Shown here: positions 1-64,000 of the stretch, in pieces
How positions within the stretch are numbered: the stretch's first letter is position 1
How the letters are laid out: each line of letters starts with the position of its first letter
NCBI GenBank assembly: GCA_021014325.1
Contig: JAJGQC010000611.1
Coordinates: 222,501 to 286,500, forward strand
Reading direction: 5' to 3'
DNA length: 64,000 bases
Origin: Plazaster borealis
Lineage: Eukaryota; Echinodermata; Asteroidea; Forcipulatida; Labidiasteridae
Notes under the pieces: model-generated
The model's input: only the letters and a program-made list of their open reading frames with translations
Told to the model about the DNA's origin: nothing
Databases searched by the model: none
Made by a program: the position numbers and the translations under genes

Positions 1-217
1 GTTAGGGTTACGGGTTACGGGTTAGGGTTAGGGTTAGGGTTAGGGTTAGGGTTAGGGTTACGGTTAGGGTTAGGGTTAGGGTTAGGGTTAGGGTTAGGGT
101 TAGGGTTAGGGTTAGGGTTAGGGTTAGGGTTAGGGTTAGGGTTGGGGTTAGGGTTAGGGTTATGGTTAGGGTTAGGGTTAGGGTTAGGGTAAGGGTTAGG
201 GTTAGGGTTGTTAGACA
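1..217 (+). repeat. Telomere-type (TTAGGG)n array, inward-facing G strand
   Basis: About 35 tandem hexamers, mostly TTAGGG, with variants (TTACGG, TTATGG, TTGGGG and one expanded unit). The G-rich strand reads 5' to 3' into the window. A chromosome end at the left would show CCCTAA on this strand, so this is either an interstitial telomere-like block, the right edge of an inverted piece, or an assembly join. Confidence 0.95.
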
Positions 218-2685
218 TAGTCTCCTATCTTTAGACGGAATTGACAATGTTGCAGTGCAAAACCCCTCACTGCAGAGTAAACACAAAATACGCCTGGGGG
301 GATACCAGAATCTACTTGCCACACTGGCTACCCTCTGGCCCTTGTAAGTTCCCGATCATCGCTGTAAAGAGGTCGACATGGATCTTTACATTTGGGGCCA
401 TTCAGATTTCTTTTCTTTTTTCGAAATGATTGCGGTTGGGTGGGTCTAAAGAAAAATCGAAATGGAGTTTACAATTAAAGTAATTAAGAGAAACAAATTT
501 AAATGTAAGGGTAAAAATACCAAGTAGTCTCTTCCAGATCGTCAATCATGTCTGTGCTGTCTACTATTGTCGATCAAGATTGTTTCGATAGCGAGATGTC
601 AAAAAGTTGCACTGGAAAAGCCAATAAACTCATGAACTGGGAGAACATCGATCTAAAATTATTTGCTTCATTTGAGGTATTTGTTCATCAGTGCATATAG
701 GATATCGTCTGTCAATAATTATTTCAATAAAGAAATTTCGGGTGGGTGGGTGTGTCAACGATTTCGAAACTTGGACGGAGAGAAAATCATGTCTCATAAG
801 CATAATGATTAAATGCAAGCCCACAAGTTTGTTCTGTAAATCAACGATTTGATTGTGTCCCTGGGGTTATTGGCTTCCAATCTGGAGCATTTTGAGGACT
901 AGCCCCTTGAAAAACATGGCCCTACTTTGCTGACAAGCGTCCCCTTTTCCAAGGTAGGCTGACCAGTTTCACTCGTTCTTGCGTTCAGGGCTGTTTTCAT
1001 TTTGGTTGAGCAAAGCTCAAAAAGTCAAAAGCTAATCTATCGGTTCTTAAAAATGAAGAAGCTTAAGTTGTCAGTAATTAAATGTTCTTTGAATGCATGA
1101 GGCTGAGAGATTTGTAGATTTCTTTGGAGTATTCTTTACGCAGGAGGGAGATTTCTCCACAAGGCTAAAAGTTGAACGCAAATTTTTTTCTCTTTCTTTT
1201 CTTGTGGACAAGAGTTTTTCAGGGAATGTAAAGATCTTTGCAAAAGTGTATAGGTAACCGAAAGTGACAGCTGGTATATAGCTTTCTTTAGTAGGCCCAC
1301 CTCTGACCCAAGGGTGGTTTTCGTATAATGTTTTGAGCATCTTGTTGTTCATGCAAAGACACCGCAGGAAGCACGTGATCGGCAGCTCAGCAGCCGCAAA
1401 CTACTAATTATTACTTCATCTTGATCATGTGTTTTCGCAACCTTCTAGATAGGCCCATTCTGCAGCGATTCAAATCTGTGAAGTCATCATCAATGAGAAA
1501 AATCACACTCCAATAATATCGTTTTCAGAATCTAAGTATCAATCGAAAATCAGGCCTGCGAAATAAATCAATTTCATCAGATTTCCTTGAGTAGAAGATA
1601 ATAATGTATAGCCTAATAAAGTTTTAGATAGTGTGACCTAGGCTATGCCTACATTATTTAATAAACTGAGCCATTGCGTTGGTGGTTGTGGCGAGAAGGT
1701 GGTTGTGTACAGTTTTGAGTGTTATGAATGGATTCATTGAACATTCAAAATAAAATCCGTGTTCTTAGAATGTGTGTCATGATTTTTGAAAGTGGTAAAA
1801 ATTGGGCAAATCTGGTCACTAGTCTGGCCAAAATTGTCAAATATAGTGCACATTTCGCACCGTATTACCATAATCCAACTCGTAACCCACCGGTCTCCGA
1901 CCGTCGGGAGGATGGAGGGTTACGATTATCGCGACTATGTCTTTATACGCTTTCGTATGATCCAGTTTGGGGGGTTTTCCATTCAAAATCCACAGACACA
2001 GCCTATAGCCTACCTTTCTGATCCATAACGATCCCCATGCGCCATAAATGTCTGGTAGGCCTACGATGACCAATCTCAAAATAGTATTCTCGCAAAATGT
2101 AGTGCGAGATTGAAAACCAGGTTGAAACGTCGGACCGAAAAGAGCCAAACAGAATATTTTATGAAACTGACAGGTTGATGAATAAATACATTTGATGACG
2201 TTTTTTGTGACACGCTGCTTCCAAGATCGCCAAACAAGTATTAGCAAAAATAATGTATTTAAAATTATTTTATTTTTTCTAAATTGAAATTTTGTTTGTT
2301 AGCGAAAAGTATGGAAATATTAAGTTTTTCAGCAACGAAGATTGTATTTAAAGCCATAACTTTTTAATTGGTCTATTATAATAGGTAGATTGTGCATTGC
2401 TTGTGCGCAACTTTTCATCATCAAAAGCAGACGACAGAATTGCAGAAAAAGTGACCGTCAAAAGTACAGCCCGCCCTCATGAGTTTTGCGTGCAAAATTG
2501 ACAATCTAACCTTTGACCAAAAAATACACGTGCGAACTACTGACTGTACTGACTGTATACATTGCGTTGCAGGTAGTCTGGAGAAGAAGTGCAAGGGTTA
2601 CATGTAATTCTTCACAAAATTTATCGACTAAATCGTTGTAGTTTATGTTTTTGGATGGAATACACGCAATATATGTTGTCTAAAG
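218..2685. other. Gene-poor stretch, nothing recognised
   Basis: Short AT-rich ORFs only, none with a recognisable motif or a convincing splice pattern. No SINE or clear inverted-repeat element was identified. The stretch may be subtelomere-like if the hexamer array is genuine. Confidence 0.5.
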
Positions 2686-2790
2686 ATGAATGAGTTTCGC
2701 TGGGACGTAACGTCAAGTCTTGGTAGACTTGTATCTACCGTTTCACAACCAACAATAATTACGTACTGCCAAGAATTGCTCGCAAAACAG
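2686..2790 (+). CDS. Candidate first coding exon, possibly RMI1 exon 1
   Basis: An ATG opens 35 codons ending exactly at a good donor (CAG|gtaaga), phase 0. The peptide contains VSQPTIITYCQELLAKQ, whose P...C spacing loosely resembles the start of the RMI1 N-terminal helical domain. If joined to the exon at 12837-12983 (also phase 0), the spacing from this Cys to the conserved QWL is within two residues of that in human RMI1 as I recall it. That second exon lies on the opposite strand, so the link requires an inversion. Alternatively it is the first exon of an unknown gene or a chance ORF. Confidence 0.3.
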
Positions 2791-2908
2791 GTAAGAATCG
2801 AATTTGCAGCTCTGCATGTTCATCCAAGTGGTTATCACTCGGCTAGCTATACTCTCATTCTCAGTGGTCTCAGTCTCAGTTTCAACAGATTGTAGGGAAA
2901 AATGTCGG

Positions 2909-3170
2909 TATCCAGCCATCACTTTTAGGCCTTATTTAAAGGGATTTATTTGAGTTTTTTATAATGCCATGGTCTGGATGTTGGACTTTATATTTGGCTA
3001 AAATTCTGCATTCGGATCCAGCCACCACTTCTCTCCCTTATTTAGGTCAAATTATATCATTACCTATGTCCAAAAGGTTAACCCTCAGAAGGAATCTTTA
3101 ATAAAGGGAAAAAGTCCAACATCCATTAAAAAACATCAAATAAATCCCTTAAAAAGTGGTGGCCGGATAT
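2909..3170. mobile_element. Fold-back (MITE-like) element
   Basis: The ends are long imperfect inverted repeats: one starts tatccagccatcactttt and the other is the complement of aaaaagtggtggccggata. Both contain an AAGGGATTTATTTGA core and a TGGATGTTGGACTTT box. A third partial copy of the end begins near 3015. There is no coding capacity. Confidence 0.65.
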
Positions 3171-3445
3171 AGACCCAGTAACTGGGGCGCTGTACTCCTG
3201 TTTCGAAATTTTGACATCATCGGTCGTACTAGCGCCCCAGGAAACGCTCTTGAGAACCCCGCACTTCATTATCTCGACCAATCAGCGCAAACCAAGGAAA
3301 AACAGGCATGGATGCTTGGTGGAGCTTCTGCTGCAGCCCGCTAAACGGCTATTCATGCTTGTGGACTCACGGCACTGGTGTGCTTGTCTCAGCAATCGGC
3401 TGTACATTTGTATGATACATTTAATGTACAAGTAGTAGTAAGTAC

Positions 3446-4032
3446 ACTAGCCCTGGTAGGACGTCAGTCAGTGCCACTGCACTGACGTCCTGGGTATAAA
3501 GATCCTTTACAATGCGAACAAAATTTTGAGTAACATTTTAAAATATTTTTACCTAATTTGAGAAGCTGAAACTCCATTCACTTATTCTTGGTGCCTTTAA
3601 TTACACTTTTGCTGAGTTCAAAACCTATCAAATACATCCATGAATGACATTATTTCCGAAAATAAGTCCAAGTTGTGCACTGGCGCTGCGACTCCGTCGT
3701 GTTGCCGCCCCGAAGAAAAAGCGTTCAGTGTTACGGGTTAGACAGCGCCCTCTTTTGTGGACTTGGTTCCATGTCAGTTGAGGTTGTCGCAACGAATGCG
3801 TCAATTTCCATTTTATTTTCACAATAATGTCATCCAAGGATAAAATTGGCAATTATGAATAGAGCAGGCGTAAGGTTCAGGACACAAGGAACATGTGAGT
3901 CACGTTTCAGCTTCCTCAAAAAGGTAAAAATATGATAAAAAATGGTTATAAATTTTGTTGCAATGCCTGAGGACCTTTATACCCTGGACTCCGTCGCGTT
4001 GTATGCAACGGAGGAGTCCAACCTGGGCTAGT
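3446..4032. mobile_element. MITE-like element with hairpin-bearing termini
   Basis: The outer ends match as inverted repeats (ACTAGCCCTGG left, ACTAGCCCAGG as the complement of the right end) and share GGGTATAAAG further in. Between these boxes each end holds its own hairpin: GGACGTCAGT with ACTGACGTCC on the left, GGACTCC with GGAGTCC on the right. The ~480-bp interior has no ORF I recognise. Confidence 0.65.
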
Positions 4033-4359
4033 CTAAAAAGTGACTAAAGTTGTTCACAGATTAAAAAATACCAAATTGTATTACACAAAATTAAACCTAA
4101 TGATATATTAGCAACAATATTACCTTATAGCTGTACATTTTCATCTCATAAACTTTGCTTTAAACGGGTTAATGTTTGCTTACCTCGACCATTTACTCTT
4201 AGACCGTTCAGAACACATTTTTGTTGTGATTGTCAACATTGTGCTGTATATTTATTTATATTTCTCATCAACAATTAACAACAGAGGGCGCTGTGTAAAA
4301 ATCGATGTTATTTGCAATACCAGACCAGATGCCTGAAAAAGGCTTCAAGCCTGAAGTAG

Positions 4360-4541
4360 TTTTCAGATTCCAATATTATAGTGAGAAATTACTTTTCTCA
4401 AAATGACTACGTTACTTCAGAGGGAGTCGTTTCTCACAATGTGTATCAACAGCTCTCCGTTGCCCGTTTCCAAGTAAGTTTTTCATGTTTTTATGCTAAT
4501 ATATTTTGAGTAATTACCAAAAGTGTCCAGTGCCTTTTTAA
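4360..4541. mobile_element. Partial TTAA-type MITE
   Basis: This matches the right half of the element at 23323-23693: the box agagggagtcgtttc, the ccaacagctctc-type box, and an end that reads gtgtccagtgccttttTAA. The left half is replaced by unrelated sequence, so the copy is truncated. Confidence 0.65.
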
Positions 4542-5254
4542 TTATGTGGACTGATTGACCCACATGTGCCATAACATGGAAACCATTTGCATTTGTTGTC
4601 TTTGTGGAAAAGTTTCCGCAGCATGCCTCCAACTTCTTTTCGTTTTTTTTTTTCAATCGATTGTGTAAATTTCAAAAATGTTAAATTATTTATTTTTTTT
4701 TCATAGGGGACTGGTTAAAAAACAATGGAAATTTTGTTAAATCCTAGAAAAAAAATGGCTTTTTCCCACACTCCCCTCTTTCTCTATTCTCTCCCCCCAT
4801 CGTGTCTCCTCTCTCACCTGGTCTCCATGTGTCTAACTGAATCTGTATCTGCTGGAAGAAATGGAAAATTACACAACTCTTACTAACTAAATATTCATCA
4901 AGCAAAATGACCCTCCAACATCACTGAGCCCTGGTCACTGACTACCTGTAAAAGCACACATACATTATTGTCACATATTAAAATATACCATTACGTTAAC
5001 CACCAATTCTGAGCCCACCCCAGACTGTGAAATAGATACCACCTCAGTAGCCTGGGGCATTAGTCTGGCTGGTTTTTGGAGTAGGTTCCAGCCTAAATGT
5101 TTATATTACAATTACTTTAATGGCTGAATGGAGACACAGTAAAAATGAAGACAAGAATCAAGAGATTTTGGTTAATGGTAAACTCATCTATAATGCCATA
5201 TGTAAAATGCACTTGTAAAATAACCATTTCGTTACAGTACAAATCTGATCTTAG

Positions 5255-5575
5255 CGCATTTTACAATACCGTATCAGTCGCTTTACATTAGTGCCCTGGT
5301 CATTGGGCCAATAACATTCCTGAAATCTTTCTCAGCTCCTGGGGAGTATACAGCCCGGGCAGCTGTGGCGCTCAGAAGGCTTTTTCAAACACAATATCAA
5401 CCTCTACCCTCGCAGGTACCCATTTATACCCCTGGGTGAAGAGAAGCAATTACAGTAAAGTATCTTGCTCAAGGATACAAGTGTCATGACCAGGATTCAA
5501 ACCCACACTTCGATAACTTAACCATCGGAACTTGAATTCAATGCTCTAAACCGCTCGGTCGTGACACCCCAAAGT
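5255..5575 (-). mobile_element. tRNA-derived SINE
   Basis: On the minus strand the head contains a Pol III B-box-like tgggtttgaatcc after an A-box-like region (gagcggtttagagc). It continues with gtgtcatgacacttgtatcc-like and gagcaagatacttt boxes, then a body ending in the ctcctaggagctgag-like tail also seen at 22685-23030. The head-to-tail order is the same as in the plus-strand copies, so this is one copy of the same SINE family. Confidence 0.75.
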
Positions 5576-5639
5576 TTCTACCTGAAAGCTCACTGGTTAC
5601 AATCATCATCATTTAGCGGTCGCAACTGAGATTCCGTTC

Positions 5640-5965
5640 TCAATGTCATGCCAGAGGTGTTTATCCATCATCATGTTTGGAAGGTCTCTGCCAATCTTGT
5701 CGATGTAATTGGGGGGTCATACGTCCTCTATTAGGGCATGGAAGTCTCCAAGATAACACATCTGGGATCACCTGGTCGATAGCACAATAGCAGTGGCCAG
5801 CAAAGCGGACTCTGCATTGAGTAACAGTAGCAGAGGTTGGTGGAATGTCTCCAGAAATCTGTTCTCTAGTCTTGTGCTCACGCCATGAGATGTTCTGGTT
5901 ACAAAGGTCATACCATTGAGTGTCATTAGAAGCGGTCTGGCTCCCAGAGTCAAACTAGTTGAGCC
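5640..5965 (-). pseudogene. LINE reverse-transcriptase ORF, C-terminal fragment
   Basis: Minus-strand translation gives NISWREHKTREQI, then CRVRFAGHCYCAIDQVI, then WRLPCPNRGR and NYIDKIGRD. This is the tail region that follows the RT domain in many invertebrate LINEs: a W-R-x-H block, a RRxRFAGHxxR-type block, and a GRxxxxYIDxxxRD-type block. The catalytic part of the RT is absent. Reading frames change within a C run near 5716, so the copy is broken there, either by decay or by a base-calling error. It lies against the 97-bp tandem repeat at its 5' side. Confidence 0.7.
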
Positions 5966-6180
5966 ATTTCTTGTTTGCTTCTGCAGCTGTGTCCTCTGTA
6001 TCTCAGTCACCATTGAGTGTCATTAGAAGCGGTCTGGCTCCCAGAGTCAAACTAGTTGAGCCATTTCTTGTTTGCTTCTGCAGCAGTGTCCTCTGTATCT
6101 CAGTCACCATTGAGTGTCATTAGAAGCGGTCTGGCTCCCAGAGTCAAACTAGTTGAGCCATCTCTTGTTTGCTTGAACCC
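5913..6180. repeat. 97-bp tandem repeat, about 2.7 units
   Basis: The start ccattgagtgtcattagaag recurs at 5913, 6010 and 6107, an exact 97-bp period. The units derive from the 5' edge of the LINE fragment. The third unit diverges after gttgagccat and runs into the 121-bp repeat that bounds the next block. Confidence 0.9.
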
Positions 6181-6255
6181 AGTACACTTATCATTAAGAG
6201 AATGAGTTAGCCCCAGTGTTTTGGGCACGGTTGGTCTAGTAGATTGTGCCGCCTC
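6135..6255 (+). repeat. Left 121-bp direct repeat bounding the 6.3-kb block
   Basis: This sequence (starts ctcccagagtcaaact, ends gattgtgccgcctc) is identical by eye over all 121 bases to 12565-12685. It contains LINE-edge sequence joined to the middle part of a SINE. At this copy the SINE stops abruptly at 6255; at the right copy the SINE continues into its tail. Confidence 0.92.
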
Positions 6256-6718
6256 TAGTCAGGTAGCTTATGGATGGAATCGTGACCGACTGGCCCAAAG
6301 CACCAAATTTGGTAGGTACCTTCTATAGGCCCCAGAAATAAATTTTAGAAGGGGTGACACCAAAAAATATTTTTGGAAAGTACCTAATTTGCATAATTTC
6401 AAAATGGCTGCAAAATCCTATATTTAAGCAGTAATTTCGGTACATTTTTATCATTTGAAAGCAAAAGTTATTTTGAAATATTTACTTTGGTGGTTTTGTT
6501 TACATATCCTGCACTTAAACAACATTAATCAACTGATAATGTGCCTAGGTAATTATGTGTAGTCAGAAATCCAAGATGGCCACTATAATAATAAATTAAG
6601 TATCGTGGTTCGAAATATGCAAAACAATTATATTTTGTTGTTACTACCGTCTGGGATTGCATGTTGAACTATTAAAACAGTCCCATGTGTTGAAAATTGG
6701 TTTTGACTGACAATATCT

Positions 6719-6985
6719 TCAAAGATCTTGGCAGCTTCCGCTGCACTTGCAAAGCGCTGTGCAAAAAAGCCCAGCTTTGCGGCATCTGCAGTTTCTGGAG
6801 CACTGCGGCTGTGTTTGGCATCCGCACTTCAACAGCTCTCTGCAGACACTGGCTGCCTCTGGAATGAGTGTCCAACCATATCCCTCGGGCAGTGGGGCAT
6901 GCTGTTCAGACTTCAGGCTTGTTGTCCAGATGCTTGCCTGATACAGGGCCCGGTTGGAATGCTGCAGAAGTGCCGCCTGCCACAC
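6719..6985 (-). pseudogene. C-terminal Cys-rich CXC-like segment of the same gene
   Basis: The segment reads ALYQASIWTTSLKSEQ, GYGWTLIPEA, CRELLKCGCQTQ, then CRCRKAGLFCTALCKC followed by SGSC and a stop at 6719. The spacing of nine or more cysteines with a basic K/R before AGL resembles tesmin/TSO1-type CXC DNA-binding domains. That similarity, and therefore DNA binding, is inference. The ending with a natural stop suggests this is the true C terminus. Confidence 0.6.
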
Positions 6986-7062
6986 CCATAAAAAGAGAAG
7001 GAAAAGAAATGTATTATTTCAAAGAAAGGTAATGCTAAAATTCATCATTTGGTTTAAGTTCA

Positions 7063-7437
7063 ATGATTGGACTAAAATATACAAACCTGTGTTGGGGTTT
7101 TTTTTCCATCGTGTGTTTTGCCTTTGAGAACAGTTCTCTTAGTTCGTTTACTCGCTCCACTGGACTTGTTTTGTCATACAAAACGCAAGTGAACCTTTCC
7201 AGCAGCTGGAAGTCAGGACTGGCAATCTCCAGAGTCTCAAACGGATGTTGTGAAATTGAGACGAATGCTTCACTGACGTCAAGAAACGAATTCCATGCCT
7301 CCCATGCCGACTTTTTTCCTTTTCCAAGAAACTGGGAAGTTGTATCAGACCCAGTGAATGCATGGAATGGTGGGAGAGCCTTACATTTTGGTTCCTTGTT
7401 TGCTTGTTGCAGATCGCATTGACGCTAAAGTACTGGT
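7063..7437 (-). pseudogene. FHAFTGSD block of the same gene
   Basis: Minus-strand translation in the best frame gives PFHAFTGSDTTSQFLGKGKK, then SAWEAWNSFLDV and VLYDKTSPVERVNELRELF. The HxFTGSD motif follows the D-x-D motif of the nuclease-like segment, where FEN/XPG enzymes have a conserved G-x-D after their second acidic cluster. Downstream the frame reaches the segment with the Cys-rich tail after about 80 bp of unassigned sequence. Confidence 0.5.
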
Positions 7438-8340
7438 ACTTTTTTTCCCATGCCAAATTCAACCCATAAGTCGGTTCCAGGGTGAGAAGTGAGGAGGTCG
7501 AAGAACACACCAACAAGGATGACAATGACGTCTGTGTCTACAGTTCGGACAAGAATTGTTTTGGATCCATTGATCAGGGCATCTTGGATGTGAATACAGA
7601 TTCTTGAATCTGCTTCTTCATGGTCGCAAGGTGGCAATGGTTTGCTAGAATTTCTTGAAACTACAGACTTTCCTGCAATGCATAAAAAGTACATGTATTT
7701 AGTTTATTCAAATCCACATGTTTAAACAAAACTCTGGTACATGTATTGTATTATTCAGGGTATTCAAGGTAATGCGTACATTTTTATTCTTTTCATTGGA
7801 CGTACCTGAAGTAATGTGGACCTCCTTTCCAGCAGGAAACTCACTGTTCGATACCTTCTCAGTTAGTAGTTGAAATAGCTCTTGTTTATTGGTGGGATCC
7901 TGCAGAAAGTTTGGAAAGTTTGTTGGTAGTTTAGTGCTCCCTGCAACCTTCTTCCTTACACCTTTTCCTCTCTTCTCCCTCGTAGATTGCTTCAAACTAT
8001 CTGTCTTGTATGTATCCCACACTATGTCTACTCGGTTGCTGTTTCTCAATTGTTGTTGGATCCAAGGGAGAAATAACTTTTTAGCGTATTTATTGAATGT
8101 ACTAGTTTGATTTGCAGGGAGTGCGTGGACGATAGCAGCACCGTCAAAAACCTTGGCATGGTAGTATGACGGAGGGTCTGGCTGATCTGTCGTCAGAATT
8201 TCTATCAGATCAGATTTTTTCGTCGGCAGGCGGAGCGCTCCATACACCGAGAGAGAAGGTGGCCAAGGATGATTTTCATGGGCGAAGAATTCTGTTAAGT
8301 CTCCATCACGGTACTGACTTGCAATGTAGAGCTGACTGAA
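7425..8340 (-). pseudogene. FEN/XPG-like (PIN-fold) nuclease segment of the same gene
   Basis: The segment reads LFSQLYIASQYRDGD, then KVFDGAAIVH, DIVWDTYKTD, SLKQSTREKRGKG, later HEEADSRICIH and RTVDTDVIVILV. The order resembles flap-endonuclease/XPG proteins: an early acidic DG, a D followed by a basic LKxxxxxxR stretch, then an E-A-D/E pair and a D-x-D pair that bind catalytic metals. The resemblance is by motif only. The frame breaks at A7 near 7445, where the reading continues as YQYFSVNAI in another frame. Confidence 0.55.
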
Positions 8341-8356
8341 AAGATTGCAATCAGTT

Positions 8357-10480
8357 TTATACTTGAAAGCTGCTGCTTAGCACTTGTGTTTGGCTTTGAT
8401 TTGATCGCTTCCAAATGGCCAAAGAATTTCTTTTGATGGGCTTATGAATGCTGGTGCTTCGGTCTAAAATCACATCCTTAACATACTTCTGGTACTGGGA
8501 AATGCCAAGGGCTTCAATTGTGCGGACTGTGGAAACAACATCTTTATTAGCACAATTTCGAGTGTCCAAAGCAAGCAGTTCTGAAGAATCTTCAAGGAAA
8601 GGGTTACCCATTTCTGAGATTGCTTCAGTGAGGCTCTTCACTTGTTTCCTGAAGACCTCTTGCGTAGTCATCCCCTGTTCGTGCTGCTTGTAAATGTTGA
8701 TGTTTTCTCCGTCCATGAACTCGTCCTCAAATTCCTTCAGCAGTCGTGCTTGCTGTGGACCTGAAACCATCCATCTTCTGAAGGCAGCTGGGTTTTCGGT
8801 AAGTCCTACCACGCCACCAGATCCCTTTACCTGATCGTTGTTTTGTTCATGACCTTGGTCAAGAGGCATGCAAGAGAACTTGTGTTGAGTCTTTTGAAGG
8901 ACCCACATTTGTTTGACCTCTTCTTTGATATTTTGTGGTAGAGCCTTCATGTCTCGGATGTGAATGGGGATCCAGCGAGCGTAGTTGGTGTGATCCAGAA
9001 CAAAGAACCAAGACACCAATGCCTCCAAAGCCTCCACAAAGAGATCAAAATCTCGGATACGATGAGCACGGATGAAAATCAGCACAAGTGTTTCATATTT
9101 CAAGATGATATCCCAGTACTGAAATGTAGGGCTTGCCGTAATCATCTTCTGCTTCCACGTTTCAAAAGAAATCCCACTGTCAGACTTCACCTTCAGTTGC
9201 CAAGCATCTCCCTGCAGATTTGCAAGTGTTAGGGCTGTAACTTGATGACTGTGCCTGGTTCTAGTGAGGTGGGCAGCTTTGAGGAAGGAGTCTGCTGTAC
9301 CTGAGGAGGCCACACCAGCTTCACATAAGGCAGCGGTCTAACCAGATCCATCCAGAAAGTCTCCAATTGTGTTCCATAGAGCCATCTCAATGCGGAGACC
9401 ACCAAACATTACTACAAAGTGCTTTTCTCCCAGTGTCTCGGGCCAACGCCACTGAACAAACTTGGCAAGGGCAAACAGTGGTTGATCCACAGCAGTTAGC
9501 GGTGTTTGGCATGGATTGAGATATGTTGTTATCTGCCTTTGGATCTCCATCCCATGCTTGATCATGGCAATGGTTGCAGCCTTTTCGTAGAAAAGGGGCA
9601 AGAGGGCGTTCAGTGCAGCAGGATCTGAAGGAGGCATCTGAGTTGAAGCATGGAAGGCAGACCAGGCAATGTAATCTTCTTTCTCGAGCTTGTCCTTCTT
9701 TAAGAGCGAAATAGATCTGTCTATCCAGGAGACTTCTGTAGCTCTTGCATTTTCAAGTTTACCTTCAACGGTACTGAGAGAAGTTTCTGGCACTTCAAGT
9801 TTAGAAATCTGGCAAGCCACAGCTGGAACAGTTGTGTAATCCTCAGGGAGTGAATACTTCCTTGACGTAGAGCAAATTACAATAGGATCTCTGAAGGTTC
9901 CAGAGCAGGATGCGGTGGGAAACTGAAAAATACTTATTCCAGTACCATGGAAGGAGCCCTCGGCTGTTGTAGAGGAAGGGTTATGATCTATGTTATCCAA
10001 AGCCCCAACTGTGAACAGACCTTTTCTTAGATTTGCAGGGCAGACAAGTTCTTCTTCCTGAAAGCGCTTGCATACAGCATTTGCTAGGCAATTTTCTAGG
10101 TCAATAACACGGTCGTAGCTGACACTGATGCCCAGTCTATACAGGATGTTCATTATTTTTTTGCATCTCGTGAGTGTATGAATACATAACCCAATGTAGA
10201 GAGGAAGAGGTGGCTCCCTTTCTTTGGAATGCCTGCTGTTTTTTGCCACAGAAGCTTTGTTTTTCGCATTGAAGACGACCATCTGAGCTATGGAAAGACA
10301 AACCTGTGACTCAGTGATATCTTGGTGCTTTACATTAGGTCCATTCAGCAGCATGGCAACTAGTGTCTTAAGGCTTGCCGGAACAGAATTTCCCTGGCAG
10401 TTATGCTCAAAATTCCCGGTAAAAGGGAGGGATTCCCAATCAAATATGTCTTGTCTGATGCTTTTAACAAGTCTAACCAT
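8357..10480 (-). pseudogene. Core segment of the FEN/CXC gene, split by one TAG
   Basis: Two ORFs (9338-10480 and 8357-9313) are in the same frame and are separated only by a TAG at 9338-9340. The flanks read GDFLDGSG and TAALCEAG. Other family members, as I remember them, have Trp here, so a TGG to TAG change is likely. The core holds FGGLRIEMALWNTIGDFLDG, SSGTADSFLKAAHLTRTRH, DHTNYARWIPIHIRDM, DQGHEQNNDQVKGSGG and AFRRWMVSGP. These are conserved blocks of this unnamed family with no known activity. The strand is otherwise open for ~700 codons, which argues against ancient decay. Confidence 0.7.
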
Positions 10481-10508
10481 GGACAGAGCTTCTGACGTAT
10501 AATCTCAT

Positions 10509-11354
10509 GACTTCATGGCATCACTGAGTAGTTTCCTCATCCCATCATTGAATACAAGAAGTGTATTTCTGCCGTCAGATTGCTCCTGGCACTCCTCTAT
10601 GAAGTGCTCTAGCAATCGGTTCTTAAGTCTGGTTTTATTTATGGTTTGTCAACTCCAAGGTCTCGCAATCGACTTTCATATAAGTAATGCAACTCAGTGA
10701 GTTTGAAGAGGAATGTGCCATTTTCTACACTGCTCTCAATGTAGGAAACAAGTTCGGCAAATACTCTTCCTTCATTTCTCCGCTCAAAGCTTGTGTTTGT
10801 GTCAATGCTTGCTCTCTGTACACTTCTATAGCGAGTCTTGTATGTAGATAGGCAATCAAAATGGTATTTAGCCTCAATTGCTATGAGGTCCCTCCCGAAA
10901 TTCTGGCAAGAAGAGCTGTATCTTTAAGTTTTGTGGCCATCATTCGAGGTGATTGTCTAGTCTCATGGTTGAACAGTTGTGCAATTTTCCAGATGTCCGA
11001 GAACAGAAAATGCATGATTCTTTATCCGGGTGCCAATTACTTTGCGTTTAGACTTTTTATTCACTGATTCTTGTTGGGAGTCACATGTACGTTTTTTGAC
11101 TCACGACGCCTGCAAAGAAGTGTACTAGTAAACTTGAGGCGGCAAGCTTTGTGCCACTGGGTACGGTTTTCCAGAAGTTTCTCGGCCGTTACTCCCTTCA
11201 AATCAATTTCTACTGGTAAGGCTTCAAGCTCCTGAAACTCACGTGCGATCTCAATAAAAGCTGTATAAACCTTAAGACCATTTTTCTGGAGGCTATCTGC
11301 TGGGCATTTCAAGTCTCCGCCTCCTTTGCCACAAATGATGTAAGATTTATCCAT
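10509..11354 (-). pseudogene. N-terminal Cys/His segment of the FEN/CXC gene
   Basis: Translation starts with an ATG at 11352-11354 and SYIICGKGGG. A WHKACRLKF motif follows about 75 codons later (first possible Cys/His pair). A second motif, CIFCSRTSGKLHNCS, is followed by LKDTALLARISGGDLIAIEA and KYHFDC. The pattern CxxC...H..C...H..C suggests zinc binding. The next stretch includes RVFAELVSYIE and LLEHFIEECQEQ. Frames change at GGG near 10900 and at CC near 10650. An in-frame TGA sits near 10508, just before the long core ORF. Confidence 0.6.
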
Positions 11355-11359
11355 TGTTA

Positions 11360-12560
11360 ATAGTCTGGAGAAGAACGTGGAAACAGGGTTCTTTTTTACT
11401 TTATTTAGTTGGAAATCACAGAATATTCGTCCGTTTACATTTTGGTGGGTATTAGGCTTTACATGTGAAAAATTGCTGTAGGCCTATGTGCGAGATGCAA
11501 CCTGTTCCTTAATGGTCGGAAAGTGATTGTGGCCTGCTATAATATTTATAACAGCATGGACCATAACAATAAATCTCAAGTTTATTTTCTATAATGTTTG
11601 TACCAATACATCAGATCTCAAAAAGAAAAAGCTGTCACCTACACTTATGTTATAATATAGTCGGTTACCTATGATACGTAGGCCTACTCCAGGATGAAAA
11701 ATGGCATGATTGGCAACTCAATTTGTAAAGTTCATTATACAAATTTATTGTGAGCACTTGCCTCTCACAGTGTACAGAAAATAGTTGTTTCTATAACACA
11801 ATGTACCCCCCTGTGCTAAATCTAACTAACTATATTACATGTACATGTATCAACATTGCACTTGCATGCATGCCCCCATTTTCATTGTGTTACAATGAAG
11901 GCCTAAATACAAAAACTGAGAGTTTGGCTGGACATTGGTCTGATAAACTCTGAAGAAGTTTTGTAGATGATTCATTTCTTTTCAACTTGCCAATGAGGTA
12001 AATTTGATAGTGGATTAATATGTTCGGATTCCTCTTTACTTACCAATGCTTGGAACAGTGCTTGAATAAGATACCTCATGCAGAACTCCAAGTAGTCAAG
12101 TGAAATAATCGTAGTACCAATCTCTTGAGGGCACTTTTGAACATTTAAAAAAAACTTCTGCATAAATACATAACAATTTTCTGATCAAAGGTGAAGGTTT
12201 GCTAATGTCATTTTTTTTCTGCGTATGACACAAGGCAGTTTACAAATATGATGTACTATTAAAAAAAAAAGTTATAAAAATTCGTTTTTAGCTATAAAGG
12301 TATGGTTTTATAATAAGACAATTACATGTAACAACTGATATGCTGATTAGCTAAAATATCAAAGTGAATACGCCAGGAAAGATAAAAACAATTTTTGAAT
12401 TGGCAAATTGAAGCCCCCCTCCAAATTGTAGGTGCAAATAATAAAACAAATATATTAAATATACACTGAATGTTTATAAATGAATTATTCATCAAATCAC
12501 TAATGATTATGTTGTAATTAGTCTTAATTAGTGATAATTAGTTATAAGCATCAGTCTACT
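11360..12560. other. No gene recognised (inside the 6.3-kb block)
   Basis: AT-rich sequence. One minus-strand stretch at ~12045-12140 reads IISLDYLEFCMRYLIQALF and ends at a good donor (gtaagt), but it matches nothing I know and has no convincing acceptor. Otherwise I see nothing. Confidence 0.4.
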
Positions 12561-12564
12561 TTGA

Positions 12565-12685
12565 CTCCCAGAGTCAAACTAGTTGAGCCATCTCTTGTTT
12601 GCTTGAACCCAGTACACTTATCATTAAGAGAATGAGTTAGCCCCAGTGTTTTGGGCACGGTTGGTCTAGTAGATTGTGCCGCCTC
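12565..12685 (+). repeat. Right 121-bp direct repeat bounding the 6.3-kb block
   Basis: Identical by eye to 6135-6255. Here the SINE part continues without interruption into its 3' body and tail. Confidence 0.92.
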
Positions 12686-12832
12686 ACCTTGTAAACTCTT
12701 TCAAGGTGCTATGTAAATGGGTCTCATCATTCAAACATAGCTCTGCATACCTGTCATTTAAAAAAGAAGTGGTGCGAGAACCCTGTTGGGTGTGATAAAG
12801 CACTTTGAGTGTCAAAGTTTGTTCATAGATTC
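12600..12832 (+). mobile_element. SINE 3' half
   Basis: The sequence runs gaacccagtacacttatcat, then gattgtgccgcctc, accttgtaaac, ggtgctatgtaaatgggtct and gtgtgataaagcacttt. These boxes occur in the same order in the complete copy at 22110-22515. The tRNA-like head is missing. Confidence 0.75.
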
Positions 12833-12836
12833 TTAC

Positions 12837-12983
12837 CTGTAGAGCATAATTGCCAGAGAGTAGTGTTTTCTTCTGCTGTGATATATTCTTAGATAGAGAC
12901 GACGCTGCAATTTCTTTGAGATCCGAATTTAGCCACTGATCGTTAACGTTCTGTTTCATCTCATCTGAAGTTACATTCTGACC
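12837..12983 (-). CDS. RMI1: RMI1 N-terminal (DUF1767-type) exon, opposite strand to the rest of RMI1
   Basis: This minus-strand exon of 49 codons, phase 0 at both ends, runs from an acceptor (catcag|GGT) to a donor (CAG|gtaaga). It encodes MKQNVNDQWLNSDLKEIA and ends LLSGNYALQ. RMI1 N-terminal domains have the pattern QWL..DL followed by a G-x-Y-x-LQ end at about this distance, and human RMI1 has FEQWLLTDL and GFYALQ. The domain helps RMI1 bind topoisomerase III alpha. All other RMI1 exons here are on the plus strand, so this exon is inverted relative to them, either genuinely or by assembly. It could also belong to a second, partial copy. It directly abuts the SINE and 121-bp repeat. Confidence 0.6.
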
Positions 12984-13318
12984 CTGATGTTAAGCAAAAA
13001 TGAAAAGTTGTTAAAGTGTGGTTCAAAACATGGTTGTGCCCAAATAACAGATTAAACGCATGATAACCAGTTATCCACCTGGTTCACAAAAAAGAATAAC
13101 AAGTATTAAAGTTTATCAAAGAGGAAATCTGCAAACAGGCCTTAAATTACACCAAGGCTACAGAGACCATGGCCTTTGTTGCCCCTGGTCTTGGCCTTGG
13201 TGCCCCTTCAAAAGTTTCTCATAGACTTTAAGATTTTCCAATATCCTCAAAGATGAAATTCTTGACCTGAATGTTCCAAGATACACATACAATTGCACCG
13301 TAATTTCTTGCGTATACT

Positions 13319-13334
13319 ATAAGACGCGTCTTAT
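13319..13334. other. Perfect 16-bp palindrome
   Basis: ATAAGACGCGTCTTAT is its own reverse complement. Related ccttatct boxes follow to 13395, suggesting the end of an unidentified transposon. It lies between the inverted RMI1 exon and the first plus-strand RMI1 exon. Confidence 0.7.
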
Positions 13335-13483
13335 CTGACTTTCAACGGTCTGAAAAAATCACTGTGCCTTATCTACTGGTGCGCCTTATCTGATATCCAT
13401 AATTTTCCTTTACCGTTGGAGTGAAGATAAACAACCTTCATCAAATCCATTCAAAATGTATAATATTTTACACTGTATGTCAG

Positions 13484-13619
13484 CAGATCTTGGTTAGTGG
13501 AACCGTGCAGTGTCGACGTGGTGTACTTTTACTGACAGCTCAGAATGTTCAAGTTCTTGGTGGTGATGTGGAGGCATTACAACAACAAAAATGCCAGCTC
13601 AAATTCTGTCAAATGTTCT
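13484..13619 (+). CDS. RMI1: RMI1 exon, OB-fold 1
   Basis: Acceptor tgtcag|CAG (or three bases on), donor TTCT|gtaagt. It encodes ILVSGTVQC and RRGVLLLTAQNVQVLGGDV, matching the RMI1 block that reads RLGVLLL...NVKVLGGEVDAL in human. After EALQQQ the conserved reading (AQILSNVL) is in another frame. One extra A in the A5 run at 13587-13591 would restore it and also fit the phase of the next exon, so a one-base deletion or base-calling error is likely. Confidence 0.8.
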
Positions 13620-16600
13620 GTAAGTAAACATTTCAACAGGTAACTCTTCACTTAACCACTTCACGTTGGTATTTTTAAAAATTGTCCGTGCCCACCGCGG
13701 TTTTATTTTTCAGAACTTTTTAGAGCTTCTTGAGTAATCGCTTTCCTTTGAAAATATCGTTGCCATGATGAAACCCTGACTTGACAAGGGAAAGAAAAAG
13801 ATTCCCATAATTAATTCTGTGATTTGATGTTGTCATGTGAGCAATTGAGTAGCCACTCACCATGATTTGCAGAATCTCAGCCGTGATTCATGGCTGATAA
13901 TAAATTGGTGCTCATGCAAGCCTCTACATTGAAATCCTGCCTGACAATTTTTTTCCCAGAAACCAATGTTGTACGCTTTGCCTTGAAATTTTGTTTTATT
14001 CTGTTCTTAAACACAGAGGAGTGGATGGGAGTCAGGTCAGCCAGCAGGAACCAGCTCAAACTGCATCAAACCGGCGAGAACCAGTCATCCAAGACACCAT
14101 TGATCTCACAATAGACACCAACAGCAGTGATGACAATGTAAACAGCAATGGACTTAGAAACAGGGGTACCGATCAAGGCAAGTTGAGATCGATCAGCTCT
14201 CCTTTATCTCAAAAATCTCATCACATTTTTATTTTATTTTATTTATGATCCCTTTCAATTTGTCTGAAACATCAGATAAGAGTCTTCAGACTCAATAAAA
14301 CAAATTTCAATCTGTCAAGCCACCTGGAAGCCATCTGGATTTATTACAGCCAGGAGTGGCTATTAACCTGAGGCCTAGAGGTTGTTCACAACTCCTGTGG
14401 TAATTCTGAAAGGGGAGGTCATTGATATCATTGATTTTAGTCAATGAGGACTACTAGAGCAGGCTAGTCGAAACAGACCAATCAAGATCTTACTCCGCGG
14501 CAGTGAAGTTAATAACGAGAAGTCCCCTCGATCCACTAAGCGAAAGTAGTAGTCCTGGCCGATTTCCTACTTCCGCCCAGGTAGTGTATTTAATAAGCAG
14601 GACAGATTCTTCTCAGAACTTGGTAGTCTCCTGAATTCTGAAATCCACTTCGTGGCAGTAGAATAAATAGCAAGACATTCATGTTGTTTTTATACCTATG
14701 TGATGGTCGCACAAATTGGGGCGTGATTGGCAAATGGGCTTTCTAAAACATAAGCGTCCTCATCCTAAATTTTAATTTTGTTTCAATGTTATTTTCAACA
14801 AATTATTTGTATTATCCCTTTAAACTCGACCCCATTTTTCCCCACAGAACTTCGGTCACCCCTGACCGATTTTTTTTTTTTTTTAATAATCATTTTTCAC
14901 CCAATAACTACCGCCCTCTGTTGGCCAAGCTTGGCATCATTAGCAAGCTGAAAACACAAGCTTTCCAATGGTAGTATGGTACCCTATGTGCAACCTTTAG
15001 AAATATATATACAAAGCGAAAAAGAAACCTGACTATTGCTTTTTCTAACGTGTCAGCTGTTATGCCTGTGTGTTGTATACGTTGTACACGTTGTACACGT
15101 TGTACGGTGACTTTCGTGCAAATTCTGCTCTTGATCTCATACAAAATGTTACATTTCAGCTTCAAAATGCCCAAAAAGAAGCCTGAAAAGAAGTGAAATG
15201 TTGTCCAAACTTCCAGGAGACAATGTAGAGAAGAATAAGTCTTGGGTTTTGGGGGTTTTGTAGATGAAAACGGTGATCTTAACGAGGAAGAAATGTTGAA
15301 CGAAGGCATTGATCCAACCACAGAGTGCTGGTAATGTACATGTAAAAGCGAAATTCTGGGAGGTAAAATTAATATTTTGTCTTTATTTTTTTACCTCTAT
15401 AGAAAGATCAGATGATGTAGATTTCAAAAACGGCAATCAAAATATTTTTGAACAAGTGGAAATTACCAAATTTACATAAAATATGAAAAAATTGGAATTT
15501 AAATTTAAAAATATGAATTTAATAATGGCGGTAATTTTTTTCCAAAAGCCTGTGGGGGGTAAAAGATTTGCTAGAAATATAGCACTATATGTAAGCTTTA
15601 AAATGATGCATAATGTTAACGTGTTTCCAAGAAGTAAATCAGTCATTTTAATAAATAACCTGAGCACATGCAAAATTTTAAAAAACGGGGTCGAGTTTAA
15701 AGGGTTATAGAAAAATTGAAATTTTATTTATAACAAATTGCTATGGGTGTTTTCAGTTTGAAGAATTTTGTATTAATAGGATTTTAAAAGATTTGATTTC
15801 ATAGCAAAATTTAGTATTCAATTGAGTTGTTTTCTCTATTTGGATATTCGCGAGGCTTGCACGGTCTATAATAGTAAAATCAAGATTAATATTCTTTAAC
15901 CCTGATGCAATTAATACATCTATTTAAAGGGTCTGTATACGTTTGGTAATTACTCATAAAATTAATGGCAATAAAAATTTACTTGGTAAGAAGTACAGCA
16001 GCTTCTGATAGTACAAAGCACTTTGAGAAATATTTCAGCTTGAAGTAATGTGGTTATGGAAAAAGATATCAGTTTTTATCCAAACAAATTTGAATCTTGG
16101 AAGCGTTACTGACAGTAACAATTCTCAGATTGTGTATTACAATGCAGATTATTCTTCCTGCATGGACAAAACCACTCCAGTTTGGCAATATCTCAAAAAA
16201 GCTACCACCTTTTGAAATGAAATTTTCAAAGGTTAGTTTTATGGTATATCTACATTTTGATAGGATTGAAACAAACAGTGGGTTTCAATTACCAAACGTA
16301 TACAATCCCTTTATTATGGAAGTTTGATAATGTCTTATACAGTGATACCCAGCAGTGATGACTTTGGGGATGGCCTGGATGCCTTAATGTTGAATGAAAT
16401 CCAACAGATTGAAGAGATGGACAGGATACAACAAATGGCAAGCAATGTAAGGCAATATTATACTCTTATGAACTGGCATAATTCGGTCACTAGAGCACGT
16501 CTATCCCCCTCGAGGGAATGTGTCATGGCCGAGGTGTCTAGTGCACCAAACCCAAGCTCAATGTAAGGCAATGTTATACTCTTATGGACTGGCAATGAGG

Positions 16601-19600
16601 TCACTAGAGCACATCTATCCCCCTCGAGGGAATGTGTCATGGCCGAGGTGTCTAGTACACCGAACCCAAGCTCTGGTGTTGTCAGCAGCAGAGTGTGGGT
16701 TGGAATCCCGGTCATGACACTTGTGCTCTTGAGCAAGGCACTTAACCATAATTGCTTCATAAAAAGTTGGGACTGTTGTGCTTTCTGCTCTACCAGCCAG
16801 GCTCCTAGTGGATGATACCCATGCCTACGGACTGTGAAGGGGGTAACCCTATTTCAGCCCCAGGAGTAGGTGGCAACGTGCCCCTGGTGACAGTTGATTT
16901 GGGTCGACAGCCCAAATCAGTTAATTGTAGCCCCCACCTCAAAGTGGCCGTCCGGCCCTGTGATGTTAGGTGGGAAAAAAGGGACCTATTTCCTGAGGCT
17001 GAAGGCCGAGGGAAATAGGTCCTTCTGTCGGTCACTCACAGGCTCGAAGGGGGGATAGACGTGCACTAGTGACTTACGCCAGTCCATATGATCTAAAATA
17101 TGAAATAAGAAAAGAAAGTTTTCAGGGTTTTAGAGCTAAACTGTTTTAATTCACTACTACCTAGGCGGAATGTTCTACCTTCTGCCCAGGAACAGCTAAT
17201 AAGCAGGACAGTTCTTTTCAGAACTAAGTAGTCTCCCAAATTCCAAAATCTACTCCGTGGCAGTAGACTAAATAGCAAGACAAGTTATCAAAGAACAAAA
17301 TCTACATAGCAAAGTAAATACATGCACATGCTGTTACAGCAAACTGAATATACAACCTTTTTCTAGTAAGCACAATTGTTTTGTGCTTGGCTCAGTTAAG
17401 CCCATTTGAGATGCTCTGACAGATGATACTGATTGAATGTAATAAATAAAATCTTTTCAGCTGTCTAATTTAGAGCAAGTGCAAGTATCAGGCAGGAGAA
17501 TCTTCCGGTTTAAACCGGAATTCCGTTTTTTTCCCTTTCAAATTTGTGGTCTTCGAGTTCAGAGTGAATTTGATTTAATATTTGGGGAGTGAGTTGTAGG
17601 GGGAATACACTTGGATTTTGCTAATCCCTCTTCTTTAATCAGAAATTGTAAGTTTACCTTTGTACACCGTTTGTGAAAAAACAGCATGTTAACAATTGCC
17701 GCCCAACTTCCATGTGCATTATGCAGCGAGATCAATGGATATGTGTAGACTTCTCTCATTCCTCGCTTCAATCACGGTGCGGTTTATCATTTGTTTGACC
17801 GTGATATGTTTTATTGCTAAAGCAAAGGAACATGTGTGGAGACTTTGAAAAGTCTACTGACAACTGTTCACTGAGTGCGGCGCTGACGCCTGGGTCACCT
17901 TGCCCAAATTCCGGACATTGCCCCAAATTCCGGACATGCATTTTATCGTTGGATTTTTTATTATTTTAAATTTAAATGGATTTCCGGTGTTGTCATCATC
18001 GCCCAGTCTCATGCCTGAAGTTTCTATGATAAGGTGCTTTCTGCATCAGCACCCATTTTGATGAAATTTTCTCAAATAAATATTTGGGTTGATGTTCTAT
18101 TTGTTGTAATTCTGTTTGGTGAAGGCTGATAAGGAGACAGAATGGCCAGTCGATGACGACATTGACGAGATGTGGTTAGAACAAGTAGAGCAGAATCTCC
18201 ACGTCCATGGACCCTGTCATCTCGGACGGAACATTCCAACTGCCTCCCATTCATCAGCAGTTTCCTCAATCAGTAACCGCCAAGATGTCAAGAAAGAAAC
18301 CAATACTGCTCACCACAAGGCAACCACAGCTGCGTATTCATCAACGACAAACAGAATCAATCCTGGCCAAACTTCAAATGCATGTATGTCGAAGAAAGTC
18401 TCGCTAAGTTCTACTGATAGAGTAGCTGATTCAAAGCAGTGGAATGAAGAGCCAAGATCAGCACTTCAAAAAGACCCCACCAGATCCAGAAGTATTTATA
18501 ATCCAAACTTACAGACAGTTTCGGGAAAGCCAGCCCCAGCGACAGGGATCGCTGCACGTATAACCAAAGAGCCATCAAGCAAAGACACATCTGATCCGTC
18601 CATTATATCTACCACATCATCTTCCGATACACCAAATTCCACCTCATGCTTAGAAGCCAGTGGGGCTAATGCATTTGAAGGTTGTGGATCTAATGCACTT
18701 GAGGGTTCAAGTTCTGCCAAACGAAGCAGATTCCATTCAAGTGAAGGTTAGTTATACTATTGGAACACATAACATGGGTGTCACTGAGCTGGCTGATAAT
18801 AATAGAGCTTCTTAAGCACAAAAAGTAGCTAAGCACAGCAACATTATGCTTACCAGATTAAGGTTACCAGCCAAAATACCATGACACATGTACAATTTGT
18901 GACATGGTATCCTGCTCATTTCTGCTTAGCACGAAATTGTTAAGCAAAATCTTCTGCTTAAGCAGCTCTATGAAATTGGGCCCTAGTCGATAATAATAAA
19001 GCTATGTAGACAGGAATACAATGAAGATGAAATATACGTCTTTTATGGTTGGGCTTTACAGGATATTTATTTAATACTCCTGGGCTGAATTTCCAAACAG
19101 AGAAGTAGAAGAAAAGACTGGATCCGCCCACAGTGCACAATGTAGCACTGGGCTAACCAGGATGGTCTGTCTTTTAGTACAGAACAAGGAAGAATAAACT
19201 AAGGATGAAACGAAGGACATTTTTATAGTCAAGCTAGTGGGGACAGACTAGGTGGTCTTTTTGGTCACTGAACATGGTTGGGGGAGCAAGGGAAGGAACA
19301 GTGGGGAATTGAATGTGTGGTCTGGGTGGTCAGAGGATGAAACAAGGGAGGACTATGCCATGGGGGTATTGATGAGATTTATGGGGGAATGGTGATGGCT
19401 AACTAACAATAGGGAACCCATGTGGAACAATGTAGTCAGAATCTTAGCTTACTCTATGGTAGGAACTTGCATATGATGAGTTGATAACAATGAATTTGCT
19501 TTAACCCATTCCCTCCAATGGAAGACTTTTTTAGATTCTAGGTGGCAGCATATTTACTTTGTGATTACAATGGTTGTCAGAAATAATATGTGCATACCCA

Positions 19601-22600
19601 AAACAAGGTGAACAATAGAAAAATACTTGGTATATCGGCTGTCATCCTGCATCTTAAAGACTAATCTAGACCGTATGAGCAAATTATGCATGCATCGTTG
19701 TCAATGCTGGGACGCTGGCAAGGTTTTGTACACAAAGACAAAGGAAAACCGTTGTCTCTTTTACTTTTTATGCGAATTAAGTGTCTTCCTGAACAATTTA
19801 CACAATTTCCCTGACAGTACAGCACAACAGAATGATGTACATGTACATATGCATTTTAAACCGACTGTGCAGTTTCCCTAGAGAATCACACTTATACTTA
19901 GTGGTGTCATGGCTGATCGGTCTAGTTCACTGGACCCAAGCTCTTGTGTTGTCAGCAGCAGAGTGTGGGTTTCGAATCCTGGTTATGACACTTGTGCCCT
20001 CGAGCAAGGCACTTTTAAACCATAATTGCTTCATAAAAAGTTAGGAAGGTAGCTAGTGCATTCTGCTCTACCAGCCAGGCTCCTAGTGGATGATACCCAT
20101 GCCTACATCCTTACGGACTGTGAAGGGGGTAACCCTGTTCCAGCCCCAGGAGTAGGTGACAACGTGCCCCTGGTGACATCTTGGCATATGCAAGCATCCC
20201 AGCTCTGAATGACACAGACCTTAAGATTAAAACACCATATATATTAAACCTGGATAATTTGTGCTTTATCATCAAGGTGTTGTCACCATGGAAACTGTCA
20301 TGTCAAGGATTCAAGCTCAGGAAAGCTTCACATTCAATATTAAGGTAACGTAACAACAGGCCTACTTTAACCACTTTACATTGGATAACATGTGTACACA
20401 TGTACCAAATTTTTCTAGACTGGCCTACAGCGGACTGTTTTTTAATGCCCGGAGGGCGTAGCGCCCTCAATTCAGAGCGCCCTCAATTTTGTTGCAGTCA
20501 GTCGGACTGCTGAGGTGAATATCCACCTTGACTTTCCTTTGTGTAACGTGCACATGCATGCACCAACCGTGCTATACTTTGTTTCACCATACAAAAAGGT
20601 ACTGGAAATCATGATCGTAATATCCCTTTTCCCCATGGGTTATTGTGTAATCTCCAATTCCAGACCTTTGTCCTTTTGTTATACAAATGTGGCATACAGG
20701 ATTGGACAGGCTGCTACCATTGTTTATCATTATATTCGGCCCCATGGGATGTAATTCCGAGCATTCCAAGATTCCAGCATACCATGGCAGATAATCGGCC
20801 GTGGCTTTTGGCCAAGGTTCTGCGATTCACAGCATTTGTCCTGTTTGTTGTGTAATGCACGTAAAGAAGCATGTACACTGATCGTTAAGAGAAAGGGTTT
20901 GCCCCAGAGATGTTTCTGGCATAGTTGGCTGCATTCAGATTGCGCCACTGCACCTTTTAAATTGCTACAAGATACATTGTACAAATGGGTCTAATAATTC
21001 CAAACTTAGTTCCGCATATGTGTAGATGAAATAATGAGCGCTTCCAAACGCCCTTTCGGGTGTGATGAAACACAAAGTAAGAATTGCATATTATTATAAG
21101 TCAAAACAACTCTATTGTTCTACCTGTTCCCTACTGTTTGTACATGGCTTTGTTGTCACCCTTCTATCCCTATTGTCTCGCAAGGATGGCTACTGGAGCA
21201 TCTTGGCAAAGATCAGCGACAAAACGGCATCAATGGATGTAGAGTTGTCTAATCAGGTAACTACTAACTGTTGTAAATTGAAACAACTGGTACAAAGGGA
21301 CAAATACAAACTCCAGAATGTGTGATTAAATGTTTATTGTATGATTTCACAATGACTAGAATGAGTATTGTCCTCTAGTTACTGAATCACAATTTCTTGA
21401 TTTGTGCAATTCATAATCATAGACGTTCAACCAATGTTTGTGTAGAGATTGGCTGTTGCCAGCTTGGTGTTTATATCCCCTTGTGGGAGCTTTGCAGAGT
21501 TCCCTTGTTGGGAAGATCATCTAAACAAACTGTCTAGCAATGTGTATCTACGCTGAACTTGCTAACCGTTTAAGCGAATTTGTTGAGAACTGTTTAACTG
21601 TTTTCACAGTATTACAAAGGTGCTCAGCCCCAGTTGAGAATGATTGCTCTATAAAAAACAACAACCCCCCTTTGTACCCCGCAAACTTGCCTTGTGCGTC
21701 ACTAATGTAACGTTTTCATAACATGTAATCACTTTTTAATAGATGTTAATTTTGCATCGGGATAAAGAATATAATTTGTTTTTACCCTTTACACAGCTAG
21801 TATTAAGCACTGCTGTATACTCGATACTTTCCCAAGTTCTGTGAAATAAATCCACAGGCAAATCACTCAGTGGGATTCGAACCCACGATGTTTGCGTTGC
21901 TAGAGCAGATGTCTTACCACTAGATAACTTTGCAATCCTAATCTTTCTCAATCACATCTGTCCCAGTAGTCACGCAGTCCATATTTTAATGCACTATTCT
22001 GGTACACTTCGGTAGGATTTTTCTTTCAAGCAGCAGTGTAGCACCATTTCATTTAGACCACCTCGCTTTAGCAAACAGACAAAGTCAGTTAACTTGACCT
22101 TTCCTGTCCTCCTTCAGGGCCGAGCAGATAAGAACACCGGACTCAAGCTCTGGTGTTTCTGATTAGCAGAGTGTGGGTTCGAGTCCCGGTCGTGACACTT
22201 GTGTCCTTGAGCAAGACACTTAACCGTTATCGCTGCGTCCTTCTGATGGGATGTAAAGCCGTAGGTCCCGTGTGTAATGCATGTAAAAGAACCCAATGCA
22301 CTTATCGTAAAGAGAAGGAAATTCGCGGTGTTCCTGGTTTGATCGGCAGCATATTGCGCCGCAGCACTTTGTAAACCATTACATGGTGCTATGTAAAGGG
22401 ATAGGTCTCACACTTCAAAAACGTAGCATTGCATACCTTGCAGGAACAAAATACTGAGTGCTTTGATACGCCCATCGGTTGTGATAAAGTGCTATAGAAG
22501 AACACAGTATTATTATAATTATTATTATTATTTCCTTCTAACTTTCAGGTACTCACTCAGCTGATTGGATTTTCCGTTCCCGAAATGACAGTGAGTTTGA

Positions 22601-24797
22601 AATATAACAAATGTCCAAAATATTTGGGGCCTCTTTAATGAAGCTGTTCAACAGTAAGCAGATTAATATGCTTAGCCATGGCGTGTTGTGGCGAGCGGTT
22701 TAGTGCATCGGACTCCAAGTTCTGGTTGCTGAGTCATCAGGGTGTGGGTTCGAATATCGGTTGTGACACTTGTGTCCTTGAGCAAAACACTTAACTATAA
22801 TTGCTTCTCATCACCCAGGGTAAATGGGTACCTGTGAGGGCAGAGACGGTTCTTGTGATTGATCTGGCTTGTGCGCTACATACTTGGCAGCACAGGCTGT
22901 ATACTCCCTAGGAGCTGAGATGGTTTAAGAAATGAAATACATGGCCCAGTGACCAGGGGTAATAACGTTTGAAGCGCAATGATCATTCTTTGGATTTGCG
23001 CTATATAAGAGTCGGTAATATTATAAGTAATTGTGAACAGTTCAGGTTTAACCAAGCTTATCTTTTTCCTTATAGATAAACTAACAAATTTTAATTTAAT
23101 TTCTTGTGCAGCAAATGAAGAAATCTTTAAAATCAATGGAGGCAACTGAAGCAAAAGATATTGAGACCAAACTACGCCAGGTAAGACTATAAGAAAAATG
23201 TCAAAAGATGCATTTTAAGAATAAATATGAGGTACACAGATGGAGGAACAAAGATGTAGGGTTGGTTTAGGGCAAGCTTTTGTATAGCAACTTCCAGGGC
23301 CCAATTTCATAGAGCTGCTTAAAGGCACTGAACACGTTTGGAAATTGTCAAAGACCAGTGTTCTCACTTGTTGTATCCCAACATATGCATAAAATAACAA
23401 GCCTGTGAAAATTTGGGCTCAAATGGTCATCGAAGTTGCAAGAAAATGATGAAAGAAAAAACACCCTTGTTGTACAAATTTGTGTGCTTTCGGACAGGAA
23501 TAAAAACTTATTGCAAGAAGTTTTTATTATTAATTTTTACTGAGAAATTAACTTTTTCTCAAAAACTACGTCACTTTAGAGGGAGTCGTTTCCTACAATG
23601 TTTTATACTACCAACAGCTCTCTGTTGCTTGTTACCAAGTAAGTTTTTATGCTAATATTTGTTTTGAGTCATTACCAAACGTGTACGATACCTTTAAGCC
23701 CAACGGAATTATGCTTACCAGAATAAGTTACCAGCTAAAATATCATGTCACGTGATTGGTATTCTGGTTACTTTTGCTTAGCAGAAAAATTTTTAAGCAA
23801 CATTTTCTGCTTAAGCATCTCTATGAAATTAGGCCCAGATGGCGAGAACCCTGGTACCATTGTGCCATACACATTCATTCAATACTGTGTATGGGTGTTC
23901 ACACGTAACTATGCAGAGGTTTGACCCAGACCATGTGACATAGCAACTGTCCCTAGTCTGAGGACTTCACATGTAAGCAGTCACTTGTGACTCAGTAAGT
24001 CATTGTACCAGACATTATTCAAATCTAACTCGCAAATGAATAATTTCATTGAGCTAAATACCAGAAAATGTTACTTTGCAAAGCTAACTGCTATTAGCAG
24101 TGATATCTTCAGAAGACGAAACGTGTCCGAGGATAGGGTAAGGAAAAACTGACAAGGGCCCAATTTTATAGCGATGCTTAAGGACAGAAAGTAGCTAAGC
24201 ACAATAAAATTATGCTTACCAGAATAAGGTTACCAGCCAAATTGCCATGTCACATATACAATTTGTGAATGGTGTCCTGCTCATTTCTGCTCAGCAGAAA
24301 ATTGTTAAGCAATATTTTCTGCTGAAGCAGCTGTATAAAATTGGGCCCTGTCTGTTCATGTCATTTGTGAAACCGATTCATGCTGTGGTGTCGATGAGCT
24401 CTACTATTGCACGGTGGTTGAGAACCATCATGGCTTCATCTGGTTTAGATGTGTCTCATCAGGGCACCAGTTACTTCATACTTACTAGTAGCTTGGCTAT
24501 CAACCCGATTCTGCTTAGTATCATTTGATCTACTTAGCATATTTGTTTGGATCTATAAAATAAATTCTAGTCTTTATTCACGTTATAACTTTCTTTTTCA
24601 AGTTTATGTTTTTTTTTTCCTCCTTACTCATTTGGATTCATTAGGGTTTGGCACAGTGCCAGAAATCGTTGATTGATATGCACTGCCTGATGACCATCAA
24701 AGTGCGTTTGGATGAACAGCGCCCTCTGGTGACCATGGTGGGAACAACAAGTCCAGAGGACATAGCAACCAAATTCAGAGAAGTCCCGAAGCAGTGA
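13484..24797 (+). CDS. RMI1: RMI1, RecQ-mediated genome instability protein 1 (gene-level entry)
   Basis: Nine plus-strand exons with mostly matching phases encode the OB-fold region onward: 13484-13619, 14017-14177, 16343-16446, 18125-18746, 20277-20344, 21146-21256, 22549-22590, 23112-23180, 24645-24797. With the inverted N-terminal exon, the tentative first exon and one missing exon of ~65 residues, the protein would be ~635 residues, close to human RMI1 (625). RMI1 is a nuclear scaffold of the BLM-TOP3A-RMI1-RMI2 complex that dissolves double Holliday junctions. The N-terminal OB fold binds TOP3A and BLM, and the C-terminal OB fold binds RMI2 and FANCM. The expected exon just before 13484 (start of the OB fold) was not found on either strand. 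One frame break (13590) and one missing acceptor AG (21145) are noted. Confidence 0.85.
14017..14177 (+). CDS. RMI1: RMI1 exon, linker
   Basis: Acceptor acacag|AGG. Donor CAAG|gcaagt, a GC-type donor with otherwise ideal consensus. It encodes a Ser/Asp/Asn-rich low-complexity stretch including VIQDTIDLTIDTNSSDDN. Phase in 2, phase out 1, consistent with both neighbours. TIDLTIDT resembles a SUMO-interaction-like acidic/hydrophobic patch (inference). Confidence 0.65.
14440..14680. repeat. Dispersed repeat, copy 1
   Basis: Shares the blocks taataagcaggacag, tcagaact, gtagtctcc and gtggcagtag with 17105-17285 in the same orientation. The family is unidentified, with no coding sequence, and lies in an RMI1 intron. 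Confidence 0.6.
15924..16314. mobile_element. TTAA-type MITE, full length
   Basis: Begins TTTAAAGGGTCTGTATACG, with TTTGGTAATTACTC next. It ends with the complement, GAATTACCAAACGTATAC then AATCCCTTTA. Same family as 23323-23693. No coding sequence; lies in an RMI1 intron. Confidence 0.75.
16343..16446 (+). CDS. RMI1: RMI1 exon, acidic linker
   Basis: Acceptor atacag|TG, donor AGCAAT|gtaagg. Encodes VIPSSDDFGDGLDALMLN then EIQQIEEMDRIQQMASN, a short acidic coiled segment comparable to the SDEELLASLDE region that follows OB-fold 1 in human RMI1. Phase in 1, phase out 0 agree with neighbours. Confidence 0.7.
16447..16672. repeat. About 113-bp tandem duplication
   Basis: Two direct copies, each starting gtaaggcaat and containing ctagagcac, ctatccccctcgagggaatg and tgtcatggccgaggtg. 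The second copy runs on into a SINE. The unit starts at the RMI1 exon donor, so a duplicate donor-like gtaagg lies near 16563. Confidence 0.85.
16640..16900 (+). mobile_element. tRNA-derived SINE, subfamily with cctagtggatgat body
   Basis: A tRNA-like head (tctagtacacc, then gagtgtgggttggaatcccg) is followed by gagcaaggcacttaacc, then ccaggctcctagtggatgat, ggactgtgaagggggtaac and cgtgcccctggtgac. The same order is present at 19905-20190. Confidence 0.75.
17105..17285. repeat. Dispersed repeat, copy 2
   Basis: Second copy of the unidentified family at 14440-14680, sharing taataagcaggacag and gtggcagtagactaaatag. Lies in an RMI1 intron. Confidence 0.6.
18125..18746 (+). CDS. RMI1: RMI1 large disordered-region exon
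   Basis: Acceptor gtgaag|GCT, donor GAAG|gttagt. An uninterrupted 207-codon reading begins ADKETEWPVDDDIDEMWLEQ and continues as a Ser/Thr/Asn-rich, low-complexity linker ending SSAKRSRFHSSEG. Human RMI1 also has a long, poorly conserved middle encoded in one piece. The stretch KRSRF could be part of a nuclear signal (inference). The length and open frame are good evidence that it is coding. Confidence 0.8.
18803..18983. mobile_element. GCTTAAGC-type MITE
   Basis: Fold-back element: agagcttcttaagca at the left, and the complement ending tgcttaagcagctctatg then aaattgggccc at the right. The interior contains gtagctaagcaca, ggttaccagccaaaat and catttctgcttagca. About a dozen copies occur in this window in both orientations. 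Confidence 0.75.
19905..20190 (+). mobile_element. tRNA-derived SINE, cctagtggatgat subfamily
   Basis: Same order of boxes as 16640-16900: gagtgtgggtttcgaatcc (B box), gagcaaggcactt, ccaggctcctagtggatgat, ggactgtgaagggggtaac, cgtgcccctggtgac. Lies in an RMI1 intron. Confidence 0.75.
20277..20344 (+). CDS. RMI1: RMI1 exon, start of OB-fold 2
   Basis: Acceptor atcaag|GTG, donor AAG|gtaacg. With the phase-1 G from the previous exon it encodes GVVTMETVMSRIQAQE then SFTFNIK, matching the position of the first strand of the C-terminal OB fold. Phase out is 0. Confidence 0.6.
20865..21065 (+). mobile_element. SINE 3' half
   Basis: tgtacactgatcgttaagag, gattgcgccactgcacctt, aaatgggtctaataattcc and gggtgtgatgaaa, the same order as the tail of 22110-22515. 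The head is missing. Confidence 0.65.
21146..21256 (+). CDS. RMI1: RMI1 exon, OB-fold 2 core
   Basis: Encodes GFVVTLLSLLSRKDGYWS then ILAKISDKTASMDVELSNQ, ending at CAG|gtaact. Human RMI1 has AFIVTLTGNL...[20 protein letters not shown] here, so the assignment is strong. The expected acceptor is abnormal: tttgtacat|GGC, AT where AG is needed. This may be a base error, a variant, or a start placed slightly wrong. Confidence 0.8.
21830..21955 (-). mobile_element. tRNA-like SINE head
   Basis: On the minus strand: ttatctagtggtaagacatc (A box), tgctctagcaacgc (anticodon-arm-like), then cgtgggttcgaatcccactg (B box with paired T stem). The tail is unlike the main SINE family, so this is a different tRNA-derived element. 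Confidence 0.65.
22110..22515 (+). mobile_element. Complete tRNA-derived SINE
   Basis: Head: gggccgagcagataagaaca then gtgtgggttcgagtcccgg (A/B boxes). Body: gagcaagacacttaaccg, gatgggatgtaaagccgtag, gaacccaatgcacttatcg, gcgccgcagcactttgtaaa. Tail: gggataggtctcacac, gttgtgataaagtgctata and an ATT-rich end. This is the reference copy for the fragments at 6135, 12600 and 20865. It ends ~35 bp before an RMI1 exon. Confidence 0.8.
22549..22590 (+). CDS. RMI1: RMI1 exon, OB-fold 2 helix
   Basis: Acceptor tttcag|GTA, donor ACA|gtgagt, 14 codons. LTQLIGFSVPEM matches human LTSLIGFSVPEM almost perfectly. Too short for ORF callers. Confidence 0.88.
22685..23030 (+). mobile_element. tRNA-derived SINE, long-body subfamily
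   Basis: Head gagcggtttagtgcatcgg then gtgtgggttcgaatatcgg, then gagcaaaacacttaac, gggtaaatgggtacctgtga, actccctaggagctgag, gcccagtgaccaggggtaat, ggatttgcgctatataagag. Same family as the minus-strand copy at 5255-5575. Confidence 0.75.
23112..23180 (+). CDS. RMI1: RMI1 exon, C-terminal helix
   Basis: Acceptor tgtgcag|CAA, donor CAG|gtaaga, 23 codons, phase 0 both sides. QMKKSLKSMEATEAKDIE is a charged helix at the position of the variable insert before the last conserved block of RMI1. Confidence 0.7.
23299..23842. mobile_element. GCTTAAGC-type MITE interrupted by a TTAA-type MITE
   Basis: Left part 23299-23322 (gcccaatttcatagagctgc then TTAA) and right part from 23698 to 23842 (ending aaattaggccc). 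The family consensus contains gcTTAAgc at this point. Removing 23323-23693 and one TTAA restores it. Confidence 0.85.
23323..23693. mobile_element. TTAA-type MITE, nested
   Basis: The 371-bp element is flanked by TTAA on both sides (23319-23322 and 23694-23697). Terminal inverted repeats: AGGCACTGAACACGTTTGG at the left, and the complement of CCAAACGTGTACGATACCT at the right. TTAA duplication is typical of piggyBac-class transposases. The element has no coding capacity and so would be mobilised in trans. Confidence 0.85.
24156..24348. mobile_element. GCTTAAGC-type MITE
   Basis: Begins gggcccaattttatagcg and ends gctgtataaaattgggccc. Interior boxes gtagctaagcaca and ggttaccagccaaat as in the other copies. 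Lies in the last RMI1 intron. Confidence 0.8.
24645..24797 (+). CDS. RMI1: RMI1 last exon with stop
   Basis: Acceptor cattag|GGT, stop TGA at 24795-24797. QCQKSLIDMHCLMTI matches human KCQRDLIDLCCLMTI. The remainder (VRLDEQRPLVTMVGTTSPE, then KFREVPKQ) corresponds to the final helix of OB-fold 2. A natural stop at the expected place supports an intact 3' end. Confidence 0.88.
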   Translation, partial: GLAQCQKSLIDMHCLMTIKVRLDEQRPLVTMVGTTSPEDIATKFREVPKQ

Positions 24798-25322
24798 TTG
24801 ACTAGAATTGGCAAGATTTGTCAAACAGTAAAGGGCCTTTTAAGAGTCAGTACGCCAATGATAATTATGTGAATGGATGAAATAGTAATCAGAAGTTTTG
24901 TACGTGAAAGATTGCACTTTATAAACAATCATGTAAGATGTCTACTTTTCATCTGTTTGGAGAAAACATAAAAAGATATACAGAGTTTAAAATAGACGGC
25001 CTTTTTTCACCCAAGAGTTGAAGAATACCAAGCAAAACATTGAAAAATGTTCAGTTTATAATAACTTGAAAGATCACATTTGTAGACAGTCATGCCAAGT
25101 GTCAGTTCAAATTTGCATTGAAACCCTGGCCAACAGGAATTCCATTTTGGTGTCAGGCTTTGGACATAGTTGGGGTTCGAACCCCGTTCTGCGTTAGCAA
25201 AGAATCAGTACACCAGCATTTTCCCGTAGATAGGCAATATACCACTTACAATCTACGTTGAAAGAAAAACGGATTTGAAGGAATTCTTGTCCAGGGCTGG
25301 TTTGCATTGGGATGCGAACCCT

Positions 25323-25507
25323 GGGCCCAATTTCATAGAGCTGCTTAAGCACTGAATATTGCTTAACATTTTCCTGCTTAGCAGAAATGAGCAGGATACC
25401 AGTAACAGATTGTACATGTGACATGGTAGTTTTGGCTGGTAACCTTGTTATGGCAATCATAATTTTGTTGTGCTTTTTTTGCTTAAGCAGCTCTATGAAT
25501 TTGGGCC
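25323..25507. mobile_element. GCTTAAGC-type MITE
   Basis: Opposite orientation to the copy at 24156: starts gggcccaatttcatagagc, contains cctgcttagcagaaatgagc and ggctggtaaccttg, ends cagctctatgaatttgggcc. Downstream of RMI1. Confidence 0.8.
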
Positions 25508-25635
25508 GTGACTGATAGTAAAATGACCTGAGTGAGTATAGGGTGTGTGTAACATGACATTATTAATGCAGAGTGCTAGTATGTTTTTGTTAAACACATT
25601 TTTTGTCTATGCTGTTTTGTTCCTATTATTTATGA

Positions 25636-25641
25636 AATAAA
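25636..25641 (+). promoter_or_regulatory. Candidate RMI1 polyadenylation signal
   Basis: AATAAA about 840 bp beyond the RMI1 stop, followed by a GT/T-rich stretch. Hexamers of this kind are common in AT-rich DNA, so the support is positional only. Confidence 0.25.
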
Positions 25642-26041
25642 TGTTATGAGAAACGATTTGAATTCTTGGCTAGTCATAATTGTCTGACTTAAAAAAAGAC
25701 AAATGTTAAAAACTTGCTCAAGGAAACTTTCCTTTTACAGACTGGTTGTTTTACTTATTGATGTATAATTTATTATTTATTTACCCTGTTATTTTAATTT
25801 TTGAGTGGAGAGTTGTAAGAGGGCGCAACTATAGGCCCACACCCAATAGCCAGTCTTAAAATTGTCTCACAAATATAATTGGCCAACAGAACCTTCCCCC
25901 CCCCCCAAAAAAAACCCCTTCCCTAAACGAAACAGACAAACAAACAAACACCCCAACACCCCAACAAAACAAACAAACAAAGAAACAAATTAACGAACTT
26001 GAGACGCACCCCACAAAACCAGACATGTGTGTAATACCTGG

Positions 26042-26620
26042 GCCCAATATCATAAAACTGTTTAATAGAAATTTCTTGGCTAAGCAAATTTCTTGGCTAA
26101 GCAAGAAATGAGTGGGGTACCAGTCACAGCAATGGTAACTGTATGGTATTTTGGCTGGCAACTCATACTCTCAGTGGTCTCCAGTCTCAGTTTCAATATA
26201 GTGTATAAGTCGTTTTTGGTTGTTTCCACAGATTGTAGGGGAAAATGTCGGTATCCTGCCATCACTTTTTGGCGAGCTGCTTTAGCAAAGTATGCGAGCC
26301 TGTAATACCGGGATTTTGTCCGTCCGTCCGTCTATGATGGTCCGTCCGGCCGTCCGCATTGAGACATTTTGTTAAAGTTTTTGCCCTAGATAGTTTGTTG
26401 TGATATGTAATTTTTTGTGTGTGAATAGGATTCACTAGGTGAAAATGGAAATTGTGGTCAAGTTTTTCTATTGTTTGAATAAGTTTTCAGGGTTCATTAT
26501 TACCCTCTGATATTAAACAGCTTCTGTCCGGCCATCCGCATTGAGACTTTTGTTAAAGTTTTTGCCTCATGGTGTTAGATAGTTTGTTGTGTAAAATAAC
26601 TGTTACTTCCTTAATTGCAG
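26042..26620. repeat. Degenerate MITE followed by a two-copy repeat
   Basis: 26042-26160 is a partial GCTTAAGC-type MITE (gggcccaatatcataaaac, ttttggctggcaactc). 26160-26280 repeats sequence at 2858-2935 (tctcagtggtct, ttgtaggg, aaatgtcggtatcc) with an extra ~31 bp. 26310-26620 holds two diverged copies of ccgcattgagac, gttaaagtttttgcc and tagtttgttgtg, after a (CCGT)n run. Confidence 0.55.
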
Positions 26621-29600
26621 TTCATTTGTCTTACAGCCAAAATGTGGGTTGATCCAGACAGTGCAAATGGAAATTGTTTAAAAATGTTAAAGTTTTCACC
26701 AGGGTACATTATTATTCACAAAAGTTCACAGAAAACCCTCTATCATTGAATGAATTTGAATTTTGAATTTTATTGCAATTTTATTTAAAAATTGTTATCA
26801 TGGAAAACCATTGTTCTGTTGCAACACACATTAAATAATAATCTAGACACAAAAACATCATGGGAAATTTGTAAACATCTTCAATAGAATAAGGGTTTTT
26901 TGGGCTCTTTGATCCTGTAAAAACAATTAACAAATTCAAAATAATGATTAAAAAGGCAATTGTTTACACCATGAAATGAACAAATAAGCTAATTATTTAA
27001 TTGATAAATAAATTAAAAACCAAATTCATAGGCTTATAAACAAATTATACATAAATAAGGAAACAACTTAGGCAAGTATCCACAGGAGATGAGAACCCTT
27101 CCCCCTACTAAGACAATTTGTTTTATAAAAAATTATAGTAAGAATGGTTTTATTTTGAATGACATACTGCAGGGGTTTTAGGTGTATTATAATGAGCATT
27201 ATGAATGGGATTCTGACTAGGAAGTATATTGCCTTTTATATTTGGCCTTGATTATGTACGTTTAATTTAATCTAGTAATTAAAACACAAGCATGGATGGA
27301 GAATAAGTATTAAGAGACTATACTCCCTAGGCCAGAGGGTTCTGCTATATGATCAGATTATCAAATGTGTATCAATCAGTCAGTCATTCAACACAAGATC
27401 ACAAGCATGACATTGTTTTTTGCGGCTCATTTGTTTACATATTTGTAATTAATTCTTCTTTGCTTTTGCTTTACAATCATTTATAGACACTAAATTGTCA
27501 TATTATCAAGTAAAAATTGGTATGTTATGGCTTATATTTCAGAATACGCTTGATTAAAATAACGGATTCACGTTCTGAATCGAAAGCAAAAATGAGACAT
27601 TTTGTCACCTCCCTGTACTGTATGTGTTCTATTTTCTGAATACGCGGCTGGCTTTTTCGGGAATACGCGGTTGGCTATTTCGGCCCAATACTGTGCTAGC
27701 TTCAGCCTCGGTCAGAAAAATTAGAAGAAAACCTTTATCTTACTATATACTTTTGTATCAATGTGTATTAAAATACCCGCCTTTGTAAATCTGATACAGT
27801 CATGCAAGGTCATGACCTCTAACGCTTCCAATGGACGGTGAGCTGGCATGGTATGCTGAAAGTCGATACTGCTTTAATAGAGTGCCTTTGAAGTTGCAAA
27901 CGATCCATATATAAAACATATCATACAAGTTCCTGGTTCTTTAGATCCTTAAGACAGTTTTAAGGTGTTTATATTGTTGTTTGGTAAAACTACTCGCCTT
28001 TATACTCCTTAAACAAAAAGCATTTTGAAAGCAAATCACGATCCGGATTCCAATGTGTGGTTTCACGCGATGGATGCGCGCACAAAATAGTTTTTGTAAT
28101 GATGAGAGTAGTAGTGGGTCGACCAATACAAGTCACGGGACTTTGTGTAAGTCGTGTGTATTTTGTTGAGAGTTTGACAATTACGCTCATTGTAGGTCTA
28201 ACATTTTTAATATTACTGCAATAGCCTGACCTTACAAATTTAATAATACTAGCCCCCCATTGTTATTTGTCTAAGGCTAGTGGATTGACTCAATAATCAC
28301 TAACTAGCCCCATAAATAGTGCCAATACGCTGGACTACCTCCGCTGCTGGACTACCTCTGGTCGGAAGGAGGAGACCAGCATAATTGATTTGCACTATTT
28401 ATGGAGCTAATTAATCACCTAATGCAGTTATTATTGGCAATAAACAACACCTGGAACCATTCCATCCCACAGCCTAATATTAAGTGGCAACAAATGTTTT
28501 GAGCTTAGTTTAGGACCTTTATGCTGTGTTTCTTTCTTACAGCAGTGCTTGCCTCAGACACCTGTCAGTGTGTGTCACTAAATAAAGTGCAGGTGTCTGA
28601 TGAGTTGAATGAACTTCCTTGTTAACAAATCCACTATAGATTTTTCTGTCTGTCAAATTTTTCCTGACCATTTCTGTGAAATTACCAAAAATATACACGT
28701 ACTTTAACCAAAAAACCATTGTTATTCTATTTTAAGTGATTTGGCATTTATACGTGGTCTAAAAGTCAGTATTTTTTTTGCAAAGAGCATAAAATCCGAA
28801 AGTACTTCAAACTTGGAAAGTGTCTTTGAAACATTAAGGAACAAATTTTGATTTTAGAGGACTTTTTAGCGGGATAGAAAATCCTATCAAGGAAAATGTT
28901 TCTCTAGAAGATTCTACCTACGGCTTGGAATGCTGCTGTACAGGTGTGGGGGGGGGGGTAGAATCGATCCCCGCACCGGTGCACTGCTGCTTGACACAAT
29001 ATGCTCAATTAAATGCAATTAATGATTATTAGTGTTCCGATTGATCATTAAATGCCCATATGATAGGTGGTAGTAGGTGGTAGTTTTGCTTGATGTAGTA
29101 CTGTAAGTGGACATGTTGGTTGAAGAATCGAGAGTACTATTTTCTGGTATTTTCACTTTTTAATAAAAGGGTTGCTAAGACTAAGCCTGAAAGTGTGTAC
29201 ACATGTTTACAGTATGCATGTAAGGCTTGTCACAAGCTGTTTATGCCTCAGTGTCTTGGCCTTTAACTTTAATTTTGAGTGGAAAATGTTTGCTTGTGTA
29301 ACATCAAGTTGCTTATAGGAGTCAATCCAAAAGTGGTATGGAATCATTTTACTCTGAAGTAAAAAATAAACAGTTAATGGTGGAGTGGAATTGAATCTAA
29401 TTAGGAATTTGTATTTGTGTGATTTATTATAATTATTATGTTTTTGTTTGTTTTACTCTGTAGGCATGTACACTATTGGAATCTCATCATCAAAGAAGAC
29501 GAGAAGTTATTTGAAGTGAACAACAAATTAGAAGTGGTCTGGAGTAAGGTTTGCTGGTAATCACACTTGACCAAGAGAAGAGGAGATTAAGAGGCACAGT
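26621..29600. other. No gene recognised
   Basis: AT-rich sequence between RMI1 and the LRR exon. A short fold-back (ataaatagtgcc against gcactatttat) lies at ~28310-28405. I see no exon with a recognisable motif. Confidence 0.45.
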
Positions 29601-30278
29601 ATGGCACATTCTGGTTTAGACACTGCCTTCCCTTTACCGTTATCGTCCTCGCCTTGTCTGTGGTGTCCAGTGTCGCCCAAGACACGCCTGACGCTGACCA
29701 GGACTTGCCTTGTGCGTTTGCTGTATCAATAGACTATTGCAGCTGCTCAGGATAACCAGTCTGACATGCAGCAAGTGGAGTAAGTCTCTGCTGAGATTGA
29801 TTCCATCAAACACTACATCCCTCAGGATATCAGGCTCAAACACAAGACATCTTAGGACAAGCATCCAACCCTGAGAAACACCCTCCCTAACCTCAGAACA
29901 TTAGACCTCACTAATAACACCATTGTAGAAATTCAGCCACGCTGGTTCACCTGCAATAAGTTCCCAGCATTGGAGGAGCTAATCCTGGACACCAATAACA
30001 TAACCCTCAGCGAAGAAGAAACGTTTAGAGACATTTCCGAGAAGCTGCGATTGTTGAGTTTAAATGGCACCCTCAAGAAGAATTACACAGAGATGCTTTG
30101 CAACAATTTAAATGCTCTGCAACAAGGAAACTTAACCAACCTTGTTGAGATTCGTCTTGATAACAATGAATTGGGCTTACTGACACCAACAACCTTACTG
30201 TTCTGTGGGAGTTCCAGACTTGAAAGATTGAGCCTCTTCAATAGTAGCCTCATAGCAGTTCTACAGGGGACTTTCATG
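29601..30278 (+). CDS. First exon of a Toll-like/LRR receptor gene, frame broken
   Basis: An ATG at 29601 leads, after one frame change, to a hydrophobic signal-like stretch (FTVIVLALSVVSSVAQ), then a Cys cluster (LPCAFAVSIDYCSCSG), then after further frame changes ITSLTCSKW and leucine-rich repeats: LPNLRTLDLTNNTI, LEELILDTNNITL, LRLLSLNGTL, LVEIRLDNNELGLL, LERLSLFNSSLIAVL. It ends at TTCATG|gtaaga. The LRR pattern LxxLxLxxNxI and an N-terminal Cys cap are typical of Toll-like receptors and other secreted or membrane LRR proteins. No TIR domain or transmembrane segment was found downstream, so the type is undecided. Three frame breaks (near 29612, 29750 and 29870) mean a pseudogene or base errors. 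Confidence 0.6.
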
Positions 30279-30299
30279 GTAAGATTCTTAACATGAAAT

Positions 30300-33280
30300 G
30301 TAGTGTTTTACCAGCCCAGGTTGTAATAAGATTGGGTGCAGGGCAAATGCTTGTGCTGGGAGTTGGCAGTTAACGGTTACATGTAGTTCACAAACTGTAA
30401 ATTCAGTATTGGTTTACCCGGAGACGTTAATTGAGAAATTAGAAGCCATTTTGTGTCCAAGAGAACGCATTGGCGAATACAGGGTGCCAGACTAGTCTGC
30501 CTATTGGGTTGTGTTGCATTTGGATCGAAAAATGGCGTCCAGCAACCGTGTGACCAAAGAAAACTGGTCCCTTTATGTCAGACCCTCTCTCAATACACAG
30601 CTCTGATTTTACCCAATTGTTCAATCGGTTTTAAACCAAGCAGTATGATAACCAGTTGGGTGAGTTTCCATACAGTGACCAGCCAATGAAGTAAATGTGT
30701 GATCTCACTTTTCTTGACCAAATGACATCTTGATCTATCGTAAACCTCCGAGACAATGAATCATCACTGCTTATTTTGATTGCCGCATTCAAAATAGGCA
30801 TGTGTTTAAAAATGTACAAGATCTCTGACAACACCATGCAAGTGATGCAATGCTGATTTGTTTACAGATTTAGAAGAGGTAAATAAATAAACTATTGCAA
30901 CAATGTGTGGCATACGCCGTCTGTGCATTAAATACGAAGAAATAATATTGATACAAACCTGTAATGGAGTTGTTTTCAGATATAATAACCAATATCATAG
31001 CGCAAAAAATGGTGCACCAAATGGCTTGAATTGGGCATTCTTTTTTACAAAATTTTGAACTTCTGAGGGGGGCACATCCTCCTCCAACTCCCCCCTGCGT
31101 TGCTACGTGATGGGCGGCACTAACGCGCCGATGTACTTTTTCTTTCATATTCGCCTCCCCAAAAATAGAGCAAGAGGATTGCAGGTTCCTCCTCATATTC
31201 CACTTTTTTGGCCCAAGCAATGGTCAGTCAAACTCCTGATCCACCAGCTGGTGATCCTCACACAGAGGTTGGACATTCTCTTCCAACCAGGGTAGGGTCT
31301 TCTGCATCCAGCTCCCCAGGGTCTTTACCAGACATGCCTGGTAGTGTGGGTAAATCAGTAGGGGGCACTATTGTGTGTAAATGTTAGTGTTATTGTACCT
31401 ACCGGTAGGAAAACATGAATAAGTAAGTAGCTCTATAAGTAATTGTTCGTAGACCTGAACCACACTACACTCTGGATTTAAATTGTTGGCAATTAAATCA
31501 ATTACGTCAGAAGTACTGAAACGAGGCAGCTGCTGACGGGTTGGAATGGGAGTCGAGGCGGACGTAAAGTCATCGTGCGTTGAAGATATTGCGGTCAATA
31601 TCAACATTATCATCATACAAAGAGTACGTCATTGTTTGTGCACAAGACCCGTTAAAATGCACCGTAATGTGTCACTATTATTGTTGTTTATAATTCAGAG
31701 AATTAAATATTGCAAAATCCCACAGGTAACATGAGTATAACAATACAAATACATACAGTTATAAGATTTTTTTAAAATACTGATTCACATAAAATTTGTA
31801 ATTATATGGAGAAGAGGGGAAAATAATTTAACCCCAAAATTACAAAGTTGGGATCAAGGAAGGAGTTTATAATGAAATTTTTTCAAACTACAAAAATAAC
31901 TCCCAAACTTTTACTATTGATAACAACAAATAAATAAATAATCAATATACTTATAATAAATGCAGTTATTATAAATAACTTTGTCTGTCAGTCATGAAAT
32001 GTCTCTGAAAATTAAATGTCGCAATTTACTGCACAGTACTATCTACATGGTTATTTTTGCGCATCACTAACAAGAATGTGAAACGTTGTCTTTGTTAACA
32101 AAGACTTAACCAAATTAAATGTGTGAATTACTTGCTTCAATTTAGAAAGTCATTTGATAATTATAAATTATTAAAAAAAAGTAATTTATTTTGTTTAACT
32201 TAATTAAATGTAAAGGGCAATGATAAATTGGCCTATCACTTACAAATTCATAAAATGTCGAGAAACGAAAACTGTGTTTTTGTTTCTTATAAACGGGCGC
32301 CACTGCTGGGAAAATTTAAAAGCGATCGTATTAAACCGTGCAAAAAGAGCAGCCTCGTTTCAGAAACGTATTGTTTTAATACGTAAACTGTGATGGGGAA
32401 ATTTAAAAACCATTATCTCAGTTGCAGTGAATTTAATAAAATGTTTGTGTTCAGAGATGATTTATATATATGTATTATGGTTGATTTTATACATGTATTT
32501 TAGGGGTGCATTTTTGCTATGAATATTGAGGTGTAATAGCTGATATAAACAGTGACGTAACCAGGTATTGGGGGCAAGTGGGAGAAAAGACATAATTTGG
32601 GGGTTATATGTATTTAACCATTCTTTCGTACATTTTAAAAATTTCTTTTGGGTTTGCAAAGTTGTTACGCCAATGGATATAAAGCACTGTGTTGTCTTAA
32701 AGGGGTTATAAAGCAAAATAGTTAATTTTAAACTCTGCTGATGAGGTTAATTCAAGGAGTCGCTGACTTCTACCCTTCCTTGATCAGGAAATGCAATATT
32801 TTTAACCTGCTTTACAGCAAATAAGGAGTGTTTTTCTACGTTTAAAACAGTTTAAATTAGAACTGTTAAAAGTAAATTCATTTTGAGACAAGGTGGATCT
32901 TATTTTGCTTTAAAAAAAAATCACTACTTTGACATGTAATTCATGTTGACCAATTTAAATGATACTAAAAATAACAGACCCATACCTATGTATTTTAAAT
33001 TTTAAAATATTTATTTAAATTATTTAATTTTAAATTTTAAATGTTAAACTTATGGTTTGTAGTCTTAATAGTCTTTACTTTTACTCGTTAAACACATCTT
33101 GTATTATGTAATGGGTTGTTTTTTTCTACAAATAAACTTTTTTGGGTCAAACACCACCAAACATTTCTTCATTATTTTTCCTCCCAGGCTCATGCTAAGG
33201 TCATAGAGCGCATCTCATTATTTTTATATTTTTTTACCTATCTATCCTAAGGTTTATATAATAACGTCCAAGCAAATTTT
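30300..33280. other. AT-rich, no gene recognised
   Basis: Contains long A/T-rich runs (31740-33170). One plus-strand stretch at ~31215-31370 reads SQTPDPPAGDPHTEVGHSLP, but I cannot assign it. A later exon of the LRR gene could be hidden here, but I see no LRR or TIR motif. Confidence 0.4.
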
Positions 33281-33284
33281 TCAA

Positions 33285-33365
33285 GCGGCCATGTGGCCCA
33301 GTGGCTAGCTCACAGCTCCGGAATTCTGGAGCTGTGAGCTTGGGGTTCAAATCCAGGTGGGCCCC
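33285..33365 (+). mobile_element. tRNA-like SINE head
   Basis: ggccatgtggcccagtggct (A box), a perfect hairpin in place of the anticodon arm (tcacagctcc...ggagctgtga), then ttggggttcaaatccaggtg (B box) and gggcccc pairing with ggcc. It is followed by a short acceptor-like tail. Non-functional as a tRNA because the anticodon arm is replaced by the longer hairpin. Confidence 0.65.
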
Positions 33366-33507
33366 TTTTTACCAGTAAAAAGGAACTTTTTTAAATTTCT
33401 TGTAACAATGGGTAGGGCTTGAACCTGGTACCTTGTAGCCACTCTCTCTTACCGCTTTCTTAAAAATCTAACGGTTTTTGACCTGATGAATATTAGAATG
33501 GCCTGAC

Positions 33508-33800
33508 TTAGAAAAATTGGAGCTTGGATTGGGGAGTAAAATTGCTAAGGGCCGAGGGGTTACCTGGGTTCTGAGACTCACCGGGCAAGGGGCTGGGGGG
33601 GGGGGGTTGCTGGGCTGTCAAGTCAGCCAATGGGCTGGGCTGGGCTGGTTTGACTGAACTTCCTGGTGTGATGGTATGGGTAGCTTGGCATGGGATGATA
33701 TGGCTGGGTGGAGGACTTGGGCTATGGGCTGATGGGTTCGGGTAGGGATATGGACTAGTCATCATGCTTGGGTGTGGCTGGCTGGAGATGGGCATGATCA
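33508..33800. repeat. G-rich / ggctgg low-complexity tract
   Basis: Runs of gggctgggctgg, gatggg and a G10 tract. The minus-strand Pro/Ser-rich ORF over it is a by-product of composition. Confidence 0.6.
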
Positions 33801-36109
33801 AGCTGGGTAGAGGACTGGACCATTGGCAAACGTTAATTGGTATATTTTAACCACCATTTATTAAACTTTAAATGCAAAAACAACACCTATATATGTTAAT
33901 ATTTTATTGATTGATTACTGTTCCTTTAAATCAATTCCACCCTACAGTTACACCACATCAACCTATGCTGTACCCACACAACAAGACTTGTTGTCTTCCC
34001 ATGAACATGTATGTTCATTTTGAACTGTTCCTTTAAATAAATTCCACCCTGCAGTAAAATCCAATGAACCTACATAACAATACTTGTTTCTACCCAGCAT
34101 ACCCCATCCCCGAACCAGGCCCATTTCTATACCCATCCCATTCATGCCCCATCCCTAGCTATCCTAAGCCGTTCCCGCAGCATGATGATTTATACTGCTA
34201 GTCCATCTCCCTCAAATTAAACTCCCATCCCTGGCGCCAGTCATCTACCCAGCTAGCTCATACCCATGTCCAACCAGCCACACCCCAGCAAAATTAATCC
34301 ATCTACCCTCAAATCGAACTCACAGTCCCAGTTTGATTATAATTATGTCCAACCAGCCACACCCCCAAAAATTACTACCAGTCCGACTATCGCATTTCTG
34401 TTCATTACCGCAAGATCTTGCGGGAGCCAGTTGCGTACCCCTGTAGTCTTCGACAGGCACAGGTGATTGGAACCAGCCAAAGCAAAAAACAGGTACCCGA
34501 TTACCGCCTTACACCAGATAAACATATAGTAGGGGTCGGGGTACTCGACGGCTTGATGCCGTGACGCGATATTCAAAATGGCCACCAGCCATGCTTGATC
34601 TGTGTAAACACCGTGGATGTATTACGATCATTTGATGTTATTTTCTGTCTCTAGAGGTAAGCTTTATCGTGTAGCTTATTTAAGTTCAAGATGAAGAATA
34701 GGAATAGGCCTCGTGTGAACCCGTGTAAACACTAAGATTGTCATAAAACGGTACTTTTGTGGCTTTCTATTTCCACCTTCATGCACGTAAACAACGGCAC
34801 TTGGAAGTATACAACGGCCGGATGTAGGTCATTGCATTGTGCCAGTCAATGACAACTTGCCGTCAATCAAATGAAACAATGTACTTTTCTGTTTAGAGTA
34901 TCTGGTGTCTGTGTTACGTAATCTTTACCGCTTGTAGTTTACATAATGTTGTATTTACCTCAATGCGTGGATGGTTGTATCTGAGATCAATGTGTGGGCC
35001 TAGGCCTACATGTTTCTAAAATGAAATAAGGGAATTACAGTCATGTAACGTCAGCTGTTGTAAACTGCTTACCAAACAAAATGAAATGTCATCAAAAAAT
35101 TGATAATGGTCTGACGTTTCGACCTTTGCAGAGTCTTCCTCAAAGGCTGACGTTCTAAAACGGGTTAAGGTTTGGCACCTACATTCATTAACTCTGAGCA
35201 TAACCAAATTGTTTGTGTTTTTAAGACACCTTAATGAAAGGGGTTGGGTGGATATCGATTTGAAAATAAAATTTGCTGATTTTAAGTTGTGATTTCTGTG
35301 AAACGATTACCGAATAAAGAGAACGACGATATACTGTGTAATTTTGTTTCTGGTTGATAATGATATTCAATGTTGTGTGTATTCGAACCTTGCCCAATTC
35401 ACTGTATAAAAATACAATCAATAAATGAAAGCAAGAGTAGTTCCTCATAATCATAGGAACTTCGGTAACAGTAGACATTTTAATCGTTCATCTTTGGTTT
35501 GAAATGGTATAACAAAATAATGAGCTCTTCGTTAACTAATAATGATTACAAACTTAGACAATAGACGTATTCAATGAATTCTTGTACCAAAATTTATAGC
35601 TTTAAAGAAGCTGAATCCTTGGCTGAATTTATGTTCACACGCGGCCATAAATGATGCATTTAACACCCCAGGAAAAACACCCCAAACAACTCTATCCGAT
35701 TCCCCTTTCGTATCGTAGTCCCCCCAAAAAATTAATAGATAAAAATAAATAAATAAATAAATAAATACAAGATTCAATTGACCGAACACCTATATAAAAC
35801 TTAGTTCAATCATCCATTCCATACCCAAACCCGTTCTCTTTCCAATCCATTATTCAAACCCTAAAACGAAACCACTCAACCGGACACTCAAAATCTAGCG
35901 AGAACACCGGTGAAATGTTTACTGCTAGCCCTTGCAAATTTCCTCTGACCACGGCATGAACGAGCCTCTAAACCCATTTATATTATAACAGCTCTAGGCC
36001 TATTCCTTAATTCCACAACGAGAACCACCGAATCAGACACTCAAATATTATCCAATAAAAACACATGTGAAATTACGGCATGGCCCTTCGCTACAATTCA
36101 TGTCCTTGG
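33801..36109. other. No gene recognised
   Basis: Contains the repeated phrase tgtccaaccagccacaccc at ~34268 and ~34349, and a ctgacgtttcgacctttgc motif at 35112 that recurs in diverged form at ~62835. Otherwise AT-rich with a poly-TAAA run at ~35735-35765. Confidence 0.4.
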
Positions 36110-36745
36110 TCACTGACTCTATACCCACAGCGTGTGCCTTCAACTCAATATTTTTAAGTCAGAACAGTCTCTCATGTGCCTATGTTTCCCAAGTAAACTA
36201 ATGGTCCATACCTACAGCGTGTGCCTTCCACTCGAATTATTTTGCAAGTCCGAACCAAAGATTCCCCTGTATACCTATACCTATTCCTACGTAAACTCTA
36301 ACGGTATAGCGTGTGCCTTCCACTCGCAAATTATTTACCAAGTATAAAGCAAGGATTTCCTATGCCATAGTACCCTGCGTACCCTGTTGACTAATTAACT
36401 GATGGTCTATACCTAAAGCGTGTGCCTTCCACTCGCCAATTATTTACTAAGTATAAAGCAAGGATTTCCCTATGCCATAGTACCCTGCGTACCCTGTTGA
36501 CTAATTAACTGATGGTCTATACCTAAAGCGTTTGCCTTCCACTCGCCAATTATTTACTAAGTATAAAGCAAGGATTTCCCTATGCCATAGTACCCTGCGT
36601 ACCCTGTTGACTAATTAACTGATGGTCTATACCTAAAGCGTTTGCCTTCCACTCGCCAATTATTTACTAAGTATAAAGCACTGATTTTCCCATGCCATAG
36701 TATCCTGTGTAAAGTATGAACCGAAGGTTCATCAAGTCTAAAATG
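36110..36745. repeat. Tandem array A, 110-bp unit
   Basis: Unit start (aaagcgtgtgccttccactcg) at about 36305, 36414, 36524 and 36634, a period of 109-110 bp, with ggatttccctatgccatag and taccctgcgtaccctg inside. Two more diverged units lie at 36110-36305. No coding content. Confidence 0.9.
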
Positions 36746-36764
36746 CTTATTTTCCTGGGGGGAC

Positions 36765-36945
36765 CCAAGTGGGTGTCGTAGGTAGGTGTCGGACTCCGGA
36801 GGCAGCGGTCCCCGGTTCGAGCCCCGGTCCGAAGCCCGGTCCAAGGCCGCGCGGTGAGTGGGGCCGCCCGGTCCGAGGCCGCGCGGTGAGTGGGGCCGCC
36901 AGGTCGCCACTCACCGCGCAGTGGCACGCACCGCCCCTACGAGCT
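36765..36945 (+). repeat. tRNA-like sequence plus GC-rich minisatellite
   Basis: 36770-36830 resembles a tRNA: A-box-like gtcgtaggtaggtgtc, tcggactccggaggc, then the B box ccccggttcgagccccggt with a paired stem. It is followed by two copies of a 36-bp GC-rich unit (cggtccaaggccgcgcggtg and variants). It marks the border between arrays A and B. Confidence 0.6.
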
Positions 36946-37029
36946 TCTAAAGAAACTTAAAACTTAAAACGAACCTATGCACTTTTTTAATCAAACTTTT
37001 TCGATTTATTAAAAAAAGATTTTTTAAAA

Positions 37030-37960
37030 CCCGAACTGTTTTTACGTAGCGGAATCGATCCCGGGACCTTTCGGTCCAGAGTCCTGAGCCTTCCACTGGG
37101 CCACTGCTCCTCTTCCTTAATATGCGTTCGAGTTTAATTTTAAACCTTAGAATGAATAACTTTAAATCAAAACGTACTAAAAGAACACCCATGAATCGAA
37201 CCCAGTACCTATGGGTTCAGAATCCGGAGCCCTTCCACTGGGCCATTGCTCCTCTTACTTAATTTGCGTTCGAGTTTAATCTTAAACCTTAGAATGAACA
37301 ACTTTAAATCAAAACGTACTAAAAGAACACCCATGATTCGAACCCAGTACCTATGGGTTCAGAGTCCGGAGCCCTTCCACTGGGCCACTGCTCCTCTTAC
37401 TTAATTTGCGTTCGAGTTTAATTTTAAACCTTACAATGAATAACTTTAAATCAAAACGTACTAAAAGAACACCCATGAATCGAACCCAGTACCTGTGGGT
37501 TCAGAGTCCGAGCCCTACCACTGGGCCACTGCTCCTCTTACTTAATTCGCGTTCGAGTTTAATCTTAAACCTTAGAATGAACAACTTTAAATCAAAACGT
37601 ACTAAAAGAACACCCATGATTCGAACCCAGTACCTATGGGTTCAGAGTCCGGAGCCCTTCCACTGGGCCACTGCTCCTCTTACATAAATTGCGTTCGAGT
37701 TTAATTTTAAACCTCAGCATGAACAACTTCAAATTAAAACGTACTAAAAGATCACCAGGGATTCGAACCCAGTACCTATGGGTTAAGGGTCCGGAGCCCT
37801 TCCACTGGGCCACTGCTCCTCTTACATAAATTGCGTTCGAGTTTAATTTTAAACCTCAACATGAACAACTTCAAATTAAAACGTACTAAAAGAAAACCAG
37901 GGAATCGAACCCAGTACCTATGGGTTCAGAGTCCGGAGCCCTTCCGCCGGGCTACTGATC
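37030..37960 (-). repeat. Tandem array B, 142-bp unit with a tRNA-like core
   Basis: The box ccttccactgggcca recurs at 37089, 37231, 37373, 37514, 37656, 37798 and 37940: seven units of 141-142 bp. On the minus strand each unit has ggagcagtggcccagtgg (A box), ccggactctgaac and tactgggttcgaatc (B box). The loop CTCTGAA is like the tRNA-Gln loop, but the stem bases on either side do not pair, so these are probably not working tRNAs. A Pol III promoter function is possible. Confidence 0.85.
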
Positions 37961-39925
37961 CTCCTACAAAAATTGCGTTCGAGTTTAATTTAAAACCCTA
38001 CAACATCGAATCAACAACGGCCAAAAAGTATACTACTGGTAAATAGCGTTTGCCTTCCAGTCGCAAATTATTGATTAAGTGTAAAGCAAGGATTTCCCTG
38101 TGCCATAGTACCCTGCGTAAACCAATGGCCCTAAGCGTACAAAAAGAACACACGGGATTCGAACCCAGTACCTTTGCGTTCAGAGTCCGGAGCCCTTCCA
38201 CTGGGCCACTGATCCTCCTATAACAAATTGCGTTCGAGTTTAATTTAAAACCCTGCATCATCAAATCAACAACGGCCAAAAAGTAAACAACTGGTAAATA
38301 GCGTTTGCCTTCCAGTCGCAAATTATTTATTAAGTGTAAAGCAAGGATTTCCCTGTGCCATAGTACCCTGCGTAAACCAATGGCCTTAAGCGTACAAAAA
38401 GAACACACAGGATTCGAACCCAGTACCTTTGCGTTCGGAGTCCGGAGCCCTTCCACTGGACCACTGTTCCTCCTACTCAAATTGCGTTCGAGTTTAATTT
38501 AAAACCCTAGAACATCAAATCAACAACGGCCAAAAAGTAAACTATTGGTAAATAGCAGCGTGTGCCTTCCACTCGCAAATTATTTATTAAGTGTAAAGCA
38601 AGGATTTCCCTGTGCCATAGTACCCTGCGTAAACCAATGGCCTTAAGCGTACAAAAAGAACACACGGGATTCGAACCCAGTACCTTTGCGTTCAGAGTCC
38701 GGAGCCCTTCCACTGGGCCACTGATCCTCCTATAAAAAATGCGTTCGAGTTTAATTTAAAACCCTACAACATCAAATCAACAACGGCCAAAAAGTAAACA
38801 ACTGGTAAATAGCGTTTGCCTTCCAGTCGCAAATTATTGATTAAGTGTAAAGCAAGGATTTCCCTGTGCCATAGTACCCTGCGTAAACCAATGGCCTTAA
38901 GCGTACAAAAAGAACACACGGGATTCGAACCCAGTACCTTTGCGTTCAGAGTCCGGAGACCTTCCACTGGACCACTGTTCCTCCTACTCAAATTGCGTTC
39001 GAGTTTAATTTAAAACCCAGAACAAATCAACAACGGCCAAAAAGTAAACAACTGGTCAATAGCGTTTGCCTTCTAGTCGCAAATTATTGATTAAGTGTAA
39101 AGCAAGGATTTCCCTGTACCATAGTACCCTGCGTAAACCAATGGCCTTAAGCGTACAAAAGAACACACGGGATTCGAACCCAGTACCTTTGCGTTCAGAG
39201 TCCGGAGCCCTTCCACTGGGCCACTGATCCTCCTATAACAAATTGCGTTCGAGTTTAATTTAAAACCCTGCATCATCAAATCAACAACGGCCAAAAAGTA
39301 AACAACTGGTAAATAGCGTTTGCCTTCCTTGATTAAGTGTAAAGCAAGGATTTCCCTGTGCCATAGTACCCTGCGTAAACCAATGGCCTCAAGTCTACAA
39401 AAAGAAACACACGGGATTCGAACCCAGTACCTTTGCGTTAAGAGTCCGGAGCCCTTCCACTGGGCCACTGTTCCTCTTACTTAAATTGCGTTTGATTTTA
39501 GTTTAAAACCTAAAACATCAAATCAACACCGGCCAAAAAGTAAAGTAATGGTAAATAGCGACGAGCGTGTGCCTTCCACTCGCAAATTAATTACAAGTGC
39601 AATACAAGGATTTCCCCATGCCATAGTACCCTGCGTAAACCAATGGGACCGTCTTAACTTACAAAAATAACACACAGGATTCGAACCCAGTACCTTTGCG
39701 TTCAGAGTCCGGAGCCCTTCCACTGGGCCACACTGCTCCTGTTACTCAAATTTCGTTCGAGTTTATTTTAAAACCCTACAACATCAAATCAACAACGGAC
39801 AAAAAGTACGGTAAACTAATAGCGTGTGTGCCATTCGAACCCGGTACCATGGGGTTCGGAGTCCCGATCCTTGTCCGCAATGCTACTGGTCCTCTGCCTT
39901 ATTTGCATTTTAATGTAATATAGAA
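37961..39925 (-). repeat. Tandem array AB, ~254-bp composite unit
   Basis: The same tRNA-like core recurs at 38194, 38449, 38706, 38960, 39209, 39453 and 39716, with periods of 244-263 bp. Between cores each unit carries a block matching array A (gtgtgccttccactcgcaa, aagcaaggatttccctgtg, ccatagtaccctgcgtaaac). The unit is therefore B (142 bp) plus A (~110 bp) amplified together. The last unit, near 39830-39900, is diverged. Confidence 0.88.
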
Positions 39926-41814
39926 TCTAAGAATGAATTAACACCGTTAATGTAGAGAAGTATAAACATATACGATGAAAGGATTGGGACTGGGTACGAC
40001 CATGGTACGACGAAGTTATTTCGACGGTGTTATGGAGGATAAATAAAATTCACGGGACTGAAACGAGGAATAGCCAAATTTTTTAGAAGTGTTTAACTGA
40101 GGAAATCACAATGATCGAAAAAGGTGGGACAATTATGGGGGGGCATATTCACACCGAGTGCGTAATGTGGCCAACAAAACCATTAAATATTGTATGTTAT
40201 AGATCTACATTATTTTTTTTAGTCTAAGTAATTGAACTCTAAATATACATGGCACGGATTCTTTTTCTTGTTTTCTTTCTTTTTAATATTCGAGTTTATT
40301 AACTTCATATAATTTTATAATAATACTGCCATCAAAATCAAGATGAAGATTGCAAACAATAACACACTAAAGTTTTAAAAGCAAAAATTAATACACCTGT
40401 AAAAAGATATTAAAAGAATTCAAACGTCAATAGTGTGTATGTGTAAACAAAATAAATGTTGACACAAGGTAATATGAAGCTGTCATACGGTACTAGTCAC
40501 TGTGCCAGACTTGAGCCAATGTTGAAGTCATTTGTAAACATTGATGTAACACAGGCTATACACGTACGTCTGCAAGTGAATAATTCGATACAATAATAGA
40601 AATCCCTGGATAACAGCAAACGGTACTGAATAACAGAGAATCATAGGGAGCGATAACACGCTCTCGCCCATTGTGTTGTGAAAAGTAGGCTACACACACA
40701 AGCATACCAGCCAAACGTAATGTGTAAAATTGAACATACGTACAGCTACTAGAAACATATACAGATCGCAAACATTGCTATTTTTCAGTGCTCTTACCTC
40801 TCAGGGGTCTGAGAGACTTATTATGGAACCAGAATAAACGAGTATACATTAGTCTTGCCTGAACAGCTCGCTGAAGATTAAAACCACGACAAAAATGCTC
40901 TAATTATCGTCCACGGAGACAGCCAGATTCAAGCGTGCTTGGAGACCATTTTGAATACACGTGTATGCGGTACCCTGAATAAAGCATTGATTGATTGATA
41001 AGAGACCAACTGGGGTACCCGACTATTCGTTCTCTTGTGGCACGGTTTGAAAACTCTGCCCTCACAGAATGATCCAACGGGGGAAATTGAAAATTTTAAT
41101 TTGTTCCGCCATTCCAACCCAAAACGGTGTAAAAACTACTGTTGAAGTCCAAACAGTCCATTTCTCACTTTTTGTATAAATATATTCAAGCGAAAGTGTG
41201 ACACACTATTTAAAAAAATAAATTAAAAAGTTGTGTATTAAAACAATTAAAAAGACGTAAATTAGTGATAAGATAACTCCAAATGTTTGATCATCTTAGA
41301 TTATCTTAGATGGTTTACAAAATGATGTTGCTTTATAATGTAATGGTCAAGCTCACACATTAAACATGCATACACGAGGCTTCATACGTGTGTGTAAGGT
41401 CAAGCACACACATTAAAGTCAATACAAATATGCAAGGATTCTTTGATCTATTTTTCATCCAAAATTGATGTCATAAATGGCAAAAAATCCCAGGATTTTT
41501 CCCATACCATTTAACCTATGATATCTCTCATATTTATTTTAAACAATAACTGTTTCAGAAAAACAAAATTATACAGGTTTTCAAGGCCAATTTCAACGAA
41601 AACTCACTCAAGAGATATGTAGTGGTCTCAAGATTTGCTAATTAAATATTCATGTTAAAAGATCCGAAAACAAAAGGCAAGACGACAATGGCGTTCATCA
41701 AACCTTGAAATCCATTGTCAACTCTTTAATTCTCAACGTCAGAAGGTCCAGTCTCATTGTGGTTCCCCTGCCGGCAGTTCACACCAAACCCCCACACCCC
41801 TACCCTCCCACACC
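39926..41814. other. No gene recognised; possible LINE tail
   Basis: At 40970-41000 the sequence ctgaataaagcattgattga, with a (ATTG)n end, resembles the 3' tail of a non-LTR retrotransposon on the plus strand. Nothing else was identified. Confidence 0.35.
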
Positions 41815-41850
41815 AAACCCCATAACCCTAAGTCCATAACCCTAATAATA
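41815..41850 (-). repeat. Short degenerate CCCTAA-type repeat
   Basis: ccataaccctaagtccataa then ccctaataa, opposite in orientation to the array at 1-217. Confidence 0.5.
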
Positions 41851-41979
41851 CAAGTTCAGAAGAAATTAATTTGAAAATATGAAACTGTTGAGAAAGTTCT
41901 TTAATATGAATGATCAACTTATTAAAAGCCTGGAAATTACCTTAAACATTTATTTTAGTCATAATTCAAAATACCGCCA

Positions 41980-42389
41980 AACCCCTCCATGAGAAATTGC
42001 CGTTTTGACCCAGGATATGGGCCAATTCCTATACGGTTATTTTGTACACAACCAATGGAGCAGGGTGAACCCGCGATATGGCTATATTCCTGTACACATT
42101 GGTTTGTGCATAGTGTATTGGCCGTGGTGGACCCGTGATATGGTTATATTCCTGTACCCAATGTTAGCGCGCAGTGTATGGGGATGCAGACCGCAACGTT
42201 TCGGTGCTGTGGACCCGGGATATGGCCATATTCCTGTACCCATTGCTTTGCACAGTGTATGGGTACTCCGCGTCTAAGAATATGCTCATATAGCGGGTTC
42301 AACTCGCTCCATAGGCCGTGTACAAAATAACCACATAGGAAATTACCCATATCCCGGGACAAACGGCAATTATTTTATGGAGGGGGGTT
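41980..42389. mobile_element. MITE with long terminal inverted repeats and internal repeats
   Basis: The left end contains acccctccatgagaaattgc, then cgttttgacccaggatatgg and ggttattttgtacac. The right end carries the complement of each in order (gtgtacaaaataacc, catatcccgggacaaacg, gcaattattttatggagggg), giving ~70-bp inverted repeats. Inside, a phrase like gacccgggatatgg...ttcctgtacccattg recurs about four times. No ORF of note. Confidence 0.8.
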
Positions 42390-42761
42390 GTTTGTTTGGT
42401 TGGGCAATATTTTGGAAATACGATTAAAATAGATGTTTTTTGGGGAAATGAAAAGCGAAAAGTCGTTTTTAGGCTTTTAGGTTCCTAACACTTTTGTTAC
42501 CAAATTATAAAATTATAAAATGTTATTAACAACAAGGTGTTCGGGATGACGTTCAAATCTTGAATGTAACACAAATCCAGAGCTTTATTAAAAATACATG
42601 TAAGCTAATCTTGACCAAGCATTTATTGCTGTGTATAGATGTAGATGTGGTAAAACTGTACCTTTAAGGTGACATCATGTTACAATTTATGTCATTATAA
42701 TAGGACCTTTAACTTTGGGAACACCCCAGCCGGAACATGCAGGGTTGAGCTTATAACTGCA

Positions 42762-42950
42762 TGGCCCAATTGTATAAAGCTTGTGAGCACAAAACTTGCT
42801 AAGCACAGAAAACTCTTGCTTATGAAAAATAGGCTACCAGCCAAAATACCACACAGTTACGATGTGACTGAAACCCCACTCATTTCTTGCTTAGCACAGA
42901 AATTTGCTTAGTAGAAGTTTCTGCAAAACAGCTTTATGAAATTGGGCCCT
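42762..42950. mobile_element. GCTTAAGC-type MITE
   Basis: Starts tggcccaattgtataaagc, contains cttgctaagcacagaaa and ggctaccagccaaaatacc, ends gctttatgaaattgggccc. Confidence 0.75.
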
Positions 42951-43392
42951 GTTCCTAAAGATCTTGTGAAAGTGCACCCGTAGGTGACATAATAAATGTG
43001 ACACTTGATGACGTCATCATAATGTGACTTCAAATTGTAGATGTAACAAATCCCGGCTTGATTACTGATTAGGATCTGACTCGTTTGGAATAGTTATTAT
43101 GAATAGGCCTAATGGGTGACCACCAATGAAATAACTTGACAACGCAATAAATTGATGATAAACTAAACAATGTTTTATTAGAAGCTCTGCTCCTCTCCAG
43201 TATCTCTCTCAAACTCACTTCTTAATCTTACATTTCTTTATTTTATTCCAATCTTTGTTAATCATTATTTTCTAAATCGAAATAGAAAACTTAAAGTTAA
43301 AAAGAAACCAACCGCGCACGTGCTTTGCAAATAGCTTGCGCAAGCGGTTGATTAATTAACATGTCACTACACTAAAAATGGAAACCTTTTAC

Positions 43393-43568
43393 AGGGTCCA
43401 ATGTCAAAAAGTAGCTAAGCACAAAACATTTCTGTTGAGCAGAATTAGGTTGCCAGCCTAAATCCCATCTCACATACACAATCTGCGACTGGTATTCCCC
43501 TTATTTTTGCTCAGCATAAATCTGTTAAGCAATATTTTCTGCTTAAGCAGCTCTATGAAATTGGGCCC
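43393..43568. mobile_element. GCTTAAGC-type MITE
   Basis: Contains gtagctaagcacaaaac and ggttgccagcctaaatcc, ends ctgcttaagcagctctatg then aaattgggccc. The left end is degraded. Confidence 0.75.
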
Positions 43569-43958
43569 AGGTCTTATTTTGAATCTAAATACAAGATTAA
43601 GACATGGTGCAGCATCAGTACAGTGCTGTCTTCATTACTTAATTAAATAAATAAAATAAAAAACCTAATTGAAAAAGCTTTCACAGAATTAATTGTTCAT
43701 CAATAGTTGAGTATGTTTAAATTCAAAATAAAGGGGAATATTGTTGTTGTCTTTTGTTTTTAACAAAAGCACTTGTGTGGGATATTATTTTAATTAAAAC
43801 AAATAAGCTATTGAGGCTAAACAATAGACACAAACTGTTACCAGAGTCATGTGACTCATGTATACAATGTAAACAAACTAAGCAAGCAACGCGCAGTGTG
43901 CATTGAAAAACATGGCTGCTTCCGATTGCCTCTGCCATAAGGTGGGAATCAGCCTAGC

Positions 43959-44112
43959 CAACGACCCAATTTCATTTAAGCCTGTAAGCATAAAAACTTG
44001 CTAAGCACAGACAAATCTTGCTCAATAGAAACTGGTTACCAGCCAAAATTCCATAAAGTCTACCTCGTTGCAACTGGTGACCGCTCGTTTTTTTGCTTAG
44101 CAAAGAAATTTC
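43959..44112. mobile_element. GCTTAAGC-type MITE, truncated
   Basis: Starts gacccaatttcatttaagcc, with cttgctaagcacagac and ggttaccagccaaaattcc. The right end is lost about 40 bp before the satellite begins. Confidence 0.65.
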
Positions 44113-44149
44113 TGCTTTCGACCCTATTGATCGAGTGGGTTTTTTCCGT

Positions 44150-47100
44150 GAACAAGGTTGCCTCGAGCAAGGAGTTTGGGTTTAAAAAACTACATGTACA
44201 CAAGGTGTTAAACTTGTACATATGTAATTTTGAGTGATTCCAGACAATTTCATTTTTGGGCCAATTTTTATAAATGGGCCTTTTTGAGCAAGGATTTTCA
44301 GTTTAGAAAACTGCAAGGGGTTAAACTTGTGTTTTGGAGCGATTTCAGACAGTTTTATTTTCAGCCAAATTTTTATAAATGGGCCTTTTTGAGCCAGGAT
44401 TTTCAGTTAAAAAAACTGCAAGGGGTTAAACTTGTTTTTGGAGCGATTTCAGAACATTTTATTTTCAGCCCAATTTTTAAAAATGGGCCTTTTGAGCCAG
44501 GATTTTCAGTTTAAAAACTGCAAGGGGTTAAACTTGTATTTTGGAGCGATTTCAGAACATTTTATTTTCAGCCCAATTTTTAAAAATGGGTCTTTTTGAG
44601 CGAGGATTTTCACTTTACAAAACTGCAAGGGGTTAAACTTGTATTTTGGAGCGATTTCAGAACATTTTATTTTCAGCCCAATTTTTAAAAATGGGCCTTT
44701 TTGAGCCAGGATTTTCAGTTAAAAACTGCAAGGGGTTAAACTTGTATTTTGGAGCGATTTCAGAACATTTTATTTTCAGCCCAATTTTTAAAAATGGGCC
44801 TTTTTGAGCCAGGATTTTCAGTTAAAAACTGCAAGGGGTTAAACTTGTTTTTGGAGCGATTTCAGAACATTTTATTTTCAGCCCAATTTTAAAAATGGGC
44901 CTTTTGAGCCAGGATTTTCAGTTAAAAACTGCAAGGGGTTAAACTTGTTTTTTGGAGCGATTTCAGAACATTTTATTTTCAGCCCAATTTTTAAAAATGG
45001 GCCTTTTGAGCCAGGATTTTGGTTTAAAAACTGCAAGGGGTTAAACTTGTTTTTTGGAGCGATTTCAGAACATTTTATTTTCAGCCCAATTTTAAAAATG
45101 GGCCTTTTGAGCCAGGACTTTCAGTTAAAAACTGCAAGGGGTTAAACTTGTATTTTGGAGCGATTTCAGAACATTTTATTTTCAGCCCAATTTTTAAGAA
45201 TGGGCCTTTTTGAGCGAGGATTTTTACTTTAAAAAACTGCAAGGGGTAAAACTTGAATTTTGGAGCGCTCTCAGAACATTTAATTTTCTGCCCTAATTCT
45301 TAACTTGGGACTTTAGGTGCCAGGATTTTCCGTTAAAAAAACTGCAAGGGGTTAAACTTGTATTTTGGAGCGATTTCAGAACATTTTATTTTCAGCCCAA
45401 TTTTAAAATGGGCCTTTTTGAGCCAGGTTTTTCAGTTTAAAAACTGCAAGGGGTTAAACTTGTTTTTGGAGCGATTTCAGAACATTTTATTTTCAGCCCA
45501 ATTTTAAAAATGGGCCTTTTTGAGCCAGGATTTTCAGTTTAAAAACTGCAAGGGGTTAAACTTGTTTTTGGAGCGATTTCAGAACATTTTATTTTCAGCC
45601 CAATTTTTAAAAATGGGCCTTTTTGAGCCAGGATTTTCAGTTTAAAAACTGCAAGGGGTTAAACTTGTTTTTTGGAGCGATTTCAGAACATTTTATTTTC
45701 AGCCCAATTTTTAAAAATGGCCGTTTTTATCCATGATTTTTGATATAAAAAAAAGCAAGGGGTTAAACTTGTTTTTGGAGCGATTTCAGAACATTTTATT
45801 TTCAGCCCAATTTTTAAAAATGGGCCTTTTGAGCCAGGATTTTCAGTTTAAAAACTGCAAGGGGTTAAACTTGTTTTTGGAGCGATTTCAGAACATTTTA
45901 TTTTCAGCCCAATTTTTAAAAATGGGCCTTTTGAGCCAGGATTTTGGTTAAAAACTGCAAGGTGTTAAACTTGTTTTTGGAGCGATTTCAGAACATTTTA
46001 TTTTCAGCCCAATTTTAAAAATGGGCCTTTTTGAGCCAGGATTTTTGGTTAAAAACTGCAAGGGGTTAAACTTGTTTTTGGAGCGATTTCAGAACATTTT
46101 ATTTTCAGCCCAATTTTTAAAAATGGGCCTTTTGAGCCAGGATTTTTGGTTAAAAATCTGGAAGGTGTTAAACTTGTTTTTTGGAGCGATTTCAGAACAT
46201 TTTATTTTCAGCCCAATTTTTCAAAATGGGCCTTTTGAGCCAGGATTTTTGGTTAAAAACTGCAAGGTGTTAAACTTGTTTTTGGAGCGATTTCAGAACA
46301 TTTTATTTTCAGCCCAATTTTAAAAATGGGCCTTTTTGAGTCGGGATTTTTGGTTAAAAAACTGCAAGGGGTTAAACTTGTTTTTTGGAGCGATTTCAGA
46401 ACATTTTATTTTCAGCCCAATTTTTAAAAATGGGCCTTTTTGAGCCAGGATTTTTGGTTAAAAAAACTGCAAGGGGTTAAACTTGTTTTTTGGAGCGATT
46501 TCAGAACATTTTATTTTCAGCCCAATTTTTAATAATGGGCCTTTTTGTGCCAGGATTTTTGGTTTAAAAAACTGCAAGGGGTTAAACTTGTTTTTTGGAG
46601 CGATTTCAGAACATTTTATTTTCAGCCCAATTTTTAAAAATGGGCCTTTTGAGCCAGGATTTTCAGTTAAAAACTGCAAGGGGTTAAACTTGTATTTTGG
46701 AGCGATTTCAGAACATTTTATTTTCAGCCCAATTTTAAAAATGGGCCTTTTGAGCCAGGATTTTCAGTTTAAAAACTGCAAGGGGTTAAACTTGTTTTTG
46801 GAGCGATTTCAGAACATTTTATTTTCAGCCCAATTTTTAAAAATGGGCCTTTTGAGCCAGGATTTTCAGTTTAAAAACTGCAAGGGGTTAAACTTGTTTT
46901 TTGGAGCGATTTCAGAACATTTTATTTTCAGCCCAATTTTTAAAAATGGGCCTTTTGAGCCAGGATTTTCAGTTAAAAACTGCAAGGGGTTAAACTTGTT
47001 TTTGGAGCGATTTCAGAACATTTTATTTTCAGCCCAATTTTTAAAAATGGGCCTTTTGAGCCAGGATTTTCAGTTAAAAACTGCAAGGGGTTAAACTTGT

Positions 47101-49790
47101 TTTTGGAGCGATTTCAGAACATTTTATTTTCAGCCCAATTTTTAAAAATGGGCCTTTTTGAGCCAGGATTTTTGGTTAAAAACTGCAAGGGGTTAAACTT
47201 GTTTTTGGAGCGATTTCAGAACATTTTATTTTCAGCCCAATTTTTAAAAATGGGCCTTTTTGAGCCAGGATTTTTGTTTAAAAACTGCAAGGGGTTAAAC
47301 TTGTTTTTGGAGCGATTTCAGAACATTTTATTTTCAGCCCAATTTTTAAAAATGGGCCTTTTGAGCCAGGATTTTTGGTTAAAAACTGCAAGGTGTTAAA
47401 CTTGTTTTTGGAGCGATTTCAGAACATTTTATTTTCAGCCCAATTTTTAAAAATGGGCCTTTTGAGCCAGGATTTTTGGTTAAAAACTGCAAGGGGTTAA
47501 ACTTGTTTTTGGAGCGATTTCAGAACATTTTATTTTCAGCCCAATTTTTAAAAATGGGCCTTTTGAGCCAGGATTTTCAGTTTAAAAACTGCAAGGGGTT
47601 AAACTTGTTTTTGGAGCGATTTCAGAACATTTTATTTTCAGCCCAATTTTTAAAAATGGGCCTTTTGAGCCAGGATTTTTGGTTAAAAACTGCAAGGGGT
47701 TAAACTTGTTTTTGGAGCGATTTCAGAACATTTTATTTTCAGCCCAATTTTTAAAAATGGGCCTTTTGAGCCAGGATTTTTGGTTAAAAACTGCAAGGGG
47801 TTAAACTTGTTTTTGGAGCGATTTCAGAACATTTTATTTTCAGCCCAATTTTAAAAATGGGCCTTTTTGAGCCAGGATTTTCAGTTTAAAAACTGCAAGG
47901 GGTTAAACTTGTTTTTGGAGCGATTTCAGAACATTTTATTTTCAGCCCAATTTTTAAAAATGGGCCTTTTGAGCCAGGATTTTTGGTTAAAAACTGCAAG
48001 GGTTAAACTTGTTTTTGGAGCGATTTCAGAACATTTTATTTTCAGCCCAATTTTTAAAAATGGGCCTTTTGAGCCAGGATTTTTGGTTAAAAACTGCAAG
48101 GGGTTAAACTTGTTTTTTGAGCGATTTCAGAACATTTTATTTTCAGCCCAATTTATAAAAATGAGCCTTTTGAGCCAGGATTTTCAGTTTAAAAAACTGC
48201 AAGGGGTTAAACTTGTTTTTTGAGCGATTTCAGAACATTTTATTTTCAGCCCAATTTTTAAAAATGGGCCTTTTGAGCCAGGATTTTTAGTTTAAAAACT
48301 GCAAGGGGTTAAACTTGTATTTTGGAGCGATTTCAGAACATTTTATTTTCAGCCCAATTTTTAAAAATGGGCCTTTTTGAGCCAGGATTTTCAGTTAAAA
48401 ACTGCAAGGGGTTAAACTTGTTTTTGGAGCGATTTCAGAACATTTTATTTTCAGCCCAATTTTAAAAATGGGCCTTTTGAGCCAGGATTTTCAGTTTAAA
48501 AACTGCAAGGGGTTAAACTTGTTTTTTGGAGCGATTTCAGAACATTTTATTTTCAGCCCAATTTTTAAAAATGGGCCTTTTGAGCCAGGATTTTCAGTTT
48601 AAAAACTGCAAGGGGTTAAACTTGTTTTTGGAGCGATTTCAGAACATTTTATTTTCAGCCCAATTTTTAAAAATGGGCCTTTTGAGCCAGGATTTTTGGT
48701 TAAAAACTGCAAGGTGTTAAACTTGTTTTTTGGAGCGATTTCAGAACATTTTATTTTCAGCCCAATTTTTAAAAATGGGCCTTTTGAGCCAGGATTTTTG
48801 GTTAAAAACTGCAAGGGGTTAAACTTGTTTTTTGGAGCGATTTCAGAACATTTTATTTTCAGCCCAATTTTTAAAATGGGCCTTTTTGAGCCAGGATTTT
48901 TGGTTTAGAAAACTGCAAGGTGTTAAACTTGTTTTTTGGAGCGATTTCAGAACATTTTATTTTCAGCCCAATTTTTAAAAATGGGCCTTTTTGAGCCAGG
49001 ATTTTTGGTTAAAAAAACTGCAAGGTGTTAAACTTGTTTTTTGGAGCGATTTCAGAACATTTTATTTTCAGCCCAATTTTTAAAAATGGGCCTTTTTGAG
49101 CCAGGATTTTTGGTTAAAAAAACTGCAAGGGGTTAAACTTGTTTTTTGGAGCGATTTCAGAACATTTTATTTTCAGCCCAATTATTAAAAATGGGCCTTT
49201 TTGAGCCAGGATTTTCAGTTAAAAAAACTGCAAGGGATTAAACTTGTTTTTTGGAGCGATTTCAGAACATTTTATTTTCAGCCCAATTTTTAATAATGGG
49301 CCTTTTTGAGCCGGGATTTTTGGTTAAAAAACTGCAAGGGGTTAAACTTGTTTTTTGGAGCGATTTCAGAACATTTGATTTTCAGCCCAATTTTTAAAAA
49401 TGGGCCTTTTTGAGCCAGGATTTTTAGTTAAAAAAACTGCAAGGGGTTAAACTTGTATTTTGGAGCGATTTCAGAACATTTTATTTTCAGCCCAATTTTA
49501 AAAATGGGCCTTTTTGAGCCAGGTTTTTCAGTTTAAAAAACTGCAAGGGGTTAAACTTGTTTTTTGGATCGATTTCAGAACATTTGATTTTCAGCCCAAT
49601 TTTTAAAAATGGGCCTTTTTGAGCCAGGATTTTCAGTTTAAAAAACTGCAAGAGGTTAAACTTGTTTTTTGGAGCGATTTCAGAACATTTTATTTTCAGG
49701 CCAATTTTTAAAAATGGGCCTTTTTGAGCCGGGATTTTTGGTTAAAAAAACTGCAAGGGGTTAAACTTGTACTTTTGACTTATTCAGGAC
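44150..49790. repeat. Satellite array, ~101-bp unit, about 55 copies
   Basis: Each unit contains ggagcgatttcagaacattt, tattttcagcccaattttta, aaaatgggcctttt, gagccaggattttcag and aactgcaaggggttaaact. The centre (CCCAATTTTTAAAAATGGG) is a near-perfect palindrome. Units vary by 1-3 bp, mainly in T and A runs. The variants ttcagtt/ttggtt and ggggtt/gtgtt recur in clusters, suggesting higher-order blocks. Edge copies (44240-44420, 45230-45340, 45720-45770, 49730-49790) are more diverged. Not coding. Confidence 0.95.
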
Positions 49791-49799
49791 CATTTTCTT

Positions 49800-51154
49800 T
49801 AACTATTTTTTTGGTTACACAACTCAACTTAAAAAGAAAACTATTTTAAATGTATTTTCTCATTTTATTTTCCATTTGTTTACAATATTAAGGGGTGCTT
49901 TAAATACAGTGTGACAAAATCTTGAGATCCTGTTTAATTTGAAAAATATGAGCATGTTTTCAAAATACTCGTAAATATTAAACAATATAAATATGTCCAA
50001 GTCCAATACCTAGCTAGTTATGTTTAATTTAAGTAGCCACACTGTTTTGTTTTAATAAGTTGACCTGAACATTTTGCATCTTTATTGTTTTTGTAAAGAA
50101 TTAAGACGCCAGTGGCATAACCAGAGGGGTGGGGGAAGGGGACGTATCCCCACTCAGAACCCTGAATACGACCCCCTCCCATGATATTAAAAAATGCACA
50201 TATGAATGGTTAGATACATAAAATGCCCCCGACATGAAAATGTCTGGTTCAGCCACTGCAAGACACAAAGCACATTGATAGATAAGCAGGTACCAACGTC
50301 ATACATGCTATCAGCATGATTCTATGATTACCAGCAGAAACGGAAAGCTGAAGAAAAGCCAGATCATCTTTTTAAAAGAGTCATCAATTTAACAAACTTC
50401 CGTAAGACAATAACATTCTCAATTGGAGCCTATTTATTAGGAGTTACAATAATTATATATGCTGCATATTGTTCAGAAACTTTACAATGACACAAGAATG
50501 ACTCGCAAAGTAATAAAAAGAGATTCCAATGAAAAGGATGTAGGGCTCGGTTCAATATTTTGTGAATATTGTTTTCTGTGAATAAAATGTGAACTAAATA
50601 AATGTGTCCCAACCTCAAACAAGGGTTAACAATATTAATTAACAAATTCCAAACTTTCCAACACTGGCGACAACACATGTGTTTTCACTGCAATTGTGCG
50701 ATCAGAGCAAATTGGCTCCACTAAAACAATCCAACACAGGTCAAACTTTTATGCTTGTGTAAACTTCTTCTCTTTCTGGGCGATGAATTTATAGATTTGA
50801 AAGATCCTTTTAAATTTGTCTGAAGAAAGATTAGGTGAAAGAAAGATTATAACTGTTTACTGTTGTTATACAAAACAATATCCATGATGATGAAATGGTT
50901 ACACATATGTTCCGACACCCCTAGTGTATTTTCCTATTCCTAACCCCAACCCTAACCCCTAACCTTAAACCCCAGCCTGTAAACCAAGAAGGGTACATTG
51001 GAAAGCCATTGCATAGAGGTTGAACACAGAGACTCCTTCACTACTTTGAATTACGCTCCAAACACCAACATTACTGCATAACTTATACAACCTTTGTAGT
51101 CGGAGATTAAGACTTAAGATAGCAAACTCTTGAACAAGGCCTATAGCCCTGTCA
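49800..51154. other. 3' flank of MDN1, no other gene seen
   Basis: A short interstitial telomere-like tract (taaccccaaccctaacccct) lies at 50941-50970. A TTTATT at ~50433 (AATAAA on the minus strand) is a possible MDN1 polyadenylation signal, but it is ~720 bp beyond the stop. Nothing else was recognised. Confidence 0.45.
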
Positions 51155-51341
51155 CTATTGAATGTCCCCAGCTGTGACCAGCTCAAACCACTGTCTCAAG
51201 GCATCACTGAGTGTCTCTGGCATGGAGTTGATATCTTTAAGGATGATGTAGAAGGGGAACGGAAGTGTTCCATGTAGGTGCTGATTTGAGGAAGCTCCCA
51301 GCTCCACCAAAGATAGGAACCTTGATGTCAAGAATGGAATC
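51155..51341 (-). CDS. MDN1: MDN1 last exon with stop
   Basis: Acceptor gacag|GAT. The exon starts DSILDIKVPIF and ends MPETLSDALRQWFELVT then AGDIQ and a TAG at 51155-51157, matching the midasin C terminus. Two one-base gaps break the frame: near 51298 (GGG where GGGG is expected) and near 51261 (CC where CCC is expected). With those two bases the whole conserved reading would be continuous. Confidence 0.88.
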
Positions 51342-54300
51342 CTGTCCGACACAAAACATTGCATACAATCAGTTTGAATCTTCTAATAAATGGCTTGAGT
51401 TAACTTCTCTATCAAAGTCAAACTAATGTCACACGTTCTGTGGAATTAGCCCTTCACATTAAAAACGTTAATTACATTCACGCATGCATACAGACACTAT
51501 TGATTGGCAAACACCATACAGATGTGCACTAAGCAGACGCACAACTGCGCCACCATCAGCCCCATACAAAAAGACGCGATATTCCATCATGTTGCCAACC
51601 AACAGTGTTAGTACGTACGCGTGATGTAATTTACATATTTCATGGGAAGAGTCTATTGAGACTTAACTAAACCGATTTAAAATGAGGCTCGACTTTAAAG
51701 TTGTCTTTAGGGACTAATTTATCATTGACTCCTTCAGAAAGAGAGTCAGAATAAACTACTTTGTAATGATTGAGGTATAAAGTCTGCCCATTGTGCACTC
51801 CTTGCTCTATGACTTTAGAAACAACACGTGGCATTCTCCAATGCTATCTTGCACAAGCATGGTGGACTATAGCCAGACTTATGGTTGCCCAATCCCTGTA
51901 AATACATCAGTTTAATGGGTTGCTTCATTCATTTGAAGAGTGTATTGCAAGCAACCTTACAAAGACTTCAGAACAAAAATTACTCAGTGATTCTTTGCTC
52001 CATTATTTGGAAGCTTTTAAGGAGTAAATTGTACATGATTTTTAGATCAAGTGACTGTCTTCAGACTTAGCGATAAAGTTTCCATCAAAAATTCAGTGAC
52101 TTTAGTTCTTAGACCTCATTAAGGACTTGAGATTTGACTTGGTTTTAAAGATTTTGAAAACAATTCTGGATCCAGGGCCAATTCCATAAAGCATGTAAGC
52201 AGACATTTTCTGACTATGGAGCTGCCCTAAACACCTTTGTATTTAATAATCACTGCTTACCATAAGCAAAGTTAATAATCACTGCTTACCATAAGCAAAG
52301 TAAAAGGCACGCTAACTTGCCAGCAATTCTTATAAGCACTGATATGAGGAGTAATGCAAGAATGCAAATTCTTTACCAATGCACACAAGTGTGTTAACAC
52401 CTGCAATCAGGGACCTCCTATTGTCCCTCTATAGTTTGGACTCTAACTTTTAGGCAACAGCTCCCATTGGTTTTGTAGACTTTCCAACTGGGTACCTTCA
52501 TCCAACCAGGGAACCCATTGTCCACTTTTGTTATAGGTCCCTGGTTTAAATGTGTATACCCACCCAGCCACACATTCTTGATGGTTAATGAAACACACAT
52601 TTGCTAAAAAACAAATTTTTCTGCTCTTATCATTATTCATAATAAACACCTTATCTTCTTATAAGCAGAGGAGTAATGCAATAATGCAAACCCTTTACCA
52701 ACGTACTCACACACGGCCAGATCTTCTTGGTCGCTTATGAAAATTGACCCTGGACTGTTCAGCACAAAAACTTACCTTCCTTAGTAGATTTAGGTTACCG
52801 ACCAAAGTACAGTGTAATTCATTGTTATAGGACTGGTGGGCCGCTGTCTTTTGCTTAAAGGTAATTCATTAAGCAACATTTTGTGCTTAGCAGCTTTATG
52901 ACATTGGACCCTGCTAACCTTATTTTCAGGATTATCTAATGCCAAAAACACAAGGAAGACGTTGGCATCCCGGGCCTCCCTGACCGCAGCTTTCACTTTC
53001 TCCATGCCTTCCAGGAATAAACCTCTCCCATCTGAGACGACTAAGAGCAGTTGAGATGTCTCCATTGAGCTACCTGTAGTTTGCAGACGGGAACGGGCAG
53101 AGAGCATGCTGGCTGTGGCATAGTTTAACAACTAAGATGGGAAAGGAAAACAACACCACCAGAAGATGTTAACATTGTAAAGCCTAGAACTTGAGTCTTG
53201 AAGGAGCAGGAATGTCAAATAAAACAGTAACATGGAAACAATCAGCTGCCTTCAACCCAGCAGTAAAATAATGGTTATTAAGTACTGCTATAAAGAATAC
53301 TGAAGGGAGACTTAGGGGGGATTCAACATGGAGGACGTTTTGTCAAGTTTGAAGGCTTTTTAGACAATAATAGATTACAACAACAAACAATACTCAGACT
53401 ATGATATGTAATGTGAATGATTACAGTGAGTCATCTGTTCTGTAAACATCACTTCAATAATAAAGACTTAGTTCTTAAAACAACTACTAACGATTTGATA
53501 TTGTTTTGCGCCTGTTCACATTGAATGAAAAGGTTAGAGTTCTAGCAATACTTAAACCAGCTCAGTTTGCTTCTTGAGGAATATTACAGAAGGCCTTGTC
53601 TAAATTGGTGACTTTGTCTGTAGCTGTTGCTAGATCACTGTCAATGCCTTCTTCAATGTTGTATCCCAGCCGTTGGTCTACGTCATACTCAAATTTGCTC
53701 AATGTGGACATAGACATATTAAAAGAGCAAGGGTAATGTCAAATTAAGTTTTGTGATGTACTCATTGTCCAATAGAGTCGTCATGTGAGTGGGGGAAAAA
53801 TTACAAGTCTGTAACCTCACTTTAAAATGGTGTAAATTGCCATTGCATTCAAAACCCTTCCAAAATCCAAAATATCTGATGACATTATTCTGGGAAAAAT
53901 GTATCTTTACGATCTACACCATTTTTACATGAGGTTAGAGACTTGTAGCTTTTTCCCCACTCACATGAGGACTCTATCTCTATTGGGAAATGAGTACATC
54001 ACAAAATTGAACTTGACATTTCCCTTCCTCTTTAAAACCCATCAGCTATTGCAGGCATTATTCATCCCATTACAAAATATAATATTGCAAGGAGAAAGTG
54101 ATCTGTCTGCATAGTTCACAGTTCCCCTCCCAAGTGGATATTGGGCTTACCTGTCCAATCTTGGTCTTAGTCTGAGAGAAAGTAAATTGTCGGAGTATCT
54201 TGGCTCCTGATTGATCAGTGAACTGCTCATGGAATGGATGGAGAAGCTGGACAGACTCACCAAAACTACAAATCAAAAGTCAAAGTTAATCATTCAAATC

Positions 54301-57300
54301 CATCCAGTCCCAAATCCTTCTATATCCAATTACCAAAGTGAAGGATTCAGAAGGACTGTGGTCAGTAGACCCAAATAACAAGTGCTTATCCATGGGTCAG
54401 GTAATCCAATCTTATCTAAATTACATGGAGTGACAAAAAGAGAAGAGGTGTAACATTTTTAAAGACTCTCTTCATCACCACAAATAAAGAACTAGGGTAG
54501 TGGGTCTGGGTTTCCCCTTGGTCTAGAGGATCAAGCCCCCTGAACCTCCTGGGTGTTACATTTCTTAAGACTCAACATCACCACAAATAAAGAACTAGAG
54601 TAGTGGGTCTGGGTTTCCCCTTGGTAGCAAGCAAGTTTACCATTTCAAAGACAATTGTGAGAACATATTAGGAACAAATCCCGAGCCAAGGAAAAATCCT
54701 GAGTGAGTCCAAAGGCATAAAGCAATTTCCCTACCTGCAAACTACAAGCTCTCCTGCCTCTAACCATGTTAATGCACTGCTGATCACTGCTAAAGACTCA
54801 AATGCAAGCTGTGTAAAGAAATCAAGACAATTTGTTGGCAAAAATTCAATACAAACAAATGCATAGGTGCATAAGTTTCAATAGCCACACCATATTAATT
54901 AATCTTCTAGACTTGTGCACAAAACCCTTCCTCTGTTTAAAGCCAGTCACAGTTTTCAAATGTTTTTTGTGTGTATTTTTTTAAAAGTTAGCTGGTACCC
55001 GTGTATAGATATACATTGACACCAAAGTAATACCAATCAATCAGAATGTTACAAGAATTGACCATATTTTTACCACATGAGGGCGCTTACATCAGGGAAT
55101 GTCTAGCAGCACAATTACAGTTTCATCTTATTTTAATTGCCTGTATGTAGTTTTCTTACATCAATAGTGAAATACATAAACATAAAAATAACAAAAAATG
55201 AAAAAACCCTGTTTGTTTTCTAGTTTTTCATCACGTGAAATTGGTCCACATACGCCCTCTCGCGGTCAAAAATACGTCAAATTGAATTGTTTGTATCTGA
55301 TGTTATTGTGACGAGATTGGGTGGACCGACACAAGTCTAATCTGCCCTTTCTTCGAGAAGGTTCTTGAACCTTTAGTGCGGAAGTAGGTCGGAGGTGATG
55401 GCAGTGTGAGTGGCAGGTCGCTGTGACCAATGTGGGTTGAGCGAGCTACCGAGAACAGGCTGCCGGCGTGGATGCAGGCGGGCATTGTCCAATCAGGTGG
55501 TGATCGGGTGATACCTGGGTGTGTCCAAGTCGAGTGCCGCTGCGTGGCTTGTCCGGGCACGCCCGGGCTGGCCTGGCAGTGTGATTTTGGTTCGCGAACA
55601 AGAAAGTGTTGTCTCAGATTCCGAGTAAGTAAGACGTGTTATTTAGGGCTCTGCGAAAGACGTGAAGCTTTGGTGGTGCGGGAATACTCAGCGAGCACTC
55701 CAGTGAGTGTTGGGTTGCTGTTGTGTCCGCCAGAAACACACTGTTGTCTCCGACCCGCTTTCATATCTTTCTACGGCCCTGATAACTGTGTAACTTGCTG
55801 AGTGCAGCGTTCCGGTGAGCGATCCAGTAGTAGTCGTGCCGGTAGGTTCATTTGTTGTATAAATTGTTGCTTTACGATTGTGTTGCAGTGATTGAGTAGC
55901 CTTTCAGAGTAGTTGTGATGAAGTGACAGCTAGTAGTTGAGTTCACATAGAACTTGAATGGCACAGTGGGTTGATCATAGAGATTAGCTGACTAGACAGT
56001 TGACCATAGAGGTTGACTCCGGGCCGTTCATTACTGGTTGAGTAATCCAACTGTAAGGAAGCTCAGATAGAGACACTGTGAAACAGTCGGCGTGCTAGCG
56101 TGTGCATTTTGGTTGCCAAATTTGCTGTTAGACTGGATTGGTTCCGTGAGGGGTGCACTCACGTAAGACAAGGTTTGTCTAAAGGTTTGTAAAAGGTTAG
56201 AGGAAGGAAAGGTAATTTCCGTGAAAGAGAGTTGCCAGAGAAGGCATTAAAGAGAATTGCCCTTGAGGTAATGAGAGAAGAATTGACACATAGAACTGTG
56301 CCTGCGTCCGTTATTTGTGTGTCATTCCCCCAGGAATTTATCCTGCCCTGCCCCAGAGTGCCAAGACAATCAGTAACCAATCGGCGGTAGATCTCCTCCA
56401 AACGAGCTCACATCCCTGGGCCTGAGATTGCTCGAAGTATTTCCAAGGCCGAGGTACCATTTGGGTTTGGGGTTTGCGAGACTTTCGCCACAGATGGTGA
56501 ACCTCTCTCTGACTTCCAAATCTAGATGAGACTCAAGGGAAACCCGCCACAAATGGTGTAAGAAGTGGGATGATTGGTGCTGATTAGGTAGGTTGGCACT
56601 GAAGAGTTCAGAGCAGGGTAAAAAGAGTTAGAAACTTCTGTGGTTGATAGTGCAACCGGAGAGAGAGAAATTTCTGTGGTTGAGAGCGCAACTAAAGATT
56701 AGAACTCTTTTCTGCGGGTTGAGAGTGCAACCCAAGAGAGCAGAAATGAGTGGAGATAACACAAAGAGTGTCGAGTGAACTGCAGAGGCTAAGATTAGAG
56801 GCCCAATTTCTGCAGTGGGACAGAGAACTCATGGCTAAGAAGTTAGAGGCAGCCATGAAGGAGAGTAATGAGAAATCTCCCCAAAGAAATGGTGGAGACA
56901 GTGTAAGAGCGGAAGAGCCAGTACGGGCCGATTCGGAAATCGAGTTCCGTTTGCCTTTCGAGAGTTCAGGTTATTTCTCCCAAGGAGCCAAGTTCCTTGG
57001 TGTCCGTACGGTCACCCGAGCTTGACCCCAAGGTTGAGAAAAGAGTGAAGTTTGGGGAAAGTACTCCAATTAAGAGTGGTAGTGCGGGATTTCCCATTCA
57101 GATAATCTGAAAGAGTACAGTGCAGTAGAAGAGCTCCAGTCTTTTCTGTCGAGCAAGAGTTGCACTGAAGAGAGTAGTGACAGATTTGGGACAGAGACAG
57201 TCTCTCCTAAAAGAGTGCACAGCGAACTGTTGAGCTTTGCCACTAGTGTCCACCCCACTAGTGCCAACGATTCCGCAAAGTGTACACAGAGTTCAGCAGG

Positions 57301-60300
57301 GCCATGTCCGCTAAAAGGAACCGAGAATAATTGTAGAGAACGAGAAAGAAGGGAAGGATTTGGTGCAGTCTTATCGACGCCCAAATATTACTCCCGATCG
57401 ATACAGTGGAAGAGTGCTGTGAAAAGAGTATTTCCGGCACTTTGAGTCGTGTCGAAAAGTGAACCAGTGGAGCGAAGAGCAAGCCGTTATTTACTTATCG
57501 GCGAGTTTGCAAGGAAATGCCCTAAGATTGTTGGGGGATGTTCCTACTGGTCAGACACAGACATATAGTGGACTAGTGAAGTTACTAGACAGGCGATTTG
57601 GTTCAGGTCGCCAGAGTGAAAATTATTTGGTCGAGCTGAGGCATCGCCGGCAAGGACCAAAAGAGACGTTGCAAGAGTTGGGTCAAGCCATACAAGAGTT
57701 GATGGTCAAAGCGTATCCTGACATACAGGAAGAGTCACGCGATCGTTTGGCAAAGAATCATTTCCTAGATGCGGTCGAAAGTCGGTCTGTTCGGGAGGGC
57801 ATAAACAGGGCCCGACCCAAGAACTTGGATGAGGCCATTCGAGCTGCAATGGAAACAGAGAACTTTGAGAAAGTTGAGCAACAAAGAAATCTGGACTGAA
57901 AGCCAGTAAAGTTGGCTAGAGTGTTGGATACAGGAATGGAACAGAGGTTTCATGAAATTGAGAAAGAAATGAAGAGTGTTCTTAGGTTGTTAGCAGGGCT
58001 AACAAAACAAGTACAGAACAAGAGCGCCTCAGTGGAGAGACCTACTGCGGACAGACCTAGAACAGAGAGTAAGCAAAGTGTTTGGAGATGCTTTAATTGC
58101 GATGAGCAAGGGCACTTTGCGAGAGAGTGTAAGAAACCAAAGAGGGGTAACCCAAAGCGTGAGGGCTGGAAGTGCTTCAACTGTGGGAAGCAAGGCCATA
58201 TCGCTAAAGATTGTCAGGAACCCAAAAGAGAGAATAGAAAACAGGGAAACGACAGAGAAGCAGCCGCTCGAAGGGCCCGCGGGCAGGCTGGAGATGTGAG
58301 GGGGCCGAAGAGATGCCATAAAGGTAGCCAAGCAGTCATGGAAGAAAAGCAGCCCAAGTCTGAGGTGGGAAAGGTTTATACCTTACCCAATCCACACCTT
58401 AGTCCCCGCTATGGCTTATTCGTAGATGGCATGATAAGGAAAACGAAGTGTCATTTTTTGATTGACACTGGTGCAACTGATACGCTTATCAGTAGCAAAG
58501 TGTATTACGAGATACCTAGAGAACAGAGACCAGTCTTAGAGAAAGACAATGTGAGAGTTAGGCAGGTGGATGGAAGTCCTCTGTCAGTACTGGGAGTCGC
58601 ATGGGTTGATTGTTGGGCGAACAACACACCCAGTGAGAGCGATTTTCACGGAGATGAAGTATTCAGGAATACTTGGGATGGATTTCATCTTGCCCACAGG
58701 GGGTAATTTGGATTTCCAGACCAAAGAGTGGAGAATAAATGGTGAGAGAATGAAGTGCACAGGCAGTGCTGGAGAGCCATTTGTGAACCCAGAAGGACAA
58801 AGGGCGTGTTGGATCGAAGTAATGTCCGAGTGCGACGTAGAGAGTCAGCACAGAGCTGGAAAGAAAAATGGCAACACTGACAAGTTGTCAAGGCGACCCT
58901 CCAAGCAGTGTGGCCGGGAAGATGTGGTAGAAAGAGGAAAGTTAGATGGCCCATCTGAGAAGATGTCAGAGATGGAAGATAAACCAGAGGGGAAGCTGTT
59001 GGTCAGGGGCATAGCGGCCCAACCAAGCATCCCAGTGAAGGCTCTCAGGAAAGCCCAAGTGGAGGATGAGACCATAAGTTGGGTCTTAAGTGCCAAAGAG
59101 GAGGGCAAGGACCGTCCGGAGTGGAGGGAGATTTCCCACTTGACGGCGGCTCATGAGACATATTGGTCTTATTGGGACCAGTTATGTGTAAGAGATGTAA
59201 GAGTACGAGGAAAGAGATACTCAGAGAAGTGCATGGTGGACTGCTAAGTGGTCACTTGGGCATAAGGAAAACCTTGGCGAAGATGAAATATAGATATTTC
59301 TGGCCGGGTATGTCCACAGACGTACGCTCCTTCATAAGGAGTTGTGACATGTGTGCCAGAAGAAAGTCCCCTGCAAGGAAAGGGATTGCTCCCTTGAAAC
59401 AGTGCCGTGTTGTAGGAGTTCCCATGGAGACTGAGAGTGGCAATAGATTTGCTTGGGCCACTGCCCAAGACAGAGAATGGGAACCAGTGGATCCTAGTGA
59501 TAGGAGATTACTGTACAAAATGGATGGAAGCGTTTCCATTGCCAGATGCGACAGCCAGTACAGTAGCACGCAAATTGGTGCAAGAGTTCTATGTCGGTAC
59601 GGAGTGCCACAAGAGCTGCACTCCGACCAAGGCACTAATTTTGAGTCAGAGGTGTTTAAAGAGATGTGCCAGATACTAGGTGTAACAAAGATGAGAACAA
59701 CCGCCTATAATCCGAAGAGTGACGGAATGGTAGAGCGATTTAACAAGACACTAGTGAACATGGTGGCAGCTCTCATTAGCCCGCATGGGAAGCAGAAGGA
59801 TTGGGACAAGTTCCTCCCTTATGCAACCTTTGCATACAGATGCACCCCACAGGACTCCACAGGGGAGTCACCCAACATGATGATGTTTGGGAGAGAGGTT
59901 AGTATACCGGTGGACTTGGCAACAGGTTGCCCTGAGACCGAGGTTGAAACTAACACTGACTTCGCAGAAGAGCTGCGGAGTAATATGTTCTAGCAATACT
60001 TAAACCAGCTCAGTTTGCTTCTTGAGGAATATTACAGAAGGCCTTGTCTAAATTGATGACTTTGTCTGTAGCTGTTGCTAGATCACTGTCAATGCCTTCT
60101 TCAATGTTGTATCCCAGCTGTTGGCCTACGCCATACTCAAATTTGCTCAATGTGGACATAGACATACTAAAAGAGCAAGGGAAATGTCAAATTAAATTTT
60201 GTGATGTACTCATTGTCCAATAGAGTCGTCATGTGAGTGGGGGAAAAATTACAAGTCTGTAACCTCACTTTAAAATGGTGTAAATTGCCATTGCATTCAA

Positions 60301-63300
60301 AACCCATTGCATTTAAAACCCATTGCATTCAAAATCCAAAATATCCGATGACATTATTCTAGGAAAAATGTATCTTTACGATCTACACCATTTTTACATG
60401 AGGCGAGAGACTTGTAGCTTTTTCCCCACTCACATGAGTACTCTATCTCTATTGGGAAATGAGTACATCACAAAATTGAACTTGACATTTCCCTTCCTCT
60501 TTAAAACCCATCAGCTATTACAGGCATTATTCATCCCATTACAGAATATAATATTGCAAGGAGAAAGTGATCTGCCTGCATAGTTCACAGTTCCCCTCCC
60601 AATTGGATATTGGGCTTACCTGTCCAATCTTGGTCTTAGTCTGAGAGAAAGTAAATTGTCGGAGTATCTTGGCTCCTGATTGATCAGTGAACTGCTCATG
60701 GAATGGATGGAGAAGCTGGACAGACTCACCAAAACTACAAATCAAAAGTCAAAGTTAATCATTAAAATCCATCCAGTGCCAAATCCTTCTATATCCAATT
60801 ACCAAAGTGAAGGATTCAGAAGGACTGTGGTCAGTAGACCCAAATAACAAGTGCTTATCCATGGGTCAGGTAATCCAATCTTATCTAAATTACATGGAGT
60901 GACAAAAAGAGAAGAGGTGTAACATTTTTAAAGACTCTCTTCATCACCACAAATAAAGAACTAGGGTAGTGGGTCTGGGTTTCCCCTTGGTAGCAAGCAA
61001 GTTTACCATTTCAAAGACAATTGTGAGAACATATTAGGAACAAATCCCGAGCCAAGGAAAAATCCTGAGTGAGTCCAAAGGCATAAAGCAATTTCCCTAC
61101 CTGCAAACTGCAAGCTCTCCTGCCTCTAACCATGTTAATACATTGCTGATCACTGCTAAAGACTCAAATGCAAGCTGTGTGAAGAAATCAAGACATTTTG
61201 TTGGCAAAAATTCAATACAAACAAATGCATAGGTAAATAGTTAAGCCTAATTGATAACACATGGGTGTGTGTGAATTCCTCACATGGTTGTTGTTCACTC
61301 ATCATTAAACTGTGTGAAGTTTTAATAGGCACACCATATTCATTAATCTTCTAGACTTGTGCACAAAACCCTTCCTCTGTTTAAAGCCAGTCACAGTTTT
61401 CAAATGTTTTTTGTGTGTATTTTTTTAAAAGTTAGCTGGTACCCGTGTATAGATATACATTGACACCAAAGTAATACCAATCAATCAGAATGTTACAAGA
61501 ATTGACCATATTTTTGACCGCATGAGGGCGCTTACATCAGGGAATGTCTTGCATCACAATTACAGTTTCATCTTGTTTTAATTGCCTGTATGTAGTTTTC
61601 TTGCATCAATAGTGAAATACATAAACATAAAAATATAAAAAAATGAAAAAACCATGTTTGTTTACTAGTTTTTCATCATGTGAAATTGGTCCACATACGC
61701 CCTCTCGCGGTCAAAAATATGGCGAATTGAATGGTTTGTATTTGATGTTATCAACAAACCCTGAACTAGGTATGGAATCTGTATCTGTATCTGCAGAAAC
61801 TACAACTAGCATAAGCAGAACGGCATATAGGGTTAGATTCCAGAAATACTGGGTGAACCCCTTCTCTTAGCAATAAGTTCACTGGGCTCTTTTTAGTGCA
61901 TTGATATAGTTTTAAGTACAACACACAGGACCTATGGCTTTACTCCCCAATCAAAGGATGAAGCTATAATGGTTAAGTGTATTGCTGAAGGACACCGGTG
62001 TCAAGACCGGGACTCGAACCCACGCTCTGCTGATCAGAACACCAGAGCTTGAGTCTGGTGCACTTGACCACTCAGCCACAACACGCCACCCACATGTTTG
62101 GGCTAGTCCATAATGGGAGGGGAATGTCACATTAAGGTCCTGGATGTTTGATTTGATGTAACACCACACGTCCATTCTACATGATCCACTAATTCTACTT
62201 CCATTTTGAGTGTCATATTGCTGGACTATATATCGTTTGCCCAAGGTCCGAACATCACAATAACTGTTTACAGCAATTATACTTCTGAACATTTTGACTT
62301 AATTTGATCTAGTGTACTAGAGATTTTCTCTTACCTGTCTTGAACAATTTTTGGCCATACTAGACGAGTCATCCAGGGCAAGTAGGATCTGGTACTGTCT
62401 CTTACTTGGTTTGGTTCGTTGCAACCAAATCTTATCTTTGCGGAACACACTTGCAATGTACGGGATCACTTTACGCAATTTGATTTACCAGTTTGGAAGT
62501 CACCCCTTGGTAAGGAAAAAAAATAAAACAAACTTTTAATGTTTGCCTGTAACATGATCAATTATAAAGGACTGTAATGCTTCAACGTTCTGTGGGAAAA
62601 AATTCACAATTTCTAGAGTGAGAATAAAACCTGTCATCCTCTCCTATGACGAGCGGGGTACAATTACAAAAACTGCTTACTGCAGAATTTGTGCTTACAG
62701 TCGTCATTCTCTGCTTACAAGGTTAGTGCAAAGTGAAGCAAAGAATGCTTAACTAGAATTGTCAAGTACTCTTGTGCGCTTAAGCACAAATTCCTTTATA
62801 ACCTGTAAAATGTACGCACAAAATAGTTAGTGGCCTGATGTTTCGACCCTGGCAGAGTCAGGCCACTAACTACTTTTTGCATTGATACCACAGGTCCTTT
62901 TGGTTGGCAAGCAGTTTGCAACAGCTAATTCTATTTTCTCTGTAAAATATACATCAACATGGGATTTTCTGAAACAGTAAGCATAGATTCTTTGCTTATG
63001 GTTAAGCAACACCATGAAACTGGACCAGCTGTTTTGACAAACAGATCAAAAAGCTTGCCTGATGAGGTGCAAGTCATGTTTTTTTTTCATGCAAAATATT
63101 GAGGACTCATCAATGGGCAAAGCTGGAACTAAAAACACTTTATTTAGACACAAATAATGACATCTGTTTTTCTTGCATTCATTTCAATATCACCAAATGG
63201 AGGCTGGAAGGACGAACAGTCTGGCCTCGTTTTGTCAAAGAATCATTAGAACTATCATTGGCATTGTGGGTACAGGGAACCCGCCAAACTTTGGCAAGTG

Positions 63301-63510
63301 ACGTCGACTATCTCTCTCATAACATATCAAACTTGTTAATTATCTTCAATGGAAACGGTGAATGTCATTTGAAAACTAGCAACTAGAATCTACCTTAGTT
63401 TGGAGGCTCTTGTAGGTTCCAAGACCAGTCTGAGCTGTTCACAGAGATCCCTGGCTAGACCTGATGTCAATGACTCGTACCGATGCCATGTCTCCTGCGC
63501 TTCTCTCTCC
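51155..63510 (-). CDS. MDN1: MDN1 (midasin), 3' part of the gene (gene-level entry)
   Basis: Minus-strand exons encode the C-terminal von Willebrand A (MIDAS) domain of midasin: 63394-63510, 62335-62505, 61101-61174, 60620-60734, then a second copy of the last two (54735-54808, 54151-54265), 52919-53131 and 51155-51341 with the stop. Midasin is a ~5,600-residue nuclear AAA+ ATPase. Its VWA domain grips Ytm1/WDR12 and Rsa4/NLE1 to remove assembly factors from pre-60S ribosomes, and the DxSxS MIDAS motif coordinates the metal. The rest of the gene lies beyond the right edge. Splice phases fit throughout, including through the duplicated pair (189 nt, in frame). Three to four single-base frame breaks occur in otherwise conserved exons. 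Confidence 0.9.
52747..52916. mobile_element. GCTTAAGC-type MITE, degraded
   Basis: Contains ggttaccgaccaaagtaca, cattaagcaacattttgtgc, and ends gcagctttatgacattggac. It lies in the intron directly beside the donor of the next exon. Another degraded copy is at ~52183-52330. Confidence 0.6.
52919..53131 (-). CDS. MDN1: MDN1 VWA-domain exon
   Basis: Acceptor tcttag|TTG, donor AAG|gttagc, 71 codons, phase 0 both sides. Contains QLLLVVSDGRGLFLEG and ANVFLVFLALDNPENK, the core strand and following helix of the midasin VWA domain. The frame is intact. Confidence 0.93.
53719..54036. mobile_element. Fold-back MITE (in copy A)
   Basis: Inverted ends ttaaaagagcaagggtaatg and the complement of catttcccttcctctttaa, with ttttgtgatgtactcatt and cctcatgtgagtgggg-type boxes in both arms. 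Also present in copy B at 60166-60506. Confidence 0.8.
54151..54265 (-). CDS. MDN1: MDN1 exon FGES, copy A
   Basis: Donor CAG|gtaagc, acceptor tgtag|TTTTGG. Encodes FGESVQLLHPFHEQF then SGAKILRQFTFSQTKTKIGQ of the VWA domain. 115 nt, identical by eye to 60620-60734. Confidence 0.9.
54735..54808 (-). CDS. MDN1: MDN1 exon LAFES, copy A
   Basis: Acceptor cacag|CTT, donor GCAG|gtaggg. Encodes LAFESLAVISSALTWLEAGE then LVVC. 74 nt. Differs from copy B (61101-61174) at three codons (S/N, A/V, V/A). Confidence 0.9.
55307..56551 (+). repeat. Probable 5' LTR
   Basis: Starts TGTGACGAGATTGGGTGG at the exact point where homology between MDN1 copies A and B ends, and ends ...CCGCCACA just before a primer-binding-like site, giving TG...CA ends. 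No second LTR is available for comparison, so the limits are inferred. Length ~1.25 kb. Confidence 0.55.
56554..56571 (+). other. Probable primer-binding site
   Basis: TGGTGTAAGAAGTGGGA, resembling the TGGTGTCAGAAGTGGGA seen after the 5' LTR in many animal gypsy elements, where a tRNA 3' end primes minus-strand DNA. Its position just after the LTR-like end supports the call. Confidence 0.5.
56750..57899 (+). pseudogene. Gypsy gag (N-terminal and capsid-like part)
   Basis: An ATG-initiated piece (56750-57025) with a coiled segment (SELQRLRLEAQFLQWDREL) is followed by a frame-disrupted stretch and then, from ~57440, a capsid-like Retrotrans_gag reading: EYFRHFESCRKVNQWSEEQ, AVIYLSASLQGNALRLL, LVELRHRRQGPKETLQELG, ending at a TGA at 57897. 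The protein would coat the retrotransposon particle. Frame breaks near 57025-57110 and 57440. Confidence 0.75.
57912..58782 (+). pseudogene. Gypsy zinc knuckles and aspartic protease
   Basis: Two CCHC knuckles, CFNCDEQGHFAREC and CFNCGKQGHIAKDC, are followed by the protease active site FLIDTGATDTLIS and, after a frame change near 58640, SGILGMDFILP (flap/end block). The protease would process Gag-Pol. The reading runs straight from the protease end (RMKCTGSAGEPF) into RNase H sequence, showing that the RT is missing. Confidence 0.85.
58783..58905 (+). pseudogene. RNase H C-terminal remnant
   Basis: VNPEGQRACWIEVMSECD then QHRAGKKNGNTDKLSRRP, the last ~40 residues of a gypsy RNase H, where the usual end is HRxGxxNxxADALSRxP. 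The catalytic core is absent. Confidence 0.8.
59160..59986 (+). pseudogene. Gypsy integrase, truncated
   Basis: Zinc-binding HHCC region: REVHGGLLSGHLGIRKTL then SCDMCARRKSP. Catalytic D,D-35-E residues are visible as AIDLLGPLP, ELHSDQGTNF and MVERFNKTL, in two different frames (changes near 59420 and 59600). The reading stops at EELRSNMF where the DNA switches to MDN1 copy B, so the C-terminal domain is lost. Confidence 0.85.
60166..60506. mobile_element. Fold-back MITE (in copy B)
   Basis: Same element as 53719-54036, with a short extra cccattgcatttaaaaccc duplication in the loop. Confidence 0.8.
60620..60734 (-). CDS. MDN1: MDN1 exon FGES, copy B
   Basis: Same splice sites and peptide as 54151-54265; no difference seen. 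In the linear order of the gene this copy would be spliced before copy A. Confidence 0.9.
61101..61174 (-). CDS. MDN1: MDN1 exon LAFES, copy B
   Basis: Encodes LAFESLAVISNVLTWLEAGE then LAVC. The ending AVCS equals human MDN1 more closely than copy A. Acceptor and donor are intact, 74 nt. Confidence 0.9.
61930..62090 (-). mobile_element. tRNA-derived SINE head
   Basis: On the minus strand: tggctgagtggtcaagtgca (A box), ctcaagctctggtg, gcgtgggttcgagtcccggt (B box), then ttcagcaatacacttaacc. Same family as 22110-22515, and lacks the tail. Confidence 0.75.
62335..62505 (-). CDS. MDN1: MDN1 exon with MIDAS motif
   Basis: Acceptor ccaag|GGG, donor CAG|gtaaga. Encodes GDFQTGK, then in another frame RKVIPYIASVFRKDKIWL and PSKRQYQILLALDDSSSM. 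DDSSSM at 62356-62373 is the DxSxS metal-ion site of the VWA domain. A net loss of one base (modulo three) near 62480 shifts the frame within the exon. Human has GKRLNMRK here, so a short gap of four bases or a base-call error would explain it. Confidence 0.9.
62660..62800. mobile_element. GCTTAAGC-type MITE, degraded
   Basis: Contains ctgcttactgcagaatttgt and cttaagcacaaattcc-type boxes. The ends are poorly preserved. It is followed at ~62835 by a gatgttcgaccctggcagag-like repeat phrase. Confidence 0.4.
63394..63510 (-). CDS. MDN1: MDN1 exon upstream of the VWA domain
   Basis: Donor CTAAG|gtagat. The acceptor is most likely ccggaag|GAG (upper end approximate). Encodes WHRYESLTSGLARDLCEQL then RLVLEPTRASKL, matching the midasin segment just before the VWA domain. 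The last split codon (AG+G) joins correctly to the next exon as R-G-D. Confidence 0.85.
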
Positions 63511-63579
63511 TTCCGGTCAAATAACAAATAATGGTTTGTCAATAGGGTGACTTGTAATACACAATCAGGCAAGTATCAC

Positions 63580-63722
63580 CACGGCCCAATTGCATTCATC
63601 TACTTACATGAACCACTGGCAAGTTAGCATGTCTTTTACACGCTACTTTATGAAACATAAATTCTGCTAAGCACCGCTCTGTAAGCAGAAAATATCTGCT
63701 TCTGCTTACATGTTTTATGAAA
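63580..63722. mobile_element. GCTTAAGC-type MITE, degraded
   Basis: Contains ggcccaattgcattcatc at one end, cactggcaagttagca and ctgctaagcaccgctctgta inside, and ctgcttacatgttttatgaa near the other end. Part of an MDN1 intron. Confidence 0.5.
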
Positions 63723-63734
63723 TTGCTCACAGGC

Positions 63735-64000
63735 AAGCTCAGTCATCTAGTGGGTAGATATCTGCTTTTGAAAGCAGAAGGTCCTGGATTTATAATATCA
63801 CAATAATAATAATAATTTGGGAGGCTAATCATCCTTACCTGCAGCTGAAAAGCTGAGCTGCAAAGGATGTGGCTACAAGGCATTCAAGCTGCAGGCACGC
63901 AAGGGTGCATTTGGAAGCCAGCCACATTGACCCATATCTAAGCCAGATATCAAAAGTGTTTGATTTTTCCTGAGGGAAAAAAGATGGAGGGCCCGGAGAA
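63735..64000. other. tRNA-like fragment and unassigned sequence
   Basis: 63740-63795 resembles a tRNA-derived SINE head (tctagtgggtagatatc, ggtcctggattta). The remainder to the window end has no motif I recognise, and no further MDN1 exon is visible. Confidence 0.4.

Follow-up and report, generated by a model that had tools for sequence, protein, structure and literature searches.

We have shown that the block at positions 6256-12564 of the window is a genuine insertion. It is very probably a defective AcademX-like transposon whose left end was joined by transposase, whose right end was broken and end-joined, and whose flanking 121-bp duplication was made by repair, either at insertion or later. 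The window is the whole stretch of 64,000 nucleotides that was analysed, positions 222501-286500 of contig C515 in genome G000, which amounts to 560.6 Mb in 717 contigs. The block (6,309 bp, read on the minus strand) lies between two forward-strand direct repeats, 6135-6255 and 12565-12685. A computed comparison of the repeats gave 121/121 identity, so that the first-pass annotation, which had called them identical by eye, was right on this point. Extending the repeat 3 bp leftwards gives 124 nt at 99%. The 121-bp segment begins and ends with CTC and spans the join of a unit of a 97-bp tandem array to a SINE-like repeat. The array (2.7 units, 5912-6174, forward strand) ends where the SINE-like repeat starts, at 6175. 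Judged against two other copies in the window, the SINE-like repeat is cut at 6255 on the left and is complete on the right (12605-12803, forward strand); its first 81 bp recur at 6175-6255. The 97-bp unit is matched more often in four related paralogues (L025, L026, L027 and L028) than in the window, so the insertion target itself seems to be prone to tandem expansion.

Using the 121-bp segment as a query, we found at least 91 matches in the genome, of which at least 15 are full-length and nine of those 15 are exact; these counts are lower bounds, with 40 of 527 first-look candidates scored. Six of the full-length matches form three pairs about 6.43 kb apart: in the window, on C601 (L015) and at C515:406-416 kb (L016). 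The remaining nine are single-copy and lie on C686, C643, C600, C601:226 kb, C515:70 kb, C577, C555, C254 and C687. All nine (L009-L014 and L017-L019) were taken into the empty-site comparison. In every one of them, as expected from the collapsed model, the left flank continues through one copy of the 121 bp straight into the right flank; the differences from the collapsed sequence are a few substitutions and indels of 2-4 bp. This is direct evidence of a real insertion with a 121-bp target duplication. The earlier claim of a genuine insertion with exact boundaries is thus borne out by nine empty paralogues in the same genome. The same annotation had described the collapsed sequence as a continuous LINE edge and SINE. 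Its continuity is confirmed by the nine empty sites and the SINE-like repeat is present, but the LINE edge was not confirmed: the 97-bp tandem array lies immediately to the left.

All 15 full-length matches listed, themselves a lower bound, belong to one paralogue family. A segmental duplication around the block is present in at least 12 copies, on C515 (70 kb, 229 kb, 408 kb), C601, C686, C643, C600, C577, C555, C254 and C687. The contigs bearing it are 43-560 kb long, and the flanks of the twelve copies differ by about 0.2 to 2.7%. In an unrooted tree of twelve sequences, built from flanks 4625-6134 and 12686-14310 with some rows shorter, the split grouping the three filled sites received an ultrafast bootstrap of 100. 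In their flanks the filled sites differ from one another at 7-8 of about 3,130 bases, and the nearest empty site differs from them at 23 of 3,132. Any two of the three filled blocks differ at 11-14 of 6,298 gap-free columns, and the six 121-bp copies across these sites show zero differences. Since the filled sites group together, there was one insertion, which was later copied with its surroundings by segmental duplication. The insertion is relatively young, the ages taken from flank and block distances being relative only. There are also many private one-base indels between the three filled copies, part of which may be residual assembly errors.

The left end of the block was searched for with 6256-6705, and all 13 candidates were scored. 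It turned out that the matches at C13:7467143 (98%), C9 (83%), C5 (75%) and C18 (71%) all start at the base corresponding to 6256. This indicates that 6256 is the true terminus of the element. The left terminal inverted repeat (TAGTCAGGTAGCTTA..., 6256-6422, forward strand, inner edge approximate) aligns to the reverse complement of the right end of the C13 copy over about 167 bp. A further copy with different flanks, which the first-pass annotation had suggested looking for, was found here in full length at C13:7467143-7473774 (L039). It extends over 6,632 bp from TAGTCAGGTAGCTTA to TAAGCAACCTGACTA. Its terminal inverted repeats are imperfect and about 167 bp long, with 14 of the 16 first bases matching, and its target duplication is 3 bp, ATA on both sides (n=1). 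Over 6298 aligned bases, 74 differ between this copy and the block, and the C13 copy, too, is interrupted by a stop and frame breaks. The block corresponds to positions 1-6346 of the C13 copy; the remaining 286 bp, with the right inverted repeat, are missing from it. The match between the two stops at 12566, and no match to the 121 bp was reported there. Another sequence, C13:4702497-4702819, matches element positions 6302-6632 at 82%, crosses position 6346 and has its end precisely at the right terminus. In both other copies seen to contain the right-edge region, the element therefore continues past the right edge of the block, which means that the block is truncated and that C13 does not carry an extra piece. 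Thus, of the exact element ends proposed earlier, the left one stands, shared by four copies, but the right one does not, because both other copies seen to contain this region run across 12564. The view that the 121 bp is the element's own target duplication is not supported either: the duplication is 3 bp in the sole full-length copy and, judging from that one copy, 121 bp is not its usual length. Ten matches to approximately bases 4-51 of the left terminus were seen within 1.2 kb at C4:15913538-15914764, apparently a tandem array built from the end of this transposon.

The two junctions differ in character. At the left one (6255/6256), the target GCCGCCTC runs directly into the exact terminus of the element. 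Only about one random fragment in several thousand would have its end precisely there, so this joint is most simply explained as the work of transposase; we infer either this or that an excised element, its left end intact, was captured. The right joint bears the marks of end-joining. After TTTGA the block passes into CTCCCAG of the target and the C13 copy into CTTTAAAG, and the two continuations have CT in common, a 2-bp microhomology at 12565-12566 (forward strand). Most probably, the left terminal inverted repeat was joined to the target between 6255 and 6256 in transposase style, and the element was broken 286 bp short of its right end. The broken end was then probably attached by end-joining, with the CT microhomology, 121 bp upstream of the left junction. 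Because the left side also retained this stretch or received a copy of it, the 121 bp now occur twice. Repair synthesis may have made this duplication at insertion, by fill-in of long staggered ends or by a primed copy. As far as the available text of PMC8355091 goes, there is experimental support for small tandem duplications that arise when complementary overhangs are filled in and then end-joined. The locus resembles the staggered-break duplications in that part of the source in the direct duplication of the broken stretch and the subsequent end-joining. It differs from them in that a transposon with one intact terminus lies between the copies, and in length (121 bp versus induced overhangs of 43 bp).

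Alternatively, a sister or an empty site may have served as the template, copied after a one-sided excision. A complete element with a 3-bp CTC duplication would have been present at first, an abortive excision would have cut its right end with the loss of 286 bp, and the right flank would have been extended by 121 bp by copying the empty sister or paralogue before it was end-joined to the stump. This order of events explains why the left end is exact and the right one truncated, and it also explains the microhomology. Empty sites to copy from are plentiful (nine were found), and the left flank ends with CTC, compatible with a 3-bp duplication. However, none of the three filled sites found contains a complete element, and one extra event is required. 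We regard it as a plausible course that takes up the smaller part of our preferred reading, within which repair at the time of insertion is slightly favoured over a later abortive excision.

The block contains a transposase-nuclease pseudogene on the minus strand (approximately 6719-11354). It aligns colinearly with proteins whose lengths reach about 1,480-1,600 aa, among them the uninterrupted 1,479-aa relative P0001, and has two in-frame stops, several frameshifts and two likely introns (about 7677-7803 and 6980-7094, minus strand), which appear as gaps in the alignment with GT/AG edges read by eye. Both stops are on the minus strand and common to all three filled copies. The one at 9338-9340 falls on an invariant W of the family; at the other, 10505-10507, the copies are identical. 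A protein search with the joined pieces gave at least 205 proteins at E <= 1e-3 (7,989 candidates scored, 120 listed), and the best match, P0001, has 50% identity over 99% of the query. Most listed relatives are unnamed; the organisms named are Haliotis rubra, Myxine glutinosa, Oculina patagonica, Capitella teleta, Nematostella vectensis and one Sedimenticola metagenome-assembled genome. We guess that the last match is possibly host contamination. In Pfam, only sub-threshold matches to DUF6589 were obtained, and a sequence profile compared with solved structures revealed no relationship to the P element, hAT or RAG1-Transib transposases. The predicted structure of the nuclease-fused DDE transposase has the P element transposase as its best structural match. 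The element encodes a DDE transposase with a P-element/hAT/RAG-like fold, fused to an XPG/FEN1-like nuclease. The transposase region (approximately 8381-10780, minus strand) would form an RNase H fold with a large helical insertion, and the residues aligned to D458, D630 and E843 of P0001 are retained. In the XPG/FEN1/EXO1-like nuclease region (approximately 6880-8205, minus strand), the window copy keeps all seven of the acidic residues that were checked.

Changes affect 3 of the 128 invariant columns covered in the window copy (one being the stop), 3 of 127 in L015 and 4 of 133 in L016. Wherever the filled copies cover them, the proposed catalytic residues are kept. So few changes, together with the kept residues, suggest that the gene died recently. 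The first-pass annotation had attributed to the block a nuclease-like gene that could mobilise it. The nuclease domain is indeed recognisable, but the gene is not an autonomous one, given its two in-frame stops and several frameshifts. Since the transposase gene is broken and the right terminus is absent, the window copy is non-autonomous.

By its architecture and its 3-bp duplication (n=1), the element fits an AcademX-like member of the Academ superfamily. The C13 copy and the protein relatives together have the DDE transposase, the nuclease in the same protein, the duplication within 3-4 bp and the terminal inverted repeats of AcademX. The AcademX nuclease is of the XPG type. Unlike the P element, hAT and RAG1-Transib, the element has its transposase fused to a nuclease and a cysteine-rich C-terminus. 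Target duplications of P and hAT are 8 bp long, in contrast to the 3 bp found here. In the available part of PMC10045372, AcademX duplications are 3-4 bp and AcademH ones 9-10 bp, and this is related to the encoded nuclease or helicase. The likeness to AcademX in that part of the source lies in the one large protein with a DDE transposase and a nuclease, and in the 3-bp duplication of the C13 copy against 3-4 bp. The window copy departs from an intact AcademX insertion on two counts: its right terminus is absent, and it is flanked by a duplication of 121 bp instead of 3-4 bp.

An undescribed mobile unit ending at both block edges, with target duplications of about 121 bp, would agree with the exact edges, with a gene for nuclease and transposase folds and with another copy in different flanks. 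However, the C13 copy shares only the left edge, extends 286 bp further, up to a matching inverted terminus, and is flanked by a duplication of 3 bp, and the independent right-end copy at C13:4702497-4702819 crosses the right edge. We consider such a unit very improbable. What lies here is a transposon of a known kind in a defective copy rather than an autonomous unit of an undescribed sort, and the suggestion of a new kind of mobile unit gives way to the AcademX architecture.

It is just as improbable that a tandem duplication of 118-121 bp already existed in the target and that the element landed at its junction. The locus does have a 97-bp tandem array, and the repeat starts and ends with CTC. 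However, all nine empty sites have one copy, which also speaks against the tandem duplication proposed in the first-pass annotation. In addition, landing exactly at the junction would be a coincidence of an estimated 1 in 118 or so, and the truncated right end would be left unexplained. A circle carrying the block and the 121 bp, integrated by homology, was another earlier proposal. Such integration does yield direct repeats of the homology, but the empty sites do not support it. The 121 bp spans the join of the 97-bp array to the SINE-like repeat, all 15 full-length matches listed (a lower bound) are in one paralogue family, and the block match to C13 ends at 12566 with no 121-bp match reported there. 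We find this even harder to accept. An assembly overlap artefact, named earlier as a possible refutation, is the least credible of all: overlap errors can give identical repeats and the private one-base indels suggest residual assembly errors, but three filled sites on two contigs have the same structure with their own substitutions, and nine empty paralogues accompany them.

When a block is bounded by a long perfect direct repeat, the repeat can be taken in error for the target duplication of a new element; empty and filled paralogues plus one complete copy resolve such a mistake. The locus also offers a look, by predicted structure, at a DDE transposase fused to a nuclease. The aberrant insertion, dated in relative terms, turns the repair of AcademX-like intermediates into a testable question. 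Owing to the fused flap-type (FEN1/EXO1/XPG-like) nuclease, AcademX transposition might proceed by way of a branched or flapped intermediate. One-ended insertions with an exact terminus on one side, a truncated microhomology end on the other and a long local duplication might then be recurrent in the superfamily, and this locus with its empty paralogues might be a clean fossil of that route, an idea that we hold to be unlikely.

Other features were seen in the window. ARAGORN, in its bacterial setting, called a tRNA-Leu (caa) at 61997-62082 on the minus strand. Rfam at gathering scores gave no matches in the whole window, so this call may be a tRNA-derived repeat. At 53749-61515 there is a likely LTR retrotransposon. 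It has a gag-like frame with zinc knuckles (57423-58706) and an integrase-like frame (59157-59993), with the domains recognised by eye, and its flanking exact repeat segments are about 6.4-6.5 kb apart. At positions 1-209, which lie in the interior of contig C515, there is a telomere-like repeat, GTTAGG, in 34.5 copies. At 44228-49770 a 102-bp unit recurs about 54 times, with 94% matches, in a satellite-like array.
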